A DNA stretch of 64,000 bases, taken from NCBI GenBank assembly GCA_001184205.1, contig LBMP01000002.1, positions 1 through 64,000 of the forward strand, written 5' to 3'. The notes below the pieces were generated by a model that searched no databases, was not told where the DNA came from, and saw only the letters and a list, made by a program, of their open reading frames with translations. Positions within the stretch are counted from its first letter, which is position 1, and every line of letters begins with the position of its first letter. Both the position numbers and the translations under genes were made by a program. This DNA is from Desulfocarbo indianensis. Its GTDB lineage: Bacteria > Desulfobacterota > Desulfarculia > Desulfarculales > Desulfarculaceae. Positions 1 through 64,000 of the stretch are shown piece after piece.

Positions 1-1
1 C

Positions 2-439
2 CCCCCGTCGCCCCCCCCGTCGGCCCCGGCCGCCGGGCCGCCCGGCCCCAGAAACATGCCGGCCCCGGAACAGGCGCTCAGGGAACTGGCCCGCTACGTG
101 GGCAAGTCGGGCCAGGCCCAGTTGTCCTCCTATCTGAACCGGGCCCAAGTGCGCAAGGGCGACGGCTGCCTGGCGGTCACCCTGCCGGCCAGCCCCATTG
201 CCCGCGGCTTGTGCACGGCGGAAAACCAGGACAAGCTCTGCGCCCTGATGCGGGAGCTGTGGAGCGACGCCTGCCCCTTGAGCCTGGCCATGGCCGCCGA
301 GGCGCCGGAGCCGGAGCCCGCCTCCCCGGCCGATATGGCGGCGGTGAGCGGCCTGGCCGAGCACCCGGCGGTGCAGGAGGCGGCCGAGATCTTCGAGGCG
401 CAGCTGGTGGCCCTTAACCCCGCCGCGGCCGATGAATAA
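2..439 (+). CDS. dnaX: DNA polymerase III subunit gamma/tau, C-terminal part (5' truncated by window)
   Basis: The frame is open from the first bases of the window to the TAA at 437-439, so this is the 3' end of a longer gene. The first residues are a Pro/Ala-rich linker typical of the tau region. The rest (about 125 residues, with ARYVGKSGQAQLSSYLNRA and a later SPIARGLCTAENQDKL stretch) resembles the C-terminal domain of DnaX, which contacts the alpha subunit of the replicase. The ATPase part lies outside the window. The identification rests mainly on synteny: dnaX-ybaB-recR is a widely conserved order, and ybaB begins 93 bp downstream on the same strand. Confidence 0.75.
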   Translation, partial: PPSPPPSAPAAGPPGPRNMPAPEQALRELARYVGKSGQAQLSSYLNRAQVRKGDGCLAVTLPASPIARGLCTAENQDKLCALMRELWSDACPLSLAMAAEAPEPEPASPADMAAVSGLAEHPAVQEAAEIFEAQLVALNPAAADE

Positions 440-532
440 AACGCGCGCCCCAGTGGGCGGCCTGAACCATAACCCGGAGAACGCGGGCTTTAGCGCCCCG
501 TAATTTTTCCGCAAACCAACGGAGCGATGAAT

Positions 533-856
533 ATGAAGGGCATGGGCAACATGGGCAACCTGATGAAGCAGGCCCAAAAAGTCCAGCAGCAGATGATGAA
601 GATGCAGGAGGAGCTGGCCCAGCGCGAGGTCAACGCCCAGTCCGGCGGCGGCATGGTGGAGGCCGTGGTCAACGGGCGCGGCGAACTCCTTAAATTGAAC
701 CTCTCGCCCGAGGTGGTGGACCCGGACGACCTGGAAATGCTCAGCGACCTTATCGTGGCGGCGGTGAGCGAGGCCCAGCGCCGGGCCCAGGACATGGTGC
801 AGCAGGAGATGGGCAAACTGACCGGCGGCATGGGCCTGCCTCCGGGCATGTTTTAG
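533..856 (+). CDS. ybaB: YbaB/EbfC family nucleoid-associated protein
   Basis: A small (about 107 aa) Met/Gln-rich protein beginning MKGMGNMGNLMKQAQKVQQQ, followed by the family pattern KMQEELAQREV, GGGMVEAVVNGRGELLKLNLSPEVVDPDDLEMLSDLIVAA and a C-terminal Gly/Met tail. YbaB/EbfC proteins are dimeric DNA-binding proteins that coat the nucleoid and are almost always encoded between dnaX and recR, as here. An in-frame ATG also lies at 527, but the GGAG at 521-524 is well spaced only for the ATG at 533. The stop is 11 bp before the recR start, so the two are probably co-transcribed. Confidence 0.95.
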   Translation: MKGMGNMGNLMKQAQKVQQQMMKMQEELAQREVNAQSGGGMVEAVVNGRGELLKLNLSPEVVDPDDLEMLSDLIVAAVSEAQRRAQDMVQQEMGKLTGGMGLPPGMF

Positions 857-867
857 GGGCGGGGCCG

Positions 868-1464
868 GTGTACCCCCGCGCGGTGGAAGCCCTGATCGCC
901 TCCCTGAGCCGCCTGCCCGGCGTGGGGCGCAAGACCGCCGAGAGGCTGGCCCTGCATTTGGTGCGCGCCCCGGCCGAGGAGGCGCGCTCGCTGGTGGCCG
1001 CGCTCACCGCGGTCAGGCAGCAGGTGCGGGCCTGTTCCCTGTGCCGCAACCTGGCCGACCGCGATCCCTGCGCCATCTGCGCCGATCCCGGCCGCGACGA
1101 TTCCCTTTTGTGCGTGGTGGAGTCCTCGGCCGACCTGGCCGCCCTGGAGGCCGCCGGAGCTTACAAGGGGCGCTACTTCGTGCTGGCCGGGGCCCTGGCC
1201 CCCCTGGAGGGGGTGGGACCGGACAACCTGCATTTGGACGAATTGGTCAAGCGGGTGCGGCAGGGCGGGGTGAAAGAGGTGATCATCGCCACCAATCCCA
1301 CCGTGGAGGGCGAGGCCACCGCCGATCTCATCGTCCGCACCCTGGAGCCCAGCCAGGCGCGGCTCACCCGCCTGGGTTACGGCGTGCCGGTGGGCGGCGA
1401 CCTGAAATACATGGACGGCCTCACCCTGGCCCGCTCCCTGGCCTCGCGCCAAAAAGTCGATTGA
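868..1464 (+). CDS. recR: Recombination mediator protein RecR
   Basis: A 198-aa protein of normal RecR length, starting at a GTG preceded by a G-rich Shine-Dalgarno stretch at 855-864. In order it has the helix-hairpin-helix (LPGVGRKTAERLALHL), a four-cysteine zinc finger (CSLCRNL...DPCAIC), and a Toprim domain (LLCVVESSADLAALEAAGAYKGRYFVLAGALAPLEG) ending with the VKEVIIATNPTVEGEATA and GVPVGGDLKYMDGLTLARSL motifs. RecR works with RecF/RecO to load RecA on gapped DNA. It is the last gene of the dnaX-ybaB-recR group and converges on argJ. Confidence 0.97.
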   Translation: MYPRAVEALIASLSRLPGVGRKTAERLALHLVRAPAEEARSLVAALTAVRQQVRACSLCRNLADRDPCAICADPGRDDSLLCVVESSADLAALEAAGAYKGRYFVLAGALAPLEGVGPDNLHLDELVKRVRQGGVKEVIIATNPTVEGEATADLIVRTLEPSQARLTRLGYGVPVGGDLKYMDGLTLARSLASRQKVD

Positions 1465-1621
1465 GGGGCCGCTTAAAGAACGAGCCCCATATTCAAAGGT
1501 CGCATTCTGTCAGCCGGACCGGCACAGCCAGTCGGCCGCCGCCAAAGCGACCGGCCAGCCAAGGAGGCAGGTGTAGTTGTAACTACGGCGACGACTTGGC
1601 GCGGCCGGCAACGCAGACAGC

Positions 1622-1646
1622 GGGCGTCTGGCGCGGCCAGACGCCC
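1622..1646. terminator. Perfect 11-bp hairpin between convergent recR and argJ
   Basis: Arms GGGCGTCTGGC (1622-1632) and GCCAGACGCCC (1636-1646) are exact reverse complements around a 3-nt loop. The hairpin sits between the two convergent stop codons, so it could end transcription from either side. No T-tract follows on either strand, so it is not a classic intrinsic terminator. A smaller palindrome (GTAGTT/AACTAC, 1573-1586) lies just upstream. Confidence 0.5.
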
Positions 1647-1667
1647 AACCCCCACGAAATATGCCCG

Positions 1668-2918
1668 CTAGCTGCGGTAATCGGCGTTGATCTCGATGTA
1701 CTTGTGGTCCAAATCCGAGGTGAGCGCCCAGAACTGCCCCTGGCCCAAGCCCAGGTCCAGGCGTATCTGGTAGCGTTCCCGCTGCATGACCCGGGCGGCG
1801 GCTTCCTCGGCTCGGGCGTCGGTGTAAACGCCGCCCTCGGCGATCAGGGCGTCGCCGATCCACAAACGGCATTTCTCCTCGGCGAATCCCAGCCCTTGCC
1901 GGGCCGCCTCCGCGCCCGCCGTGGAGAGCAGCCGGCCCCAGTTGGGGTCCCGCCCGGCAAAGGCGGTTTTGCACAGCGGCGAATGGGCGATGGCAAAGGC
2001 GGTGTGCCGGGCGGCCTCGTCGCTCTCCGCGCCGGTCACCACCACCCGGATGAGATGCCCCGCGCCCTCGCCGTCGGCCACCAGCATGGCCGCCAGCTCC
2101 TGACAGACCTTGGTCACCGCCGCGGCCAGCACGGCCAGCTCGGGCTCGTTGTCATTCAGCTCCCGGTTGCCCGCCTTGCCGCTGGCCCACAAAAGCAGGG
2201 TGTCGTTGGTGGAGGTGTCGCCATCCACCGAGGCCCGGTGGAAGCTCAGCTCCGCCGCGATCCCCAGCGCCTTGGCCAGCGCCTCCGGGCTGGCGGCGGC
2301 GTCGGTGAGCACGAAGGCCAGCATGGTGGCCATGTCGGGCCGGATCATGCCCGCTCCCTTGGCCAGACCCGCCACCCGCACCGGCTTGCCCTGGATGGTC
2401 ACCGAGACCTCTGACATTTTCTTGAAGGCGTCGGTGGTCATGATGGCGCCCTCGGCCAGGGGCAGGCCCTCCGGGGAGAGGCCGGCGGCCAGGCCGGGCA
2501 GGGCGGCCTCTATTTTGGCGGCCGGCAGGAGCTGGCCGATCACGCCGGTGGAGCAGGGGAATATCTCCTCCTCGGAGCAGCCCAGGGCCGCGGCCGCTGC
2601 CCGGCAGGCGGCCCGGCAGGCCTCCAGGCCTTTTTCGCCGGTGGCCGCGTTGGCGCAGCCGCTGTTGGCCAGCACCGCGCGCAGGCGCCCGCCGGAAACG
2701 TGGCGGCGCGCCACCTGCACCGGCGCGGCGGCCAGGCGGTTTCTGGTGAACAGCGCCGCCGCGGGATAGGCCTCCTCGCCGGCGATGAGGGCCACATCGA
2801 CGCGGCCGTCCTTTCTGACGCCCGCCGCCGCGGCCCCGGCCGTGAAGCCGGCCACCGGCGCGGTCACAATCCTGTCTTGCTTGAGGGGAGCATCGCCCAA
2901 CTCTGGCAGGTCTGGCAT
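1668..2918 (-). CDS. argJ: Bifunctional glutamate N-acetyltransferase / amino-acid acetyltransferase
   Basis: About 416 aa, the usual ArgJ length. ArgJ transfers acetyl from N-acetylornithine to glutamate in the cyclic arginine pathway. Family marks are GFTAGAAAAGVRKDGRVDVALI near the N-terminus, TRNRLAAAPV, LANSGCANAATGEKG, the STGVIG motif, and the autocleavage site KGAGMIRPDMATML, whose Thr becomes the N-terminal nucleophile of the beta chain. SVDGDTSTNDT and GRDPNWGRLL follow. The frame extends to an ATG at 2948, but the ATG at 2918 has a GGAG seven bases upstream and is preferred. It is a single gene on the - strand downstream of secA, and the secA terminator at 3021-3046 separates the two. 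Confidence 0.96.
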   Translation of the reverse strand: MPDLPELGDAPLKQDRIVTAPVAGFTAGAAAAGVRKDGRVDVALIAGEEAYPAAALFTRNRLAAAPVQVARRHVSGGRLRAVLANSGCANAATGEKGLEACRAACRAAAAALGCSEEEIFPCSTGVIGQLLPAAKIEAALPGLAAGLSPEGLPLAEGAIMTTDAFKKMSEVSVTIQGKPVRVAGLAKGAGMIRPDMATMLAFVLTDAAASPEALAKALGIAAELSFHRASVDGDTSTNDTLLLWASGKAGNRELNDNEPELAVLAAAVTKVCQELAAMLVADGEGAGHLIRVVVTGAESDEAARHTAFAIAHSPLCKTAFAGRDPNWGRLLSTAGAEAARQGLGFAEEKCRLWIGDALIAEGGVYTDARAEEAAARVMQRERYQIRLDLGLGQGQFWALTSDLDHKYIEINADYRS

Positions 2919-3020
2919 GGAGCCGCTCCAAGGGAAAAGGTTAACCATGCGCCACGAGGCTCGCGGTAGCTATCTGCCCGGCCTCGGCATGGCATAGCCG
3001 ATTTAGGCGCCGCGGCGCAA

Positions 3021-3046
3021 TTAAAAAAGGGCCCGGCAGGGCCCTT
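3021..3046 (-). terminator. Rho-independent terminator of secA
   Basis: Read on the - strand, AAGGGCCC-TGCC-GGGCCCTT forms an 8-bp GC-rich stem with a 4-nt loop followed directly by a T6 run (complement of A 3023-3028). It lies 24 bp past the secA stop codon. Confidence 0.85.
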
Positions 3047-3069
3047 GGCTTTCAGCTAAAGGGCTGCCT

Positions 3070-5688
<2,619 letters not shown>

Positions 5689-5778
5689 GGCTAAGGATTA
5701 TCCCCCATCGGGCTGGAAATGCAAGCCGGAGCAGCCGCCAGGGCCCCTTGCCGGGGGCGGGCCCGCGGTTGCGTAATG

Positions 5779-5808
5779 AATATATCCGCTTTGGCGCGGC
5801 GGGGGCAA
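5779..5808 (-). promoter_or_regulatory. Possible sigma-70 promoter for secA
   Basis: On the - strand TTGCCC (complement of 5803-5808) and TATATT (complement of 5779-5784) are separated by 18 bp, about 95 nt before the secA ATG. The hexamers match consensus at 4/6 and 5/6, in an otherwise GC-rich gap. There is no other support. Confidence 0.35.
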
Positions 5809-5936
5809 GGCCTGGCACAAGCTTGTAACCACAGGCGGTTGGCCCGGCCTGGCGCGATGGAGACGCCAAGAGAAGGTGACCGCGCGGTCATGACCGCCCA
5901 GGGCGGGCGGCGCGGCCTTGATTGGTTTCATTCAGC

Positions 5937-5956
5937 GGGCGGAGGCTTTTCCGCCC
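5937..5956 (-). terminator. GC hairpin after the secreted-protein gene
   Basis: GGGCGGA (5937-5943) pairs with TCCGCCC (5950-5956) just past the stop codon of the - strand gene ending at 5979. It lacks a clear T-run, so it is only a weak terminator candidate. The rest of the 290-bp gap 5689-5978 holds the putative secA promoter and no gene that I can support. Confidence 0.3.
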
Positions 5957-5978
5957 CCGCCCCCGCCCGCGGCAGGAC

Positions 5979-6848
5979 TTACCAGTTGAACAGTTTCTTC
6001 ATGGTGTCCAGGCCTTCCTTCACCGGGTCGGCTTCCTGGCTCTGGGCCGGCTGCTCCCCGCCTTGCGCGGCGCCGGCGGGAGCGCCCTGAGCGGGCGGCG
6101 CGGCCATGCCGCCGCCCTTGCCGAAATCAGGGTCTTTCAGCATCTCCATGACCTGCTTGGCCACTTTGCGCTGTTCCTGGTCGGCGTTCTCGTTATAAAC
6201 CACCTTGATGCCCGGCGGCGGCTGGAGCTTTTCGCCGGGCACCGGAACCCCCACCTCCACCTTGGTGGCCACGGTGTCCATCTTGATGCCCATGAGGCTG
6301 CCCTCCTGCTTGAGCAGGACGCCCTTGTCCTTCCATACATAGGAGGTGAGGCCCATCACGGAGGTTATCTGCACCGGCTTGCCCATGAACTGGCCTTCCC
6401 GGATTTGGGGCTGGCCGCCCTGGGCCATGCCCAGCATGGACTGGCCCATCTTCTCGGCGTTTTTCTTCACCCTGGCCTTTTCGGCCGGGTTCAGCTTTTC
6501 ATATTCCTCGGCCATGTAGGCCATCTGGTTGCCGGTTTTCATGCCCTCCTTCTTGACCAAATCCACCACGATCACCTCTTTGGGCCTGGTGATGGTTATG
6601 GTCTTTTCCTGGCCCTGGTTCATGCCCCACACGGTGGTGCTGGTGTCTTTGTATTCCGCGGTGTCCTGGCCCTTGTAATAGAGGGTGGATTGTCCCGTTT
6701 CGCTGCCTTGATGCTTGTAATGCACAATGGCCGACTTGAAAGGAGCCTTGGGCCTGAAAGGATTCTCGTCGGCGAGGGCGGCGCCGCTGCAAAGGCCCAG
6801 CGCGGCCAGGGCCGCCAACGCGAAACATATCTTCCGCCAAATCATCAT
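5979..6848 (-). CDS. Secreted protein of unknown function (possible periplasmic DUF4412-like)
   Basis: 289 aa with a clear Sec signal peptide (MMIWRKICFALAALAALGLCSGAALA, probable cleavage before DENPF). The mature part has beta-rich segments (IVHYKHQGSETGQSTLYYKGQDTAEYKDTS, KTITITRPKEVIVVDLVKKEGMKTGNQMAYM), a charged helical stretch (residues about 120-150), and a second beta region (VQITSVMGLTSYVWKDKGVLLKQEGSLMGIKMDTVATKVEVGVPVPGEKL). A Gly/Pro/Gln-rich linker leads to the C-terminal DTMKKLFNW. The repeated theme of a tracked modifier and later conversion resembles small periplasmic DUF4412-type proteins, but I do not recognise the family with confidence. GGGAG lies 9 bases before the first ATG. 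It is a single gene, between secA and the patatin gene. Confidence 0.75.
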   Translation of the reverse strand: MMIWRKICFALAALAALGLCSGAALADENPFRPKAPFKSAIVHYKHQGSETGQSTLYYKGQDTAEYKDTSTTVWGMNQGQEKTITITRPKEVIVVDLVKKEGMKTGNQMAYMAEEYEKLNPAEKARVKKNAEKMGQSMLGMAQGGQPQIREGQFMGKPVQITSVMGLTSYVWKDKGVLLKQEGSLMGIKMDTVATKVEVGVPVPGEKLQPPPGIKVVYNENADQEQRKVAKQVMEMLKDPDFGKGGGMAAPPAQGAPAGAAQGGEQPAQSQEADPVKEGLDTMKKLFNW

Positions 6849-7020
6849 AATTACTGTCTCCCGCCTGTTAACCTGATCATCTCAAATCGGTTCCCAGCCC
6901 CCTTTGGGGAGGAACCCTCTTGCCTGCTTTTCGCGGCCCACCTTAGCGTTTGCCGGCGGAAATTACAACTTGCCCGGACCGAAAAAGAGGGGGATGGCGT
7001 CGGGAATTAATGGGGAATCG

Positions 7021-7896
7021 CTACTTTTGCAGGGCTTGGGGGCCTTCACGTAAGAGAAGCTCGGCGTCGCGCCGCCCCAGGTCAAAGGCCTCCTGAAAAG
7101 CCTGGGGGCTGGTGTAATCCCACTTGCCGGCGGGAACCGGGCGGGAGGGTTGCAGGTATACCTTGTCCTGGTGGCCTTTGAGCTTATCCGCCGGATAGCG
7201 CCGGCTGAGCAGCACCAGGGCCGGAAATTCGTCGGGCCCCAGCGCCGCCACGGGAACGTTATCGATGAGCCCGCCGTCCAGCACCGGCCTGCCGTCGCGG
7301 TACATGGCTGGCACTATGGGCGGGGTGCAGGAGGAGGCCAGGATCAGGTCGGCCAAATCCTCCGGGGTGCGGCAATGGTTCACCGAAACCACCTCCGGCC
7401 GGAAACCGGCCTTCATGGCCCATAGGGGGTGCAGGGGGTGCACCAGGTGCTTTTCCAGGGTGTAGCAGAAAAAACCCAGCAACACCCCCATCATGGGTTT
7501 GGCCCAGGCCGGCGGCCGGGCCAGGAGCACCCGCATTTCCGGGCCCTTTTTCAGGAGCGCCAGGGCCTTTTCGTCCAAGTGGTCCAAGAGCAATTGGCGG
7601 TAAATGGCCAAATGGGGAAACACCGGCTTGCCGTTGAACAGGTTTTCCAGGTAGCAATTCTTGGGATTGGCCCCGGTCTTGACCTTCATGTAGGCGATGG
7701 ATTCAAGGGTGCGGCCCGCCAGGGCTATGCCGGCTATGCAGGCCCCCGCGCTCACCGCGGCCACCACTTTGGGCTTGAGCGCCAGGGCCGGCGCGGCCAC
7801 CTCCCAAAAGCCCGCCTGCCACAGGCAACGGTTGCCGCCGCCGGCGAATACCACCGAACGGAACGAGGGCGAGGCGCTGTCTTGGGCATGATTCAT
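7021..7896 (-). CDS. Patatin-like phospholipase family protein
   Basis: About 291 aa from the ATG at 7896 (a TTG at 7905 is also possible). Patatins are Ser/Asp-dyad acyl hydrolases acting on lipids. Visible are the oxyanion loop FAGGGNRCLWQAGFW, the nucleophile elbow AAVSAGACIAG, a hydrophobic middle region with MMGVLLGFFCYTLE, and the catalytic-Asp block RPVLDGGLIDNVPVAAL. The elbow reads A-V-S-A-G rather than the usual G-x-S-x-G, and the Asp is in the expected D-G-G. There is no signal peptide, so it is probably cytoplasmic or membrane-associated. It starts 12 bp after the stop of the upstream secreted-protein gene on the same strand, so the two may be one operon. Confidence 0.85.
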   Translation of the reverse strand: MNHAQDSASPSFRSVVFAGGGNRCLWQAGFWEVAAPALALKPKVVAAVSAGACIAGIALAGRTLESIAYMKVKTGANPKNCYLENLFNGKPVFPHLAIYRQLLLDHLDEKALALLKKGPEMRVLLARPPAWAKPMMGVLLGFFCYTLEKHLVHPLHPLWAMKAGFRPEVVSVNHCRTPEDLADLILASSCTPPIVPAMYRDGRPVLDGGLIDNVPVAALGPDEFPALVLLSRRYPADKLKGHQDKVYLQPSRPVPAGKWDYTSPQAFQEAFDLGRRDAELLLREGPQALQK

Positions 7897-7908
7897 GGCT
7901 GGCAAAGC

Positions 7909-8715
7909 CTATAGTATGGGTTCGGCGAAGCCCAGGCGCCATTGCACGCCGTGCAGTTCCAGGCTGGTCCAATGATTGCGCCGGGGCAGGGCGTCCTCGG
8001 GTTGCTTGCCCAGGAAATGGCGGCCGTCCAGGCTGCCCTGGGGCTCAGCCAGGATGCGGTCCACCGCCTGGCGCACCTCGGGCAGTTCCTTGTACAGGCC
8101 GGTTTTTTTCAGATTGAGGCCGATCTCCTCCAGCCGGTTGCTGAAGAGCACGGTGCCGTCCAGTTGCAACAGGTAGAACCTTAAGCCCTGGGCCGCGGTG
8201 ATGCCGTCCAGCACCTGCTTGGCCAGGGGGGCGGGATGGACGGTGGCGCTCACGGCCCCGCGGAAGTCCTGCTTGGGACCCCATATGGGACGCTCTATAT
8301 CCACCGCCCAATAGCCTTCCACGGTCTGGAAAAGCTGGCTGGCGACCGGCTGATGCTTGCTCAGCATGCTTTGCACCTGGGGCTGTTGGGATATGTCCGA
8401 ACCCTCGAAGCGGGAGTATTCCCCGGGCTCCACCAGCACCATCACCCCCTGGGGGCTCACGGTGGAGGCCACGATGACCTGGGGCTCCTTGGTGCGCAGC
8501 CAGCGCAGCACCCTGGCCGTCCGGGAGCTGTCCAGCTGGGCGGCGGACAACTGGCCGCAGGCTTCCTTCATCCGGTCGTCCAGGCTGGTTAAGATCGCCT
8601 GCATCTGGCTTTGGGCCGCCTGCAGCACCAGGGGCTGCTTTTCGGCGGCCGAGACCGGGGCGGATAAAACCAGACTGAGCAGCAGAACCACCAGCGCCGG
8701 CCTGGTCAAGGACAT
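7909..8715 (-). CDS. Secreted protein with a stand-alone Cache-like sensory domain
   Basis: About 268 aa from the ATG at 8715, preceded by GGAGG at a 6-base spacing (a TTG six bases earlier is less likely). The N-terminus is a signal peptide (SLTRPALVVLLLSLVLSAPVSA). The mature protein starts with a helix (LQAAQSQMQAILTSLDDRMKEACGQL) and continues as alternating strands with LRTKEPQVIVASTVSPQGVMVLVEP, YWAVDIERPIWGPKQDFRGAVSATVHPAPLAKQVLDGI and GLRFYLLQLDGTVLFSN. That layout resembles the periplasmic PDC/Cache domains of chemoreceptors and kinases, here without any signalling domain. It is upstream of and close to the patatin gene. The ligand is unknown and the assignment is by pattern only. 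Confidence 0.7.
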   Translation of the reverse strand: MSLTRPALVVLLLSLVLSAPVSAAEKQPLVLQAAQSQMQAILTSLDDRMKEACGQLSAAQLDSSRTARVLRWLRTKEPQVIVASTVSPQGVMVLVEPGEYSRFEGSDISQQPQVQSMLSKHQPVASQLFQTVEGYWAVDIERPIWGPKQDFRGAVSATVHPAPLAKQVLDGITAAQGLRFYLLQLDGTVLFSNRLEEIGLNLKKTGLYKELPEVRQAVDRILAEPQGSLDGRHFLGKQPEDALPRRNHWTSLELHGVQWRLGFAEPIL

Positions 8716-8813
8716 GGTCAACCTCCGGACTTGGGGCGACGCGCGGTGGGATGCGACCGTGCGCCGCCGGGTTGCTAAAAAAAGTTAACAGACCGGCAGC
8801 GGGTAAACAATAG

Positions 8814-9668
8814 CTAACCCAACTCAAAGGAAGTGATGCCGTAGACGCAGGCTTCCCGCCAGGGGGGCGTACCGTTCAAGTACATGCGGCCGCACTGGAA
8901 AACCGGCTCCAGGCCGTGGCGCTCGGCCAGGGCCACGGCCTCGGGATTGTTTTGCGGCGCGTCCAGGAAAACCGGCTGGCCGGGCGCCTGGGCCAGGAGC
9001 CCCTGAAAAAGCAGCTCGGCCTCGGCCGGGCCCTCGGCGAACAGGGGCCCTATCTTGTGGCCGTTGCGGCAGGGCCGCAGAACCCCCAAGCCTTCCAACC
9101 GGCCCTCCCGGGCCACGGCCAGGGCCGCGCCGCCTTTTTGATCGACCCAATCCCGCAGAAAAACCTCGCGGGGGGCGGGGAAGCACCTGGCGTCATAGGC
9201 CGCCACCGGTTGCCAGGGCAGATCCCGGACCTTGCTCAAGCCTTGCGGCGTTTCACCGCCGCCCAGGGCCTGATAGCGCAGGCTGTTGAAGGCCAGTTTG
9301 AAACCCCAGCGCTGGTAGGTCTCCTGCTGCTCCACCACCCCGTCCTGGCCGGCCACCCGGCCGCCCTGGCGCGCTATGGCCGCCTGGGCCAGCTTGCGGC
9401 CCAGGCCATGGCCCCTCATATCCGGCCGCACCAGGAAGAAACCCAAAAAGCCGAAGGAGGGGCCGTATTGCACGGAGGAAACAAAGCCCGCCACCTGACC
9501 GTCCAGCTCGCCGCACAGAAAGCCCTGGGGATCGGTTTTCAGGAAGATGCCCGCGTCGTTGAGGCCGGGATTCCAGCCCTCCCTGGCGGCCCAGTCCACC
9601 ATGGTTTCCATCCCGGCCGGGGTGACGGGCCGGATGTGGAGTCGGTCTGCGAGCTTGCCGGAAGTCAT
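8814..9668 (-). CDS. GNAT family N-acetyltransferase (two GNAT-like domains)
   Basis: About 284 aa. The frame stays open upstream to 9764, but the ATG at 9668 has a perfect AAGGAG seven bases before it and is the likely start. The N-terminal GNAT domain (IRPVTPAGMETMVDWAAREGWNPGLNDA...) carries the acetyl-CoA loop in LGFFLVRPDMRGHGLGRKLAQAAI. The C-terminal half (VAAYDARCFPAPREVFLRDWVDQ...LAERHGLEPVFQCGRMYLNG) matches the second, Acetyltransf_18-like domain of YitH-type enzymes. The substrate is unknown. It is divergent from the SDR gene at 9799, and the two share an AT-rich 130-bp spacer. Confidence 0.9.
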   Translation of the reverse strand: MTSGKLADRLHIRPVTPAGMETMVDWAAREGWNPGLNDAGIFLKTDPQGFLCGELDGQVAGFVSSVQYGPSFGFLGFFLVRPDMRGHGLGRKLAQAAIARQGGRVAGQDGVVEQQETYQRWGFKLAFNSLRYQALGGGETPQGLSKVRDLPWQPVAAYDARCFPAPREVFLRDWVDQKGGAALAVAREGRLEGLGVLRPCRNGHKIGPLFAEGPAEAELLFQGLLAQAPGQPVFLDAPQNNPEAVALAERHGLEPVFQCGRMYLNGTPPWREACVYGITSFELG

Positions 9669-9764
9669 GGTTTTTCTCCTTGGCCGCCTTTGGATTGGGG
9701 GCCGGTCTCGGGGGGCGGCCTTGGGGGCGGACATCTGGCCCGGGGAGCTTAACTGTGTGTACAA

Positions 9765-9776
9765 TAATATATATTA
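9765..9776. promoter_or_regulatory. AT palindrome in the divergent promoter region
   Basis: TAATATATATTA is a perfect 12-bp palindrome in the 9669-9798 spacer between divergent genes, embedded in GTGTACAATAATATATATTACG. In this GC-rich genome such an AT island most likely holds the -10 element of the SDR gene (TATATT), with TTAACT 15 bp upstream as a weak -35. Confidence 0.35.
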
Positions 9777-9798
9777 CGAACCAAGGCCAGGAGAGATC

Positions 9799-11322
9799 AT
9801 GGATCAAAGGCCAGTTCTGGTGACCGGCTCCACGGGTTACGTCGGCGGCCGCCTGACGCCGCTGCTTTTGGAAAAAGGTTTCCAGGTGCGGGCCTTGGGC
9901 CGCAGCAAGGCCAAGCTGGCCGCCCGCCCCTGGGCCGGGCACCCCAACCTGGAGCTGGCCCAGGGCGACGTCCTGGATTTGGCCTCCCTGAAAAGGGCCC
10001 TGGAGGGCTGCCGGGCGGCCTATTACCTGGTGCACTCCATGAACCCGGCCACCAAGGATTTCGCCAAGACGGATCGCCAGGCGGCGCTCAACATGCGGGC
10101 CGCCTGCGAGGCGGCCGGCCTGGAGCGCGTAATCTATCTGGGCGGCATCATTCCCCAGGGCCAGGCCATGAGCCATCATTTGCGCTCCCGGGCCGAGGTG
10201 GGCCGTATCCTGCAAGGCGGCGGCGTTCCGGCCACCTGGCTGCGCGCGGCCATGATCCTGGGCTCGGGCAGCGCCTCTTTCGAGATAATGCGCTATCTGG
10301 TGGAGCGGCTGCCGGTGATGATCACCCCCCGCTGGGTGCGTTCCCTGGTGCAGCCCATCGCCGTCAGCAACGTGTTGGGCTACCTGGCCGGCTGCCTGGA
10401 GCATCCCCGGAGCGCGGGCCGGACCTATGACATCTGCGGCCCGGACGTGCTGACCTATGAAGAATTGTTCCGCATCTACGCCCAGGAAGCGGGCCTGCGC
10501 CAAAGGCTCGTCATTCCCCTGCCGCTGCTTTCGCCCAAGCTCAGCTCCTATTGGATCCATCTGGTCACCCCGGTGCACGCCTCCCTGGCCCGGCCCCTGG
10601 CCGAGGGGCTCTCCAACAGCGTGACCTGTTCGGAGAACCGCATCCGGGAGCTGATGCCCCAGGAGTTGCTCACCTGCCGCCAGGCCATAGGGGACATCCT
10701 GGCCGGCCGGGAGGAGCGGGCCGCCCAGACCTGCTGGATGGACGCCGGGGCCCTGGAGCCCCCCGCCTGGGCCCAGGGCGGCGACGCGCCCTATGCCGGC
10801 GGCGACGTATTGCAGGACGCCTTCCGGGTGCGCCTGGACAAGCCGCCCGCCCAGGTATGGCCGGTGGTCAAGAGCCTGGGCGCTGGGGGCGGCATGTACC
10901 ATGGCCAGGCCCTGTGGGATTTGCGGGGCTGGCTGGACAAGCTGGCCGGCGGGGTGGGCTCGGCCAGGGGGCGGCGGCATCCCAGTGAACTGTTGGTGGG
11001 CGACGCCCTGGGTTTCTGGCGGGTGCTGGAAATCCGGGAGGGCGTCAGCCTGGTGCTCCTGGCCGAAATGAAAGCGCCCGGCGAGGCGCTTTTATTCATC
11101 CGCCTCTCCCCCGGCGGCGCGGGCAGTTGGCTGACGATCATGGGGCGCTTCCTGCCCAAGGGCCTGGCCGGGCTGGCCTATTGGCACGGGCTCCACCCCT
11201 GGCACGCCTGGCTTTACAAGGGCATGCTGAAAAGCATGGCCCGCCGCGCCGGGGCCCGGATTCTGGCCGGCCCCGAACCCTTCCAGCCGAACTGGGAAGA
11301 AGCCTGCCTTTTACAGGATTGA
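9799..11322 (+). CDS. SDR-family NAD(P)-binding oxidoreductase with C-terminal DUF2867 (SRPBCC-like) domain
   Basis: 507 aa from the ATG at 9799 (AGGAG five bases upstream); the open frame before it is not used. The N-terminal half is an atypical SDR/NmrA-type Rossmann fold: VLVTGSTGYVGGRLTPLLLEKGF with the GxxGxxG dinucleotide loop, YYLVHSMNP, and RVIYLGGIIP. The C-terminal part (from about residue 345: FRVRLDKPPAQVWPVVKSLGAGGGMYHGQALWDLRGWLDK...LLVGDALGFWRV) is the DUF2867 module common in YbjT-like proteins. Such proteins are often linked to quinone or polyketide-like chemistry, but the substrate here is unknown. It is a single gene with its own promoter region. Confidence 0.88.
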   Translation: MDQRPVLVTGSTGYVGGRLTPLLLEKGFQVRALGRSKAKLAARPWAGHPNLELAQGDVLDLASLKRALEGCRAAYYLVHSMNPATKDFAKTDRQAALNMRAACEAAGLERVIYLGGIIPQGQAMSHHLRSRAEVGRILQGGGVPATWLRAAMILGSGSASFEIMRYLVERLPVMITPRWVRSLVQPIAVSNVLGYLAGCLEHPRSAGRTYDICGPDVLTYEELFRIYAQEAGLRQRLVIPLPLLSPKLSSYWIHLVTPVHASLARPLAEGLSNSVTCSENRIRELMPQELLTCRQAIGDILAGREERAAQTCWMDAGALEPPAWAQGGDAPYAGGDVLQDAFRVRLDKPPAQVWPVVKSLGAGGGMYHGQALWDLRGWLDKLAGGVGSARGRRHPSELLVGDALGFWRVLEIREGVSLVLLAEMKAPGEALLFIRLSPGGAGSWLTIMGRFLPKGLAGLAYWHGLHPWHAWLYKGMLKSMARRAGARILAGPEPFQPNWEEACLLQD

Positions 11323-11352
11323 ATGGCAAAAGGGCGGTGATTCGAGAGTGCA

Positions 11353-11368
11353 CCACAATATATTGTGG
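11353..11368. repeat. Perfect 16-bp palindrome
   Basis: CCACAATA directly followed by TATTGTGG, with no spacer. It lies 31 bp past the SDR stop codon. The dyad symmetry without a loop fits a dimeric regulator site better than a terminator. Confidence 0.5.
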
Positions 11369-11408
11369 CGCGCACGCCTGACGTAACCAATTGTCCATGC
11401 CTTTGCCA

Positions 11409-11438
11409 AGCTTATGACACATTGCCGTGTCATAAGCT
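11409..11438. terminator. 12-bp stem inverted repeat
   Basis: AGCTTATGACAC (11409-11420), loop ATTGCC, then GTGTCATAAGCT (11427-11438), an exact reverse complement. It is a stable hairpin without a downstream T-tract, so it is either a terminator-like structure or part of an unrecognised small RNA. Confidence 0.4.
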
Positions 11439-11662
11439 AAGCATGAATCGTTTGGCTCACATAGCTGGGTTTTCTTGCCCAAGAGACAACCAGCCGATTT
11501 GGGGCCCTGCCCTCGCGGCAAGCGCCCCTTCGCACCGGCGGCCATGGCCCAAAAGCTGACAGGCCCCACGGTGAGCACCTTCCGGCCATCCTCACTTCAC
11601 CCGTCCCCTTCCCCGCCCGCGCCGGCGGGTGAAGGGGCCCGCCTCTCTTATGGGAGACAGCC

Positions 11663-14098
11663 ATGAAAATAGACCTGCACCTGCACTCCAGCCATTCCAA
11701 GCGCTCCTCGCAGTGGATTCTGCAAAAGATCGGCTGCCCGGAGAGCTTCAGCCGGCCACGCTATCTATATGATCTGGTGCGGCAAAAGGGCATGGATCTG
11801 GTGACCCTCACCGATCACAACACCCTGGGCGGCTGCCTGGAGATAGCGCACCTGGAGGGGGTTTTCCTGAGCGAGGAGGTGACGGCCTATTTCCCCGAGG
11901 ACGGCTGCAAGGCTCACGTCCTGGCCTGGGACATCAACGAGGCGATTCACCAAGACCTCATGAAGGCCCGCAAAAACATCTTCGAGCTGGCGGCCTATCT
12001 TCAGCAGAACGAAATCCCCCACGCCCTGGCCCATCCCCTGTTCTCCGTGAACAACCGCCTCACGCCGGACCATTTTGAAAAGCTGCTGCTGCTCTTCAAG
12101 GTGTTCGAAATGAACGGAGCCAGGGATCACGACCAGAACCGCATATTGCAAAAGGTGCTGGATTCCCTGGACCAGCCCCTTTTGGAGAAGCTGATGGCCA
12201 AGCACGGCCTGGTGCCGGGCTTCGCCGACCCCTGGCGGAAAATGCTGGTGGGGGGTTCCGACGACCATAGTTCCCTTAATCCAGCCCGCAAGTACACCGA
12301 GGTCGCCGGAGCCCCCACTTTAAAGGACTTCTGGCTGGGGCTGGCCACGGGTCAGGCCCAGCCCCAGGGCCGCGACTCCAGCCCCCTGACCCTGGCCCAC
12401 AACCTCTACGGCATCGCCTATCAGTTCGCCAAAAGCCGCTACAACCTGGAGCGCTACGCCGGCATGGACACCTTGATGCGCTTCCTGGACCAGCTCCTGC
12501 AGCCCGGCGGCGGCGGGCACAGCTGGTACGTGGTGCACAAGCTGCGCACCCTGTGGTCCCACCGCCGGGCGCAAAGGGCCGCGCGCCGGCGCGGCAAGTT
12601 CCAGGACGTGCTGCGCCAGGAAAGCCAGCAGCTTATCCGCGAGGACCCGGAGCTGAAGACCATCCTGCGCAGCGGCATGCGGCCTGGTGAACCCGGCCTG
12701 GACCCGGAGGAGGTCTGGTTCCGCTTCGTGAACCGGGTGACCAACCAGGTGGCCTCCCACCTGGGGGACAAGCTGATGGATCATCTGCACGGGGCCAATC
12801 TGTTCAAGGCCTTTGATTGCCTGGGCGCGGGAGGGGCCTTGTTTTTCCTGCTTTCGCCCTACTTCGTTTCCTTTGGCCTGTTCACCCGCGACCGCCCCCT
12901 GGCCCGCTCCATCCAGGCCGGCCTGGCCGCTCCCAGGCCGGCCGCCCTGGACAAGCCCCTGAAGGTGGCCCACTTCACGGACACCTATTTCGAGGTGAAC
13001 GGCGTGGCCCGCACCCTGCAGGAGCAGGCCCAATTGGCCGAGCGCACCGGCAAGGACCTGACCATCCTCACCTGCGCGCCCGATCAGCCCCTGCGCCAGG
13101 GCCAGGTGCGCAATTTCCCGCCGGTGGCGGTGTACGAGCTGCCCGAATACCAGGAGCAGCGCCTGTGCCTGCCCCCTCTCCTGGAGCTGATGCGCCACGT
13201 TTTTGAGGGCGAATACAATTACTTGCACGCGGCGACCCCCGGACCCATGGGCCTGGCCGCCCTCAAGATCGCCCAGGCCTATAACCTTCCCATAAGCGGC
13301 ACCTATCACACGGCCCTGCCCCAATACGCGGCCTATCTCACCGGCGATCCCAACATAGAGGAACTCACCTGGCGCTACGCCATGTGGTTCTACGATCACA
13401 TGGAAAGCGTGTACGTGCCCTCCCAGGACACCGCCGACGAATTAATCGCCAGGGGCCTGGACGCCGCCAAGATAGTGCTCTACCCGCGGGGGGTGGACGT
13501 GGAGCAGTTCAACCCCCGCCACCGCAGCGCCGGCTTCCGCGCCGGGCTGGGGCTCAAGGACGAGCTGCTCTTGCTTTACGTGGGCCGGGTGAGCCGGGAA
13601 AAGGACCTGCCGGTCCTGGAGGAGGCTTTCCGCGGCCTTTGCCGCCAGCGGGGCGACCTTCATCTGGCCGTGGTGGGCGAGGGGCCTTATATAGATGAAA
13701 TGAAAAGGAATCTGTCCGGCTGGCCCGCCAGCTTCACCGGCTATCTGCACGGGGCCCAGCTGGCCGAGGCCTACGCGTCCGCAGATCTTTTCGTGTTTCC
13801 CAGCACCACCGACACCTTCGGCAACGTGGTGCTGGAGGCCCAGGCCTCGGGCCTGCCGGTGGTGGTGAGCGATTGCGGCGGTCCCAGGGAAAACCTGGTG
13901 CCCGGCGTCACCGGCCTGGTGGTGGCGGGCAAGGACGCCGCCGCCCTGGCCCAGGCGCTGGGCGAGTTGGCCGGCGACCGGCCCCTCTTGCGGCGCCTGG
14001 GCCGCGCCGCCCGGGCGCATATGGAAAAGAGGTCTTTTGAAAGCGCCTTCTTGCAGCATTGGCGTTTATACGGCAGGGAATTGGAACGCGCCGCCTAG
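11663..14098 (+). CDS. PHP-domain / GT4 glycosyltransferase fusion protein
   Basis: 811 aa. The N-terminal ~240 residues form a PHP-type metal hydrolase domain: HLHSSHS at residues 5-11, LTDHNTLGG, HALAHPLF and GGSDDHSS supply the metal-binding His/Asp set. A middle part (about 250-430) is helical and not recognised. The C-terminal GT4 (GT-B) glycosyltransferase starts at about 432 with LKVAHFTDTYFEVNGVARTLQE and contains SGTYHTALPQY, LLLYVGRVSREKDLPVLEEA and FPSTTDTFGNVVLEAQASGLPVV (the Ex7E-type sugar-nucleotide motif, with Asp first). Closest in look are alpha-mannosyl/glucosyl or sulfoquinovosyl-type transferases. It is followed by a flippase-like membrane protein, so a glycolipid or envelope role is likely. 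The substrate is not known. Confidence 0.9.
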   Translation: MKIDLHLHSSHSKRSSQWILQKIGCPESFSRPRYLYDLVRQKGMDLVTLTDHNTLGGCLEIAHLEGVFLSEEVTAYFPEDGCKAHVLAWDINEAIHQDLMKARKNIFELAAYLQQNEIPHALAHPLFSVNNRLTPDHFEKLLLLFKVFEMNGARDHDQNRILQKVLDSLDQPLLEKLMAKHGLVPGFADPWRKMLVGGSDDHSSLNPARKYTEVAGAPTLKDFWLGLATGQAQPQGRDSSPLTLAHNLYGIAYQFAKSRYNLERYAGMDTLMRFLDQLLQPGGGGHSWYVVHKLRTLWSHRRAQRAARRRGKFQDVLRQESQQLIREDPELKTILRSGMRPGEPGLDPEEVWFRFVNRVTNQVASHLGDKLMDHLHGANLFKAFDCLGAGGALFFLLSPYFVSFGLFTRDRPLARSIQAGLAAPRPAALDKPLKVAHFTDTYFEVNGVARTLQEQAQLAERTGKDLTILTCAPDQPLRQGQVRNFPPVAVYELPEYQEQRLCLPPLLELMRHVFEGEYNYLHAATPGPMGLAALKIAQAYNLPISGTYHTALPQYAAYLTGDPNIEELTWRYAMWFYDHMESVYVPSQDTADELIARGLDAAKIVLYPRGVDVEQFNPRHRSAGFRAGLGLKDELLLLYVGRVSREKDLPVLEEAFRGLCRQRGDLHLAVVGEGPYIDEMKRNLSGWPASFTGYLHGAQLAEAYASADLFVFPSTTDTFGNVVLEAQASGLPVVVSDCGGPRENLVPGVTGLVVAGKDAAALAQALGELAGDRPLLRRLGRAARAHMEKRSFESAFLQHWRLYGRELERAA

Positions 14099-14266
14099 CC
14101 CGCATAATTTCACGAGGGGCGGGTGTCCGGCTGCGCCAGTTGGGGTGACAAATCGCGATCTTTGAATATGAGGCTCGTCTTTAAATCAGCCCACCATGAT
14201 CTACAAATCCGCCATGACCACCCAACCCTCATGAAATATGCGGGCTAGAAAGGGGCGGAGGGGAAC

Positions 14267-15295
14267 ATGACGCGCCGCGGGCGCTGGCAAGCCTGGTTGG
14301 GGGTGGCGGTGAGCCTGGGCTGTTTGGCCTGGGTTCTGCGGGAGCTGGATTTCGCCCGTCTCTGGCAGGCGGTGCGCCAGATAAACCTGCTTTACGTGGT
14401 CTTGGTCAACCTGCTTTTTGCGGGCAGCTTCGCGGTGCGCACTCTGCGCTGGCAGATACTCCTGGAGCCGGTGCGCCGGGCGGCTTTCAATCACCTGTTT
14501 TCAGCCAACCTGATCGGTTTCATGGCCAACAACCTGCTGCCCGCCAGATTGGGCGAGCTGGTGCGGGCCCTGGTGGGCGCCAGGCTGACCAAGGCCCCGC
14601 TGGCGGGCGTGCTGGCCAGCCTGGTGGTGGAGCGCATGCTGGACGGCCCGGTGGTGCTGGGCTTCGTGCTGGTCATGCTCTTGATCCTGGAGCCGGGAGC
14701 CGCGGCCGGGCCCATAAGCGTGGGCGCGCTGCAAACCGCCGGCCTGAGCCTCTTGGCGGTCTGGCTGGTCCTGGCGGCTCTTTTGGCGGCGGCGGTGCGC
14801 TGGCCCAGCCGGGTGGCCAACGCGGCCGGCGGCGCGGCGGCGCGCCTGAGCCCGCGCCTGGGGGTCCGCCTGCGCCAGGTGCTCTTGACCTTTGGCCAGG
14901 GATTGGCCCCCCTGCGGCGGCCCAGGCTTCTAATCCGCCTGCTCCTGCTCTCCCTGGGCGTGCGGGTGTTCGTTTTCGCCATGCATACGGTATTTCTGGC
15001 CGCGGTGGGGCTGCCCTTTGATCTGATGATGGGCGCCATGGCCACCCTGGCCGCCCTGCTGGCCACCTCGCTGCCGGCGGCGCCGGGCTCCATCGGGGCC
15101 TACCAATTGGCCACCTTCTGGGCCTTGCGCATGGTGGGCGCCGCGGAGCAGCCGGCCCTGGCCTACAGCATCCTTTATTGGGCGGCCCAGTATTTCCCCC
15201 TGGTGGCCGTGGGCCTGGTGGAGACCTACCGCCAGGGTCTTAACTTGAGAAGCTTGGGGCGCGGCGGCTCCGATCTGGCCCGCGCCCGGGCCTGA
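14267..15295 (+). CDS. Flippase-like (UPF0104 / LPG_synthase_TM) integral membrane protein
   Basis: 342 aa with about eight hydrophobic segments. The family signature NNLLPARLGELVRALVGARLTKAPLAGVLASLVVERMLDG is intact, and LPAAPGSIGAYQLATFW matches the conserved C-terminal block. The family includes the membrane part of lysylphosphatidylglycerol synthase and AglD-like proteins, and is thought to move or modify lipid-linked sugars. GGAGGGG lies just before the ATG. It lies 168 bp after the PHP-glycosyltransferase gene, in a spacer with no other gene or clear signal, and is followed closely by a small gene. Confidence 0.88.
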   Translation: MTRRGRWQAWLGVAVSLGCLAWVLRELDFARLWQAVRQINLLYVVLVNLLFAGSFAVRTLRWQILLEPVRRAAFNHLFSANLIGFMANNLLPARLGELVRALVGARLTKAPLAGVLASLVVERMLDGPVVLGFVLVMLLILEPGAAAGPISVGALQTAGLSLLAVWLVLAALLAAAVRWPSRVANAAGGAAARLSPRLGVRLRQVLLTFGQGLAPLRRPRLLIRLLLLSLGVRVFVFAMHTVFLAAVGLPFDLMMGAMATLAALLATSLPAAPGSIGAYQLATFWALRMVGAAEQPALAYSILYWAAQYFPLVAVGLVETYRQGLNLRSLGRGGSDLARARA

Positions 15296-15314
15296 GCGGG
15301 AAAGGAGGTCAACT

Positions 15315-15653
15315 ATGCTTGGCAAAAAAAGAAAAGACGGCCAGCCGGTGATTAGGCTGGGCAGGTTGCAAAAACTCCTCATAAACTTGTTCACCCTCTG
15401 CGACGGCGTCAACGCGCTCACCGACCGCAAGTATTTCCGGGACAGGCCCTATGCCTACGCGCCCTATCTGGCGCGTTCGGGCGCGCGCAGCTTCGGCGAG
15501 AAAATGCGCGTGATCTGGCGGGCCAAGGAGGAGAAGACCGCCAAACTTATCCGTGCCCGGCGGCGTTACGGGGTCTTGCCCAACAGGTATCTCAGCGTGT
15601 GCAAGAAGACGCCTTGCGGGGTGCTGCGGCTGTGGGCGGCCTACCTGCACTAA
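15315..15653 (+). CDS. Small basic protein of unknown function
   Basis: 112 aa, very basic, no membrane segment. An ideal AAAGGAGG (15301-15308) precedes the ATG by six bases, and it starts 19 bp after the flippase-like gene, so it is likely in the same operon. Notable are LINLFTLCDGVNALTDRKYFRDRPYAYAPYLA and a Lys/Arg-rich helix (EKMRVIWRAKEEKTAKLIRARRRYG). I do not recognise a family. Confidence 0.75.
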   Translation: MLGKKRKDGQPVIRLGRLQKLLINLFTLCDGVNALTDRKYFRDRPYAYAPYLARSGARSFGEKMRVIWRAKEEKTAKLIRARRRYGVLPNRYLSVCKKTPCGVLRLWAAYLH

Positions 15654-15810
15654 AAAGCCTCCGGGCGGGGAAGCGCGCGGCGGCCCTGCCGCTAAAAGCC
15701 TGGGAATTTGAGCGGCGGCCGGCTTCCGGGGTTTGCGACATGGCCGGTGGTGCCCAGGCGGCCGGGGTGATATTCTATAAAAAAGACCAGCCCCGGAAAG
15801 GCGTTCAACC

Positions 15811-16065
15811 ATGTCTCAGCCGCCGCGTTTGGCCTTCAGGGAACAGTGCATTGCCAGCGGGGGTCACGTGTGCCCCCAATGCGGGGCGGAAGATCTGAAA
15901 CTCAGCGATGAGGCGGAAGGCTCCGATTATATTATCGAAGACAATATCTGTCAGTCCTGCGGCTACCTGGTGCACCATATCTACATCCTGGAAAACGGCG
16001 GAGTGTCCGAAACCCATCTGGGTTTCGGCCGCGACAACTGCCACGGCGACGTCCGCATCGCCTGA
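15811..16065 (+). CDS. Zinc-ribbon small protein
   Basis: 84 aa with a CPQCG pair (residues 21-25) and a CQSCG pair (about 47-51), which together form a zinc ribbon. The spacer (EDLKLSDEAEGSDYIIEDNI) and the C-terminal beta segment (YLVHHIYILENGGVSETHLGFGRDN) suggest one compact domain. Function unknown. It is preceded by AAAGG and an AT-rich stretch (GATATTCTATAAAA) that may be its promoter, and followed by an AT-rich hairpin region. Confidence 0.75.
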   Translation: MSQPPRLAFREQCIASGGHVCPQCGAEDLKLSDEAEGSDYIIEDNICQSCGYLVHHIYILENGGVSETHLGFGRDNCHGDVRIA

Positions 16066-16096
16066 AGCCCGGAGATATCCAAGATAGCTGTCAGCT

Positions 16097-16127
16097 TTTT
16101 TTACAATGTGTAAAAAATTATTTTTAC
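16097..16127 (+). terminator. Overlapping alternative hairpins in an AT-rich island
   Basis: TTTTTTACA (16097-16105) pairs with TGTAAAAAA (16109-16117). The same A-rich arm can instead pair as GTAAAAA (16110-16116) with TTTTTAC (16121-16127). Position and T-runs suggest transcription termination after the zinc-ribbon gene, possibly in both directions. The alternation could also act as a switch. Confidence 0.4.
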
Positions 16128-16270
16128 AGTGGTGCCGGCCGGGGGCTGGCCGGGCATAAGCGCACGCGCTTTTCTTCACAATCTTCCAGACGGCCTTTCT
16201 CTCAATAAGCTTGGAAAACCGGGATGATACCTCAGCCGGCCCGGCGCGGGCCGCTCATGCGGCCCAGGTT

Positions 16271-16287
16271 AGGCACGGAGGTTGCTC
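16271..16287 (+). promoter_or_regulatory. Putative sigma-54 promoter of the signalling operon
   Basis: AGGCACGGAGGTTGCTC matches the -24/-12 consensus (TGGCAC-N5-TTGCW) with one change. The invariant GG (16272-16273) and GC (16284-16285) have the required 10-bp separation. The predicted start at about 16297 leaves a 57-nt leader before the kinase ATG. Confidence 0.4.
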
Positions 16288-16353
16288 ATACCAGGGCGCC
16301 TGTTGGTGCTCAAGGAGATGCCGGCCAGGGGGCCCGACGCGAGGGGAGAAGCC

Positions 16354-18105
16354 ATGGTGCAGAGGGGCAAGCAAAAGCCGCAGATCATCAGAAACAACCT
16401 CCAGGTGCGCAAGTACAGGGTTTTGACCCGCAACTTGATCCTGCTGGTGGTCGTGATCTCCCTGCTGCCTCTCATGCTCACCGGAGCCATCATCCTCCAT
16501 GAGTTCCAGGTGGCCTACAAGGCCAAGGTCTATGACCATCTCAGCGAATTGGTTCAAAAGCACAGCCAGAACATAGATATATTTCTCAACGACCGCCTGG
16601 GAGACATCCGGGTGGTGGCCCGCTCCAGCGACATCAAGCAATTGACCAGCCAGGAATACCTGCGGAACAAGCTGCAACTGCTGCGCGAGGAATACGGCGG
16701 CGCTTTCGTGGACTTGGGCGTGGTGAACGAGCAGGGAATCCAGCTGGCCTACGCCGGGCCCTTCAACCTGGCCATGGCCGATTATTCGCAGGCCCAGTGG
16801 TTCAAGCACACCTTGAACAGCGAGCATTACATCTCCGACGTTTTCGAAGGCCTCAGGGGCACTCCCCATTTCATCGTGGCGGTCAGGAAGAACTGCGAGG
16901 ACCGCTGCGTGATAATCAAGGCCACCATCGACTTCGAGGCCTTCACCGCCCTGGTGCGCAATATCCGCATCGGCGCCACGGGCTTCGCCTTCATCCTTAA
17001 CCTGCAGGGGCAGTTCCAGACCAAGCCGCCCTTCGACGTGATCCTCAGCCGCGGCTTCTATTTCGATCTTCTCAAGGGGCGCGTGGAGCCGGGCCGCATC
17101 GTGGAGGTGCACGACGCCCTGGGCCGCCAGACCATTTTCGCGGTGGCGCCGCTCAAGGGCGGGCAATGGTTCCTCTGCGTGCAGCAGTCGGCTTCCGACG
17201 CCTTCGCCTACCTGCGCACCACCGAGCGCCTGTCCCTGATCCTCTTCGCGGTGATCAGCGTGCTGGTGGTGGTGGTGGGTTTCCTGGTGTCCCGGCGCAT
17301 GGTCAGCCACATAGCCTCGGCCGACAAGGAACGGGCGGCCATGAGCGACAAGGTGGTGGAGGCCGGCCGCCTGGCCTCCATCGGCGAGCTGGCCGCGGGC
17401 ATCGCCCACGAGATCAACAACCCCGTGGCCATCATGGTGGAGGAGGCCGGCTGGATACAGGACCTGCTCGACGAGGGCGTGCCGGACACCGAGGAGGGCA
17501 TCACCGAGATAATGAGGGCGGTCAAGCAGATCCGCACCCAGGGCTCCCGCTGCAAGGAGATAACCCACAAGCTGTTGTCCTTCGCCCGCAAGACCGATCC
17601 CACCATGCGCGAGATCAACCTGAACGAGCTGGTGGAGGAGGTCATCGGCCTCATGGGGCAGAAGACCCGCTACGCCAACGTGCAGATAGTCTCCGAGCTG
17701 GCCGAGGACCTGCCGCCCATATCGGCCTCGCCCTCGGAAATGCAGCAGGTGCTCTTGAACCTCCTGAACAACGCGGTGGATTCCATCGTTCAGGGCGGCG
17801 GCACGGTCACCGTGCGCACCAGGCTGGCCGATAACGGTTCGGTGCTTTTGGAGGTGCAGGATACCGGCATCGGCATCGCCGAGGCCAACCTCGGCCGCAT
17901 CTTCGACCCCTTCTACACGACCAAGCCGGTGGGGCAGGGCACGGGACTGGGCTTAAGCATTTGTTACGGAATCATAAACAAGCTGGGCGGAGATATCAGC
18001 GTGCGGAGCGCCAAGCAGCAAGGCACTACCTTCATCGTGAGTCTCCCCCGGCCCAAGGAATCGGTTCAGGCTGGCCCAGGCCAGTCGGGCGACTCCGCCT
18101 CTTAA
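16354..18105 (+). CDS. Membrane sensor histidine kinase with periplasmic dCache domain
   Basis: 583 aa from the ATG at 16354 (GAGGGGAGAA just upstream). TM1 (about residues 24-46) and TM2 (about 292-315) flank a periplasmic double-Cache sensor containing VDLGVVNEQGIQLAYAGPF, SQAQWFKHTL and YISDVFEGLRGTPHFIVAV. The cytoplasmic part has a HisKA dimerisation helix with phospho-acceptor His352 in AAGIAHEINNPVAIM, followed by the ATPase boxes N (LLNLLNNAVDSI), G1 (DTGIGI), F and G2 (GTGLGLS). There is no HAMP or PAS domain. It is first in a 12-gene operon-like run and its sensor is clearly paralogous to the kinase at 22881. The two response regulators directly downstream are the likely partners. 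Confidence 0.93.
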   Translation: MVQRGKQKPQIIRNNLQVRKYRVLTRNLILLVVVISLLPLMLTGAIILHEFQVAYKAKVYDHLSELVQKHSQNIDIFLNDRLGDIRVVARSSDIKQLTSQEYLRNKLQLLREEYGGAFVDLGVVNEQGIQLAYAGPFNLAMADYSQAQWFKHTLNSEHYISDVFEGLRGTPHFIVAVRKNCEDRCVIIKATIDFEAFTALVRNIRIGATGFAFILNLQGQFQTKPPFDVILSRGFYFDLLKGRVEPGRIVEVHDALGRQTIFAVAPLKGGQWFLCVQQSASDAFAYLRTTERLSLILFAVISVLVVVVGFLVSRRMVSHIASADKERAAMSDKVVEAGRLASIGELAAGIAHEINNPVAIMVEEAGWIQDLLDEGVPDTEEGITEIMRAVKQIRTQGSRCKEITHKLLSFARKTDPTMREINLNELVEEVIGLMGQKTRYANVQIVSELAEDLPPISASPSEMQQVLLNLLNNAVDSIVQGGGTVTVRTRLADNGSVLLEVQDTGIGIAEANLGRIFDPFYTTKPVGQGTGLGLSICYGIINKLGGDISVRSAKQQGTTFIVSLPRPKESVQAGPGQSGDSAS

Positions 18106-18145
18106 GGGCAGGCGGGCGACGAGTACTCATAGAAAGGGAAGAGCC

Positions 18146-18589
18146 ATGATAGAACCTGCCGTCTTACTGGTTGACGACGAGGTCGCCTTCGTCGAGGCCA
18201 TGGCCAGGCGACTGAACAAGCGTGGCATCAAGGTCAAGCAAGCCTTCAGCGGCCAGGAGGCCTTGGAGGTGCTGGAGGCCAGCGGGGGACCCACCAAGAC
18301 AGACGTGGTCATCCTCGACGTGAAGATGCCCGGCATGGACGGCCTGGAGGCGCTGGCGGCGATGAAGGCCAGGTACCCCACCATCGGGGTGATCATGCTC
18401 ACCGGCCACGCCACGGTGGAATCGGCCATCGAGGGCATGAAGCGGGGCGCTTTCGACTATTTGATGAAGCCCTGCGAGATGGACCTCCTGGTGGCCAAGA
18501 TTGAGGAGGCCTGCCGGGAGAAGCGGCGTCACGAGATGAAGATCCTGGAGGCCAAGGCTCAGATGATCGCGCTCAGGCGCGGAGACTAG
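18146..18589 (+). CDS. Single-domain response regulator (REC only)
   Basis: 147 aa. A complete receiver fold: acidic pair in LLVDDE, phospho-acceptor Asp58 in VVILDVKMPGMDG, Thr in MLTGHAT, and Lys in YLMKPCE. A 30-residue charged C-terminal helix (ACREKRRHEMKILEAKAQMIALRR) follows. There is no DNA-binding or enzymatic output domain. It lies 40 bp after the dCache kinase gene, and is probably its target or a phosphate shuttle. Confidence 0.95.
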   Translation: MIEPAVLLVDDEVAFVEAMARRLNKRGIKVKQAFSGQEALEVLEASGGPTKTDVVILDVKMPGMDGLEALAAMKARYPTIGVIMLTGHATVESAIEGMKRGAFDYLMKPCEMDLLVAKIEEACREKRRHEMKILEAKAQMIALRRGD

Positions 18590-18600
18590 GAAGCCGTCTT

Positions 18601-19008
18601 ATGGACCAGGGCCGAGACAAAATTCGTTTGCTTTTGGTGGACGATGAGGAGGGTTACCTGGAGGTGCTGGTAAAGCGCCTGGCCAAGCGGGGCGTGGATG
18701 TGACTCCGGCCCAAAGCGGAGCCGACGCCATTCAAGCCCTGCGCCATAACGATTTCGACGTGGCGGTGGTTGATCTGAAAATGGAGGACATGGACGGGAT
18801 CGAGGTGCTCAAGGTCTTCAAGAAGATGGCTCCCGAGCTGGAGGTAATAATCCTCACCGGGCACGGCTCGGAACAGGCCGCCCGCGAGGGCTTGGCCCTG
18901 GGCGCTTTCGATTACCTCACCAAGCCTTGTGATTTGCACGTCCTTTTGGAGCGCGTCTTCGCCTCGGTGGGGCGCAAGCCCCCGGTGTTCGCGCCCAAGG
19001 ACGGCTAA
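18601..19008 (+). CDS. Single-domain response regulator (REC only)
   Basis: 135 aa. Receiver with LLVDDEEGYLEVL, Asp58 in VAVVDLKMEDMDGIEVL, ILTGHGSEQAA and YLTKPCDLHVL. The usual MPG after the Asp is MED here, a small departure from its neighbours. No output domain. It starts 12 bp after the previous regulator gene and 68 bp before the TauE/SafE gene. Confidence 0.95.
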   Translation: MDQGRDKIRLLLVDDEEGYLEVLVKRLAKRGVDVTPAQSGADAIQALRHNDFDVAVVDLKMEDMDGIEVLKVFKKMAPELEVIILTGHGSEQAAREGLALGAFDYLTKPCDLHVLLERVFASVGRKPPVFAPKDG

Positions 19009-19075
19009 AGGCAGTTATCAAGCGGAGGAGGCGTTTCCCGCACCCGCACAAGCACTAACCGTGGAGGTAGCAGAC

Positions 19076-20353
19076 ATGGGCTTCTTCAAACAGTGGGGCC
19101 GCTTCATGATGGCGGCGACCAAAGCCCACGCCAGGTGGGAAATGGATGTGTCCCGCACCATCATGGGGGACCGCAAAAGACTTATCATCCTGGGCATCCT
19201 CTTGGTGCCCTGCATCCTGGGCGGCATAGCCTTCGCAGACCAAATAAGCGAAGCCTTGCCGGACGTGCTGGGCGGCAAGAAGGCATACAGCCCGGCGTTC
19301 TACAGCATAGGCATTTTCGTGGCGTCCATCCTTATCGGCCTGGGCGCCGGCCTCATCACCGGCTGCATCGGGGCCGGCGGCGGCTTCATCATCGCCCCGG
19401 CTTTGATGAGCGCGGGCATCAAGGGCATCCTGGCGGTGGGCACCGACCTTTTTCACATCTTCGCCAAGGCCATCATGGGCAGCGTCATCCACCGCAAACT
19501 GGGCAACGTATCGGTGGCCCTGGCCCTGATCTTCCTTTTGGGGGCCATCGGCGGGGCCACCACCGGCGGCGTCATCAACCGCACCCTGTATGAGATCAAC
19601 CCGGTGCTGTCCGACGCCTTCATCACCACCATCTATGTGATCATGCTGGGCGGCCTGGGGGCCTACGCGCTCATAGACTTCCTGCGCGCGCGCAAGAAGG
19701 GCGGCGGGGATTTCCACGGCGGCAAGAGCGAGGGCGCCGAATTGGGCGGACTGCCCCAGAAGCTGCAGGCCGTGAAGGTTCCCCCCATGATCAGCTTCGA
19801 CCAGGGCCTGGTGCCCGGCGGCCGCAGCATCTCCTGGGTGTTTTTGGTGGCTTCCGGATTTTTGGTGGGCTTTGCCGCGGCCATCATGGGCGTGGGCGGC
19901 GGCTTCCTGACCTTCCCCATTTTCGTCTACATCCTGGGCGTCAGCTCCATGACCACCGTGGGCACCGATATCTTCCAGATCGTTTTCACCGCGGGCTACG
20001 CCTCCATCAGCCAATACGCCATTTACGGCTTCATCTTCTACACCCTGGCCATGGGCATGCTCTTGGGATCGCTCTTGGGCATCCAGGTGGGGGCCATGGT
20101 GACCAAGGTGGTGCCGGGCATCACCATCCGCGGCTTTTACGCCATGGCGGTCCTGGCCGGCTTCGTGAACCGGGTTTTCGCTTTACCGGGCAAGCTGGCG
20201 GAAATGGAGTTCATCAGCCTCTCCCCCGGCACCGCCTCCATCCTGGATAAGATCGGCATCTGGGCCTTCTTCATAGTGATTGGCTTGTTCGGGGTGTGGG
20301 TGATCGGCACCTTCTTAATGAACACCAAAACCCTGCGGGGAGTGGAGGCCTGA
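19076..20353 (+). CDS. TauE/SafE family (sulfite-exporter-type) membrane transporter
   Basis: 425 aa from the ATG at 19076 (GGAGG at 19063-19067). After a ~35-residue polar N-terminal extension it has eight or more membrane segments arranged as two repeats. Each repeat carries the glycine-rich family motif (GLITGCIGAGGGFIIAPAL and GFAAAIMGVGGGFLTFPIF) followed by VGTDLF / VGTDIF. A ~60-residue charged loop separates the halves. TauE/SafE proteins move small sulfur or organic anions such as sulfite or sulfoacetate; the substrate here is not shown by sequence. It is embedded between receiver and kinase genes, so its transport or ligand state may be coupled to the signalling proteins. Confidence 0.92.
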   Translation: MGFFKQWGRFMMAATKAHARWEMDVSRTIMGDRKRLIILGILLVPCILGGIAFADQISEALPDVLGGKKAYSPAFYSIGIFVASILIGLGAGLITGCIGAGGGFIIAPALMSAGIKGILAVGTDLFHIFAKAIMGSVIHRKLGNVSVALALIFLLGAIGGATTGGVINRTLYEINPVLSDAFITTIYVIMLGGLGAYALIDFLRARKKGGGDFHGGKSEGAELGGLPQKLQAVKVPPMISFDQGLVPGGRSISWVFLVASGFLVGFAAAIMGVGGGFLTFPIFVYILGVSSMTTVGTDIFQIVFTAGYASISQYAIYGFIFYTLAMGMLLGSLLGIQVGAMVTKVVPGITIRGFYAMAVLAGFVNRVFALPGKLAEMEFISLSPGTASILDKIGIWAFFIVIGLFGVWVIGTFLMNTKTLRGVEA

Positions 20354-20354
20354 C

Positions 20355-21086
20355 ATGTCCAGTGGAAATAATAAGAAAAAGCTCGGCATGGGCCTTGTCA
20401 TGATGGCCGCCTTCGCGGTGGTCCTGCTCCTGATGTTCATGCCGCTGTTTCCCGGCGGCAAGGGCGGAGCCAAACAGAACGGCCTGAATTACATGGACAA
20501 CCTCTATAACTCCATATCCAAGGATTCGGCCTACTACATTCCGCAGGTGACCAAGGAATCCGAAGCGTACCTGGGCAAGCCGGTCACCATGGAGCTGGTC
20601 ATGGCCGCTAACCTCGCTTTGCCCGCGGAAAAATTGGCGCAGAACGCCGATCTGCTCCTCAAAGGGGCCGGAGCCCAGGTTCAGGTGCAGGGTGATAAGC
20701 TGAGCGTCAGCGGCGGATTGGGCAAGGTGATCCAGGGCGCGCTCAAGGACGCCGACACCATGTTCCACAACAAGGGCGAGGAGGTGTCCAAGCTGTACGG
20801 CGGCGCCAACGCCAAGGAAATGCTCTATACCTGGTGGGCGCTGTTGGGCGCCATGGAGAAAAGCCTGCAAAAGCAGAAGCTCTTCAGCGAGGCCCTGTTC
20901 GTGGACCGGGTCAAGAAAAAGGCGGTGGAATGCGCGTATAACTACTACAAGATAGTACCGGAAAGCATCGGCGAACGCTGGGGCATCGTGCTCTTCAGCC
21001 TGATTTTCTACGTGGTCTACACCATGTGGTACGGGTACGCGGTCATGTTCCTTTTCGAGGGAACCGGCTTCAGACTGGAACATTAG
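20355..21086 (+). CDS. Unknown two-TM membrane protein
   Basis: 243 aa, starting one base after the TauE/SafE stop codon, which implies tight translational coupling. TM1 is at about residues 11-31 (LGMGLVMMAAFAVVLLLMFMPLF) and TM2 at about 209-230 (WGIVLFSLIFYVVYTMWYGYAVMFLF). The ~170-residue extracytoplasmic region is mainly helical (KDSAYYIPQVTKESEAYLGKPVTMELVMAANLALPAEKLAQNADLLLKG). I do not recognise a family. Coupling to the transporter suggests an accessory subunit. Confidence 0.75.
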   Translation: MSSGNNKKKLGMGLVMMAAFAVVLLLMFMPLFPGGKGGAKQNGLNYMDNLYNSISKDSAYYIPQVTKESEAYLGKPVTMELVMAANLALPAEKLAQNADLLLKGAGAQVQVQGDKLSVSGGLGKVIQGALKDADTMFHNKGEEVSKLYGGANAKEMLYTWWALLGAMEKSLQKQKLFSEALFVDRVKKKAVECAYNYYKIVPESIGERWGIVLFSLIFYVVYTMWYGYAVMFLFEGTGFRLEH

Positions 21087-21095
21087 ACCTGAAAG

Positions 21096-21130
21096 GGAGT
21101 CCCGGCCGGCGGTTGCCGGCTGGGGGCTCC
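21096..21130 (+). terminator. Intercistronic GC hairpin
   Basis: GGAG.CCC.GCCGGC (21096-21110) pairs with GCCGGC.GGG.CTCC (21115-21130) around GGTT, with two small mismatches. It is followed by a T-poor sequence. It lies 10 bp past the two-TM protein gene and may reduce read-through or protect the upstream mRNA. Confidence 0.45.
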
Positions 21131-21214
21131 TTGCTTTGAATAGGCGTAGCACATTGCTTGCACCGGGGGCGCGGCCGTTTGTCAGAACCGTGATGGGTTA
21201 GAAAGGGCAGGGCC

Positions 21215-22402
21215 TTGCCTGTGGAAAAACATATTCCTGTGCTTTTGGTTGACGATGAAACCGCCTTCCGGGACGCCCTGGCCCGCAGACTGGACAAGCG
21301 CGGCATAGAGGTGCGCCAGGCCGGCGACGGCGAGGAGGCCTTGGAGCTGATGAGCCAATACCCGGCCGAGGTCGTGATAATGGACGTGCGCATGCCCGGC
21401 ATGGACGGGCTGACCGCCTTGAAGCACATTAAGGCCAACTATCCGAGCACCGAGGTTATCCTGCTCACCGGCCAGGCCTGTACCGACGACGGCGTGGCCG
21501 GCATGAAGCTGGGCGCCTTCGACTACCTGGGCAAGCCGGTGGAGCTGGAACGGCTGATCGCCCACATCGATCTGGCCAGGGAGCGCCTGACCCGCCGCCG
21601 GGAGGCCGAGGCCGAGGCCGAGTTCCGCGCCCAGGTCTCCGAGCGCATGGCGGCGGCCGAGCGCCTGGCCGCCCTGGGCACCCTGGCCGCGGGCGTGGCG
21701 CACGAGATCAACAACCCGCTGGCCATAATCTCCGAGTCCCGGGGCTGGCTGGAGACCCGCCTGGCCAAGGATGCCGGCCTGTCTCCGGAGACCCGCAAGG
21801 CCGGCGAGCTCGCCTTGAGCAAGATAGCGGCCGGGGTGGAGCGGGCCAAACAGATAACCCATCAGCTCCTGGGCTTCGCCCGCCGCACCGATTGGGAGGT
21901 GCGGGAGGTGGACCTGGCCGGCCTGGCGAACGAGGTGGTGGATTTGGTCAAGAAAACCGCTGAAAACAGCGGAGCGGAACTGATCTCCAAGGTGGAGCCG
22001 GCCACTCATCTCTGGAGCGATCCCCATGGACTCAGGCAGGTTTTGCTGAACCTGGCCACCAACGGGCTGCAGGCGGTGAACAGCGGCGGCCGGGTGGAGA
22101 TAACCGCCGGCCAGTCCGGCGATCGCATGGTTATCGCCGTGCGCGACAACGGGGTGGGAATCCCCAAGGAAAATCTGAAGAGGATTTTCGAACCATTTTT
22201 TACCACCAAACCGCCTGGCCAAGGCACCGGCCTGGGGCTGAGCGTGTCGCAGGGCATCGTGGATAAGCTGGGAGGCAGCATCGAAGTCGAGAGCAAGGTC
22301 GGCGCTGGCTCCACTTTCCGGGTGATATTGCCCAAGCGGCCGCCGGTGGCGCCCCTCAGTTTGGAGCAGGGCCCCTGGGGAGGAGGCGAGGAGGCGTCGT
22401 GA
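21215..22402 (+). CDS. Soluble hybrid: N-terminal receiver fused to histidine kinase
   Basis: About 395 aa. The start is either the TTG at 21215 (AAAGGG 7 bases upstream) or the GTG at 21221. The N-terminal REC domain has LLVDDE, Asp57 in VVIMDVRMPGMDG, LLTGQAC and YLGKPVE. A short coiled segment (RRREAEAEAEFRAQVSERMAAAERLAALG) leads to HisKA with His163 in AAGVAHEINNPLAII, then a full HATPase (LLNLATNGLQAV, DNGVGIP, FFTTKPPGQGTGLGLS). There is no membrane segment or sensor, so kinase activity is presumably controlled by phosphorylation of its own receiver. It overlaps the next regulator by four bases (GTGA). Confidence 0.93.
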   Translation: MPVEKHIPVLLVDDETAFRDALARRLDKRGIEVRQAGDGEEALELMSQYPAEVVIMDVRMPGMDGLTALKHIKANYPSTEVILLTGQACTDDGVAGMKLGAFDYLGKPVELERLIAHIDLARERLTRRREAEAEAEFRAQVSERMAAAERLAALGTLAAGVAHEINNPLAIISESRGWLETRLAKDAGLSPETRKAGELALSKIAAGVERAKQITHQLLGFARRTDWEVREVDLAGLANEVVDLVKKTAENSGAELISKVEPATHLWSDPHGLRQVLLNLATNGLQAVNSGGRVEITAGQSGDRMVIAVRDNGVGIPKENLKRIFEPFFTTKPPGQGTGLGLSVSQGIVDKLGGSIEVESKVGAGSTFRVILPKRPPVAPLSLEQGPWGGGEEAS

Positions 22403-22845
22403 GCATATCAATAGGCGTATTGCTTGTGGACGACGAGCGGGATTTCGTGGAGATGCTGGGGCTCAGGCTGGAGGAGGAGGGCCACCGGGTGGCCACCGCC
22501 TTTTCCGGCGAGGCGGCGCTGGGGGCGCTGGAAGAAAGCCATGAGATCACCGACGTGGTGGTGCTGGATTTGAAGATGCCCGGCCTGGACGGGGTGGAAA
22601 CCCTGAAGGCGATCAAGGAGCGCTGGCCTTTGCTGGAGGTGATCCTGCTCACCGGCCACGGCACCATCGACAGCGCCGTGGCGGGGCTCAAGTCGGGCGC
22701 TTTCGATTATCTCCTGAAGCCGGCGGATTTCGGCGAGCTTCTGGAGAAGCTGGACCAGGCGCGGCGGCTCAAATGGGAGCAAGAGGAACGGATGCGGCTG
22801 GCGGAGGCCAAGCTCATGGGCCGCCGCAGCGGGGGTCTGCTCTAG
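22399..22845 (+). CDS. Single-domain response regulator (REC only)
   Basis: 148 aa. GTG start inside the GTGA overlap with the preceding REC-kinase, so the pair is translationally coupled. VLLVDDERDF, Asp57 in VVVLDLKMPGLDG, ILLTGHGT and YLLKPADF are intact. The C-terminal helix (ARRLKWEQEERMRLAEAKLMGRRSG) is charged. No output domain. Confidence 0.95.
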   Translation: MSISIGVLLVDDERDFVEMLGLRLEEEGHRVATAFSGEAALGALEESHEITDVVVLDLKMPGLDGVETLKAIKERWPLLEVILLTGHGTIDSAVAGLKSGAFDYLLKPADFGELLEKLDQARRLKWEQEERMRLAEAKLMGRRSGGLL

Positions 22846-22880
22846 GTCCGATAGGGAAGAGGCGGAGAGGCGGTCAAGGC

Positions 22881-24524
22881 ATGCAAAAATTATATCGCCG
22901 TCTGGCCAACAGAATGACCTTTATCTCCCTGGTGGTAGCCTTGGCGCCGTTGTACGCCTTGAGCGCGGGGATTTATTTCTATTTTTCCGGCATACATCAG
23001 GAACAGCTCAAGAACGAGCTGCGCACCCTGGCCCACAACCGGGTCAGCGCCATCGGCCTTTTTCTGGATGAGCGCACCTCGGTCCTGGAGGTGCTGGCCC
23101 AGACCTCCAGCAAGGAGGCGCTCACCAAACCGGGGGCCCTGGAAAAGGTGTTCGGCCTTTTGAACCGCCGCAGCTGGTCTTTCCTGGATTTGGGGGTGAT
23201 AGACTCCAAGGGCCGCCATCTGGCCTATGTGGGGCCCTATCCCCTGGAAGACCGCAACTACTCGGAGGCCCCCTGGTTCCGGCACACCATGCTGCGGGGC
23301 ACCTATATCAGCGACGTGTTCCTGGGCTTCCGCGGCACGCCCCACTTCGTGGTGGCGGTCAAGCACTCGGCGGGGTCGGATTCCTGGATCCTGCGCGCCA
23401 CCATTGATTCGGACGTGTTCACCCGCCTGGTGCGCAGCGCCCAATTGGGCCAGCGCGGCGATTCCTACATAGTCAACAGCGCCGGCAAATACCAGACCCC
23501 GCCCCGTTTCGGCGGCGATATCCTGGCCGATTGCCAGCTCTGCATGCAAAGCGTGCCCCGGGGCATCAACGTGGTGGAGCGGGTAACCCCCGACGGCAAG
23601 CACCTGCTCACCGCCTTCGCCTGGCTATCGAAAAAAGATTGGCTGTTGGTCATCGACCAGGACCCGCGCGAGGCCTTGGGGCCCTTGATTCTGGCCAGGG
23701 AGCTGGAACTGGCCGTGTTGGTCCTGGCCAGCCTGCTCATAGCGGCCTCCATCATTTTCCTGGCCCGCCGCATGGTCCGGCGCCTGGAGGAGCAGGACCG
23801 GCAGCGCAGCGCCCTGGACGCCCAGCTGGCCCACTCGGGCCGCCTGGTCTCCCTGGGGCGCATGGCCGCCGGAGTGGCCCATGAGATAAACAACCCCCTG
23901 GCCGCCATCGGCGAATTGGCGGGCCTTTTGGATGACCTCATAGACGAGGATTTCCGCAGGAATCATCCCCACGGAGCCTTGTTCAAGGAGAACCTGACCA
24001 AAATACAGCAGCACGTGGACCGGGTTCGCAGCGTAACCCACCGCCTCCTGGGGTTCGCCAGGCGCATGGAGCCCCGCCTGGATTCGGTGGAGATCAACCA
24101 GGTTTTGACGGAAGCCTTCTCGTTTTTGGAAAGAGAGGCTAAGCTAAAAGGAGTGGAGGTGGATTTGGCGCTGTCGCAGGACCTGCCCAGCCTGCAAACC
24201 GACCGGGCCCAGTTGCAGCAGGTTTTCTTGAATCTGCTCAACAACGCCTTGGACGCGGTGGAGGGAGGCGGGCGCATCACCCTGGCCAGCCGGCGGGAGG
24301 ATGGCGAGGTGGTGGTGAGCGTGGCCGACAACGGGCCGGGCATCCCCAAGGAAGTTCAGGACAGCGTGTTCGATCCCTTCTTCACCACCAAGGCTCCGGG
24401 CGAAGGCACCGGCCTGGGGCTCAGCATTAGTCATTCCATCATGCAAAAGCTGGGAGGTTCCATAACGTTTGAGAGCGAGCCGGGCAAGGGAGCCACCTTT
24501 TTTGTGCACATCCCTATCTCTTGA
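22881..24524 (+). CDS. Membrane sensor histidine kinase with periplasmic dCache domain (paralogue)
   Basis: 547 aa from the ATG at 22881. TM1 is at about residues 11-33 and TM2 at about 277-299. The dCache sensor contains LDLGVIDSKGRHLAYVGPY, SEAPWFRHTM and YISDVFLGFRGTPHFVVAV, closely matching the first kinase of the run. HisKA has His334 in AAGVAHEINNPLAAIGELAG, and the HATPase domain is complete (LLNLLNNALDAV, DNGPGIP, FFTTKAPGEGTGLGLS). Sensor differences (for example SAGSDSWILRATIDSD against NCEDRCVIIKATIDFE) suggest a related but not identical ligand. Confidence 0.93.
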   Translation: MQKLYRRLANRMTFISLVVALAPLYALSAGIYFYFSGIHQEQLKNELRTLAHNRVSAIGLFLDERTSVLEVLAQTSSKEALTKPGALEKVFGLLNRRSWSFLDLGVIDSKGRHLAYVGPYPLEDRNYSEAPWFRHTMLRGTYISDVFLGFRGTPHFVVAVKHSAGSDSWILRATIDSDVFTRLVRSAQLGQRGDSYIVNSAGKYQTPPRFGGDILADCQLCMQSVPRGINVVERVTPDGKHLLTAFAWLSKKDWLLVIDQDPREALGPLILARELELAVLVLASLLIAASIIFLARRMVRRLEEQDRQRSALDAQLAHSGRLVSLGRMAAGVAHEINNPLAAIGELAGLLDDLIDEDFRRNHPHGALFKENLTKIQQHVDRVRSVTHRLLGFARRMEPRLDSVEINQVLTEAFSFLEREAKLKGVEVDLALSQDLPSLQTDRAQLQQVFLNLLNNALDAVEGGGRITLASRREDGEVVVSVADNGPGIPKEVQDSVFDPFFTTKAPGEGTGLGLSISHSIMQKLGGSITFESEPGKGATFFVHIPIS

Positions 24525-24553
24525 GGCCAACTGGAAGCAAGGAGGAATGGCGG

Positions 24554-24958
24554 GTGGATTCTTTCAATGTGCTGGTAGTCGATGATGAAAAAGATTTCCT
24601 CCAGGCCCTGGTGGCGCGGCTAGGCTTACGCAAACTCAACGCGGTGGGCGTGGAAAACGGATTGGCCGCCTTGGAGCATTTGGAGCGGGCGCCGGTGGAT
24701 GTGGTGGTGTTGGATCTCAAGATGCCCGGCATGGACGGCCTGGAGGTCCTGGGGGAGATCAAGCGCCGCCGGCCCGGCGTGGAGGTGGTGATCCTGACCG
24801 GTCACGGTTCGGTGGAATCGGGCATGGAGGGAGTCAGCCGGGGGGCCTTCGCCTATCTGGTCAAGCCGGTGAAGCTCGATGAGCTGATGGAAAAAATCGT
24901 CAAGGCCTATGAATGGAAGCGCATGAACCAAGAGCTTCCCCCCAACGACTCCGATTGA
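24554..24958 (+). CDS. Single-domain response regulator (REC only)
   Basis: 134 aa from the GTG at 24554, which has AAGGAGG eight bases upstream; the in-frame TTG at 24521 would overlap the kinase stop and has no ribosome site. VLVVDDEKDF, Asp54 in VVVLDLKMPGMDGLEVL, ILTGHGSVESG and YLVKPVKL are intact. No output domain. It is eight bases from the next REC-kinase start. Confidence 0.94.
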   Translation: MDSFNVLVVDDEKDFLQALVARLGLRKLNAVGVENGLAALEHLERAPVDVVVLDLKMPGMDGLEVLGEIKRRRPGVEVVILTGHGSVESGMEGVSRGAFAYLVKPVKLDELMEKIVKAYEWKRMNQELPPNDSD

Positions 24959-24966
24959 GAAACTCC

Positions 24967-26124
24967 ATGGGACCAGCCGGCGCAGACTTGCTATTGGTGG
25001 ATGACGAGCGGGATTTTCTTGAATCACTTGCCCGGCGTCTGTCGCTTCGCGGCTACAACGTGCATACCGCCGAAAACGGGCCGGACGCCCTGGCCGCTCT
25101 GGACGCCACCCCCATCGACGTGGCCGTGTTGGACGTGCGCATGCCGGGCATGGACGGCGTGACGCTTTTAAAAGAGTTGAAGCGCCGTCACGGCGAGGTG
25201 GAGGTGCTGATCCTCACCGGCCACGCCGACTTGGAGGCCTCGCTGCAGGGCATGCAGCACGGCTTGTTCGATTATCTCACCAAGCCGGTGGACATAGACC
25301 GGCTCACCGCCAAGATCGAGGCGGCCCTGGCCCGGGCCAAGGGCCGCGCCGCCAGCCAGGTGCGCACCTTCAGCCAGAAGATGAAGGAGCGCATGGCCTC
25401 CGCCGACCGCCTGGCGGTGGTGGGCACCATGGCGGCCAGCATCGTCCATGAGATCAACAACCCCCTGGCCGTGATCAACGAGAGCACCGGCTATCTGCAG
25501 ACCGTGGTGGGCAAGGCGGAGCTGCCCCCGGATTTGAAAGCCAAGCTGGAAATGGCGCTGGCCAAGACCGCCGCCGCGGTGGACCGGGCCAAGGTGATAA
25601 GCCGGCGCTTGCTTTCCTTCGCCCGGCGCTCGGATTCGGTGGCCAAGCTGGTGGACTTCCAGGATTTGGCCGGGGAGGTGCTGGACCTGACCCACAAGCC
25701 GGCCGAGCACGCCAAGGTGCGGGTTTCCGTACGCATGGAAACCGGCCAGGCGAAATCGTGGCTGGATCCTTACCCCTTGCGTCAGGTGCTCTTGAATCTG
25801 GTGAGCAACGCCATCCAGGCCCAGGACGGCGGCGGCGAGGTGGAGATAGCCATCGCCGGCGGCGAGAACACGGTGGTGATGGCGGTGCGGGACCAGGGCC
25901 CGGGAATTCCGCCGGAGAACATGGAGCGCATTTTCGAGCCGTTTTTCACCACCAAGCCCGAAGAGATCGGCACCGGCTTGGGCCTGCCCGTCTCGCGCAG
26001 CATCGTGGAGGAACTGGGCGGCCGCCTGGAAGTGGAGAGCACCCTGGGCGAGGGCACCGTGTTCAAGGTGATTCTGCCAAGAAATAAACCGCCGGCGGAC
26101 CAAAGCGCCGGCGAGGAGTCGTAA
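24967..26124 (+). CDS. Soluble hybrid: N-terminal receiver fused to histidine kinase (paralogue)
   Basis: 385 aa from the ATG at 24967. REC: LLLVDDERDF, Asp56 in VAVLDVRMPGMDG, ILTGHADLEAS, YLTKPVD. A short linker (QVRTFSQKMKERMASADRLAVVG) leads to HisKA with His161 in AASIVHEINNPLAVINESTG and a complete HATPase (LLNLVSNAIQAQ, DQGPGIP, FFTTKPEEIGTGLGLP). The same architecture and linker length as the gene at 21215 mark it as a duplicate. The first residue of the usual A-H-E-I box is V here. It is two bases from the following regulator. Confidence 0.93.
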   Translation: MGPAGADLLLVDDERDFLESLARRLSLRGYNVHTAENGPDALAALDATPIDVAVLDVRMPGMDGVTLLKELKRRHGEVEVLILTGHADLEASLQGMQHGLFDYLTKPVDIDRLTAKIEAALARAKGRAASQVRTFSQKMKERMASADRLAVVGTMAASIVHEINNPLAVINESTGYLQTVVGKAELPPDLKAKLEMALAKTAAAVDRAKVISRRLLSFARRSDSVAKLVDFQDLAGEVLDLTHKPAEHAKVRVSVRMETGQAKSWLDPYPLRQVLLNLVSNAIQAQDGGGEVEIAIAGGENTVVMAVRDQGPGIPPENMERIFEPFFTTKPEEIGTGLGLPVSRSIVEELGGRLEVESTLGEGTVFKVILPRNKPPADQSAGEES

Positions 26125-26126
26125 AC

Positions 26127-26564
26127 ATGAGCGAGCAAGCCATCAAGGTATTGTTGGTGGATGATGAGGCGGATTATTTACAAACCCTGAGCAAGCGCCT
26201 GTCCATGCGCAAACTGGAGGTGTACAGCGCCACCAGCGGCCAGGAAGCCTTGGCCGAGTTGGACAAGCATTCGGTGGACGTGGTGGTCCTGGACGTGCGC
26301 ATGCCCGGCATGGACGGCTTGGAAGCCATCAAGGAGATAAAAAAGCGCTTTCCCATGCTGGAGGTGATCATGCTCACCGGCCACGCGGACATTGAATGCT
26401 CCATCGAGGGCATGGGCTGCGGGGCCTTTGACTATCTGCTCAAACCGGTGGCCATCGACGAACTGCTCTATAAAATCCAGGACGCCTATAAAGTAAAGAC
26501 GCTCAAGGAACGCAAGATAGCCGATCTCAAGGCAGCGGCCCAGGAGCGGGATCAACATGCCTGA
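26127..26564 (+). CDS. Single-domain response regulator (REC only)
   Basis: 145 aa. VLLVDDEADYL, Asp56 in VVVLDVRMPGMDGLEAI, MLTGHADIECS and YLLKPVAIDEL are intact, with a charged C-terminal helix (VKTLKERKIADLKAAAQERD). It is the last receiver of the run and the one closest (25 bp) to the PEP-synthase-like gene, which makes it the best candidate to act on that protein. Confidence 0.95.
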   Translation: MSEQAIKVLLVDDEADYLQTLSKRLSMRKLEVYSATSGQEALAELDKHSVDVVVLDVRMPGMDGLEAIKEIKKRFPMLEVIMLTGHADIECSIEGMGCGAFDYLLKPVAIDELLYKIQDAYKVKTLKERKIADLKAAAQERDQHA

Positions 26565-26589
26565 GTCGGAAAAAGCTTAAGCCGGGCCC

Positions 26590-29202
26590 ATGGTGATCAA
26601 GGCCATCAAAAAACTGTTCGGCCTGGGCCAGGAGGAGCCGCAGCTTTCCGCCGAGGAGGTGGGAAGCCTGCGCGACGCTTTCAAGGCCCGCTACCACAGC
26701 TTCAAGATGCTGCTGGCCGCCAACAACAAAGCCCTGGAACTCATGTCCGAGATGGAGCGGGCCCTACTGGGGGACCGGCCCTACGGCATGGCTTTCATCC
26801 GGGCCCATTGCACGGGCATAGGCGTCAACGTGTTTCAAATGGTGCGTTCCATGGGGGAACTCGCCCCGGAGCGTTACCAGGCCCTGCCCCAGCGCTTCAA
26901 GGATATCCAGGGCCGCATCAATCAGGAACTGGCTCGGCGCGAATCCGAGCAGGACCTGCCCCTGGTCGTATCCCTGGAGAGCGTGGACAAGGATTTCATC
27001 GACGTGGTGGGCTCCAAGATGGCCAACCTGGGCGAGGTGCGGAATCGGGTGGGCCTGGCCACCCCGGAAGGCTTCGCCCTCACCTCCAAGGCCCAAAGGC
27101 TTTTCTTTCAGCACAACCAGCTGCGCGAGGAAATCAACCGCCGCATCCAGGCCACCGATCTGGGCCGGGTGGAAAAGCTGTTCGATCTTTCCGCAGGCTT
27201 GCAGCAGCTCATCGTGCAGTCCCAACTGCCGCCGGAACTGACCGGGGAATTGCGGGCCGCCTATGCCCATCTGGAGAAACGGACTCGGCCGGGAGTAACC
27301 GTTTCGGTGCGCTCCAGCGCCCTAGGCGAGGACGCGGCCGGCACTTCCTTTGCCGGCCAATACCGCAGCCAGCTGAACGTGGCGTCCAGCAACCTGGAGG
27401 AAGCCTACAAGGACGTGGTGGCCAGCCTGTACAGCCCCCAGGCCATGAGCTACCGGTGGGGAAGGGGCCTGCCCGACGAGGACGTGGTCATGTGCGTGGG
27501 CTTCCTGGCCATGGTGGACGCGGCGGTGGGCGGCGTTACCTACACCCGCGATCCCCTGAACATCCGGGACAGCCGGCTTTTCCTCAATTCCGCCTGGGGC
27601 CTGCCCAAGAGCGTGGTGGACGGCGCGGCGGTGGTGGACGTCTTCGTGGTGGAGCGCGGCGAGGGCCTCCAGGTCGCGGAAAGGCGCATAGCCCACAAGG
27701 AGCAGAAATTCGTTTGCTATCCCGAGGAGGGCGTGTGCCGCCTGGACTTGACCGGCGATCTGGCCGGCGCGCCCTCGCTGAACGACGAGCAGGCCTTGGC
27801 CTTGGCCGAGGCGGGAATCCGCCTGGAGGAATACTACGGGGGAGCCCAGGACGTTGAATGGGCCCTTAATCAGGCCGGCGAGATCGTGATCCTGCAATGC
27901 CGGCCACTCCAACAGCAGGAAAAGGAGGCGGCGGCGGAGCGGCCCGTGCTGCCTTCGGGCGCCAGCCCCCTGATCACCGGCGGGGTGGCGGCCAGCCCCG
28001 GCGTGGCGGCGGGCAAGGTGTATTGGGTCAACAAGGACCGCGACGCCTTGGCTTTTCCCGACGGCGCGGTGTTGGCTTGCCAGCAGCCCTTCCCGCGGCT
28101 GGCGGCGCTGCTTTCGCGGGCTGCCGCGGTGGTGGCGGGCCAGGGCGGCATGGCCGGCCACATGGCCAACGTGGCCCGCGAGTTCGGGGTGCCGGCCCTG
28201 TTCGGCCTGGGCCGGGCGGTGGAATCATTGCGGCAGGACGACGAGGTCACGGTGGACGCCGAGGGCCTTAGCATTTACGCCGGGCGGGTGGAGGAACTGC
28301 TGGCGGCCGGCAGCCACCGGAAAAACCTGATGCTGGACAGCCCGGTGGCGAAAGTCATGGAGCGCGTGATCGAGCACGTGGCGCCGCTCACCCTCATAGA
28401 CCCGGACGCGGCCGAATTCAAGGCGGAGAGCGTGCAGACCCTGCACGACATCACCAGGTTCTGCCATGAGAAGTCGGTTCACGAGATGTTTTCCTTCGGC
28501 AAGAAGCACCATTTTCCCGAGCGCTCCTCCAAGCAGCTTTATTACAAGGTGCCCATGCAGTGGTGGATCATCAACCTGGATGACGGCTACCACGAGGAGG
28601 TGGAAAGCAAATACGTGCACCTGGAAAACATCGCCTGCCGGGCCATGCTGGCCCTGTGGGACGGGATGGCCGCGATTCCCTGGGAGGGGCCGCCCGCCAT
28701 GCACGGCCGGGGCCTGGCTTCGGTGCTTTTTCAGGCCACCACCAATCCCAACCTGGTGCCCGGCGTGAAGACCTCCTACGCCAATCTCAACTACTTCATG
28801 ATTTCCCGGAATTTTATGAGCCTGCATTCCCGTTTCGGTTTTCATTTTTCCACGGTGGAGGCGCTGGTGGGCGACCGGCCCCCGGAAAATTATATTTCCT
28901 TCACCTTCAAGGGCGGGGCGGCCGATTTCAAGCGGCGCCTGGCGCGGGTGCATTTCATCGCCGATCTGCTGGAAGAAAACGATTTTCGCCTGCGCCTGAA
29001 CGAGGACATGGCCGCCGCCAGGGTGGAGGGCCTGCCCCAGGCCGAAATGGAGGCAAAATTGCGGCTCCTGGGCTATCTGATAATGCATACCCGCCAATTG
29101 GACATGATCATGAGCGATCCCGCCGCGGTGGAGCAATACCGCAACAAGATGCGCGTGGATATTGCCAAGGTGCTGAACCTGACCGGTGACGCGCGGCCCT
29201 AG
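26590..29202 (+). CDS. PEP-synthase-like protein: ATP-grasp + phosphohistidine domain, no PEP/pyruvate barrel
   Basis: 870 aa. The first ~135 residues are helical and unrecognised. An ATP-grasp (PPDK_N-type) domain follows, with GSKMANLGEV, SVRSSALGEDAAGTSFAGQYRSQLNV (about 238-263) and the C-terminal YYGGAQDVEWALNQAGEIVILQCRPLQ. Next is a PEP-utilisers mobile domain with GMAGHMANVAREFGVPALFG, where His524 occupies the phospho-acceptor position; the usual T-S before the His is A-G. In PEP synthase and PPDK a large TIM barrel binding PEP/pyruvate comes next. Here the last ~300 residues (from about 565) lack its motifs and form an unrecognised domain with FGKKHHFPERSSKQLYYKVPMQWWIINLDDGYHEEVESKY. 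It closes the signalling operon. It may be a phosphotransfer or regulatory protein rather than an enzyme making PEP. Confidence 0.85.
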   Translation: MVIKAIKKLFGLGQEEPQLSAEEVGSLRDAFKARYHSFKMLLAANNKALELMSEMERALLGDRPYGMAFIRAHCTGIGVNVFQMVRSMGELAPERYQALPQRFKDIQGRINQELARRESEQDLPLVVSLESVDKDFIDVVGSKMANLGEVRNRVGLATPEGFALTSKAQRLFFQHNQLREEINRRIQATDLGRVEKLFDLSAGLQQLIVQSQLPPELTGELRAAYAHLEKRTRPGVTVSVRSSALGEDAAGTSFAGQYRSQLNVASSNLEEAYKDVVASLYSPQAMSYRWGRGLPDEDVVMCVGFLAMVDAAVGGVTYTRDPLNIRDSRLFLNSAWGLPKSVVDGAAVVDVFVVERGEGLQVAERRIAHKEQKFVCYPEEGVCRLDLTGDLAGAPSLNDEQALALAEAGIRLEEYYGGAQDVEWALNQAGEIVILQCRPLQQQEKEAAAERPVLPSGASPLITGGVAASPGVAAGKVYWVNKDRDALAFPDGAVLACQQPFPRLAALLSRAAAVVAGQGGMAGHMANVAREFGVPALFGLGRAVESLRQDDEVTVDAEGLSIYAGRVEELLAAGSHRKNLMLDSPVAKVMERVIEHVAPLTLIDPDAAEFKAESVQTLHDITRFCHEKSVHEMFSFGKKHHFPERSSKQLYYKVPMQWWIINLDDGYHEEVESKYVHLENIACRAMLALWDGMAAIPWEGPPAMHGRGLASVLFQATTNPNLVPGVKTSYANLNYFMISRNFMSLHSRFGFHFSTVEALVGDRPPENYISFTFKGGAADFKRRLARVHFIADLLEENDFRLRLNEDMAAARVEGLPQAEMEAKLRLLGYLIMHTRQLDMIMSDPAAVEQYRNKMRVDIAKVLNLTGDARP

Positions 29203-29256
29203 GAAATCTTTTCCGCTTATATAATTGAAAGAGCCCGGAAGCCTGTCTCGACGATA

Positions 29257-29285
29257 TTGACAGGGCGATTTATCGGCTTCATAAT
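29257..29285 (+). promoter_or_regulatory. Sigma-70 promoter of the lactate permease operon
   Basis: TTGACA (29257-29262), a 17-bp spacer, then CATAAT (29280-29285). The -35 is perfect, the -10 is 5/6 and the spacing is ideal. It is 53 bp before the permease ATG and its -10 is overlapped by the operator. Confidence 0.75.
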
Positions 29286-29299
29286 TGGTACAACCAATT
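29283..29299 (+). promoter_or_regulatory. GntR/FCD-type operator
   Basis: AATTGGT-ACA-ACCAATT, a perfect 7-bp inverted repeat with a 3-nt centre, matches the TGGT-N3-ACCA pattern known for PdhR/LldR/FadR-like regulators. It covers the -10 and start of transcription of the promoter, as expected for a repressor. The GntR/FCD gene at 31082 in the same operon is the obvious regulator. Confidence 0.75.
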
Positions 29300-29337
29300 T
29301 AGGAATGGTACGGAAATGCGCTGATAAGGTCAAGACC

Positions 29338-30891
29338 ATGGACTACGCATTTTTACTCAAGTGGCTGGCCGCGTTTTCGCCCATAGGCGTTGTGCTGGCG
29401 CTCATGCTGGGCTTGAACTGGGGCGGCGGCAGGGCGGGGGCCGCCGGCTGGTTCACGGCGATGCTGGTAGCCTGGGGCGTATTCGGGGCGGACGTGGACA
29501 CGCTGGCCCTGGCCCAGACCAAAGGGGCCCTGCTCAGCCTAAACGTGCTCTACATCATCTGGGCGGCGCTTCTGCTCTACCAGGTGGTGAAGGAGGCCGG
29601 CGCCATCAAGGCCATCGGCGCGGGCATCCAGAGATTCAGCGCCGATCCGGTAATCCAGATGCTCATCTTCGGCTGGGTGTTCGGTTCGTTCCTGCAGGGC
29701 GTGGCCGGCTACGGCGTGCCCATCGCCGTGGTGGCCCCCCTGCTGGCGGGGCTGGGTTTCGCGCCGGTTGTGGCGGTGGCGGCGCCGGCCATCGCCCATT
29801 CCTGGTCGGTGACCTTCGGCTCCATGGGAGCCAGCTTCCAGGCCCTGATCGCGGTTACCGGCCTGAGCGCCGCCCAGTTGGCGCCTTGGTCGGCGGGCAT
29901 GCTCGGCGTGGCCGGCTTCATGTGCGGCGCGGGCTCGCTCCATCTATACGGCGGCACGGCGGCCTTGGCCCATGGCTGGTTGGCGCTGCTTGCGGTGGGC
30001 GGAGTGATGGGCCTGACCCAATATCTCTTGGCCGTGGGCGGCATGTGGACCATGGCCGGATTCGGGGCCAGCCTGGCGGGCGTGGCGGCTTGCCTGGCCG
30101 TGGCCCGGCTGTCGCCCTACCGGAAAAGTACGGCAGCCGCGGAAGCCGCGTCGGGCATGGGCTTGGCCTGGGCCTTATCGGCCTACCTGATCCTGATCGC
30201 AATCGTGGTGCCGGCCGAGATGATACCGCTCTTAAAAAAATGGCTGGGAGCCATTAAATTGAGCCTCGATTTTCCGGCCATGGTCACGGACGGAGGCTGG
30301 CGGGTGGCGGCCGGGCGGGGCGCCAGCATCAGCGTGTTCGGCCACGGCGGAGCGCTGCTTTTCTACGCCTCGTGCGCCGGCTACGCCGTGTACCGCTTGC
30401 GCGGCTGCTATCCGTCCGGCGCGGCCGGCCGCATCTTGCGCGAAACCGCCAAGAGCGCGCTGCCCACCAGCCTGGGCATTGTGTCCATGGTCTGTTTCGC
30501 CCTGGTCATGGATCAGGCGGGCATGACCTATCTCTTGGCGGAGGGTCTTTCCAAAACCTTCGGCGGGCTTTTCCCCTTGTTTTCGCCCTGGATCGGCTTG
30601 CTGGGGGCCTTCATGACGGGCTCCAACACGAATTCCAACGTGGTGTTCGCGGTGCTCCAGCAACGCACGGCGGAGCTGGCAGGCTACAGTGCGGCCGTGA
30701 TTCTGGCCGCGCAGACCACGGGCGGCGCTTTGGGCAGCATGGTGGCTCCGGCCAAGATATTGGTGGGCTGCTCCACCGTGGGGCTGGGCGGCCAGGAAGG
30801 GCCGGTCTTGCGGGCCACCATCACCTACGGCTTGCTGATAACCATGAGCATGGGCCTCATCGCCCTCGGCGCGGCCTGGCTGCTTCGCTGA
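29338..30891 (+). CDS. lctP: L-lactate permease family transporter
   Basis: 517 aa from the ATG at 29338; the frame is open further upstream but that part contains the promoter and operator. It has about 12-14 membrane segments. Family blocks include FGWVFGSFLQGVAGYGVPIAVVAPLLAGLGFAPVVAVAAPAIAHSWSVTFGSMG and the C-terminal FMTGSNTNSNVVFAVLQ and AQTTGGALGSMVAPAKILVGCSTVGL. LctP proteins import lactate or glycolate with protons. It is followed by a tiny membrane protein and a GntR/FCD regulator, forming an autoregulated uptake operon. Lactate is a common electron donor for sulfate reducers, which fits the inferred lifestyle. Confidence 0.93.
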   Translation: MDYAFLLKWLAAFSPIGVVLALMLGLNWGGGRAGAAGWFTAMLVAWGVFGADVDTLALAQTKGALLSLNVLYIIWAALLLYQVVKEAGAIKAIGAGIQRFSADPVIQMLIFGWVFGSFLQGVAGYGVPIAVVAPLLAGLGFAPVVAVAAPAIAHSWSVTFGSMGASFQALIAVTGLSAAQLAPWSAGMLGVAGFMCGAGSLHLYGGTAALAHGWLALLAVGGVMGLTQYLLAVGGMWTMAGFGASLAGVAACLAVARLSPYRKSTAAAEAASGMGLAWALSAYLILIAIVVPAEMIPLLKKWLGAIKLSLDFPAMVTDGGWRVAAGRGASISVFGHGGALLFYASCAGYAVYRLRGCYPSGAAGRILRETAKSALPTSLGIVSMVCFALVMDQAGMTYLLAEGLSKTFGGLFPLFSPWIGLLGAFMTGSNTNSNVVFAVLQQRTAELAGYSAAVILAAQTTGGALGSMVAPAKILVGCSTVGLGGQEGPVLRATITYGLLITMSMGLIALGAAWLLR

Positions 30892-30906
30892 GAAGGGAGG
30901 ATCGGC

Positions 30907-31077
30907 TTGGCCTGGCTGAGCAGACACAAGAGCCTGGTGGGAGGCGTCGCCTTGTTGATCATGCTGCTGGCCCCCTTTGGCATGTACTTCGCTTTTCTGG
31001 CCGGGGCGCGGATTTTGCTATGGGGTCTCTTGGCGGCGATGGCCGCGGCCATGGCCGTGATGATGCGGACGGGATGA
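30907..31077 (+). CDS. Small membrane protein (56 aa) of the lactate permease operon
   Basis: TTG start with AAGGGAGG (30893-30900) six bases upstream; stop TGA at 31075-31077. The product has a short polar N-terminus (MAWLSRHKSLVGG) and two hydrophobic segments (VALLIMLLAPFGMYFAFLAG and ILLWGLLAAMAAAMAVMM). It sits 15 bp after lctP and 4 bp before the regulator gene, filling the gap exactly. No family recognised; possibly a small accessory subunit of the permease. Confidence 0.6.
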   Translation: MAWLSRHKSLVGGVALLIMLLAPFGMYFAFLAGARILLWGLLAAMAAAMAVMMRTG

Positions 31078-31081
31078 GGAC

Positions 31082-31834
31082 ATGCAGGAGCGCGATCAGG
31101 TAGTGAAGCGGTTTCCGGCGGTGGCGGAGCTTCAGACGGTGCACAAGAAAAAGCTCTCCCAGCAGATCGCCGAGCAGCTTTTGCTTCTGGTGGAGGAGGG
31201 CCGCATCGGCCCCGGCGACCGCCTGCCGCCGGAGCGCGATCTGGCCCGGCTTTTCGGGGCCTCGCGCCATGCCGTGCGCGAGGCCATCCGCGGCCTGGAG
31301 CAGCAAGGGGTTCTGGCCAGCAAGCAGGGCAGCGGCACCTATCTGGTTTTGGGCGGCGAGCAGGGAGCGCCGGCCGCTCTGGTGCGGGCGCTGCTCAATT
31401 CGCGCCGCCGCTTGGCGGAGGTGTTTCAATTCCGCATGATTCTGGAGCCTCAGATAGCGGCGCTGGCCGCCGCTGCGGAGGGCGAACGCGACATTGCCGC
31501 CCTGGAAGAGGTCTTCAACCGGCAGAAAAGCGCTGTCCGCGCGCCGGAGACGGCCGGCGGCGGCCAGGCCTGGGCCCTGGCGGATCGTGACTTTCACCTG
31601 ACCTTGGCGCGCATGACAGGCAACTCGGTGCTGGTGCGTTGCGTGGAGATGATGCACGAGATCGTGGACCAGTCGCGGGCCAGCGAATTGCAGACTCCCC
31701 GCCGCCGCCAAGCCTCTCTGAAGGGCCACGCGGAGATCATGGCCGCCGTGAAACGCGGACGGCCGCAGGCGGCCGCCAGGGCCATGGAGCGGCACCTGGG
31801 CTTTATCGAACGCCTGGCCGTGGCCAAAAGCTGA
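31082..31834 (+). CDS. GntR-family transcriptional regulator, FadR/FCD subgroup
   Basis: 250 aa. The N-terminal winged helix (LSQQIAEQLLLLVEEGRIGPGDRLPPERDLARLFGASRHAVREAIRGLEQQGVLASKQGSGTYL) is classic GntR. The C-terminal FCD domain keeps the metal-site pattern: Asp/His in ADRDFHLTLARMTGN, His in LKGHAEIMAAV and His in AMERHLGFI. Proteins of this type bind TGGT-N3-ACCA-like sites and are released by carboxylic acids such as lactate, pyruvate or glycolate. The perfect site at 29283 suggests it represses its own operon. Confidence 0.94.
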   Translation: MQERDQVVKRFPAVAELQTVHKKKLSQQIAEQLLLLVEEGRIGPGDRLPPERDLARLFGASRHAVREAIRGLEQQGVLASKQGSGTYLVLGGEQGAPAALVRALLNSRRRLAEVFQFRMILEPQIAALAAAAEGERDIAALEEVFNRQKSAVRAPETAGGGQAWALADRDFHLTLARMTGNSVLVRCVEMMHEIVDQSRASELQTPRRRQASLKGHAEIMAAVKRGRPQAAARAMERHLGFIERLAVAKS

Positions 31835-31844
31835 GGCGGTCCCC

Positions 31845-34616
31845 TCACTCCCCGGCCGGGCCGCGGTATTTAAGGGCCAAGAGGCTGACGTCATCGGCCG
31901 GCGGCGCGCCATGGCCGAATTCTCCCATTCCGCGGCGCAGGGCCTCCAGGATGCCGCCCAGGGATAGATGGAAAGAATCGGCGAGCAGGCCGGTAAGTCT
32001 ATCCTGGCCGAACATGTCTTCCTGCGCGTTCTGGTATTCCAGCACGCCATCCGTATAAAGCAGCAGCTTGTCGCCCGGCCGCAACTTGGCCTCTCCCTGC
32101 TCAAAGGACAAGCCCATGTCCAGACCGATTATGCTGCCGCCAGCTTCCAAATACTCCAACTCTCTCTTCTTCCTGAGCAGAACCGGCGGAGGATGGCCGG
32201 CGTTGGCATAGACCAGACGGCCGCTGGCCAGGTTCAGAACGATATAGGTTATGGTGAAATGCTTGCCGAAGCGTTCCAGGGGATATTGCCTGTCCAGGAG
32301 TTCCAGGACTTGCGCGGGCGGCATTATGCGGCCGTCCGAGTCGATTACGTTCCCGCTGTGCAATTCCAGCATGTCGTGCACGCTGACCGTGACCAGGGCG
32401 GAGGGTACCCCGTGCCCGCTTACATCCACCATGTAAAGCAGGAGATGATCCCGGTCCAGCAGGAAGGCTTCGAAGATATCCCCGCCTATGTGTTGGCTGG
32501 GCTGGAAGTGCCAGGCCATTTCGATCTCGGACCTTTGCGGCAGGCGCGCGGGCAATAAGGCTCGCTGGATGCCGGCCGCCGCCTCGAGGTCCTCGTCTAG
32601 GCGGGCTTGCTTGTCCAGCAACTCCCGGCTGGTCATTTCCGCCGCTTCCTTGGCTTTGGTGAGTTCCGCTTCATATCGCTTGAGCTGGGTTATGTCGCGC
32701 AGGATGCCGGTGAAGGTGGTGAGGCCGCCCCGGGTGACTTCGCCGACCGAGAGGTACAAGGGGAAATAGGTTCCGTCTTTTTTGCGGCCCATGGCTTCGC
32801 GGCCGATGCCGATGACGCGGGCTTCTCCGCCGGCCAGGTAGCGTTCCACGTATTCCTGATGGCGCGCGGCCACTTCGGGCGGCTGCAGCAGGCTCACCGA
32901 TTGGCCGATGACTTCCCGGGCGGAGTAGCCGAATATTTTTTCAGCGGAGGGATTGAAGCTTTCAATGGTTCCCTGCGCGTCGATGGTGACGATGCCCTCC
33001 ACCGCGTTGTTGACCACCGCCTTCAGCCTGGCTTCGCTTTCGGCAAGCTCCTGCGCCGATCGGTTGGCCTCGATTATGCTGGCCAAGATTTTTGCCACGG
33101 CCTCCCAAAATGAAGCGTCTTCCGCGCGCCGGACTTGGCCTTCCAGCAAATAGAGCACCATCACTCCCTGGCATTGGCCTCCGCCCATGATGGGCAGGCA
33201 ATAATGGCCGTGCGGCTGTATGCCGGGATAAGTGTTCTCGTGATGCGAATCCAAATGGGAGCTGTATTGCAATTCGCCGCTCTGGGCGGCCCTGCCGCAA
33301 TGGCAGCGGCCGAAGGGAACCCGCGCGCAGATGCTCAGCAGGGCGGGGTCCAAATCCTTGATCGCGGTCAGCCTTAGGGTTCGGGTTTCCCGGGGGTCCG
33401 TCAGAAATACCGCGCCGCGGGGCAGGATGCTCAGCCAGGGTATGGAGAGAACGATGGCCAGGGCTTCCTGTAGCTGGCGTTTGAGATCGCCGCCCTCCAG
33501 GGATATGGCCAGGAGGTTTTTAAGCGCCGCCTGGTGCTGGGCGTTGCGCTCCGCCAGCTCTTCCGCCAGGCGGCGGCGGGTCTGGTTGCGCGCCAAAAGC
33601 CAGGCGCCGATCCCCGCGCCCGCCGAGAGGGCCGCCCATAAGAGCATCATGGAGTGCAGGTACACGCCCACCAGCCGATCCACTTCCCCTGCGGGCACCA
33701 AGGAAATGAGAGTCCAGGTGGGCTTGGCCGGTAATTGGCCTTGCGGCTCGAATTTGCTGAAGGTGATCAGGCCCGCCCGGGTGAAAACCTGGCCTTGGTC
33801 CTTGGCCTGCATGATGGCCCAGGCTTTAGGATGAGTTTTTTGCATCCTATATTCCCGCCGCTCCGGGAAGGCGAACCCGAAAAGAAATTCGGGCTTCGCG
33901 CCCAACAGCCAATAGCCTCGCCGGTCCACCAGCATGGCCGTGGCCAGCTCCGGCAGGCTCAAAGTCAGTTCGTGCAAAAGTCCTTCCGCCAGATAGTTCA
34001 CGATCATGACGCCGATTCTCCGGCCGTTGCCGTCGAAAACCGGCCGCACGAAGCGCACGGTGGGTTTCCAGGGTATTTCGACCTTGCCGCGTTCGACGTT
34101 CAAATCAAGGGGGGAAATGAACTCTTCCGAAGGGCCCAGTTCGATGCCTATCTTGAAATAGTAGCGGTCCGATTTGTTCTGCAGTTCTTTTTCCGGAGTC
34201 AAAACGGGAGGGCCGCTTTGTCTGTCGGCGCGTAGCACCTCGCGGCCCGAGCAATCCAGAAAACGGATTTGGTCATAGATTTTGAAATTCCGCATCACCG
34301 TCAGGAACACGCCGGCCAAATAATCCTTGGCTTGTCGATCGGGAGGCTTGCGCCAATCCTGGAATACCGGCAGCTCCGCCAGGGTTTTGGTCACCTTGGA
34401 GGAAGACTCCAGCGCCGCCGATATGCGTCTGTGCATTATTTGGACGGCCTGCTTTTGCTGGACTAAAAGAATACGGCGTTCGCTGACGGTTTGTTGCTGA
34501 TAAAAAATATAAACCCCAAGGGTAATCAGCACGGCGGGAGGTAAAAACCATAATAAAAAATTTTTCAAGGCGCGCGGGAAGGCGCCATCGGGTGAGAAGA
34601 CCTGCTTGCCAGCCAT
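31845..34616 (-). CDS. RsbU-type membrane sensor phosphatase (dCache-GAF-PAS-PP2C)
   Basis: 923 aa. TM1 at about residues 19-41, a periplasmic dCache domain (about 45-330, with SDRYYFKIGIELGPSEEFISPLDLNVERG), and TM2 at about 331-352. Then a GAF domain with the C-H-C motif (FGRCHCGRAAQ), a PAS domain (LKAVVNNAVEGIVTIDAQGTIESFNPSAEKIFGYS), and a C-terminal SpoIIE/PP2C phosphatase: ALLPARLPQRSEIEMAWHFQPSQHIGGDIFEAF, DVSGHGVPSALV, NAGHPPPVLL, DKLLLYTDGVLEY and PPADDVSLL hold the metal-binding Asp/Gly positions. Such proteins dephosphorylate STAS antagonists. The divergent STAS gene at 34778 is the likely substrate. Confidence 0.92.
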   Translation of the reverse strand: MAGKQVFSPDGAFPRALKNFLLWFLPPAVLITLGVYIFYQQQTVSERRILLVQQKQAVQIMHRRISAALESSSKVTKTLAELPVFQDWRKPPDRQAKDYLAGVFLTVMRNFKIYDQIRFLDCSGREVLRADRQSGPPVLTPEKELQNKSDRYYFKIGIELGPSEEFISPLDLNVERGKVEIPWKPTVRFVRPVFDGNGRRIGVMIVNYLAEGLLHELTLSLPELATAMLVDRRGYWLLGAKPEFLFGFAFPERREYRMQKTHPKAWAIMQAKDQGQVFTRAGLITFSKFEPQGQLPAKPTWTLISLVPAGEVDRLVGVYLHSMMLLWAALSAGAGIGAWLLARNQTRRRLAEELAERNAQHQAALKNLLAISLEGGDLKRQLQEALAIVLSIPWLSILPRGAVFLTDPRETRTLRLTAIKDLDPALLSICARVPFGRCHCGRAAQSGELQYSSHLDSHHENTYPGIQPHGHYCLPIMGGGQCQGVMVLYLLEGQVRRAEDASFWEAVAKILASIIEANRSAQELAESEARLKAVVNNAVEGIVTIDAQGTIESFNPSAEKIFGYSAREVIGQSVSLLQPPEVAARHQEYVERYLAGGEARVIGIGREAMGRKKDGTYFPLYLSVGEVTRGGLTTFTGILRDITQLKRYEAELTKAKEAAEMTSRELLDKQARLDEDLEAAAGIQRALLPARLPQRSEIEMAWHFQPSQHIGGDIFEAFLLDRDHLLLYMVDVSGHGVPSALVTVSVHDMLELHSGNVIDSDGRIMPPAQVLELLDRQYPLERFGKHFTITYIVLNLASGRLVYANAGHPPPVLLRKKRELEYLEAGGSIIGLDMGLSFEQGEAKLRPGDKLLLYTDGVLEYQNAQEDMFGQDRLTGLLADSFHLSLGGILEALRRGMGEFGHGAPPADDVSLLALKYRGPAGE

Positions 34617-34654
34617 AAGAATCCCTTGTCCGCGATTAAGGGGGGGCAGACGAC

Positions 34655-34668
34655 TAATTATATAATTA
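34655..34668. repeat. AT palindrome in the RsbU/STAS divergent region
   Basis: TAATTATATAATTA is a perfect 14-bp palindrome in the 34617-34777 spacer. It holds a TATAAT-like -10 for the - strand gene and may also bind a regulator. Confidence 0.35.
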
Positions 34669-34715
34669 TGTGACGCCCAATTAAAAATGCCAAGAGTATG
34701 CGACGGGGGGAAGTG

Positions 34716-34724
34716 TGCTAGACT
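34716..34724 (+). promoter_or_regulatory. Extended -10 promoter element of the STAS gene
   Basis: TGCTAGACT is an extended -10 (TG-N-TANNNT) about 55 nt before the ATG, in a G-rich to AT-rich transition. No good -35 is seen, as is usual for extended -10 promoters. Confidence 0.35.
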
Positions 34725-34777
34725 ATTAAATAAATATAGATGAGCTTTGGGCGCGGCGGCGCAGAGCGAGGAGAGAT

Positions 34778-35131
34778 ATGCAGCCCATGCAGATGGAGAG
34801 CGAACAAATCGACGGAGTTCTGGTGGCCACTCCCCAGGAAGAACGATTGGACGCCTCGGTTGCGGGGGCCTTTAAAAACTTCATGGTGGACGTGTTGAAT
34901 CAGGGCCATCAAAGGGTGGTTCTCAACCTGGAGGACGTCCAGTTTATTGATTCCAGCGGGCTGTCAGCCATTGTTTCCGCGCTTAAATCATTCAGTCTGG
35001 CCGGGGGTGAAATGGTGGTTTGCGGCATCAATAAAAACGTGGCCGCTTTATTCAAATTGACCAGGCTGGACCATATTTTTCAGGTATTCACCAACAAGAA
35101 CGAGGCCTGCCAAATGCTCCTCAGCCAGTAG
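34778..35131 (+). CDS. STAS-domain anti-sigma factor antagonist
   Basis: 117 aa, one STAS domain. VVLNLEDVQFIDSSGLSAIVSALK contains the D-S-S-G phosphorylation loop (Ser60 most likely), and the family fold is completed by VCGINKNVAALFKLTRLDHIFQVF. AGGAGA precedes the ATG. In partner-switching systems the unphosphorylated STAS protein captures an RsbW-like kinase. The divergent RsbU-type phosphatase is nearby, but no RsbW kinase or sigma factor is in the window. Confidence 0.95.
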   Translation: MQPMQMESEQIDGVLVATPQEERLDASVAGAFKNFMVDVLNQGHQRVVLNLEDVQFIDSSGLSAIVSALKSFSLAGGEMVVCGINKNVAALFKLTRLDHIFQVFTNKNEACQMLLSQ

Positions 35132-35230
35132 CGCTGACGGCGCGTCATAGACCTGATAAGGGACCGGGTAACGCGCCTCCAAAAGGTGGGGACGCAATTC
35201 GCTCACCATGGGCAAGGAGCTTTCCCGGAG

Positions 35231-35938
35231 ATGAGGCAGTCTCTTCTAAACCGCCAGCAAATCGTGTTTCTGGTTTTGTTGGCGGTTGCGATCTTGGGGG
35301 CGCTGGGCTCTTACCGCCTGTTGCGGGGAGAGTATCTGGTCTATGCGCGGGCCCAGCGGCTTTTTACCTCCGGCGATTTCCCAGCGGCCATAACCGCCTA
35401 TAAACAGGCGCTGGAGCAAGGCTTGGAGCTTCCCGCCGCCGGCCTGCGCCTGGCGGACTCTTATATGGGCTTGCGCGATTTCCAGGCGGCGCTGCCCTAT
35501 CTGGAAAAATACCACCGCCAAAAGCCCCGCGACGTTAACGCGGCCGCGCGCCTGGCCGCTCTTTACAGCCAATTGGGCCGGCGCGAACAGGCCCTGGCCG
35601 TGGCGAACCAACTGTTGCCAGCCGACGAAAACGACCCGGCGGTTTTATTGCCCGTGGCTGATTTGTACAAGCAGCTTAAGGAATATGGAAACGCGCGGGC
35701 ATTGTACGGCCGGGTTTTGGCGCGGGAACAGGAAAACCGTAAGGCCTTGCTGGGATTGGCAGAGAGCAATGCAGGGACCGGCCAACATGAAAAGGCGGCG
35801 GAATTATACCGCCGGGTGTTGGCCGCCGATCCGGGAGACCGTTCCACCCGCATCCGTTTGGCCAGGGTCCTGACCTGGGCGGATGACAAAGAGGCCGCCA
35901 TTGCCGAATACCGCAAGGCGTTGGAGGAGGAACCATGA
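35231..35938 (+). CDS. Membrane-anchored TPR protein
   Basis: 235 aa from the ATG at 35231 (AAGGAG about 11 bases upstream; the earlier GTG at 35186 has no ribosome site). An N-terminal membrane anchor (QIVFLVLLAVAILGALGSYRLL) is followed by at least five TPR-like repeats, for example YARAQRLFTSGDFPAAITAYKQALEQG and ARALYGRVLAREQENRKALLGLAESNAGTGQHEKAAELYRRVLAADPGD. It is first of three TPR genes leading into the glycosyltransferase and overlaps the next gene by four bases (ATGA), so they are coupled. Confidence 0.88.
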   Translation: MRQSLLNRQQIVFLVLLAVAILGALGSYRLLRGEYLVYARAQRLFTSGDFPAAITAYKQALEQGLELPAAGLRLADSYMGLRDFQAALPYLEKYHRQKPRDVNAAARLAALYSQLGRREQALAVANQLLPADENDPAVLLPVADLYKQLKEYGNARALYGRVLAREQENRKALLGLAESNAGTGQHEKAAELYRRVLAADPGDRSTRIRLARVLTWADDKEAAIAEYRKALEEEP

Positions 35939-36627
35939 GCAAGACAGGGCTTTGGGCGCTGGGAATCCTGGTGGCGGCCGCCTTGTTGAGTCTCCCGCCC
36001 GCGATCTGGGCCCAGCCGAGGCCGGAGACGGGGCCGCCGGAAGGGCTGGCGGGCAAACCGGAGCTGACCGCGCCGGCCGCGGGGCCCAAAGAGGCCGGCA
36101 TGACCGCCGAGGGAGACGAGATACCGGGCTGGCGGGCGCGCTGGGAGCTGGCCCGCTTGCTTTCCTACGCCAAGCGCTACGACGATTCCCTGGCCCAATA
36201 CCGCAAGTTGCTGGCCGAAAAGCCCCGACTTGACCAGGCCAGGGCCGAAATGGCCAAGGTATTGTATTGGGCCGGGCAGCCGGGCGAGGCCCTCGCCGCC
36301 TTGGAGCAGATGCCCGCCGGCCAGGCCTCGCCGGAGGCCAAGCTGCTCAAGGCCGATTTGCTGGCGGCGGACAAACGCTACCCCCAGGCCCTGGAACTGT
36401 ATCGCGCCTATCTGGATGATAAACCGGACGACCTGGCCGCCCGCTTCCGGCTGGCCCAGGCGCTTTCCTGGACCGGGCAGTATCCGGCGGCGCTCAAGGA
36501 ATATGAGATCATCCTGGCCAAGCAACCGGATGACGTCCAGGTTCGGCGGTATTACGCATTCGTGCTCTCCTGGGCCGGCCAGTTCGCCAGGGCGGCCAGC
36601 GAGCTTGAAAAGACCCTGAAGGATTAG
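35935..36627 (+). CDS. Periplasmic TPR protein
   Basis: 230 aa with a signal peptide (SKTGLWALGILVAAALLSLPPAIWA) and a Pro/Gly-rich linker. About four TPR repeats follow: ARWELARLLSYAKRYDDSLAQYRKLLAEKP, ARAEMAKVLYWAGQPGEALAALEQ, KADLLAADKRYPQALELYRAYLDDKP and ARFRLAQALSWTGQYPAALKEYEIILAKQP. The LSWAGQ/LSWTGQ repeat variant is like that of YaiO/BcsC-type export proteins. Its stop is 10 bp before the GTG of the large TPR-barrel gene. Confidence 0.87.
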   Translation: MSKTGLWALGILVAAALLSLPPAIWAQPRPETGPPEGLAGKPELTAPAAGPKEAGMTAEGDEIPGWRARWELARLLSYAKRYDDSLAQYRKLLAEKPRLDQARAEMAKVLYWAGQPGEALAALEQMPAGQASPEAKLLKADLLAADKRYPQALELYRAYLDDKPDDLAARFRLAQALSWTGQYPAALKEYEIILAKQPDDVQVRRYYAFVLSWAGQFARAASELEKTLKD

Positions 36628-36637
36628 GAGAAGCGGC

Positions 36638-39346
36638 GTGCGCGGCCCAGTCATCGCCATGGCGGTAATCTGGCTGTGGACCGGCCTGGGCGCGGCCCAG
36701 GCGGCCGGCGTCGTGCCCCCCGCCGCCCAGATAAGCGATGAACAAGCGCGCCGGCAGTTAGCCAGGGTTTATACCTGGAGCGGCCAATACGAGCGGGCGC
36801 GGCGGTTGTATGTGAGCCTGGTGGCGGAGCACCGCCATGACGCCCAGTTGTTGCTGGACCTGGCGGGATTGGAAGCGGTCATGGGGCATGCCCAGGCCAG
36901 CCGCGAGCGCTTCCAAAAGGCCGCGCTTTTGGCCGGGGACAAAGAGGCCGCGAGCTTGGCGGAAGCCCAGGCCATGAGCCTGTGGGGCGATTTCTACAGG
37001 GCCGAGGCGATCTATCGCGCCAGGCTGGCAAAGCGCCCCCAGGACGGCCAAGCCGCCCTGGCCTTGGCCAGGGTGCTGATGAGTTCCCAGCGTTTCGAAG
37101 AGGCCGAGGCGGCCTATCTGCCCTTGTTGGCTCGGGAGGCGTTCAAGATAAAAGCGCTGGAAGGGCTCACCGAAGTGCAATGGGAAGCGGGCGATTTGGA
37201 GGGCGCCTTGCTCTGGGCCGGCAAGCTTTTGCAGGAGGACCCGGACGACGCCCTGGCCTTGCGGCTGCGGGGGCGGGCGCTTTTGCGCTTGGAGCGTTTC
37301 CAGGAAGCAAGGGACGATTACCTGCGCCTGTCCGGCCTGCGGGGAGCGGAGAGCGAGGGCCTTACGGGCCTGGGCCGGGTTGCCGCGGCCCAAGGCCAAG
37401 CCGAGGCGGCCATGGCCTATTTCCGCCAGGCCCAGGCCGCCGATCCCCAGGACGTGGAGGCCGCCTATTACGCGGCCGGCGAAGACAGGGCGGCCTCCGA
37501 TGATTTCCTCCACCAGCTCATCCCCAAGGAGAGCCAGTTCCCGGCCCGCTTGACCGCTTGGGCGCGGCTCTTTTCCCAGCATGGCCGCCATGCCGCCGCC
37601 ATCCGCTGTCTGCGCGCGGCCCTGGCCGCGGATTCTGATTATTTCCCGGCCCAGATGGGCCTGGCCGAAGCCTTGGCCGCGGACCGCCAATACCAGCAGG
37701 CCAATGAAATGCTGGGCCGGCTTGCCGGGGAATATCCAGGCGCTGCCAAGATTCTTCTCAGCCGGGCAAGGGTGTTGGCCTGGTCGCGGAGCTATGGCGA
37801 GGCCGTGCGGGTTTATCTGGCCATGCGCGAGCTCAACCCGGCCGATCCCGTTCCCCTGAAAGAAGGGGCCAGGGCCGCGGCCTGGGGCAAGGACCTGGAC
37901 CTGACCTGGGACTTGTATCAGCGCATGAACAAGCCCACGGTGGATAAGCTTCTGGCCGCCAGGCTTGGGGAGCAGAAAGCGACCTTCTCGGCCCGGACCC
38001 GGCGGCAACTGGACCAGGCGGGGCTTTTCGCCGCCGGAAAAAGCGGCGAAGCGGAGGGCGGCTTCGGGGCCTATGAGAAATTGGCGGCCGCCTGGCCGCA
38101 AATGGCCAAAGGCATGCCCCCGGCGGATCAAAAGGCGCTGGGACAAGTCATCCAGGACCTGCGGCCGGCCTACCGGGTGCATAAGGCGGCCTGGCTGGAA
38201 GCCGGGGGCAAGCGCGCCCTTTGGGAGCGCAGGTTCGCCAGCGCGGCGGCCATGGAGCAAGACCTGGTAGCCCTTTCGCCAGGCAATCAGGAAGCGCTTT
38301 TCGATCTGGCCCAGGCCCGTTGCGCCCTGGGTCTGTGCGACGAGGAAGGCCGGATTTATAAAAAGCTGTTGTCTCTGGACCCTCTGCACAACCAGGCGCG
38401 GCCGGCCCTTGAACGGCTCGAGATCAGAAAACGGCCGCGCGCGGCGGCGGGCTGGTCCTCTTGGCGCGAAGACGGCCGCGGCGAGGCCGCGCGCATGGCC
38501 CGCCAAAGGGCCGAGGCTTCCCTCACGGCGCCGGTGGCCTGCCGCTTTAAGATCAAGGCCGCCGGCCTGGCCTGGTGGGAAAGGCCCAAAAGATGGGGCG
38601 GCGAGGCCAGGGCGCGCGGCTTCAACCTGGAGGCGGACGGGCCGCTCAACGCCTACCTGAGCGCCGCCGTGGGCTGGACCCACAAGGACTATGAAAGCTG
38701 GGACTACGGCGACCGCGACAGCGGCTTCGGCGAGGTCTGGCTCAACCTTTGGGACCGCGCGCGCCTGGGGCTGGGCTGGCAGCGGGAGGACGTGGTGAAG
38801 AACGCCTTCAGCCTGCGCCAGGGCTCCCAGGCCGACGCCTGGTGGCTGGAGATAGGTTCCTGGCTGAGCCGCCGCTGGGAGGTCTCCGCCAGGTTGCGGC
38901 GGCTGGAATACAGCGACGGCAACCGGGCCCACTGGGAGAGTCTGACGGTGGGCTATGGCATCAGCGACCATCCCAGGGAATTGAAACTCGTCCTGGAGGT
39001 GAATTACCGCGACACCGAGGACGCCACGCTGGAGACATATCAGGGGGATCAGTTGGTGGCCATGCGCCATCCTTATTGGACGCCGCAGGATTGGCTGGGC
39101 GGGCTCTTGTCCCTGCAATGGCGGCATGATCTGGCCAAGCAAGAATTCTGCGGCGCGGAGCGGCATTACTATGACCTGCGCCTGAATCTGGGCGCCGAAA
39201 GCAAGGGCAACCCCGGCGCGGGCCTGGAGGCGGCTTGGCGTTGGGAATTCGCCCGGCGCTGGGATCTGGAGGCCAGGGGCACGGTCTATCGCTCCCGCGA
39301 ATGGGACGCCGATGGGCTGTGGTTAAGTTTGGGGTACCGTTTCTGA
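36638..39346 (+). CDS. TPR and outer-membrane beta-barrel exopolysaccharide export protein (BcsC/PgaA-like)
   Basis: 902 aa, GTG start with AGGAG nearby. Signal peptide (VIAMAVIWLWTGLGAAQAAG), then a long TPR superhelix (about residues 30-600) with LARVYTWSGQYERARRLYVSLV, ALARVLMSSQRFEEAEAAYLPLL and ILLSRARVLAWSRSYGEAVRVYLAMREL. The C-terminal ~250 residues are alternating aromatic/polar strands (LSAAVGWTHKDYESWDY, WLEIGSWLSRRWEVSARLRRLEYS) and end in LWLSLGYRF, a terminal Phe typical of outer-membrane barrels. This architecture matches the export porins BcsC, PgaA and AlgK-AlgE. It is placed two genes after coupled TPR genes and directly before a processive GT2 gene. Confidence 0.85.
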   Translation: MRGPVIAMAVIWLWTGLGAAQAAGVVPPAAQISDEQARRQLARVYTWSGQYERARRLYVSLVAEHRHDAQLLLDLAGLEAVMGHAQASRERFQKAALLAGDKEAASLAEAQAMSLWGDFYRAEAIYRARLAKRPQDGQAALALARVLMSSQRFEEAEAAYLPLLAREAFKIKALEGLTEVQWEAGDLEGALLWAGKLLQEDPDDALALRLRGRALLRLERFQEARDDYLRLSGLRGAESEGLTGLGRVAAAQGQAEAAMAYFRQAQAADPQDVEAAYYAAGEDRAASDDFLHQLIPKESQFPARLTAWARLFSQHGRHAAAIRCLRAALAADSDYFPAQMGLAEALAADRQYQQANEMLGRLAGEYPGAAKILLSRARVLAWSRSYGEAVRVYLAMRELNPADPVPLKEGARAAAWGKDLDLTWDLYQRMNKPTVDKLLAARLGEQKATFSARTRRQLDQAGLFAAGKSGEAEGGFGAYEKLAAAWPQMAKGMPPADQKALGQVIQDLRPAYRVHKAAWLEAGGKRALWERRFASAAAMEQDLVALSPGNQEALFDLAQARCALGLCDEEGRIYKKLLSLDPLHNQARPALERLEIRKRPRAAAGWSSWREDGRGEAARMARQRAEASLTAPVACRFKIKAAGLAWWERPKRWGGEARARGFNLEADGPLNAYLSAAVGWTHKDYESWDYGDRDSGFGEVWLNLWDRARLGLGWQREDVVKNAFSLRQGSQADAWWLEIGSWLSRRWEVSARLRRLEYSDGNRAHWESLTVGYGISDHPRELKLVLEVNYRDTEDATLETYQGDQLVAMRHPYWTPQDWLGGLLSLQWRHDLAKQEFCGAERHYYDLRLNLGAESKGNPGAGLEAAWRWEFARRWDLEARGTVYRSREWDADGLWLSLGYRF

Positions 39347-39353
39347 GGTGATC

Positions 39354-40997
39354 ATGGCCAAGGATGGAATCAGAAAAGCCTTCAGCGGCACCGTGGGCGC
39401 GGCCCTCTTGGTGCTCACCATGCTGTTCGTGTTTCTCTACCTGGCGGTGCGCACCATTATGTTTTTCGAGGCGGATTACCATTGGTATGAAAAGATCATG
39501 GCCGCCTTTTTGCTCTTGGCCGAAGTGTTCATCATGTTGCATTCATTTGGGTACTTCCTGAATATTCTGCACGTGATCAGGCACGGCGGCGGCGGGCCGC
39601 AGCCCGCCCAGGAGCCTCTGCCGCAACTGAAGACCTATCCGCCGGTGGCCATTTTGGTGGCGTCCTATCATGAGCCCTTGCATGTACTGGAAGACACCCT
39701 CACCTGTTTTTACAACCTCACCTACCTCAACAAGCAGCTCTATTTCCTCGACGACACCCGCTACGACCTGGAGACCGCCGACCAGGACGCGCTGGCCGCC
39801 TACCGGCGGGAAATAGACGAGCTTTGCCAGTCCATCGGGGTCAACCTTTTCCGCCGCCGCTGGCGCGGGGCCAAGGCCGGCATTATCAACGACTTCCTGG
39901 ATTTCATCGCCGGGCGCGACCAGGGCGGCTTTGAATTCACCCCTTACGCCGGGCAGTCCCGGCTTGAAACCGCCAAGTACGTCATCGTGTTCGACGCGGA
40001 TATGAACCCCTTCCCGGATTTCGTGGAGCCGCTGGTGGAGCGCATGGAGGCCAATCCCCGCCTGGCCTTCATTCAGACGCCCCAGTACTACAGCAACTTC
40101 GACAACAACCGGGTGGCGCGGGCCGCCGGTTTGCAGCAAGCGGTTTTCTACGAGTACATTTGCGAGGGCAAGAACATATCCGACGCCATGTTCTGCTGCG
40201 GGACCAACGTCATCTTCCGGCGGGAAGCCTTCGAGGACGTGGGCGGCTTCGACGAATCCTCGGTCACGGAAGACATAGCCACCTCCCTGAGATTCCACCT
40301 GAAGGGCTGGAGTTCGGCCTATCTGAACAAGGTGTGCGCCTTTGGCATGGGCCCCGAGGACCTGGGGGCCTATTTCAGGCAGCAGTTCCGCTGGGCCCTG
40401 GGCACCATCGGCCTGGGCCGGCATATGCTGGGGCAGTTCCTGCGCCGTCCCGGGGCATTGCCCCTGGGCAAATGGTGGGAGTACTTTCTCTCCGGCACCC
40501 ACTATTTCGTGGGCTGGGCCTTTTTCATCATGATGTCCTGCCCGATTCTTTACCTGATCTGGGGAGTGCCAGCCTATTTCGCCAAACCGGAATTATACTT
40601 TTTAGTGTTTTTCCCCTATATCGCCTTGTCCGTCTCCATCTTCCTGCTCACTCTGGAGCGGCGTCATTACGCGGCCAGGGATATGTTCATGGGCCAACTT
40701 CTCATCGGCTTGTCATTCCCGGTGATGATGAAGGCCTCTCTGCTGGGCATCCTGGGAGTGCGGGGAAGCTTCGGCATCACTCCCAAGGGGCGCAGTCTTT
40801 CCCTGCCCCTTTGGGGGCTGTGGCCCCAGGTGTTCATGTGCCTGCTGTGCGTCTTCGCCATCGCCTGGGGAGCCAACCGCTGGCTTTATGAGCCGGTGCC
40901 GGCCTTCGCGGTGGCCATGAACTGCTTTTGGTGCCTTTATCATCTGGTGATCGTCTCCACCAGCGTCATGTATTTCAATCGCCCGGTGACGGAGTAG
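39354..40997 (+). CDS. Processive family-2 glycosyltransferase (cellulose-synthase-like)
   Basis: 547 aa from the ATG at 39354. Two N-terminal membrane segments, a GT-A catalytic domain, and about five C-terminal membrane segments. The catalytic set of processive synthases is present: substrate Asp in FLDDTRYD, D214 in IVFDADMNP, TED with Asp307 in SSVTEDIATS, and Q343-Q-F-R-W347. GGTNVIFRREAFEDVGGFDE and FGMGPEDLGAYFRQ support the family. No C-terminal PilZ domain is fused, unlike BcsA; a separate PilZ protein is encoded nearby. It follows the barrel gene by seven bases. The polymer is unknown. Confidence 0.92.
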   Translation: MAKDGIRKAFSGTVGAALLVLTMLFVFLYLAVRTIMFFEADYHWYEKIMAAFLLLAEVFIMLHSFGYFLNILHVIRHGGGGPQPAQEPLPQLKTYPPVAILVASYHEPLHVLEDTLTCFYNLTYLNKQLYFLDDTRYDLETADQDALAAYRREIDELCQSIGVNLFRRRWRGAKAGIINDFLDFIAGRDQGGFEFTPYAGQSRLETAKYVIVFDADMNPFPDFVEPLVERMEANPRLAFIQTPQYYSNFDNNRVARAAGLQQAVFYEYICEGKNISDAMFCCGTNVIFRREAFEDVGGFDESSVTEDIATSLRFHLKGWSSAYLNKVCAFGMGPEDLGAYFRQQFRWALGTIGLGRHMLGQFLRRPGALPLGKWWEYFLSGTHYFVGWAFFIMMSCPILYLIWGVPAYFAKPELYFLVFFPYIALSVSIFLLTLERRHYAARDMFMGQLLIGLSFPVMMKASLLGILGVRGSFGITPKGRSLSLPLWGLWPQVFMCLLCVFAIAWGANRWLYEPVPAFAVAMNCFWCLYHLVIVSTSVMYFNRPVTE

Positions 40998-41000
40998 GCC

Positions 41001-42017
41001 GTGCGCGGGCGCTGGCTGTTTCTGCTCTGCCTCGCTTTGATGGCCGGCCAGGCGGCGCCCGCGCAGGCGGAACGGCCGGCATGCCGCCCGGCCTGGGGCG
41101 TGGCCTTGGAGGGCCTCCCCAACGCCCTCGACCTGGCCAGGGTCCAGGCGCAGACCGGGCTCCGGCCGCGCCTGGTGGTGTTTTTTCTTATGTGGCCGCC
41201 GCCCGGCCAGAAACAGGCTTTCCCCCAGGCCGCCCTGCAGGCCATCCACGCGGCCGGCGCCACCCCGGTCATAACCTGGGAACCCATGTATCTCGACGAA
41301 GAGGGCCGCGAAAGGACCATACTCCATGACCAGGTTTCGCGTGGCGAGTATGACGGTTACCTGCTGGAGTTCGCCAGGGCCTGCCGCGCCTGGGGCCGGC
41401 CCTTGATCATACGTTTCGGCCATGAGATGAATCTGGCCCGTTATCACTGGGGGGTCGCGGCCGAGCAATACGGCCCGGCCGCGCCGGCGGCTTATCAGCG
41501 CATGTTCCGGCAGGTGGTGCGGGCGTTCCGGCGGGCCGGCGCGGACAAGGCGCTTTTCGCCTTTTGCCCCAACGCCGAGAGCAATCCCCACCCGCAATGG
41601 CACGGCGCGCCCTGGAACCGGGCGGCGGCCTATTATCCCGGCCACGATTATGTGGATATCCTGGGCATGGACGGCTACAACTGGGGCGCCAGCCAGGGCC
41701 GGGCCGAAAAGGGCTGGGATTCGCGCTGGCAGAGTTTCGCGGAAATATTCGGGCCGCTGCGGGACGAGTTGCAGGCTCTGGCCCCGGACAAGCCGCTGGT
41801 GGTTTTCGAGACCGCCAGCGCGCGGGCGGGCGGCGACCGGGCCCGATGGGTGGGGGAGGCCAGGGAGGTTATGGCGCGCTGGCGCGCGGCGGCCTGGGTC
41901 TGGTTTCAGGTTAATAAGGAAATCGACTGGCGCTTGATGCCCGAGGCGGACGCCGGCGCGCTAAAGGTCTTGCGGGCCGGCGACGCCTGCGCCGGGCCCT
42001 GGCTGCCGGAGCCTTAG
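41001..42017 (+). CDS. Secreted glycoside hydrolase, GH26-like (beta-mannanase type)
   Basis: 338 aa, GTG start three bases after the synthase stop. Signal peptide RWLFLLCLALMAGQAAPAQA. The fold is a TIM barrel with WEP (WEPMYLDEEGRER), the GH26 acid/base motif RFGHEMN (Glu142) and the nucleophile in VVFETAS (Glu270). Further GH26 features are DILGMDGYNWG and WVWFQVNKEIDWRLM. GH26 enzymes mostly cut beta-1,4-mannan, and some cut beta-1,3-xylan or beta-glucans. Placement after a synthase parallels BcsZ or PelA, the editing hydrolases of exopolysaccharide systems. Its stop overlaps the convergent PilZ gene by four bases. Confidence 0.85.
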   Translation: MRGRWLFLLCLALMAGQAAPAQAERPACRPAWGVALEGLPNALDLARVQAQTGLRPRLVVFFLMWPPPGQKQAFPQAALQAIHAAGATPVITWEPMYLDEEGRERTILHDQVSRGEYDGYLLEFARACRAWGRPLIIRFGHEMNLARYHWGVAAEQYGPAAPAAYQRMFRQVVRAFRRAGADKALFAFCPNAESNPHPQWHGAPWNRAAAYYPGHDYVDILGMDGYNWGASQGRAEKGWDSRWQSFAEIFGPLRDELQALAPDKPLVVFETASARAGGDRARWVGEAREVMARWRAAAWVWFQVNKEIDWRLMPEADAGALKVLRAGDACAGPWLPEP

Positions 42018-42844
42018 GTCTCCTCCAGGGAGCGCAGATAAAGCATCACGCAGGTGTTGTAGTTGTAATAGAGCCTGCCTTCCAGGGTCTTGATGGCCTC
42101 CAAATATTGATTGACCACGTCGCTTTCAAAGGCTATGCGGAACAGTTCCAAGTAAAGCTCAGACTCCACCAGTTCCCGCAGATGCTCCAGGTCCAAGCCC
42201 GCCGCCACTTCCGAGTCGCCCAGGCCGGCCACAAGTTTCCGCAGATCGCCCAGTTCCTTTTCATGCTGGCTCACCCTGGACACGATGTCGTCCAGGAGCA
42301 TGCTCTTCAGGGCCTTATATTCCTCCTGGTTGAAGCCGCCCACGCGCGAGAAATAGGGCACCAAATGCCGCAGATAGATGTGAACGCCTTTTTTGAGGAG
42401 AAAGGCGTCCTTGATCACCATGGCCAGCAGGCCGGCCTGGCCCGAGAATTCGGCGAGGTCCACCTCCACGCCGCCTCCTTCCAGGTCCAGGAGCACGGGA
42501 TAGTAGGAGGGGACCGGATTTTCCAGACGAACTCCGCAGATCTGGGCGTCCAGGTCGTCGCTCCAACGGGTCCAGGCCACGGGTCCGGCGTCAAAGGTTT
42601 CGCCGTGCAGGTGAAAGGGAAGGTGCAGGTTGACCAGGTCGCCATTGTTGAGGCTTTCGCGGGCCAGGGCCCAACGGGGCAGTGCGATGCCCGCCCCCCG
42701 GCTGCTGGTATCGATCAATACATATTGAAAAGTCTGGTGGTCGGCCACCCGCGTGCCCAGAAAGGGAAGCGTGAAGGAAGAGACGGCCAGGCGCTCTTCC
42801 CGGCGCTGCTCAGTGCCTTGCCCTGTGCTGTCGGAGGGAGCCAT
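42014..42844 (-). CDS. PilZ-domain (c-di-GMP receptor-like) protein
   Basis: 276 aa. The N-terminal PilZ domain has the RxxxR motif (RREER, about residues 14-18) and the D-x-S-x-x-G motif (LIDTSSRGAGIALP), the two halves of the c-di-GMP site. A second PilZ-like/barrel half follows (GDLVNLHLPFHLHGETFDAGPVAWTRW). From about residue 125 there is a helical region without recognised domain. GGAG lies six bases before the ATG. It converges with the GH26 gene (stops overlap), so it sits inside the polysaccharide locus and may provide the c-di-GMP control that the synthase lacks. Confidence 0.88.
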   Translation of the reverse strand: MAPSDSTGQGTEQRREERLAVSSFTLPFLGTRVADHQTFQYVLIDTSSRGAGIALPRWALARESLNNGDLVNLHLPFHLHGETFDAGPVAWTRWSDDLDAQICGVRLENPVPSYYPVLLDLEGGGVEVDLAEFSGQAGLLAMVIKDAFLLKKGVHIYLRHLVPYFSRVGGFNQEEYKALKSMLLDDIVSRVSQHEKELGDLRKLVAGLGDSEVAAGLDLEHLRELVESELYLELFRIAFESDVVNQYLEAIKTLEGRLYYNYNTCVMLYLRSLEET

Positions 42845-42992
42845 GCGGTCTCCAAGCCAACAAAAAATACCATTAAATCATAACATTGCCCAGGACAGCT
42901 GCATAGCGGGGGTTTGGAAGGCAAGGGGGCCGCCGCTCGGCCTTGGGGGAATCTCGCCGGAGCCTGGACGCCGCGGCCAGGGGAGGTTTAAC

Positions 42993-43028
42993 ATGAATAA
43001 AGAACCAACCCAGCGCGATCCTGCATGA
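42993..43028 (+). CDS. Possible 11-aa leader peptide
   Basis: ATG at 42993 with GGGGAGG ending six bases upstream, encoding MNKEPTQRDPA and then TGA. Too short to judge by composition. Its interest is the strong ribosome site and the hairpin just downstream. Confidence 0.25.
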   Translation: MNKEPTQRDPA

Positions 43029-43050
43029 ATGGGCGTCCCTAAAAGGGGGA

Positions 43051-43090
43051 GGCCGGGGCCCGTCTATGGCAGTCCTTACGGCCCCAGGCC
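43051..43090 (+). promoter_or_regulatory. Hairpin in the GH13 leader
   Basis: GGCC-GGGGCC (43051-43060) pairs with GGCCCC-a-GGCC (43080-43090), a 10-bp stem with one bulged A and a 19-nt loop, ending about 50 nt before the GH13 start. Confidence 0.35.
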
Positions 43091-43141
43091 TCGGGTCTGG
43101 GGGCAAGGCATGCCGTCCCGTCAATGAAAAGGGGGGTTATC

Positions 43142-44995
43142 ATGTTCTATATGCAGAGGCGCTTGGGCGCCTGGCAAGCGGGCGACGACAGGGAGGGGGG
43201 AAAGGCGGAGTTCCGGCTTTTTTTCCCTTTGGGTTTCGACCCGCAGATTCAAACCATTCAGGTGGCCGGCGATTTTCAGGAACAAGCGGGGCAGGGGCAG
43301 AACTGGGATTTTTGCGGGGGGCTGCAGCTTGAAAAGGAGGCGACCCCGGAAGGAAGCTTCTGGCGGGCGACCACGCCCCGGGAATTACCGGCCGGATTCT
43401 ATCAATACAAATACTACGTCACCTATCCCGGCGCGGAGCCCCGCATAATCAGCGACCCCTGCACCAGGTACGGCGGCGAGGAAAACCAAAACGCCGGCCT
43501 GGTCATCGGCGGCAGCCGTGCCCAGGACAACCTGGTGGCTCCCCTGGCCGGCGGCAGGCTGCCTCTGCGCGATCTCATCATCTACGAGATGCATCTGGAC
43601 GATTTCACCGACGAGTATCGCGGGGCGCGGGCTCCCCTGGACGCGGCCGGCGACGAGGACAAGCTGGACCACCTGCAAAGCCTGGGCGTCAACGCGATTC
43701 TGTTCATGCCCTGGACCACCTGGAAAAAACCGGATTTCGACTGGGGGTACGAGCCGTTCCAGTTCTTCGCCGTGGAATACCGCTACGTCAATCACCTGGA
43801 TAAGCACGCCGAGAAAATATCCCACCTGAAAAGGCTCATCTCCAAATGCCATGAGCGCGGCATCCACGTCATCATGGACGGGGTCTTCAACCACGTGAGC
43901 AAGGATTTTCCTTATCACTGGTTCTACAAAAACCCCGAGGATTGCCCCTACACCGGCTCCTTCGGCGGCACCTTCGAGGGCCTGCAGGACCTGGATTTCC
44001 ACAACCAATGCACCCAGGAGTTCATCCGGGACGTCTGCTTGTATTGGATGGACGTATTCAAGATCGACGGCATCAGATTCGACAACACGGTCAATTACCA
44101 CTGCTCCGGCGACGCCCGGGGGCTGCCCAAGCTCCTGGAGGACATCCAGGCGCATCTGGATTCCCAGGGCGAAGCCAATTTTTCCATGACCGTGGAGCAT
44201 CTGGACATGGGCGCGGCCCAGCTGGTCAAGAACACCCTGGCCACCAGCTATTGGGACAACGCCATGTTTGAGCACTGCTTCGAGTACCTCTGGCGGGACG
44301 AGATCGACAGCCGCATCCTGGACGCCTACAACAACAACCGCCATCTCGCCTCCCCGGACAAGGTGGCGACCATATACATAAGCAACCACGATCACTCCCA
44401 CCTGGCCTGGCAGTCCGGCGCCCGCTGGAATCTGGGCTCTTTCAAATGGTACAAAACCCAGCCCCACGCCATAGCCCTCATGACCTGCCCCGGCGCGCCC
44501 ATGATTCAGAACGGCCAGGAATTGGGCGAGGACTACTGGCTACCGGAGAACGACCACGGCACCGGCCGCCGGGTGCTGCCCAGGCCCCTGCGCTGGAAGC
44601 TGAGACGCGACCCCATCGGCCGGAGCCTCACGGCCCTATACTCGCGTCTGGCGGCCATCCGCCACGAGTATCCCGGCCTGCGTTCCAACAACTTCTACCC
44701 TCCGCGCTGGGAAGAATGGCAGACGCGCTTCAACCCGGCCGGCTATGGGGTGGACGTGGCCAAGCAAATGGTGGTTTATCACCGCTGGGGCGAAGGTGAG
44801 GAAGGCGAGTTGCAGCGGTTCGTCATCGTGCTGAATTTCTCCGACCGCAATCAAACCGTGCGGGTGCCGTTTCCGGAAAACGGCGTGTGGACCGATTTGT
44901 TGAACGGCCTGCGCGGCGACTGGCAAGTGGAGGTGGGCGACTATCAGTTGGATATTTTCGTGGAGTCCAATTGGGGGCGGGTGCTCTTCAAATGA
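43142..44995 (+). CDS. GH13 (alpha-amylase family) enzyme with N-terminal CBM48-like domain
   Basis: 617 aa. The ATG at 43142 with AAAAGGGGGG upstream is preferred over the ATG at 43124. An N-terminal beta-sandwich (about 10-130: FRLFFPLGFDPQIQTIQVAGDF, FYQYKYYVTYPGAEPRIISDP) resembles CBM48. The (beta/alpha)8 barrel has all four GH13 regions: DGVFNHV, GIRFDNTVNYH (nucleophile Asp314), VEHLD (acid/base Glu352) and ISNHDH (Asp417). Closest in style to GlgB/GlgX/pullulanase-type enzymes acting on alpha-1,4/1,6-glucans. No signal peptide, so cytoplasmic. It is downstream of the exopolysaccharide genes but on its own leader, so its role (glycogen or trehalose metabolism) may be separate. Confidence 0.9.
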   Translation: MFYMQRRLGAWQAGDDREGGKAEFRLFFPLGFDPQIQTIQVAGDFQEQAGQGQNWDFCGGLQLEKEATPEGSFWRATTPRELPAGFYQYKYYVTYPGAEPRIISDPCTRYGGEENQNAGLVIGGSRAQDNLVAPLAGGRLPLRDLIIYEMHLDDFTDEYRGARAPLDAAGDEDKLDHLQSLGVNAILFMPWTTWKKPDFDWGYEPFQFFAVEYRYVNHLDKHAEKISHLKRLISKCHERGIHVIMDGVFNHVSKDFPYHWFYKNPEDCPYTGSFGGTFEGLQDLDFHNQCTQEFIRDVCLYWMDVFKIDGIRFDNTVNYHCSGDARGLPKLLEDIQAHLDSQGEANFSMTVEHLDMGAAQLVKNTLATSYWDNAMFEHCFEYLWRDEIDSRILDAYNNNRHLASPDKVATIYISNHDHSHLAWQSGARWNLGSFKWYKTQPHAIALMTCPGAPMIQNGQELGEDYWLPENDHGTGRRVLPRPLRWKLRRDPIGRSLTALYSRLAAIRHEYPGLRSNNFYPPRWEEWQTRFNPAGYGVDVAKQMVVYHRWGEGEEGELQRFVIVLNFSDRNQTVRVPFPENGVWTDLLNGLRGDWQVEVGDYQLDIFVESNWGRVLFK

Positions 44996-45077
44996 GAAAT
45001 AGTGCAGAGCGGCCGCCGGACGCCATATATATAAGGATGTAGACCCCCACGGCCATCTGGAGAGGACGTGTGACGCC

Positions 45078-45461
45078 ATGCCTGGCCATGAGCTGAAATT
45101 GCTGCCCCAGGAGATGGCGGTCTGCCGGTTGCCCCCGGCCGGCGAGCCGCCCGGCTGGGCCTTGCGGGCCGCCTTCCTGTGCCTGACCCGCACCGATGAC
45201 GAGCTGAGCGTCATCTGCCCGCAAACGGAGGTGCCGCCGGGGGTGGAGGCCGCAGGCGGCTGGCGTTGCCTCAAGGTGCGCGGCCCCCTGGAATTCAACC
45301 AGGTGGGGGTCTTGGCCTCCCTGGCCCAGCCCCTGGCCCAGGCCGGGGTGAGCATTTTGGCGGTTTCCACCTATGAGACCGATTATTTGCTGGTGCCGGC
45401 CCAAGATTTGGACGCGGCGGTTTCCGTTCTGCGCAAGCACGGCCACGCCGTGGATTTGTAA
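45078..45461 (+). CDS. ACT-domain (ACT_7/CASTOR-like) regulatory protein
   Basis: 127 aa. Two ACT-like halves: AFLCLTRTDDELSVICPQTEVP and WRCLKVRGPLEFNQVGVLASLAQPLAQAGVSILAVSTYETDYLLVPAQDLDAAVSVLRKHGHAVDL. This set (TRTDDELSVICP...GPLEF...TYETDYLLV) is typical of stand-alone amino-acid-binding ACT proteins. No enzymatic domain. It precedes the TRAP transporter/aminotransferase group by about 130 bp and may report an amino acid level. An AT-rich CATATATATAAGG patch (45030-45042) upstream is a possible promoter. Confidence 0.88.
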   Translation: MPGHELKLLPQEMAVCRLPPAGEPPGWALRAAFLCLTRTDDELSVICPQTEVPPGVEAAGGWRCLKVRGPLEFNQVGVLASLAQPLAQAGVSILAVSTYETDYLLVPAQDLDAAVSVLRKHGHAVDL

Positions 45462-45490
45462 AAGAATGGGGGCCTTGGGTCACTGGCGGC

Positions 45491-45519
45491 TTGACAGGGC
45501 TGGGCCAGGCCGATAGGCT
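45491..45519 (+). promoter_or_regulatory. Promoter of the TRAP transporter operon
   Basis: TTGACA (45491-45496), 17 bp, TAGGCT (45514-45519). A perfect -35 with a weak -10, 73 bp before the DctP ATG. The ORF frame is open across it, but the downstream ATG has the good ribosome site. Confidence 0.5.
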
Positions 45520-45592
45520 CAGCAAGTCATGCCGCCAGCGGGCGGCGGTGGGCAGGGGGGTAACGCAAGTTTTTTCCGGAGGGATCAGCAGG

Positions 45593-46681
45593 ATGAAAAA
45601 GGCGATATTGGTGGTGTTCGTGGCCCTGGCTCTGGCGCTCACGGCTGGCGCGGCCTCGGCCAAGGTGGTTATCAAGCTGGCCAACGCCGGTCCGGACAAT
45701 CCTGACAACCGCACCGTCAAGGCGGTGGAGATCTTCAAGTACCTGGTGGAAAAAGGCACCAAGGGCGAGGTGGAGGTGAAAGCCTTCCACGCCAGCAAGC
45801 TGGGCGACGAGCGCGAGGCCCTGGAGGGCATCCGCATGGGCACCATCCAGATGGGCACCCTGACCTCGGGTCCGGTGCCGGGCTTTTTCCCGGAGGTGAT
45901 GGTCTTTGACATCCCCTTCCTTTTCTCCAGCGCTCCGGCGGCCTGGGAATTCTTCCAGAGCGATTACGCCAAGGAGTTCAAGGAAGCCTTCCGCCAGAAG
46001 ACCGGCGTGCGCATCCTGGACATCACCGAGAACGGCTACCGCCACTTCACCGACGCGGCGCGCCCCTTGAAGACCCCGGCCGATATGAAGGGCCTCAAGG
46101 TCCGCACCATGCAGAACCCGGCCCATATGGCCATGGTCAAGGCCCTGGGCGCCGAACCCACCCCCATTCCCTTCAGCGAGCTTTACATGGCCCTGCAGCA
46201 GAAGGTGGTGGACGGCATGGAGTGCCCGGTGGTGCTGATCCACGACATGAAGTTCTACGAGGTGCAGAAGTACATGGTGCTGGACGGCCACCTGTACAAT
46301 CCCCTCTTCGTCTTCATGAACGACAAGTTTTTCACCAAGAAGCTGACCCCGGCCCAGCAAAAGGTGGTGGCCGAGGCCGCCAGGGTGCTGGCCGACACGC
46401 ACAACGGCTTCTCGCAGTTGGCCAACCAGGAGGGCCTGGCCAAGCTCAAGGCCAAGGGCATGGAGATTCACAAGCCCAGCGCCGCCGAGCTTAAGCAGTT
46501 CCGCGATCTGGCCCAGCCGGCCGGACTGACCTTCATTCAGGAGAAGGTGGGCAAGGAGCCGGTGCAGAAGGCCCTCTACGCCGCCGACGCCGCGGAAAAG
46601 AAGATCGGCGACCAGGCCGAGGCCATCGTGCAGCAGACCATTGACCAGGCCAAGGCCAAGTACCAAGAGATAAAGAAATAG
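45593..46681 (+). CDS. TRAP transporter solute-binding protein (DctP family)
   Basis: 362 aa with signal peptide KKAILVVFVALALALTAGAASA. Two-lobed periplasmic binding fold: LANAGPDNPDNRTVKAVEIFKYLVEKGTKGEVEVKAFHASKLGDEREALEGIRMGTIQMG, then LKTPADMKGLKVRTMQNPAHMAMVKALGAEPTPIPFSELYMALQQKVVDGMECP, the diagnostic DctP block with the carboxylate-binding Arg. GGAGGG precedes the ATG. Partner permeases follow directly. The ligand is a carboxylate that the sequence does not fix. Confidence 0.96.
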   Translation: MKKAILVVFVALALALTAGAASAKVVIKLANAGPDNPDNRTVKAVEIFKYLVEKGTKGEVEVKAFHASKLGDEREALEGIRMGTIQMGTLTSGPVPGFFPEVMVFDIPFLFSSAPAAWEFFQSDYAKEFKEAFRQKTGVRILDITENGYRHFTDAARPLKTPADMKGLKVRTMQNPAHMAMVKALGAEPTPIPFSELYMALQQKVVDGMECPVVLIHDMKFYEVQKYMVLDGHLYNPLFVFMNDKFFTKKLTPAQQKVVAEAARVLADTHNGFSQLANQEGLAKLKAKGMEIHKPSAAELKQFRDLAQPAGLTFIQEKVGKEPVQKALYAADAAEKKIGDQAEAIVQQTIDQAKAKYQEIKK

Positions 46682-46757
46682 GGCGCGGGCCCGGACAAGG
46701 AATCGACAGGCAAGGGCCGCGGGGGGCGCAGCTTTCCGCGGCCCGCCTTCGCTTTAT

Positions 46758-47324
46758 ATGGAAAAGTTTTCATTTTGCATAAACCGCCTGGCCAACGCCC
46801 AGGTGCGCCTGTGTTCCTGGGTCATGGTGGCTCTGGGCCTGGTGATGACCCTGGTGATTCTGGTCCAGGTCTTCTTCCGCTACGCGGTTTACATGCCGGT
46901 GCCCTGGACCGAGGAGCTGGCCCGCTACCTGATGGTCTGGATGGGCATGCTGGGCGCGGTGGCCGCCCTGCGCCAGGGCAGCCACATCGGCGTGCGGGTC
47001 CTGGTGGAGCGCCTGCCCAGCGGCGCTTACGACTACGCGGTGCCTTTGGTGCAGGCGGCGGAGATCGGCTTTTTGCTGCTTCTGTGCTGGCAGGGCTGGG
47101 ACTTCATGGAGATGAACCTGGGCCAAAACTCCCCGGCCATGGAAATCCCCATGATCATCCCCTACACCGCCATTCCGCTGGGCTGCCTCATGATGTCGCT
47201 GAACGTGCTGGCCGACATCCTGCAAGACCGCTGGCCCACCTCCCAGGGCTCGGACGCCAATATCGCGGCCGGCACCCTGGCGCCCAAGGCCCTAGGCCAA
47301 GCCTGCCGCCTGGAAGAGGAGTAG
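46758..47324 (+). CDS. TRAP transporter small permease (DctQ family)
   Basis: 188 aa, four membrane segments (LCSWVMVALGLVMTLVILVQVFFRY, WMGMLGAVAALRQGSHIGV, AAEIGFLLLLCWQGWDF, MIIPYTAIPLGCLMMSLNVLADIL). PWTEELARYLMVW and the RQGSHIGV segment are family marks. It lies between DctP and DctM genes and is four bases from the latter. Confidence 0.93.
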   Translation: MEKFSFCINRLANAQVRLCSWVMVALGLVMTLVILVQVFFRYAVYMPVPWTEELARYLMVWMGMLGAVAALRQGSHIGVRVLVERLPSGAYDYAVPLVQAAEIGFLLLLCWQGWDFMEMNLGQNSPAMEIPMIIPYTAIPLGCLMMSLNVLADILQDRWPTSQGSDANIAAGTLAPKALGQACRLEEE

Positions 47325-47328
47325 GCCG

Positions 47329-48609
47329 GTGCTCTTGACCCTGGCGGTGGTGTTTCTGGCGAGCCTGGCCCTGGGCGTGCCCGTGGCCTTTTGTCTGGGC
47401 TTCACTTCCCTGGCCGCGCTTTTGATGATGGACGAGCCGCTGGTCATCCTGGCCCAGCGCATGTTCACCGGCATGGATTCCTTTCCCCTCATGGCGGTGC
47501 CCTTTTTCGTCCTGGCCGGCGACCTCATGAACCGGGGCGGCACCACCCGGCGGCTGATCGATTTCGCCAACGTGCTGGTGGGACGCATTCCCGGCGGCCT
47601 GGCCCACACCAACATCGTGGCCTCCATGTTTTTCGGCGGCATCTCGGGCTCGGCGGTGGCCGACGCCGCGGCCATGGGCACCATCCTGGTGCCGGGCATG
47701 GTGCGCAAGGGCTACACGCCCGGCTTTTCCGCGGCGGTGACCGCGGCCTCCTCCACCATGGGGCCCATAATCCCGCCCTCCATCTTCATGGTCATCATGG
47801 GCGTGACCACCGGGCTCTCCATCGGCGGCCTGTTTCTGGCCGGCATCGTGCCCGGCCTTTTGCTGGGCGCGGCCATGATGGCCTTGAGCTATGTGATCGC
47901 GGTGCGCCGGCGCTATCCCCGCGAGGAAGCGCCGGTGACCCTGCGCCGTTTCTGGCACGACTTCCGTTCGGCCGGCCCGGCGCTGGTGGCGCCGCTCATC
48001 ATCCTGGGCGGCATCCTGGGCGGGGTTTTCACCCCCACCGAGGCGGCGGCGGTGGCGGTGCTTTACGCCTTGTTTCTGGGGCTGGTGGTGTACCGCGAGT
48101 TGAGCCTGCGCGATCTCTACGAAGTGCTCACCTCCAGCGGCGTCACCACCGCCGTGCTGCTGATGATCATCGGCATGGCCAACATCTTCGCCTGGGTTCT
48201 CACCGCCGAGGAAATACCCCAGAAAATAGCCGAGGCCATGCTGGGCCTCACCAGCAATCCCTACTTGATTCTGTTGCTCATCAACGCCTTTCTCATTTTT
48301 ATCGGCATGTTCCTGGAAGGCGGCGCGGCCATAATCATCCTGGCCCCCACCCTGCTCAAGGTGGCCGAGGCCGTGGGCATCGAGCCCCTGCATTTCGGCC
48401 TGATGATGGTGTTGAACATAGTGGTGGGCCTGCTCACGCCGCCCTTGGGGGTTTGCCTTTTCGTGGTGTGCGGGGTGACCGGCCTCAGCCTGGGGCGCAT
48501 CACCAAGGCGGTGCTGCCTTTCCTGGCGGTGGAGTTCGCGGTGTTGCTTTTGGTCACCTACGTGCCCGCCCTGGTGCTGGCCATTCCCCGCTGGTTCGGG
48601 TATCTCTAA
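47329..48609 (+). CDS. TRAP transporter large permease (DctM family)
   Basis: 426 aa, GTG start, about 12-13 membrane segments. Family signature [57 protein letters not shown] is followed by [33 protein letters not shown] and [17 protein letters not shown]. It is the sodium-coupled transport subunit. Its stop is three bases before the aminotransferase gene, so they are likely one operon. Confidence 0.96.
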
Positions 48610-48612
48610 GCC

Positions 48613-49776
48613 ATGGAAGACAAGGTGTCCCAAGTGGTGCGCGCGAGCGCGCCCTCGGTCATCCGGGAGATGTTTCAGCGGGCCGCCGCCCTGGAAGGCG
48701 TGATATCCCTGGGCATAGGGGACCCGGATTTCCACACGCCGGAGGCCATCTGCCGGGCCGCCCTGGCCGACGCCCTTAAGGGCCACACCCACTACGCCTC
48801 CAGCCAGGGCGATCCCGAGCTGTTGGCCGAGCTGGCCGCTCATCTTAACCGCCTGCACGGCTTTGGGGTGGAGCCAAGCCAGTTGCTCATCACCAGCGGC
48901 GGCATGGGGGGCCTGGCCGCCTGCATGCGCGCCCTCCTGGACCCCGGCGACGAGGTGATTCTGCCCGAGCCCTATTTCCCGGATTACGAGGCGCACGTGG
49001 CCTTTGCCGGCGGGCGCCTGGCCCTGGTCCCCACCAGGGCCGAACAAGGCTTCGTGCCCCAGCCCGCCGCGGTGGCCGCCGCTCTATCCGACAGGTCCAA
49101 GGTGCTGCTCATCACCAGCCCCAACAATCCCACCGGCGCGGTGATTCCCCTGGCGGTGCTGGAGGAGCTGGCCCGCCTGGCCGTGGAGCGCGACCTGGTG
49201 GTTATTTCCGACGAGGTCTACGCCCGCCTCACCTATGACGGGCCCTGCCATTCCATCCGCAACCTGCCGGGCATGGCCGAGCGCACCGTGGTGATAGGCT
49301 CGTTCTCCAAGGCCTTCGCCATGACCGGCTGGCGTCTGGGCTGGGCCGTGTGCCCCCCCTGGTTCACCCCGCACCTGCTCAACGTGGTCACCCACAACAC
49401 CTCCTGCGCCTCTTCGGTCTCCCAGCGCGCGGCCCTGGCCGCCCTGCGCCAGCCCGATGCGGTGGTGGAGGCCATGGCGGAGGAATTCAGCCGGCGCTGC
49501 CGCACCGCCTATGAAATCCTGAGCAAGGCGCCGGGGGTGACCCTCAGCCCGCCGCGGGGATCGTTCTACCTCTTCCCCAAGATCGGATGCATCCGGGGCC
49601 CCGCGCGGGAGTTCTGCCTGGAGCTGCTGGAAAAGGAGCGGGTGGTGGCGGTGCCCGGCGAATCTTTCGGCCCCTCCGGCCGGGGCTGCGTGCGCCTGGC
49701 CTGCACCGTGGCCGAGCCCCGCTTGAGCCGGGCCCTGGAGCGCCTGGCGCGTTTCATCGGGAATTATGCCGTCTGA
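48613..49776 (+). CDS. Pyridoxal-phosphate aminotransferase, class I/II
   Basis: 387 aa. SLGIGDPDFHTPEAI, HYASSQGDPELLAELA, LITSPNNPTGAVIPL and VVISDEVYARLTYDG are typical of aspartate-type fold-I aminotransferases, with the PLP Lys in SFSKAFAMTGWRLGW and the substrate Arg in CVRLACTV. The exact amino acid is unknown. It follows the TRAP permease and overlaps the amidohydrolase by eleven bases, so it is likely part of uptake and breakdown of one substrate. Confidence 0.93.
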   Translation: MEDKVSQVVRASAPSVIREMFQRAAALEGVISLGIGDPDFHTPEAICRAALADALKGHTHYASSQGDPELLAELAAHLNRLHGFGVEPSQLLITSGGMGGLAACMRALLDPGDEVILPEPYFPDYEAHVAFAGGRLALVPTRAEQGFVPQPAAVAAALSDRSKVLLITSPNNPTGAVIPLAVLEELARLAVERDLVVISDEVYARLTYDGPCHSIRNLPGMAERTVVIGSFSKAFAMTGWRLGWAVCPPWFTPHLLNVVTHNTSCASSVSQRAALAALRQPDAVVEAMAEEFSRRCRTAYEILSKAPGVTLSPPRGSFYLFPKIGCIRGPAREFCLELLEKERVVAVPGESFGPSGRGCVRLACTVAEPRLSRALERLARFIGNYAV

Positions 49777-50863
49777 TCTTCTTACGCAACGCATGAGCGA
49801 GCTGCGCCGGCATGTGCACGGCCTGGCCGAGCCCTCGGGCCGGGAACAACGCACCGCCGCCTTCCTGGCCGAGTTGCTGGCCTCCTGCAACCCCGCTTTG
49901 CTGCTTAGCGGCATGGGGGGCCACGGCCTGGCCGCCGAGTTCCGGGGCGGCGCGCCCGGTCCCAGACTGGGGCTGCGCGCCGAGCTGGACGCGGTGGCCT
50001 GCGGACAGGGGGCCCGCCACGTCTGCGGCCATGACGGCCACCTGGCGCTCCTGGCCGGGGTGGCCCTGCACCTGGCCCAGCGGCCCTTGACCAGGGGCAG
50101 CCTGGTCTTAATTCTGCAGCCGGCCGAGGAAACCGGGCAGGGGGCCGCCGCGTTTCTGGCCGACCGGCGCTGGAGCCAGATCGCCCCCGATATGGTTTTC
50201 GCCCTGCACAACCTGCCGGGCCTGCCCCTTGGCGCGCTGGCGGCGCGCTCCGGGGTGATGAACCTGGCCTCGGTGGGGCTCGGGGCGCGGCTGCGGGGAG
50301 CGGCCAGCCACGCGGCGCAGCCGGCCGAGGGGCTCAGTCCGGCGCCGGCCCTGACCGGGCTCCTGGCGCGCTTGCCCGGCCTGGCCGGGGAGGGTGAGCT
50401 CATCACCCTGACCCACGCGCGCTTGGGCGAGGAGAGCTTCGGCGTCTCGCCGGGCGAGGCCCTGCTCTGCGCCACCCTGCGCGCGCCCGGCGACCGGTCC
50501 TTGTCAGCCCTCCGGGACCGGGCGGCGCGCCTGGTGGCCGATCTTTCCGCGCAGAACGGCCTGATGCACAGCCTGACCTGGCCGGAGCCTTTTACGGTCA
50601 CCCGCAATCATCCGGTGGCGGTCGACGCCTTGCGCCGGGCCGCCGCCGCGCTTTGCCTGGATTTCGTGGAGCCGGAAGAACCTTACCCCTGGTCCGAGGA
50701 TTTCGGCTGTTTCACCGCCGCCGCGCCGGGAGCCCTGTTTTGCCTGGGAGCCGGCGAATCCTGCCCGGCCCTGCACTCGGCGGACTACGTCTTCCCCGAC
50801 CAACTGCTGGCCAGGGGCTTGGACCTGTGGCTGGAGGTCATAAGTCAGGTCATGGGCGCCTGA
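49766..50863 (+). CDS. M20D-family amidohydrolase / N-acyl amino acid deacylase
   Basis: 365 aa. Metal-binding set HVCGHDGHLALLAG and VLILQPAEETGQGAAAFL (general-base Glu pair), with further FALHNLPGLPLGALAARSGVMN and the dimerisation-domain GAASHAAQPAEGLSPAPALTGL. The C-terminal PWSEDFGCFTAAAPGALFCLGAGE and HSADYVFPDQLLARGLDLW match M20D (hippurate/IAA-amino-acid hydrolase-type). It overlaps the aminotransferase gene, hinting at a coupled path: import, deacylation, transamination. Confidence 0.92.
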   Translation: MPSDLLTQRMSELRRHVHGLAEPSGREQRTAAFLAELLASCNPALLLSGMGGHGLAAEFRGGAPGPRLGLRAELDAVACGQGARHVCGHDGHLALLAGVALHLAQRPLTRGSLVLILQPAEETGQGAAAFLADRRWSQIAPDMVFALHNLPGLPLGALAARSGVMNLASVGLGARLRGAASHAAQPAEGLSPAPALTGLLARLPGLAGEGELITLTHARLGEESFGVSPGEALLCATLRAPGDRSLSALRDRAARLVADLSAQNGLMHSLTWPEPFTVTRNHPVAVDALRRAAAALCLDFVEPEEPYPWSEDFGCFTAAAPGALFCLGAGESCPALHSADYVFPDQLLARGLDLWLEVISQVMGA

Positions 50864-50905
50864 AAGCGGGTTTTGTGCGCGCGCGGTTACAATGGTAGGC
50901 TTATA

Positions 50906-50911
50906 TATAAT
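50906..50911 (+). promoter_or_regulatory. Likely -10 element of the FGE-fold gene
   Basis: TATAAT within TTATATATAATCG, 60 bp before the ATG of the next gene. No good -35 at 16-18 bp. Confidence 0.35.
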
Positions 50912-50970
50912 CGAGCTGACGCCCGCTGCGGCGGGAGATGCGGTGCCCTCACTTCCTGTTGGAGGGGTTC

Positions 50971-51804
50971 ATGCGCTTTGCGTGCGATAAAGTGGCGGCG
51001 GTGGCGATGCTGGGTCTTCTGCTGAGCTTCCTGCCGGCTGGGCCGGCCCTATCCGCCGCGCCGCCTCAACGAGTCGCCAATTCCCTGGGCATGGAATTCG
51101 TCCTGATTCAGGCCGGCAGTTTCATGATGGGCAGCCCCAAGCGGGAGCCCGGCTATCAGGGCAATGAACGCCGGCACAAGGTGATCCTGAGCGAGCGTTT
51201 TTACATGCAGACCACCGAGGTCACCCAGGGCCAGTGGCGCGCCATAATGGGCAAGGGCCTCATCAATCTGCACAAGGGTCCGGACAATCTTCCCGTGAGC
51301 CGGGTTTCCTGGTTCGAGGCGCAATCGTTCATCAAGCGCCTGAACCAGAAAAACGAGGGGACCTATCGCCTGCCCAGCGAGGCCGAATGGGAGTACGCCT
51401 GCCGGGCGGGCACCGAAACCGCCTATTACTGGGGCGACCAGGCCGACTGCTCCAAGGCCATGTACGGCAACAATCCCCAGGGCGATTACCAATGCCGGCA
51501 ATACCTGGCCCGGAAGGGCATCGCGCCCGGGCAGCCGGCTCCGGTGAAGAGCTACGACCCCAACCCGTGGGGCCTGTACGACATGACCGGCAACGTGTGG
51601 GAATGGTGCCAGGATTGGTTCGATTACTACCCCAAGGGCCGGCTCATCGATCCCAAGGGCCCGCTGGAAGGCAAATCCCGCGCCCGGCGCGGCGGCAGCT
51701 GGTTCGCGGGGCCGCTGACCTTGCGCTCCGGCAACAGGAATTTCGCCAATCCGGCGTTCATGGAAACCACCCTGGGATTCCGCCTGGTCAGGGAGCTGGA
51801 TTAG
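50971..51804 (+). CDS. Secreted SUMF1/FGE-sulfatase-fold protein
   Basis: 277 aa from the ATG at 50971 with GGAGGGG six bases upstream (an ATG at 50938 is less likely). Signal peptide VAAVAMLGLLLSFLPAGPALS. FGE-fold marks: NSLGMEFVLIQAGSFMMGSP, YMQTTEVTQGQWRAIMG, PVSRVSWFEAQSFIKRLNQK, YRLPSEAEWEYACRAGTETAYYWGD, GLYDMTGNVWEWCQDWFDYY and RARRGGSWFAGPLTLRSGNRNF...GFRLVREL. The C-terminal Cys pair that formylglycine-generating enzymes use is absent, so it is probably a binding or structural member. Isolated gene. Confidence 0.88.
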   Translation: MRFACDKVAAVAMLGLLLSFLPAGPALSAAPPQRVANSLGMEFVLIQAGSFMMGSPKREPGYQGNERRHKVILSERFYMQTTEVTQGQWRAIMGKGLINLHKGPDNLPVSRVSWFEAQSFIKRLNQKNEGTYRLPSEAEWEYACRAGTETAYYWGDQADCSKAMYGNNPQGDYQCRQYLARKGIAPGQPAPVKSYDPNPWGLYDMTGNVWEWCQDWFDYYPKGRLIDPKGPLEGKSRARRGGSWFAGPLTLRSGNRNFANPAFMETTLGFRLVRELD

Positions 51805-51834
51805 GCGCCGTAAATCGCGACCGCTGAAACCAAG

Positions 51835-51870
51835 GCCGGCCTTGGCTGCCTCGCCGCAAGCCAGGCCGGC
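51835..51870 (+). terminator. GC hairpin after the FGE-fold gene
   Basis: A 12-bp stem with one bulged T (arms at 51835-51847 and 51859-51870) 31 bp past the stop codon. No T-tract. Confidence 0.35.
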
Positions 51871-52018
51871 CCGTTTATGGCGCGTGTGAGCGGGCCGATT
51901 CCGGGGCAGGTCCCGGAGCTTGGCCTGGTCGCCGGGGGCGGGAGGAGTGCGGGACCAGCGGCGACGCCGTGAACCTGGGCGGGCCGCCGGCTAAACAGCC
52001 TTTCCCGCCGGTGGCCGT

Positions 52019-52181
52019 CTAGCAGGGCGTTGAAAAGCACCCTGCGCCGCCGGGCCATGGGCGGCCCGCCAATGCGCGCGGTTTTGAACAAACAAGCGAA
52101 TTGCCCAACTTGGCAAAACCCAAGTTTTTACCAAGTTGGGGTTAAAAAAGGCCAGGAAGGTCTTTTTCAACAACCTGCTAG
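52019..52181. mobile_element. MITE-like non-coding inverted-repeat element
   Basis: The ends at 52019-52041 and 52159-52181 (opposite orientation) match at 19 of 23 positions; both begin CTAGCAGG and share GTTGAAAA. CTAG at each end could be a target duplication. Inside are a GC-rich left part and a long inverted repeat (CCCAACTTGG at 52104-52113 with CCAAGTTGGG at 52131-52140, plus an inner AAAAC/GTTTT stem). There is no ORF. The right end abuts the stop codon of the hybrid kinase. Confidence 0.45.
52143..52168 (-). terminator. Rho-independent terminator of the hybrid kinase
   Basis: On the - strand AAAAAGACC-TTCCT-GGCCTTTTT forms a 9-bp stem with one G-U pair, continuing into TTTTTTAACC, about 20 nt after the kinase stop. 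It is formed by the right end of the MITE-like element. Confidence 0.6.
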
Positions 52182-52182
52182 T

Positions 52183-54423
52183 TCAGGAACAGGCGGCTAT
52201 CTCGCCCAGGACTTCCCGCACCTTTCGCCCCAGGCTTTCCACGGTGAAAGGCTTCTGCAGAAAAGCGCCGCCCTCCTTGAACACCTGGTTGAAAGTCTCG
52301 GCCCGGTCGTTGTAGCCCGACATGAAAATGACCTTGGCGTCCGGCCGGGTTTGCCGCACGCGCCGCGCCAACTGGGGGCCGCTCATCTTGGGCATGACCA
52401 CGTCGGTTATAATCAGGTGCACTTCCGCGTCCAAACCGTCCAGCAGATCCAGCGCCTCTTCGCCGTTGGCCGCGGTCAACACCTCATAGCCGCCCAGGCG
52501 CAGGGCTTCGGCCAGCAAATTGCGGACGTGATCTTCGTCTTCCACCAGGAGCAGAGTCTCCGATCCCGTGGGCAGGCGCTGCGGGGCGGCTTCCAGGCGG
52601 GGATGCTTGTGGGCCGGCTCCGGAACGCAAGGGAGATAGATATGGAAGGACGAGCCCTTGCCCGGTTCGCTCTCCACCGTTATTTCGCCTTCCACTGATT
52701 TGATGATGCCGTACACGGTGGAAAGCCCCAGGCCGGTTCCCTTGTTGTGTTCCTTGGTGGTGAAGAAGGGCTCAAACAAGTGTGACAGTATCTCCTTGTT
52801 CATTCCGGAGCCGGAATCCTTGATCAGGAGGGTTACGTAATCGCCGGGCGGCAAGCCTAATATCCCCGAGGAAGCGTCTTCAGCCACTCGCGCCCGGCCG
52901 GTTTCGATGAGAAGCCTGCCTCCGTTGGGCATGGCGTCCCTGGCGTTCACCGCCAGATTCATCACCACCTGCTCCATCTGGCCCTGATCAGCCTTCACGT
53001 AACCCACGTCCCCCCCCAGCCTGGTTTGCAGCAGGATGTCCTCGCCGATGATGCGGCGCAGCATGGTCTCCAGACCCGCCACCAGGTCGTTGAGCTTGAT
53101 CTCCTTGGCTTCGATCAAATGCTTGCGGCTGAAGGTCAATAGCTGGCTGGTCAGGCGTGAGGCGCGCCGGGCCGCCTCCAGAACGTTCTTCATGTGCTCA
53201 TGGGAGGGGGCGCCGGCGTTGAGGCTTTTCAAGACCAATTCGCTGTAACCGTGGATCACTTGCAGCAGGTTGTTGAAATCGTGCGCCACCCCGCCCGCCA
53301 GCCGCCCCATGGCTTCCATTTTTTGGGCGTGCAACAATTGGCGCTCCAGCTTTTTTTGCGAGGTCAGGTCGCGCAGCAGGCACAAAGCCGCCGCGCCGCC
53401 CTGCCACTCGATGGGCACCGCGTTAAGCTCCACCCAAAAGGTTTCGCCATAGGGGCCGCGCAGCCGGTGCTGGTGGTTGTTCAAGGCTCCCCGCCCGTTA
53501 ACCACCTCGGCCAGGCCTTTTTGCAGCGCTTCCTGGTCCTCCGGGTGCACCAGGGCCAGGTAGGGGAACTCCAGCAGGTCGCCAGCGGGTTTGGCGAACA
53601 GCTCGGCGGCGCGGGCGTTGGGGAAATTGATCTTGTTTCCCTTCAGGATGAAGATGGCTTCGTTGGCGTGGTCCACCACCAGGCGGTATTTCTCTTCCGA
53701 TTCCCTGAGCGCGGCCTGGGCGGTTTTGCGGCTGGTGATGTCCGAGACCGTGAATATCATGCCCTTGGCGCGATTGGTCACGTCCAGCAGGCTGGCCTGG
53801 ATGAAGGCGTCGAAGGGCTTGCCCTGGCGGGTCACCAACCGGCAATCCAGGAAGGCTTTTCTATGATGCAACAGCCCCTCCCAAAGATGCTTGCTCACGG
53901 ATTCAAAATCTTCCTGGCTGATGAAGGCTATTTGGGGGGGCTGTCCCATCCATTGCGAAAGGTCGTAACCGAAAATATCCAATAGCGCTTGATTGGCCCA
54001 GCCCAGGCGTCCCTGGCGCATCAGGCCGATGCCCACCGGCGACGAGGCCAGGATGGCGTCCTGGGTTTCCTTGCTTTCGCGCAGTTTGCGCTGGGCCCTT
54101 TTCATGGCCGCCACTTGCGGGCCAATGGCCGCGATGCCGGCCAGCAGCAAGCTGGAGGTTATGAGCGCCACCAGTTCCGCGGCCAAGCCCGCCGAATCGG
54201 CGGGCTTGGCCGGATAGGCCCAATAGATCCCCGCCAGGGTGATGCTGCGGCGCAGGGCCATGGCGCCCACGGCGAGGGAAATGAGTATCCAAGCGATGCG
54301 TCCGCCCGCGATCTTGATGAGGCGCAGCGCCAACACGGAAGTGATCACCTGCAGGGCGATGGATAGCGCCAGGGTGATCGCCAGCACCAGCGTCTCGGGA
54401 TAAGCCGTATCTAACAGGGCCAT
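52183..54423 (-). CDS. PAS-containing hybrid histidine kinase with C-terminal receiver
   Basis: 746 aa. Three N-terminal membrane segments (about residues 10-105), two PAS domains (about 120-230 and 245-365, with ILASSPVGIGLM and YRLVVDHANEAIFIL), HisKA with AGGVAHDFNNLLQVIHGYSEL, HATPase (VMNLAVNARDAMPNGG, DSGSGMN, FFTTKEHNKGTGLGLSTVYGI), and a C-terminal REC with LLLVEDEDHVRNL, phospho-acceptor Asp in LIITDVVMPKMSG and Lys in FLQKPFT. The H-D-F-N-N form of the H-box is typical of NtrB-like PAS kinases. It lies 58 bp downstream of the chemoreceptor gene. Confidence 0.93.
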   Translation of the reverse strand: MALLDTAYPETLVLAITLALSIALQVITSVLALRLIKIAGGRIAWILISLAVGAMALRRSITLAGIYWAYPAKPADSAGLAAELVALITSSLLLAGIAAIGPQVAAMKRAQRKLRESKETQDAILASSPVGIGLMRQGRLGWANQALLDIFGYDLSQWMGQPPQIAFISQEDFESVSKHLWEGLLHHRKAFLDCRLVTRQGKPFDAFIQASLLDVTNRAKGMIFTVSDITSRKTAQAALRESEEKYRLVVDHANEAIFILKGNKINFPNARAAELFAKPAGDLLEFPYLALVHPEDQEALQKGLAEVVNGRGALNNHQHRLRGPYGETFWVELNAVPIEWQGGAAALCLLRDLTSQKKLERQLLHAQKMEAMGRLAGGVAHDFNNLLQVIHGYSELVLKSLNAGAPSHEHMKNVLEAARRASRLTSQLLTFSRKHLIEAKEIKLNDLVAGLETMLRRIIGEDILLQTRLGGDVGYVKADQGQMEQVVMNLAVNARDAMPNGGRLLIETGRARVAEDASSGILGLPPGDYVTLLIKDSGSGMNKEILSHLFEPFFTTKEHNKGTGLGLSTVYGIIKSVEGEITVESEPGKGSSFHIYLPCVPEPAHKHPRLEAAPQRLPTGSETLLLVEDEDHVRNLLAEALRLGGYEVLTAANGEEALDLLDGLDAEVHLIITDVVMPKMSGPQLARRVRQTRPDAKVIFMSGYNDRAETFNQVFKEGGAFLQKPFTVESLGRKVREVLGEIAACS

Positions 54424-54481
54424 GATGAGTTATCCCGTTAAAAGCGCGTCGGCTTGTTATGTCGGCCAGGACCCTCCCGGT

Positions 54482-56443
54482 TTAGAAACTCCGGAAATCC
54501 TCGTCGCTAAGCGGGATGGCCTTCTCCGGGTCCACCTTTGCCGCGGACGGCTTGTCGGGCTTGCCTTTCGGCGCGGGTTCCGGCAGAGCCCGGTGGGCGA
54601 TGCGGCGTACCTTGGTTTGATTGCCTTTGCGAGCCAAGCCGTTGTCCCGCTGGGAGCCCACCATGGTCACCAGATCGATGACGACGGACTTCATTTGTTC
54701 GGCCTGGGCGTTCAGTTCTTCCGAGGCCGCCGCGGATTCCTCCGCGTTGGCGGCGTTGGCTTGCACTACCTTGTCCATGTCGGACACGGCGACGCTGATC
54801 TGGTCGACCCCTTGGGCCTGCTCCACCGAGGCGGCCGCTATCTCGCCCACCAGCTCGGCGACTTTGCCCGCGGAATCGGCCACGCGGACAAACGCGTCAT
54901 TGGTTTGCAGAACCAGATCGGAACCCTCGCGCACTTTTATCACGCTGTTTTCAATGAGGGCGGCGGTGCTCTTGGCGGCCTTGCCGGCCCGCATGGCCAG
55001 ATTGCGGACTTCATCGGCCACCACCGCGAACCCCGCGCCATGTTCTCCGGCCCGGGCCGCCTCCACCGCGGCGTTTAAGGCCAGCAGATTGGTTTGGAAC
55101 GCTATTTCATCGATGGTTTTGATGATCTTGGATATCTCTTCGCTGGACTGGGCTATCTGCTCCATGGAGGCGGTGAGATGCGACATGGAATCATCGGCCT
55201 CTTCCACCACCTGGCGGGCGTGGCTCATGAGGCTGTTGGCCTGATCGGCGTTGCTGGCGTTCTGTTTGGACATGGAGGAGACCTGCTCCAGGGAGGCCGA
55301 GGTTTCTTCCAGGGAGGCCGCCTGCTCGCTGGCGCCCGAGGCCAGCGACTGGCTGGAGCCGGAAACCTGGCTGGACGCCGCCACTACCTGTTCGGCCCCT
55401 TCGTTCAAGGAGGCGATGGTTATGCTGAGGGTCTTGTTGATGCCCACGGAAATGAGCCAACCCACCACGAAGCTGATCAAGGAGACGATCGCCGACACCA
55501 CGATTATCAGGACCAAAGCGCTTTCTTCGATGGCGGAGGCCTCTTTGGCGCTGGCTTTCATTTGGGCGTTGGCCCGCTGCGCGATGGCGGTGACCGATTC
55601 ATCCACCCCTTTTTGGACGGCGCGCAAACCCTGCCGGATGAGATCCTTCAACTCGCGCTGCAGGGCGGCCCGCTGGACCACTTTGGGGAAAATGGCCTGA
55701 AAGGTCTGGTAATAGGATTGGACCTGATTTTTGAGCGCCCCCTGGGCCGAGGCCGTGAGCAAGCCCTGGGCCTCGCCGAGGCGGTCCATGTAGCGTTGAT
55801 CGGCTCTCTCCAGGATGTTTTTCTCCTGGCGCCTCAGTTCCTTCACCAAAAGCTTGCTTTGGGGGTCGTCCGCCTGTTGCTCCAGGCGCCGGCCAATCTC
55901 CACCAGCTGCTTGACCACTCCCTTGGAGTTTTCCGCTGAATCGTACCAGCCGATTTGGTTGGTGAGTTCAAGGCAAAGGCCTTGCTTCTCTTCTATGACG
56001 CCGGCCAGCTTGGTCAGTTCCTCGAATTTGGCGTTGGCGGCCAGGGTGAGGCTTTCTATGGCGCCTCCCTTGCGGCAAGGCGGCACGGCCAGGCCTTGCT
56101 CGTCCGGTATCAGGGTGCCCAGGTCGCTGGTCCCCTGCAAGGCGACTTTGCTCAGGCCTTGAAAGCGGTTTATTTTTTCATGGGCGCGTTTGGCGTATTC
56201 CTTGAATTGCGCCAGGTCGCGGTCCACGCCCGCCATTTCGTTCAGGTTCACCCGCATGCCCAAAATGGTTTCGGTCATCAAGGCCGCCACCCGGTCTTGG
56301 GGAAGCCTTTGCAGGGTGATGGTTTGGTAGGAATCCACCACCGCGTTGAACCTACTGATAAAGAAGGCGGAAAGCCCGGCAAGCATCACTACCAGGACGA
56401 GGGTCATTCCCACCAGTTTCTGTTTGATCGTCAGGTTCGACAT
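54482..56443 (-). CDS. Methyl-accepting chemotaxis protein
   Basis: 653 aa from the ATG at 56443, preceded by GGGAGGG; the longer open frame to 56650 is not supported. TM1 (about residues 10-30, [19 protein letters not shown]), a ~300-residue helical periplasmic sensor (4HB/HBM-like), TM2 (about 320-345, [23 protein letters not shown]), and a cytoplasmic signalling coil with the highly conserved tip [44 protein letters not shown]. It relays a periplasmic signal to CheA. No HAMP is obvious. No C-terminal CheR pentapeptide; the tail SDEDFRSF is acidic. Confidence 0.93.
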
Positions 56444-56514
56444 TCTGATTTCCCTCCCCATGTTTGCTGCGAATACACTAGTGCCAAGCCCCCCCCATGC
56501 CAATGGCTCATTAA

Positions 56515-56535
56515 AATGGTTTCCCAAAAACCATT
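56515..56535. repeat. Inverted repeat upstream of the chemoreceptor
   Basis: AATGGTTT (56515-56522), loop CCCAA, AAACCATT (56528-56535). An exact 8-bp dyad about 75 bp before the start codon; a possible operator. Confidence 0.4.
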
Positions 56536-56885
56536 GAGGCGCGCTAGCCTCCACTGGAATCCAGTTGACGAGCCTTAAGGTTTGAGTTTGTTTTAATGGT
56601 GGTGAAAAACCGCGCGTCCCAATTAACCGCACCCAGTAGCTGCGCTCCACCGGGCCGTTAGTTGTTTTTCGACGCGTTCCCTACTTGCACGCTTGAAAAG
56701 CGCTTGCCTGGGGCTTTATTGACGGTTCGCCCTGAAAGTGCGTCCACGGATCGGCCAGACCGCCAGCTAAAGTCAACGTTAAAGACAAGTTGATAGTTGC
56801 CTTCTATTTCCCACGCTCCCTGGGGGCAAGCGATGCGGTTCGGGGGGCCGACCCTTTAAGCCTGCAATAGGGCATGTTTGCTAAC

Positions 56886-56904
56886 AATCAGGTAATCCCT
56901 GATT
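56886..56904. repeat. Inverted repeat AATCAGG/CCTGATT
   Basis: AATCAGG (56886-56892), loop TAATC, CCTGATT (56898-56904). An exact 7-bp dyad just past the end of the NarL-like regulator gene. Confidence 0.35.
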
Positions 56905-57001
56905 ATTGATCTTAAAAGCCTGAGAAACCGTGAAAAATGACATTAGTTCGCGTTGAAATCGCCTGCTGGGCGTGTCTGGACCTTTTTCGGGGGGCGTAAT
57001 A

Positions 57002-57655
57002 CTAGGCGGGGGTTATTCCTTCTTTGATGGCGTAGCGGACCAATTCCGCCAGACTGTGGGCGCCGATTTTACGCATGACGTTTTGCCGGTGGGTCTCCAC
57101 GGTTTTCACGCTCAGGTTGAGAATGCTGGCTATTTGCTTGACTCCGATCCCTTCGGCCAGAAGCTGGAGCACCTCCCGTTCCCGTCCGGTGAGAAGGCTG
57201 AAGGGGTCTTTTTGCTCGGCCGGCAGGCTGCGCAGATAATCTTGCAGCAACCTCTGGGAGATGAATGGGCTGAGGTAGAACTGGCCCGCCTCCACCATGG
57301 AAAGGCACAGGGCAAGCTCTTCGAAGGCGCATTGCTTCAAGAGATAGCCCGAAGCGCCGGCCTTGATCATCTCGCTCACGTAGCGCAGGTTGTCATGTAT
57401 GGAAAGCGCTATGACCTTGACCTTGGGCAGGGCTTCCCTGATCTGGCGGGTGGCGTCGATGCCGTTCAAATCGGGCATGGATATATCCATGATCACCAAG
57501 TCGGGCCTCAGCTCCAAGACCATGCCCAAGGCCTCCCGCCCGCTGGTGGCGCTGCCAGCCACCTTGAGCTTGGTCTGACTTTCCAAGAGCGAGCGCAAGC
57601 CGTCCAGCATGATGCGGTGATCGTCGGCCAGAACTACTTTTTTAATTTTGGGCAT
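57002..57655 (-). CDS. NarL/FixJ-type response regulator
   Basis: 217 aa. REC domain with VVLADDHRIMLDGL, phospho-acceptor Asp in LVIMDISMPDLNG and Lys in YLLKQCAF, followed by a LuxR-type HTH (LTGREREVLQLLAEGIGVKQIASILNLSVKTVETHRQNVMRKIG). It acts as a DNA-binding output. Its start codon overlaps the end of the kinase gene by one base, so kinase and regulator are a coupled pair. Confidence 0.95.
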   Translation of the reverse strand: MPKIKKVVLADDHRIMLDGLRSLLESQTKLKVAGSATSGREALGMVLELRPDLVIMDISMPDLNGIDATRQIREALPKVKVIALSIHDNLRYVSEMIKAGASGYLLKQCAFEELALCLSMVEAGQFYLSPFISQRLLQDYLRSLPAEQKDPFSLLTGREREVLQLLAEGIGVKQIASILNLSVKTVETHRQNVMRKIGAHSLAELVRYAIKEGITPA

Positions 57656-59625
57656 CAGTTCGTTCCTCGTCGCAGGGCTTCGGGCATGGGCAGGCTGATG
57701 CTGGCCACGGTGCCAGCCCCAGGCCGGGAGCCGATTTTTCCTTCCCCCCCCAAATTCTTGAGCCGCTCGCCAATGCTGAACAGCCCGAATCCATGGGGGA
57801 TAAAAGAGTCCAATGCACGGATGTCGAAGCCGTGTCCATCGTCCTGCACGGTAATCTCGAGATGGCTCGGTTCGCTGTCAAGCCGGATCCGAATGGTCCT
57901 GGGATGCCCGTGCTTGACCGCGTTCATCACCAGCTCCTGGGTGGCGCGGAAAAGGGTCAGGGTCGTTTCCCAATCCAATTCCTTGGGCATCCAGTTGGAG
58001 GTGAATTGGGTCACCACGCCATAGCTCTGGTAGGTATGCTCGGCCAGCCAGCTCAAGCCGGCCTCCAAGCCCAGCTCGCGGAGGATGGGCGGGCTCAAGC
58101 TGGCGGTGATGGTTCTGGCCTCGGCAAAGGCCTGATCCACCTGCCGCACCAGCTCATGCAGTTTTTGCTCCCGCGCGCGGGGCTTGCCGGCCAGGGCCGC
58201 CTGCAAGCCAATGCGGATCAGGGCCAGGGTTTGGCCCAGGCCGTCATGCACCACCTCCGCCAACCTCTGGCGCTCCCTTTCCTCGGCGAGGGCCAGTTGG
58301 GCGGCCAGGCCCCGCAGCTTGTTTTGATACTCCTTCAGCTTCTTCTCGGTGGCTTTCCGCTCCGTGATGTCTTCCACGGTGGCGATGTGGCCTCCCTGGA
58401 GACGTCCCGGCTCCAGAAGCCGCACTTGGATCAACACGTTTATAATCCGCCCGTCCTTGCATTGCCAGCGGGCTTCGCCGCTGGCGCCGGCCCGTTTCAT
58501 GAGCTCTTCCTGGATGGCCTGGCCGGTTTGGGCGTACTCCTGGCCCGATAGGTAGAGCATCCTGCTTTTGCGGCCTTCCAGTTCATTTTTTTTATAGCCC
58601 AGCATTTGGCACAGGGCGGGATTCACGATCTGGATCACCCGGTCGCGCATCCATATGATGCCCACCGGCGAGGCGTCGAGTATGGCCTGCAGGCTCTTTT
58701 GGCGGTGGGCGAGATCCCTTTGGGCCTGGATGTGTTCGGTGATGTCCATAACCGTGGCGATGAAGCCGCGCGACAGGTCCGCTTGGCTTTGCGGCTCCAG
58801 GTAGGCTTGGATTTCCCTGGCCGAGCCCTCCTTGCGCCGCCAGGTGGCGCGGAGCGGGCCGGGCATTATCCCTTGCAACACCGCCAGGGCTTTTTTCCCC
58901 GCCTCTTGGCTGGCCGCCTTGTTTGGGAAGAGCAATTCCAGGGGTTGCCCCAAGAGTTCCCCTATCCGGTAGCCGGTTATGGTTTCCATGGCCCGGTTGC
59001 ACCATTTGATGGTGAACCCCGGCTCCATGTAGCAGATGCCGGCGGGCGAGGAGTCCAGGATGGCTTGCAGGGTGCGTTGACGCGCCTCCAGCTGCTCATG
59101 CAATAAGCGGCCATTGGCGGAACCGTCCGGCTGGCTCTGCCCGTCGGGGAGAGTCCCGCTCTCCGCCGGTTCCCGGCCGGGGGGCGGCGATGCGGGCGCC
59201 CGCTCCGGGGCCAAGGGAAAGCCGCCGGGCGGCAAGGCGCCCTTGAGGCAATTGCGGGGCGTTATCAGCGCTTCTTTAAGGCAACACAGCAATGAACTGA
59301 CCTGGCAGGGTTTGCTTATCACGGCGTACGGGTTCAGTTGCGCTATTTCCAGGGGTATTTTGCCCCGAAGGCTGTGGCCGGACAAGACCAGGAGTATGCT
59401 CGATTTCTGCGGCATGCGGGCCAGTATCTGCCACGCGGGCTCTTCGCCCGGCAGATCAAGGTCGACCAGGAGCGCGTCCGGCTGCTCCTGGCTAAGGGCC
59501 TCTTGCAGTTGTTCGCAGGTTTCGCAACGATAGGCAGTCTCCAAGCCAGCCAGGCTCAAAGCTAGATCGATTTCCAGGCCGGCTGTGTTGTCAGATGTTG
59601 CCACTAATACCTTGGCCCAAGACAT
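57655..59625 (-). CDS. NarX-type (HisKA_3) PAS sensor kinase with degenerate N-terminal receiver
   Basis: 656 aa, soluble. The N-terminal ~120 residues fold like a receiver (ALLVDLDLPGEEPAWQIL has the Asp; Lys in VISKPCQ) but the usual acidic pair is missing (VLVATSDNTAG). A Pro-rich linker leads to two PAS domains (about 180-305 and 310-430, ILDSSPAGICYMEPG and ILDASPVGIIWM), a HisKA_3 dimerisation region with the phospho-His in LAEVVHDGLGQTLALIRIGLQ, and a HATPase_c domain (QELVMNAVKHGHPR, DDGHGFD, HGFGLFSIGERLKNLGG). Typical of NarX/DegS kinases paired with LuxR-type regulators, here the gene it overlaps by one base. Confidence 0.93.
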   Translation of the reverse strand: MSWAKVLVATSDNTAGLEIDLALSLAGLETAYRCETCEQLQEALSQEQPDALLVDLDLPGEEPAWQILARMPQKSSILLVLSGHSLRGKIPLEIAQLNPYAVISKPCQVSSLLCCLKEALITPRNCLKGALPPGGFPLAPERAPASPPPGREPAESGTLPDGQSQPDGSANGRLLHEQLEARQRTLQAILDSSPAGICYMEPGFTIKWCNRAMETITGYRIGELLGQPLELLFPNKAASQEAGKKALAVLQGIMPGPLRATWRRKEGSAREIQAYLEPQSQADLSRGFIATVMDITEHIQAQRDLAHRQKSLQAILDASPVGIIWMRDRVIQIVNPALCQMLGYKKNELEGRKSRMLYLSGQEYAQTGQAIQEELMKRAGASGEARWQCKDGRIINVLIQVRLLEPGRLQGGHIATVEDITERKATEKKLKEYQNKLRGLAAQLALAEERERQRLAEVVHDGLGQTLALIRIGLQAALAGKPRAREQKLHELVRQVDQAFAEARTITASLSPPILRELGLEAGLSWLAEHTYQSYGVVTQFTSNWMPKELDWETTLTLFRATQELVMNAVKHGHPRTIRIRLDSEPSHLEITVQDDGHGFDIRALDSFIPHGFGLFSIGERLKNLGGEGKIGSRPGAGTVASISLPMPEALRRGTN

Positions 59626-59831
59626 GGCCTTTCACTTTTCTTCGCCCCCCTCTTCTTAAGCTGGTAAATAAACGAGATTTAGCTAAAGCTATATTCCTCT
59701 ATGGGGCAGACAATGCGCCGCGCCGAAAGCGGGCTCGGCGACCATGGCCAAGCAGAGGAAAAGTTAGGGCAGGCACGGATGGTTCATCCGGTTAATCAAT
59801 AATAATTATTGTTTAAAGCAAGCCGACCTCT

Positions 59832-59901
59832 CTCGCCTCGCATAATATATACTCTTTAATGAGGAAGCTGAAAATAAGTGAAGCTCGCTCATTAAGGCGA
59901 G
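59832..59901. repeat. Nested inverted repeat
   Basis: Outer arms CTCGCCT (59832-59838) and AGGCGAG (59895-59901); inner arms TTAATGAG (59856-59863) and CTCATTAA (59888-59895). All exact. Could form a two-level stem in RNA. Confidence 0.35.
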
Positions 59902-59934
59902 GATGCCGCCGCCTTTGGCGTCCGCCGCCCGGCG

Positions 59935-59974
59935 GAAAACGATGCGCTGAGACGAGTGACGGCTCCTCGTTTTC
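59935..59974. repeat. Hairpin GAAAACGA/TCGTTTTC
   Basis: GAAAACGA (59935-59942) and TCGTTTTC (59967-59974) are exact complements and enclose a smaller ACGAG/CTCGT stem. Read on the - strand it is followed by GCCGCC-rich sequence, not T's. Confidence 0.35.
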
Positions 59975-60104
59975 ACCGCGGGCCTCGTTTCGCGGCGGGC
60001 CATTTACCATCCGCCAAACCATACGCGGGGCCGGGAAAACCTTACCGGCGGCCCAGGATATGGCCCTGGCAAACGCTAGGGCGTTGCGCAAGGGTCGCCT
60101 GGCT

Positions 60105-60893
60105 TCAGCCAGTCAGGCGGGGCGCTGCAAAAGAGGCCTCTATCAATGCCTTGGTATAGGGGTGGGCCGGCTGGGCGAGAATGGCGGCGGTATGGCCTTG
60201 CTCCCAAAGGCGGCCGTCCTTCAGCACCGCGATGCGGGAGCACAACCAGGCCAGCGGCGCCAAATCGTGGGAAATGAAGAGATAACTCATGCCCAGCCGC
60301 TGGCGCAGCCTGGCCAACAGCTTGAGGACCGCGGCCTGCTGGGCCAAATCCAGGCTGGCCAGGGCCTCGTCGCAGATCAAAAGCTCGGGCTGCGGAGCCA
60401 GGGCCCTGGCTATGGCCACCCTTTGGCATTGGCCGCCGCTAAGTTCGTGGGGGCGCGCCTCCAGACAGTTAACCGGCAAATCCACCAGGTCCAGGAGTTC
60501 GCGGGTTTTTTCCTCGAGTTCGCGGCCGGCCGCCGTGCCCAATACCTCCATGGGCTCGGCGATCAGGTTTCGCACCGTGTAATAGGGGTTCAAATAGACG
60601 AAAGGGTCCTGCCAGACGACCTGGGCCTGGCGTCTCAGCTCCCGGCGCTGGCCGCGGCTGAATCCGGCCAGGTCGCGGCCCTTCCATAACACCCTGCCGC
60701 CGGCGGGGGCCTCCAGGCCCAGAATCAGCCTGGTGAGGGTGCTCTTGCCCGCGCCGCTTTGGCCCGCCAGGCCCAGGGCCTGGCCCGCCTCCAGCCGCAG
60801 GCTCACCCCGTCCAGGGCCCGCAAACGGCCCCGGCCCGAGGGGTGCGGGTATTCCTGGCTGACTCCCTCCAGGGACAAAAGGGGCTCAGGCAT
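60105..60893 (-). CDS. Peptide/nickel-type ABC transporter ATP-binding protein (DppF-like)
   Basis: 262 aa. Walker A GQSGAGKST, Q-loop QVVWQDPFVYLNPYYTVRN, signature ELSGGQCQRVAIARAL, Walker B LLICDEALASLD, H-loop FISHDLAPL. DppF-type features include the C-terminal QPAHPYTKALIEA motif. It overlaps the previous ATPase gene by eight bases and is the last gene of the operon. Confidence 0.93.
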   Translation of the reverse strand: MPEPLLSLEGVSQEYPHPSGRGRLRALDGVSLRLEAGQALGLAGQSGAGKSTLTRLILGLEAPAGGRVLWKGRDLAGFSRGQRRELRRQAQVVWQDPFVYLNPYYTVRNLIAEPMEVLGTAAGRELEEKTRELLDLVDLPVNCLEARPHELSGGQCQRVAIARALAPQPELLICDEALASLDLAQQAAVLKLLARLRQRLGMSYLFISHDLAPLAWLCSRIAVLKDGRLWEQGHTAAILAQPAHPYTKALIEASFAAPRLTG

Positions 60894-61665
60894 GGCGTCC
60901 CCCCAAGAGGTCGAGGGCGTTGATCAGTTCCCGGGTGTGGGCGTGGGCGGGCCGGGCCAGCACCCGGGAGGTGGCGCCCCGCTCCACCACGCTGCCGTGC
61001 TGCATCACCAATATTTCCGGGGCCAGGGCCGAGACGGCCCGCAGGTCGTGGGAGATCACGATGAGAGCGGTGTGATGCTCCCGGCGCAGGCGGTGCAGCA
61101 GGTCAAGCACCGCCATCCGGTTCAAGGGGTCCAGGCCGGTGGTGGGCTCGTCGGCGATGAGCACCTGGGGCCGCAAGGCCAGGGCGGTGGCGATCAGCAC
61201 CCTTTGCCGCATGCCGCCGCTCAGTTCAAAGGGATAGCGCTGGGCATAGGAAGCGGGCAGGGCCACCGTTTCCAGGAGCCGGCGGGCTCTCTCCTGGGCG
61301 CGTTCCCGGTGCCAGCCCCTGGTTTCGCAGAGGGCTTCGGCTATCTGGGGACCCACCTTGACCACCGGATCCAGGGCCGAGGCCGGGCTTTGGAAGATCA
61401 GGAATATCTGGCCGCCGCGCCTGCCCCGCCAGGCCTGGGGATCATTGGGCGGGATGCTCTCGCCGTGCAGGCGTATCTCGCCGGCCCTCACCCGCAAAGG
61501 CCGGGGCAGCAGGCCGCAGAGGGCCAGGGCGCTCAGGCTTTTTCCGGCCCCGCTCTGGCCCACCAAGCCCAGGGCGCCACCGTGCTCCAGGCTGAAGCTC
61601 AGCTCGCGCACCAGGTCGCCGGCCGGAGAACTCACGGTCAGGCCGTTTACTTCCAGGAGCTTCAT
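60886..61665 (-). CDS. Peptide/nickel-type ABC transporter ATP-binding protein (DppD-like)
   Basis: 259 aa. Walker A GQSGAGKSL, Q-loop IFLIFQSPASALDPVVKVG, signature FELSGGMRQRVLIATAL, Walker B VLIADEPTTGLDPLN, H-loop VISHDLRAV. Stand-alone DppD-type ATPase partnered with the gene at 60105. The gap to the upstream permease gene is one base. Confidence 0.93.
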   Translation of the reverse strand: MKLLEVNGLTVSSPAGDLVRELSFSLEHGGALGLVGQSGAGKSLSALALCGLLPRPLRVRAGEIRLHGESIPPNDPQAWRGRRGGQIFLIFQSPASALDPVVKVGPQIAEALCETRGWHRERAQERARRLLETVALPASYAQRYPFELSGGMRQRVLIATALALRPQVLIADEPTTGLDPLNRMAVLDLLHRLRREHHTALIVISHDLRAVSALAPEILVMQHGSVVERGATSRVLARPAHAHTRELINALDLLGGRHA

Positions 61666-61666
61666 C

Positions 61667-62503
61667 TCACCAGCTCCGCGCCCGCTTGACCTGCATGGCG
61701 TCGCGCAGGCCCTCGGCCAGGAGGTTGAAACCCAGCACGCTCAAGGTAACCGCCGCGCCGGGGGCCAGCATGAGCCAGGGGGCCCGCACCAGATACATGC
61801 GCGATTCCTGGAGCATGGCCCCCCATTCCGGGGTGGGGGGCTGGGCGCCCAGGCCCAGATAGCCCAGGCCGGCCATGGCCAGGATGATCCAGGCGGTTTT
61901 CAGGGAGGCCGCCACCAGGATGGGCGGAGCGATCTGGGGCATGATGTAGCGCCGGATGAGGCGCAATCCCCTAACCCCGGAAACCCGGCCCCCCAGCACG
62001 AATTCCTTCTCCTTGGCCCCCAGGGTCAAGCCGCGCGCCAGACGCCCCCACCAGGGCCAACTCGCCCCGGCGATGCCGATCACCAGGCTGGTCAGCGAGG
62101 GCCCCAGGGCCCCGGCCAAAACCAGGGCCAGGAGAAAGCCGGGAAAGGCCAGGGCGATATCCAGCGCCGCCTTGAAAAGCGCTTGCAGCCAGGGCCGCCC
62201 CAGGCCGGCGGCCAGGCCGGCCAGGAGCCCTGCGCCCAGGGCCAAGAGGGAAGCGGCCAGGCTGGCGAAAAGGGAAACCCGCGCCCCGAACAAAACCCGC
62301 GAAAGAACGCAACGCCCCAATTGATCGCTGCCCAGGGGGAAATCCAGGCTGGGGGGATGCAGCCTCTGGGAGAGATCGGTGCGCAGGGGATCGTGGGGGG
62401 CCAGCCAGGGCGCGGCCAGGCCGGCGGCCAGGAGCAGGGCCAGCAGCAATCCGCCCGTGCGGGCCATGGCGCTCTGGCGGAAGGCCTTAGTCACGCCGGC
62501 CAT
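61667..62503 (-). CDS. Peptide/nickel-type ABC transporter permease (DppC-like)
   Basis: 278 aa from the ATG at 62503; the open frame before it overlaps the upstream permease. N-terminal MARTGGLLLALLLAAGLAAPWLAPHDPLRTDLSQRLHPPSLDFPLGSDQLGRCVLSRVLFGARVSL is the OppC_N plus DppC start, and IAGASWPWWGRLARG and VVTLSVLGFNLLAEGLRDAM match the transmembrane EAA-type region. About six membrane segments. It overlaps the DppB-like gene's stop, implying tight coupling. Confidence 0.92.
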   Translation of the reverse strand: MAGVTKAFRQSAMARTGGLLLALLLAAGLAAPWLAPHDPLRTDLSQRLHPPSLDFPLGSDQLGRCVLSRVLFGARVSLFASLAASLLALGAGLLAGLAAGLGRPWLQALFKAALDIALAFPGFLLALVLAGALGPSLTSLVIGIAGASWPWWGRLARGLTLGAKEKEFVLGGRVSGVRGLRLIRRYIMPQIAPPILVAASLKTAWIILAMAGLGYLGLGAQPPTPEWGAMLQESRMYLVRAPWLMLAPGAAVTLSVLGFNLLAEGLRDAMQVKRARSW

Positions 62504-63458
62504 TGCCCTGGTTTCCTTGGCCGCGGGCCAGGCGCGGGTCCAGCCACTGGTGCGCCAGGTCGGCCAATTGAGTGGCCAGGACAAAGACCAGCGCCATGAA
62601 GAGCACCGCGCCCTGCACCAGGGGTATATCGCGGGCCAGGATGGCGTCCACCGCCAGCTTGCCCAGGCCGGGCCAGGAGAATATGGATTCCACGATCACC
62701 GCGCCGCCCAGGAGATGCCCCAGGGAGATGCCCCACATGGTGACCACCGGCGGCAGCGCGTTCTTCAACACGTGCCGTTTAAGCACCGCCCACCTGCTCA
62801 GGCCCTTGGCGTGGGCGAAGCGCACGTAGTCCTGGCCCAGGACCTCCAAGAGGCTGGCCCGCAGCACCCGGCCCTGCATGGCGGCTATGGAAAGGCCGAG
62901 AGTGAGCACCGGCATTATCAAATGATTCAGGCCGCCCCGTCCCATGAGGGGCAATAACCCCCAGTGCAAGGCCAGCAGCATGATGAGCAGGAGGCCCAGC
63001 CAGAAGTTGGGCAGGGAGAGGCTGAGAATGCTCCAGGCCCTAGCCAGGCGGTCCGGCGCGCGGCCCTGATAGACCGCGCCCACCACGCCCAGGGCCGTGG
63101 AGCAGATCACCACGAACCCAAAGGCTGCCAAGGCCAATTCCAGGGTGGCGCCCAGCCTGGCCAGGAGTTCGCCGGCCACCGGTTCCCCGGTTTGCCAGGA
63201 GCGGCCCAGATCGCCCTTCAGCGTCTTGCCCAGCCAGCGGGCATAGCGCAGGGGCACGGCGTCGTCCAGGCCCAGTTCGCGGCGCAGCTCCGCCACGCTT
63301 TCCCGGCTGGGGGCCTCCTGGCGGTCGCGCAGGATTATCTCGGCCGGATCGCCGGGCGCCAGGGCGAACAGGCCGAAGGCGATCAGGGAGACGCCCCACA
63401 GCACCACGGCCAGGTAGGCCAGCCGCTTGAGAATCGAAACCGCGCCCCCCAACCTCAT
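62487..63458 (-). CDS. Peptide/nickel-type ABC transporter permease (DppB-like)
   Basis: 323 aa from the ATG at 63458. LKRLAYLAVVLWGVSLIAFGLFALAPGDPAEIILRDR is the DppB/NikB N-terminus, and AHAKGLSRWAVLKRHVLKNALPPVVTMWGISLGHLLGGAVIVESIFSWPGLGKLAVDAILARDIPLVQGAVLFMALVFV is the conserved core. About six membrane segments. Its start overlaps the stop of the upstream methyltransferase-like gene (ATGA). The substrate-binding protein is not in the window. Confidence 0.93.
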   Translation of the reverse strand: MRLGGAVSILKRLAYLAVVLWGVSLIAFGLFALAPGDPAEIILRDRQEAPSRESVAELRRELGLDDAVPLRYARWLGKTLKGDLGRSWQTGEPVAGELLARLGATLELALAAFGFVVICSTALGVVGAVYQGRAPDRLARAWSILSLSLPNFWLGLLLIMLLALHWGLLPLMGRGGLNHLIMPVLTLGLSIAAMQGRVLRASLLEVLGQDYVRFAHAKGLSRWAVLKRHVLKNALPPVVTMWGISLGHLLGGAVIVESIFSWPGLGKLAVDAILARDIPLVQGAVLFMALVFVLATQLADLAHQWLDPRLARGQGNQGNGRRD

Positions 63459-63998
63459 CGGCCGCTTGCCTTGGCCCAATGGATGAGGGCGGCCGAGGCT
63501 TCCGCCTGTAGATCGATGATGCCCCGGCGCGCATGGGGAGCGAGGGCGTCGTGAATCGCCTGGCGCAGCCCCGGCCCCTTTTTGCCGAAGATGGCGAAGT
63601 AGGCTGCGAAGAATTGGGCGGCCTTGCCGGCCTCCAGGTTGAGATTGGCTTGCCAAGAAAGGTGCAGCAGGTTGGGCCGGCGGCCGCTGGCCAGCAGATA
63701 GCCCATGGCGCAGGGCAGGTTGAAGCTGTGGCCGGGCAGGGGCGTTTCCATCACCCGCTCCCATATGCGCCGGCGGATGGGGAAGACCTCCCCGCCGGTT
63801 CCCACCACCAAGGCGCAAGCTTCCGCGGGCATGCTTTCCAGGCGCTCTATGCCCTGCGGCGTGCAGGCGGGCGGGAAAAAGGCCGCCAGCGCCAGGTCGT
63901 GCTTGTCTTCCGGCCTTATGGCCAGCCAGTCTCCCTGCTGGGCGCTGATCTGATCCAGCCCGGCCTGGGCGGCGCGGCGCTCCAGCTCGGCCAGCATG
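63455..63998 (-). CDS. Probable SAM-dependent methyltransferase, C-terminal part (5' truncated by window)
   Basis: About 180 residues in an open frame that reaches the window end. An ATG codon at 63997 is unlikely to be the true start. GDWLAIRPEDKHDLALAAFFPPACTPQGIERLESMPAEACALVVGTGGE looks like the second half of a class I methyltransferase fold, followed by a helical region (NLPCAMGYLLASGRRPNLLHLSWQANLNLEAGKAAQFFAAYFAIFGKKG). The family call is from pattern only. It is coupled (ATGA) to the DppB-like gene, so it belongs to the same operon. Confidence 0.45.
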   Translation of the reverse strand, partial: MLAELERRAAQAGLDQISAQQGDWLAIRPEDKHDLALAAFFPPACTPQGIERLESMPAEACALVVGTGGEVFPIRRRIWERVMETPLPGHSFNLPCAMGYLLASGRRPNLLHLSWQANLNLEAGKAAQFFAAYFAIFGKKGPGLRQAIHDALAPHARRGIIDLQAEASAALIHWAKASGR

Positions 63999-64000
63999 CC

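Follow-up and report, generated by a model that had tools for sequence, protein, structure and literature searches.

A putative synthase-dependent beta-glucan exopolysaccharide cassette with a lichenase-like GH26 partner in Desulfocarbo indianensis

Organization of the locus

The window analyzed here, namely the whole 64,000-nucleotide stretch of D. indianensis DNA, contains a tight operon of five plus-strand genes. The first two encode proteins with periplasmic TPR repeats recognized by Pfam: TPR1 (35231..35938), in which a hydrophobic N-terminal segment provides a predicted membrane anchor, and TPR2 (35935..36627), with a predicted signal peptide. These are followed by an outer-membrane exporter with a TPR superhelix and a C-terminal barrel (36638..39346), a processive GT2 synthase of the BcsA/BgsA superfamily (39348..40997; Pfam Glyco_trans_2_3), and a secreted GH26 hydrolase (41001..42017). 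A PilZ protein is encoded convergently on the minus strand (42014..42844). The TPR1 and TPR2 genes overlap by 4 bp, the next three junctions are gaps of 10 bp (TPR2/exporter), 1 bp (exporter/GT2) and 3 bp (GT2/GH26), and GH26 and PilZ share a convergent 4-bp overlap. The TPR1 reading frame is open from a GTG at 35186; the ATG at 35231 was favoured as the start, since the homologues align from residue 16.

Two more genes lie upstream, namely that of a STAS-domain, anti-sigma-factor-antagonist-like protein (34778..35131, plus strand), with Ser S59 in a DSSG motif, and, divergent from the operon, that of a PP2C phosphatase of the SpoIIE type (31845..34616, minus strand), which also carries a CACHE-type sensor domain along with GAF and PAS domains. 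The preliminary description of this DNA had placed the operon and the convergent PilZ gene where they are indeed found, and Pfam agrees with its assignments; however, its interval of 35231-42844 was too short, because the STAS and SpoIIE genes belong to the conserved cassette. It had also missed the SpoIIE/STAS(/RsbW) module and the wide distribution of the system.

Recurrence and co-inheritance of the cassette

The arrangement of GH26 beside a TPR barrel and GT2, the recurrence of which had been put forward for checking, was found in other genomes, 36 loci in all. Within these, the TPR barrel and GH26 were always present (36/36 each), followed by GT2 (35/36), TPR2 (32/36), PilZ (22/36), STAS (20/36) and SpoIIE (18/36). 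The gene layout is thus not a matter of chance, being conserved in 36 loci, although PilZ and STAS are not obligatory, since many of the loci lack them or do not extend far enough to show them. The loci with the cassette span Desulfobacterota, Verrucomicrobiota, Chlamydiota, Gammaproteobacteria and Lentisphaerota, and the cassette occurs in at least five bacterial phyla. Its cultured carriers include Dethiosulfatarculus sandiegensis SPR, Pseudodesulfovibrio pelocollis SB368 and Thiocapsa imhoffii DSM 21303. When 148 relatives were searched, a close GT2 and a close GH26 were found in the identical set of four genomes. Moreover, the GT2 distances correlated with those of GH26 (r 0.82), the barrel (0.86) and PilZ (0.89), and none of 2000 permutations reached correlations that high; the proteins of the cassette co-evolve. 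We found no published account of a GH26-synthase operon in the open-licence literature, which is not proof of absence.

The putative partner-switch genes

The phosphatase matched SpoIIE in Pfam (8.7e-44) along with HK_sensor_dom_bact, PAS and GAF_2; the sensor domains of the SpoIIE genes vary among loci, for example REC in L012 and CHASE-PAS in L014. The STAS protein matched its Pfam family (4.1e-21) and TIGR00377, and the phosphorylatable Ser is kept in 19 of 20 homologues. The cassette resembles the SpoIIE/STAS/RsbW partner switches in its combination of phosphatase and STAS protein and, beside 14 related loci (for example L046 and L050), in an RsbW-like HATPase_c_2 kinase; it differs from them in that no sigma factor or diguanylate cyclase is conserved beside the module. 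No partner-switch kinase was found within the window, where a weak kinase match near 58000 turned out to be part of an ordinary histidine kinase.

The TPR-barrel exporter

The exporter sequence comprises a signal peptide, a TPR superhelix (residues ~34-597) and a barrel (601-901), with a terminal Phe. Its AlphaFold2 model (pLDDT 91.7) has 16 long strands in the C-terminal barrel, for which Foldseek retrieved the PgaA barrel (4y25; TMt 0.78), PelBC (9h80; 0.69) and BcsC (6tzk/9b8a). As modeled, the protein is of the BcsC/PgaA/PelB type, with periplasmic TPRs and a 16-stranded barrel.

The GT2 synthase

The synthases BcsA, CrdS and BgsA have in common the motif set D,D,D,QxxRW, KAG, QxPH/Q and FxVTxK (PMC6821405). 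The GT2 of the window has D136, D216xD218, TED 307-309, QQFRW 345-349, KAG, QTPQ and FGITPK, and in its family D,D,D,QxxRW, KAG, QxPQ and FxVTxK are invariant or nearly so, the V being I or V in 34/36. Judged by its sequence, this GT2 carries the complete BcsA/CrdS/BgsA beta-glucan-synthase motif set. Its best PDB match is BcsA, and its identity to either BcsA or BgsA is only ~25%. It scored far below the cut-off of the BcsA equivalog TIGR03030 (222.9 vs 699.1 bits) and below that of the PgaC equivalog (64.9 vs 422.3 bits). In phylogeny, it falls in a separate clade of 36 members (SH-aLRT 98) that does not group with BgsA; the deep joins are unsure, as the deep position of the clade rests on long branches.

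Residues near the channel entrance offered a finer comparison. At Q276, Q298, K309 and C317 the GT2 is like the BgsA/CrdS-type proteins and unlike both BcsA references, although S. meliloti BgsA itself differs at 309, where it has R. In contrast, Y302 is as in BcsA and not as in BgsA or CrdS, so that the linkage signature is mixed. It is to be noted that Asn298 and Tyr302 are among the RsBcsA residues that contact the glucan (PMC6821405). At several channel-entrance positions, the GT2 has residues of the mixed-linkage-glucan and curdlan type rather than those of cellulose synthases. The transmembrane positions 412, 417 and 477 were left out, since two alignments disagreed there. The CrdS-like reference was an Agrobacterium GT2 (L111) beside an exporter-like and a hypothetical gene in a crdASC-like order, and its identity as CrdS is presumptive. 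A true CrdS was sought at 470-515 kb of pSymB, but the GT2 found there (L107) lacked the key motifs and was dropped; another GT2 (L113) was uninformative. The BgsA reference on pSymB was identified by search, by its HlyD-like partner and by neighbour annotation in other strains, and not by locus tag, because the pSymB record is unannotated.

The GH26 hydrolase

The hydrolase matched Pfam Glyco_hydro_26 with 38.6 bits, above the cut-off. The motifs RFGHEMN and FETAS that had been noticed in it are indeed present, and their glutamates, E142 and E270, are invariant in 30 homologues and align with the E109/E222 pair of CtLic26A as acid/base and nucleophile, respectively. However, the enzyme had been called mannanase-type, and this was not supported. 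Against the PDB, CtLic26A scored 110 bits and a mannanase 26, and by profile CtLic26A reached 200 bits, whereas the best mannanase had 61; in addition, the mannanase matches covered only the middle of the protein. The structure model aligned 276 residues with CtLic26A at 2.0 A (Z 34.6), while any other GH26 reached at most Z 22.5 and the mannanases about 22, and Foldseek likewise gave E 2e-24 for CtLic26A vs 1e-10. Sequence and predicted fold together place this GH26 in the CtLic26A lichenase subgroup, although an identity of ~30% to CtLic26A does not fix its substrate specificity.

CtLic26A is the GH26 module of Clostridium thermocellum endoglucanase H. The identity between the two extends over the whole domain, and both have the catalytic Glu pair and the DGYNWG and NKExDWR motifs; CtLic26A differs in being a cellulosomal enzyme that degrades plant glucan and is not itself the partner of a synthase operon. 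Among 40 loci with lichenase-like GH26 genes outside the cassette, a GT2 synthase-like gene was found within 3.5 kb in 10 and further off in one. One example is Arthrobacter, where a GH26 adjoins a Cellulose_synt protein.

The PilZ protein

The GT2 had been described as free of a fused PilZ domain, and it indeed ends at 549 amino acids; the GT2 reading frames of related loci (~540-580 amino acids) likewise have no PilZ-sized C-terminal extension, and a Rosetta-stone test across these loci found no PilZ fused to any GT2 of the family. The separate PilZ protein matched PF07238 above the cut-off (23.5 vs 22.5 bits) and consists of an N-terminal PilZ domain and a C-terminal region of ~180 residues that belongs to no known family. 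Its c-di-GMP motifs are intact, namely RREER (RxxxR) and DTSSRG (D/NxSxxG); RxxxR occurs in 18 of 22 homologues and DxSxxG in most. The protein probably binds c-di-GMP, and the genome has 22 GGDEF matches. In L014, and in several of the loci L039-L050, the PilZ gene runs in the same direction as GH26.

Comparison with known polymer systems

Among the nearest known systems, Bcs (BcsA-BcsB-BcsZ-BcsC) shares with the cassette a BcsA-superfamily synthase, an exporter with TPRs and a 16-strand barrel, a dedicated beta-glucanase in the operon, and putative PilZ control. The cassette differs in having no BcsB (PF03170 had no match in the genome, which is 98.65% complete), a separate PilZ protein, GH26 in place of GH8, two extra TPR proteins, a GT2 clade of its own and putative partner-switch genes. 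Sinorhizobium meliloti BgsBA, which makes mixed-linkage glucan, also has a BcsA-like synthase without PilZ, with QxPQ, Q298 and FCCG residues in common with the GT2 described here; the identity is ~26%, and no TPR barrel or GH26 partner has been described for it. BgsBA instead combines an HlyD-like partner with a tail at the C-terminus that binds c-di-GMP (PMC5567048). Romboutsia ilealis RiGT2 is another bacterial BcsA-like synthase, whose mixed-linkage product is the one proposed for the present GT2; it is of Gram-positive origin and requires its fused C-terminal PilZ for activity (PMC10374906). The curdlan system CrdASC has a BcsA-superfamily synthase with channel-entrance residues in common, but its product is pure 1,3-glucan. 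CrdASC is not known to have a hydrolase or a TPR-barrel exporter. Pga (PNAG), Pel and Nfr/NGR share the TPR-and-barrel exporter, the barrel model matching PgaA and PelB, but they use another synthase family or a distant GT2 and another hydrolase or deacetylase; no PgaB-type gene is conserved in the cassette (36 loci). The view of a synthase-dependent exopolysaccharide locus that has a GH26 partner and a separate PilZ protein, and that differs from the Bcs, Pga, Pel and Alg loci, is supported.

Nature of the polymer

In our view the locus encodes, with fair probability, a synthase-dependent system for a beta-glucan exopolysaccharide, the most likely product being mixed-linkage beta-(1,3;1,4)-glucan. 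The assignment of machinery and glucan class is well supported by sequence, whereas the mixed linkage, as against 1,4 links or 1,3 links only, is inferred. Lichenases cut 1,4 links adjoining a 1,3 link (PMC7997180), which argues against cellulose, i.e., pure beta-1,4-glucan with GH26 replacing the GH8 BcsZ. Cellulose would agree with BcsA as the closest solved synthase, the BcsC-like exporter and Y302; however, the equivalog score, the separate clade, the genome without BcsB, and Q276, Q298, K309 and C317 make it an unlikely product. A curdlan-like 1,3-glucan or another hetero- or beta-glucan, perhaps decorated by unlinked genes, would suit these same four residues, which are also common to the CrdS-like reference; but pure 1,3-glucan is no lichenase substrate and no conserved decorating enzyme was found in the cassette among the 36 loci, so that we regard this as improbable.

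The beta-mannan-like polymer proposed earlier, or a glucomannan, has in its favour that GH26 is mainly a mannanase family and that the HEMN and nucleophile motifs are present. The lichenase-like hydrolase, with its bit scores and model Z values, and the beta-glucan motif set of the GT2 speak against it, and this reading was rejected as very improbable. Finally, secreted lichenases usually degrade plant glucan, and the GH26 could be a nutrient-scavenging enzyme that is in the operon by accident. Yet it lies beside the exporter in every locus, its distances follow those of the synthase, the carriers include sulfate reducers and chlamydiae, which are not obvious plant-glucan feeders, and no conserved transporter was found near the cassette among the 36 loci; we give accidental scavenging hardly any credence.

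For the favoured mixed-linkage glucan, the GT2 would polymerize glucose from UDP-glucose, the presumptive donor, and push the chain across the inner membrane. TPR1 and TPR2 would form a periplasmic scaffold that hands the chain to the exporter, which would release it through its 16-stranded outer-membrane barrel. The lichenase-like GH26 may trim, edit or clear periplasmic or nascent polymer, in the manner of BcsZ in cellulose systems. Output might be gated by the separate PilZ protein through c-di-GMP and by the SpoIIE/STAS partner-switch module.

Implications

Mixed-linkage beta-glucan has long been regarded as a polymer of plants, fungi and lichens. In the literature surveyed, only two bacterial mixed-linkage synthases have been characterized, those of Sinorhizobium and Romboutsia. 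The present cassette may, tentatively and at slightly less than even chance, represent a new, widely transferred synthase-dependent class by which anaerobic sulfate reducers, purple bacteria, Verrucomicrobiota and Chlamydiota make this polymer; it would be the first class to have a lichenase of its own and to combine a partner switch with control by PilZ in trans. The matched pair of synthase and hydrolase makes specificity directly testable, and the partner switch would come on top of the c-di-GMP control already known for polymer synthases. The conserved cassette with its lichenase-like enzyme would serve as a marker by which beta-glucan producers can be recognized in bacterial genomes, across at least five phyla including the chlamydiae.

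Gene organization and export components

The operon consists of TPR1 (35231-35938), TPR2 (35935-36627), the TPR-barrel exporter (36638-39346), the GT2 synthase (39348-40997) and the GH26 hydrolase (41001-42017), all on the forward strand, with neighbouring genes overlapping or at most 10 bp apart. The PilZ gene (42014-42844, reverse strand) converges on GH26 with the 4-bp overlap noted in the preliminary description, whose genes and positions were indeed borne out, as ORFs were found at these coordinates and Pfam confirmed each family. Also part of the cassette are a STAS protein (34778-35131, forward strand), directly upstream of TPR1, and a divergent sensor-SpoIIE phosphatase (31845-34616, reverse strand). 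TPR1 has an N-terminal membrane anchor, and inspection by eye suggested signal peptides in TPR2, the exporter and GH26. The exporter model (902 residues, pLDDT 91.7) shows a TPR superhelix, 16 long strands and a terminal Phe, and its barrel matches PgaA (4y25), PelBC and BcsC.

Directly after the PilZ gene, in window coordinates, lies a GH13 alpha-amylase-type enzyme (43124-44995), not recognised as kept beside the cassette in related loci. Elsewhere in the window, an 870-residue protein (26590-29202) has PPDK_N and PEP-utiliser domains without the PEP-binding catalytic domain, its approximately 300 C-terminal residues matching no Pfam family.

The GH26 enzyme resembles a lichenase

The GH26 had been called mannanase-type, which did not hold. 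In phmmer comparison with solved structures, it matched the lichenase CtLic26A, the GH26 module of Endoglucanase H, at 110 bits over almost the entire domain, against at most 26 bits for mannanases, and a five-sequence GH26 profile scored CtLic26A at 200 bits versus 61 for mannanases. The AlphaFold2 model (pLDDT 89.6) superposed on CtLic26A with Z 34.6 (276 residues, 2.0 A), the runners-up, a mixed-linkage xylanase and mannanases, reaching at most 22.5; Foldseek was consistent with the same nearest fold. The catalytic pair E142/E270 aligned to CtLic26A E109/E222 in the phmmer match and was invariant in 30 homologues. By sequence and model, then, this GH26 is closest to CtLic26A and is not mannanase-like.

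The synthase and its relation to known systems

BcsA, CrdS and BgsA share the motif set D,D,D,QxxRW, KAG, QxPH/Q and FxVTxK (PMC6821405), all of which is present in the window GT2, with FxVTxK as FGITPK. The nearest solved protein is BcsA, and in its predicted workings the cassette is comparable to a synthase-dependent system of the Bcs type with a cognate glucanase; however, it is not a Bcs member, as the GT2 scored far under the cellulose-synthase equivalog cut-off, no BcsB was found in the host genome (5.1 Mb, 98.65% complete), and the synthase has no fused PilZ, as already described. Nor is it a member of Pga; Bcs and Pga are the systems for cellulose and PNAG, which had been named earlier as examples of defined polymer systems. 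In the tree, the 36 rows of cassette GT2s grouped as a single clade with SH-aLRT 98, which stands next to the BcsA and BgsA/CrdS groups and is not one clade with BgsA; long branches leave the deeper joins unsure.

Channel-entrance residues were compared, in RsBcsA numbering, within the almost gap-free stretch between QxP and FxCG. The cassette GT2s have Q276, Q298, K309 and C317, as do the CrdS-like reference (an Agrobacterium GT2, not a verified CrdS) and a Bradyrhizobium BgsA-like protein; S. meliloti BgsA agrees at 276, 298 and 317, with R at 309. BcsA references have H at 276, N or G at 298, L or N at 309 and F at 317. Y302 is as in BcsA, and Asn298 and Tyr302 are among the RsBcsA residues in contact with glucan (PMC6821405). 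The pattern at 276/298/309/317 leans towards a 1,3-capable synthase, as a sequence indication and not proof.

Conservation and spread of the cassette

Among 148 related genomes, close GT2 (E <1e-60) and close GH26 homologues occurred in exactly the same four. The three relatives other than the host (loci L012, L013 and L014) all carried TPR1, TPR2, barrel, GT2, GH26, PilZ and STAS, and L012 and L014 also SpoIIE. In L014, PilZ and GH26 read in the same direction, with the PilZ gene overlapping the end of GH26, and STAS and SpoIIE lie on the opposite side; content is thus kept under altered order, which argues for function and not frozen synteny.

Searching the GH26 alignment against 84,980 species genomes retrieved 80 loci. 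The cassette was present where GH26 exceeded about 250 bits and flank sufficed, and close GT2 was absent from the next GH26 group (<180 bits), truncated contigs excepted. Recurrence of GH26 beside TPR-barrel and GT2, proposed earlier as a check, was seen in 35 of 36 loci with flank (barrel and GH26 36 each, GT2 35); TPR2 was found in 32, PilZ in 22, STAS in 20, SpoIIE in 18, and TPR1 in 20, with another TPR anchor in nine more. Correlations between GT2 distances and the distances for GH26, barrel, TPR2 and PilZ ranged from r 0.80 to 0.89, values that no permutation reached, indicating that the parts travel together. Hosts include several orders of Desulfobacterota, Opitutaceae, another Verrucomicrobiota bin, Lentisphaerae, Ectothiorhodospiraceae, Thiocapsa, Parachlamydiaceae and Anoxychlamydiales, and the interleaving of phyla on the GT2 tree suggests transfer, with the caveat that many hosts are metagenome bins. 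Presence of the cassette in chlamydial bins (L057, L058, L059 and L060, of the last two groups) was not expected of that phylum.

In 10 of 40 more distant GH26 loci, a GT2 synthase-like gene lay within 3.5 kb, against one beyond that distance (256 kb near versus 365 kb far searched), and in Arthrobacter GH26 has a Pfam Cellulose_synt protein next to it. Pairing of lichenase-like GH26 with synthases of the glucan type is therefore recurrent. The actinobacterial arrangement (Arthrobacter, Sinomonas, Rhodococcus) is seen in L087:9533-12887 and similarly in L077, L093, L095 and L102, with a STAS-like match after the GT2 in L087, L093 and L095. A second GT2 lineage (784 bits between its members) is paired with lichenase-like GH26 in L015:11205-14125, from a same-phylum genome, and L098:1148-3400, from Desulfobacca. 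In L018:1779-6205 and L019:6669-11314, GH26 lies next to a giant protein in which GT2 is fused with domains of the GH18-like and polysaccharide-deacetylase types, making it a synthase quite unlike the cassette GT2.

Regulation

The window PilZ protein keeps RxxxR and DxSxxG; RxxxR is present in 18 of 22 homologues, the chlamydial (L058, L060), Opitutaceae and one other copy being degenerate. Its C-terminal two thirds are without Pfam match and strongly conserved (e.g., N261, Y262, N263, Y269). The 22 GGDEF matches in the host genome indicate that c-di-GMP signalling is present. The phosphorylatable serine is kept in 19 of 20 STAS proteins. An RsbW-like HATPase_c_2 kinase gene adjoins 14 related loci and was not found at the window locus; in L036:526-2340, SpoIIE is apparently fused to such a kinase, uniting both partner-switch halves in one protein. 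In the likeliest wiring, SpoIIE, under its CACHE/GAF/PAS sensors, would dephosphorylate STAS, which would then free or activate the synthase or a partner, and the PilZ protein would supply added c-di-GMP gating, the targets of both being inferred.

Nature of the product

No description of a GH26-paired synthase operon was found in the open-access literature. We consider it quite probable that the cassette makes a beta-glucan. That this is specifically a mixed-linkage glucan has close to an even chance, if not slightly less; it would be the most economical product, by analogy, for a glucan-type synthase paired with a lichenase-like enzyme, as BcsZ matches cellulose.
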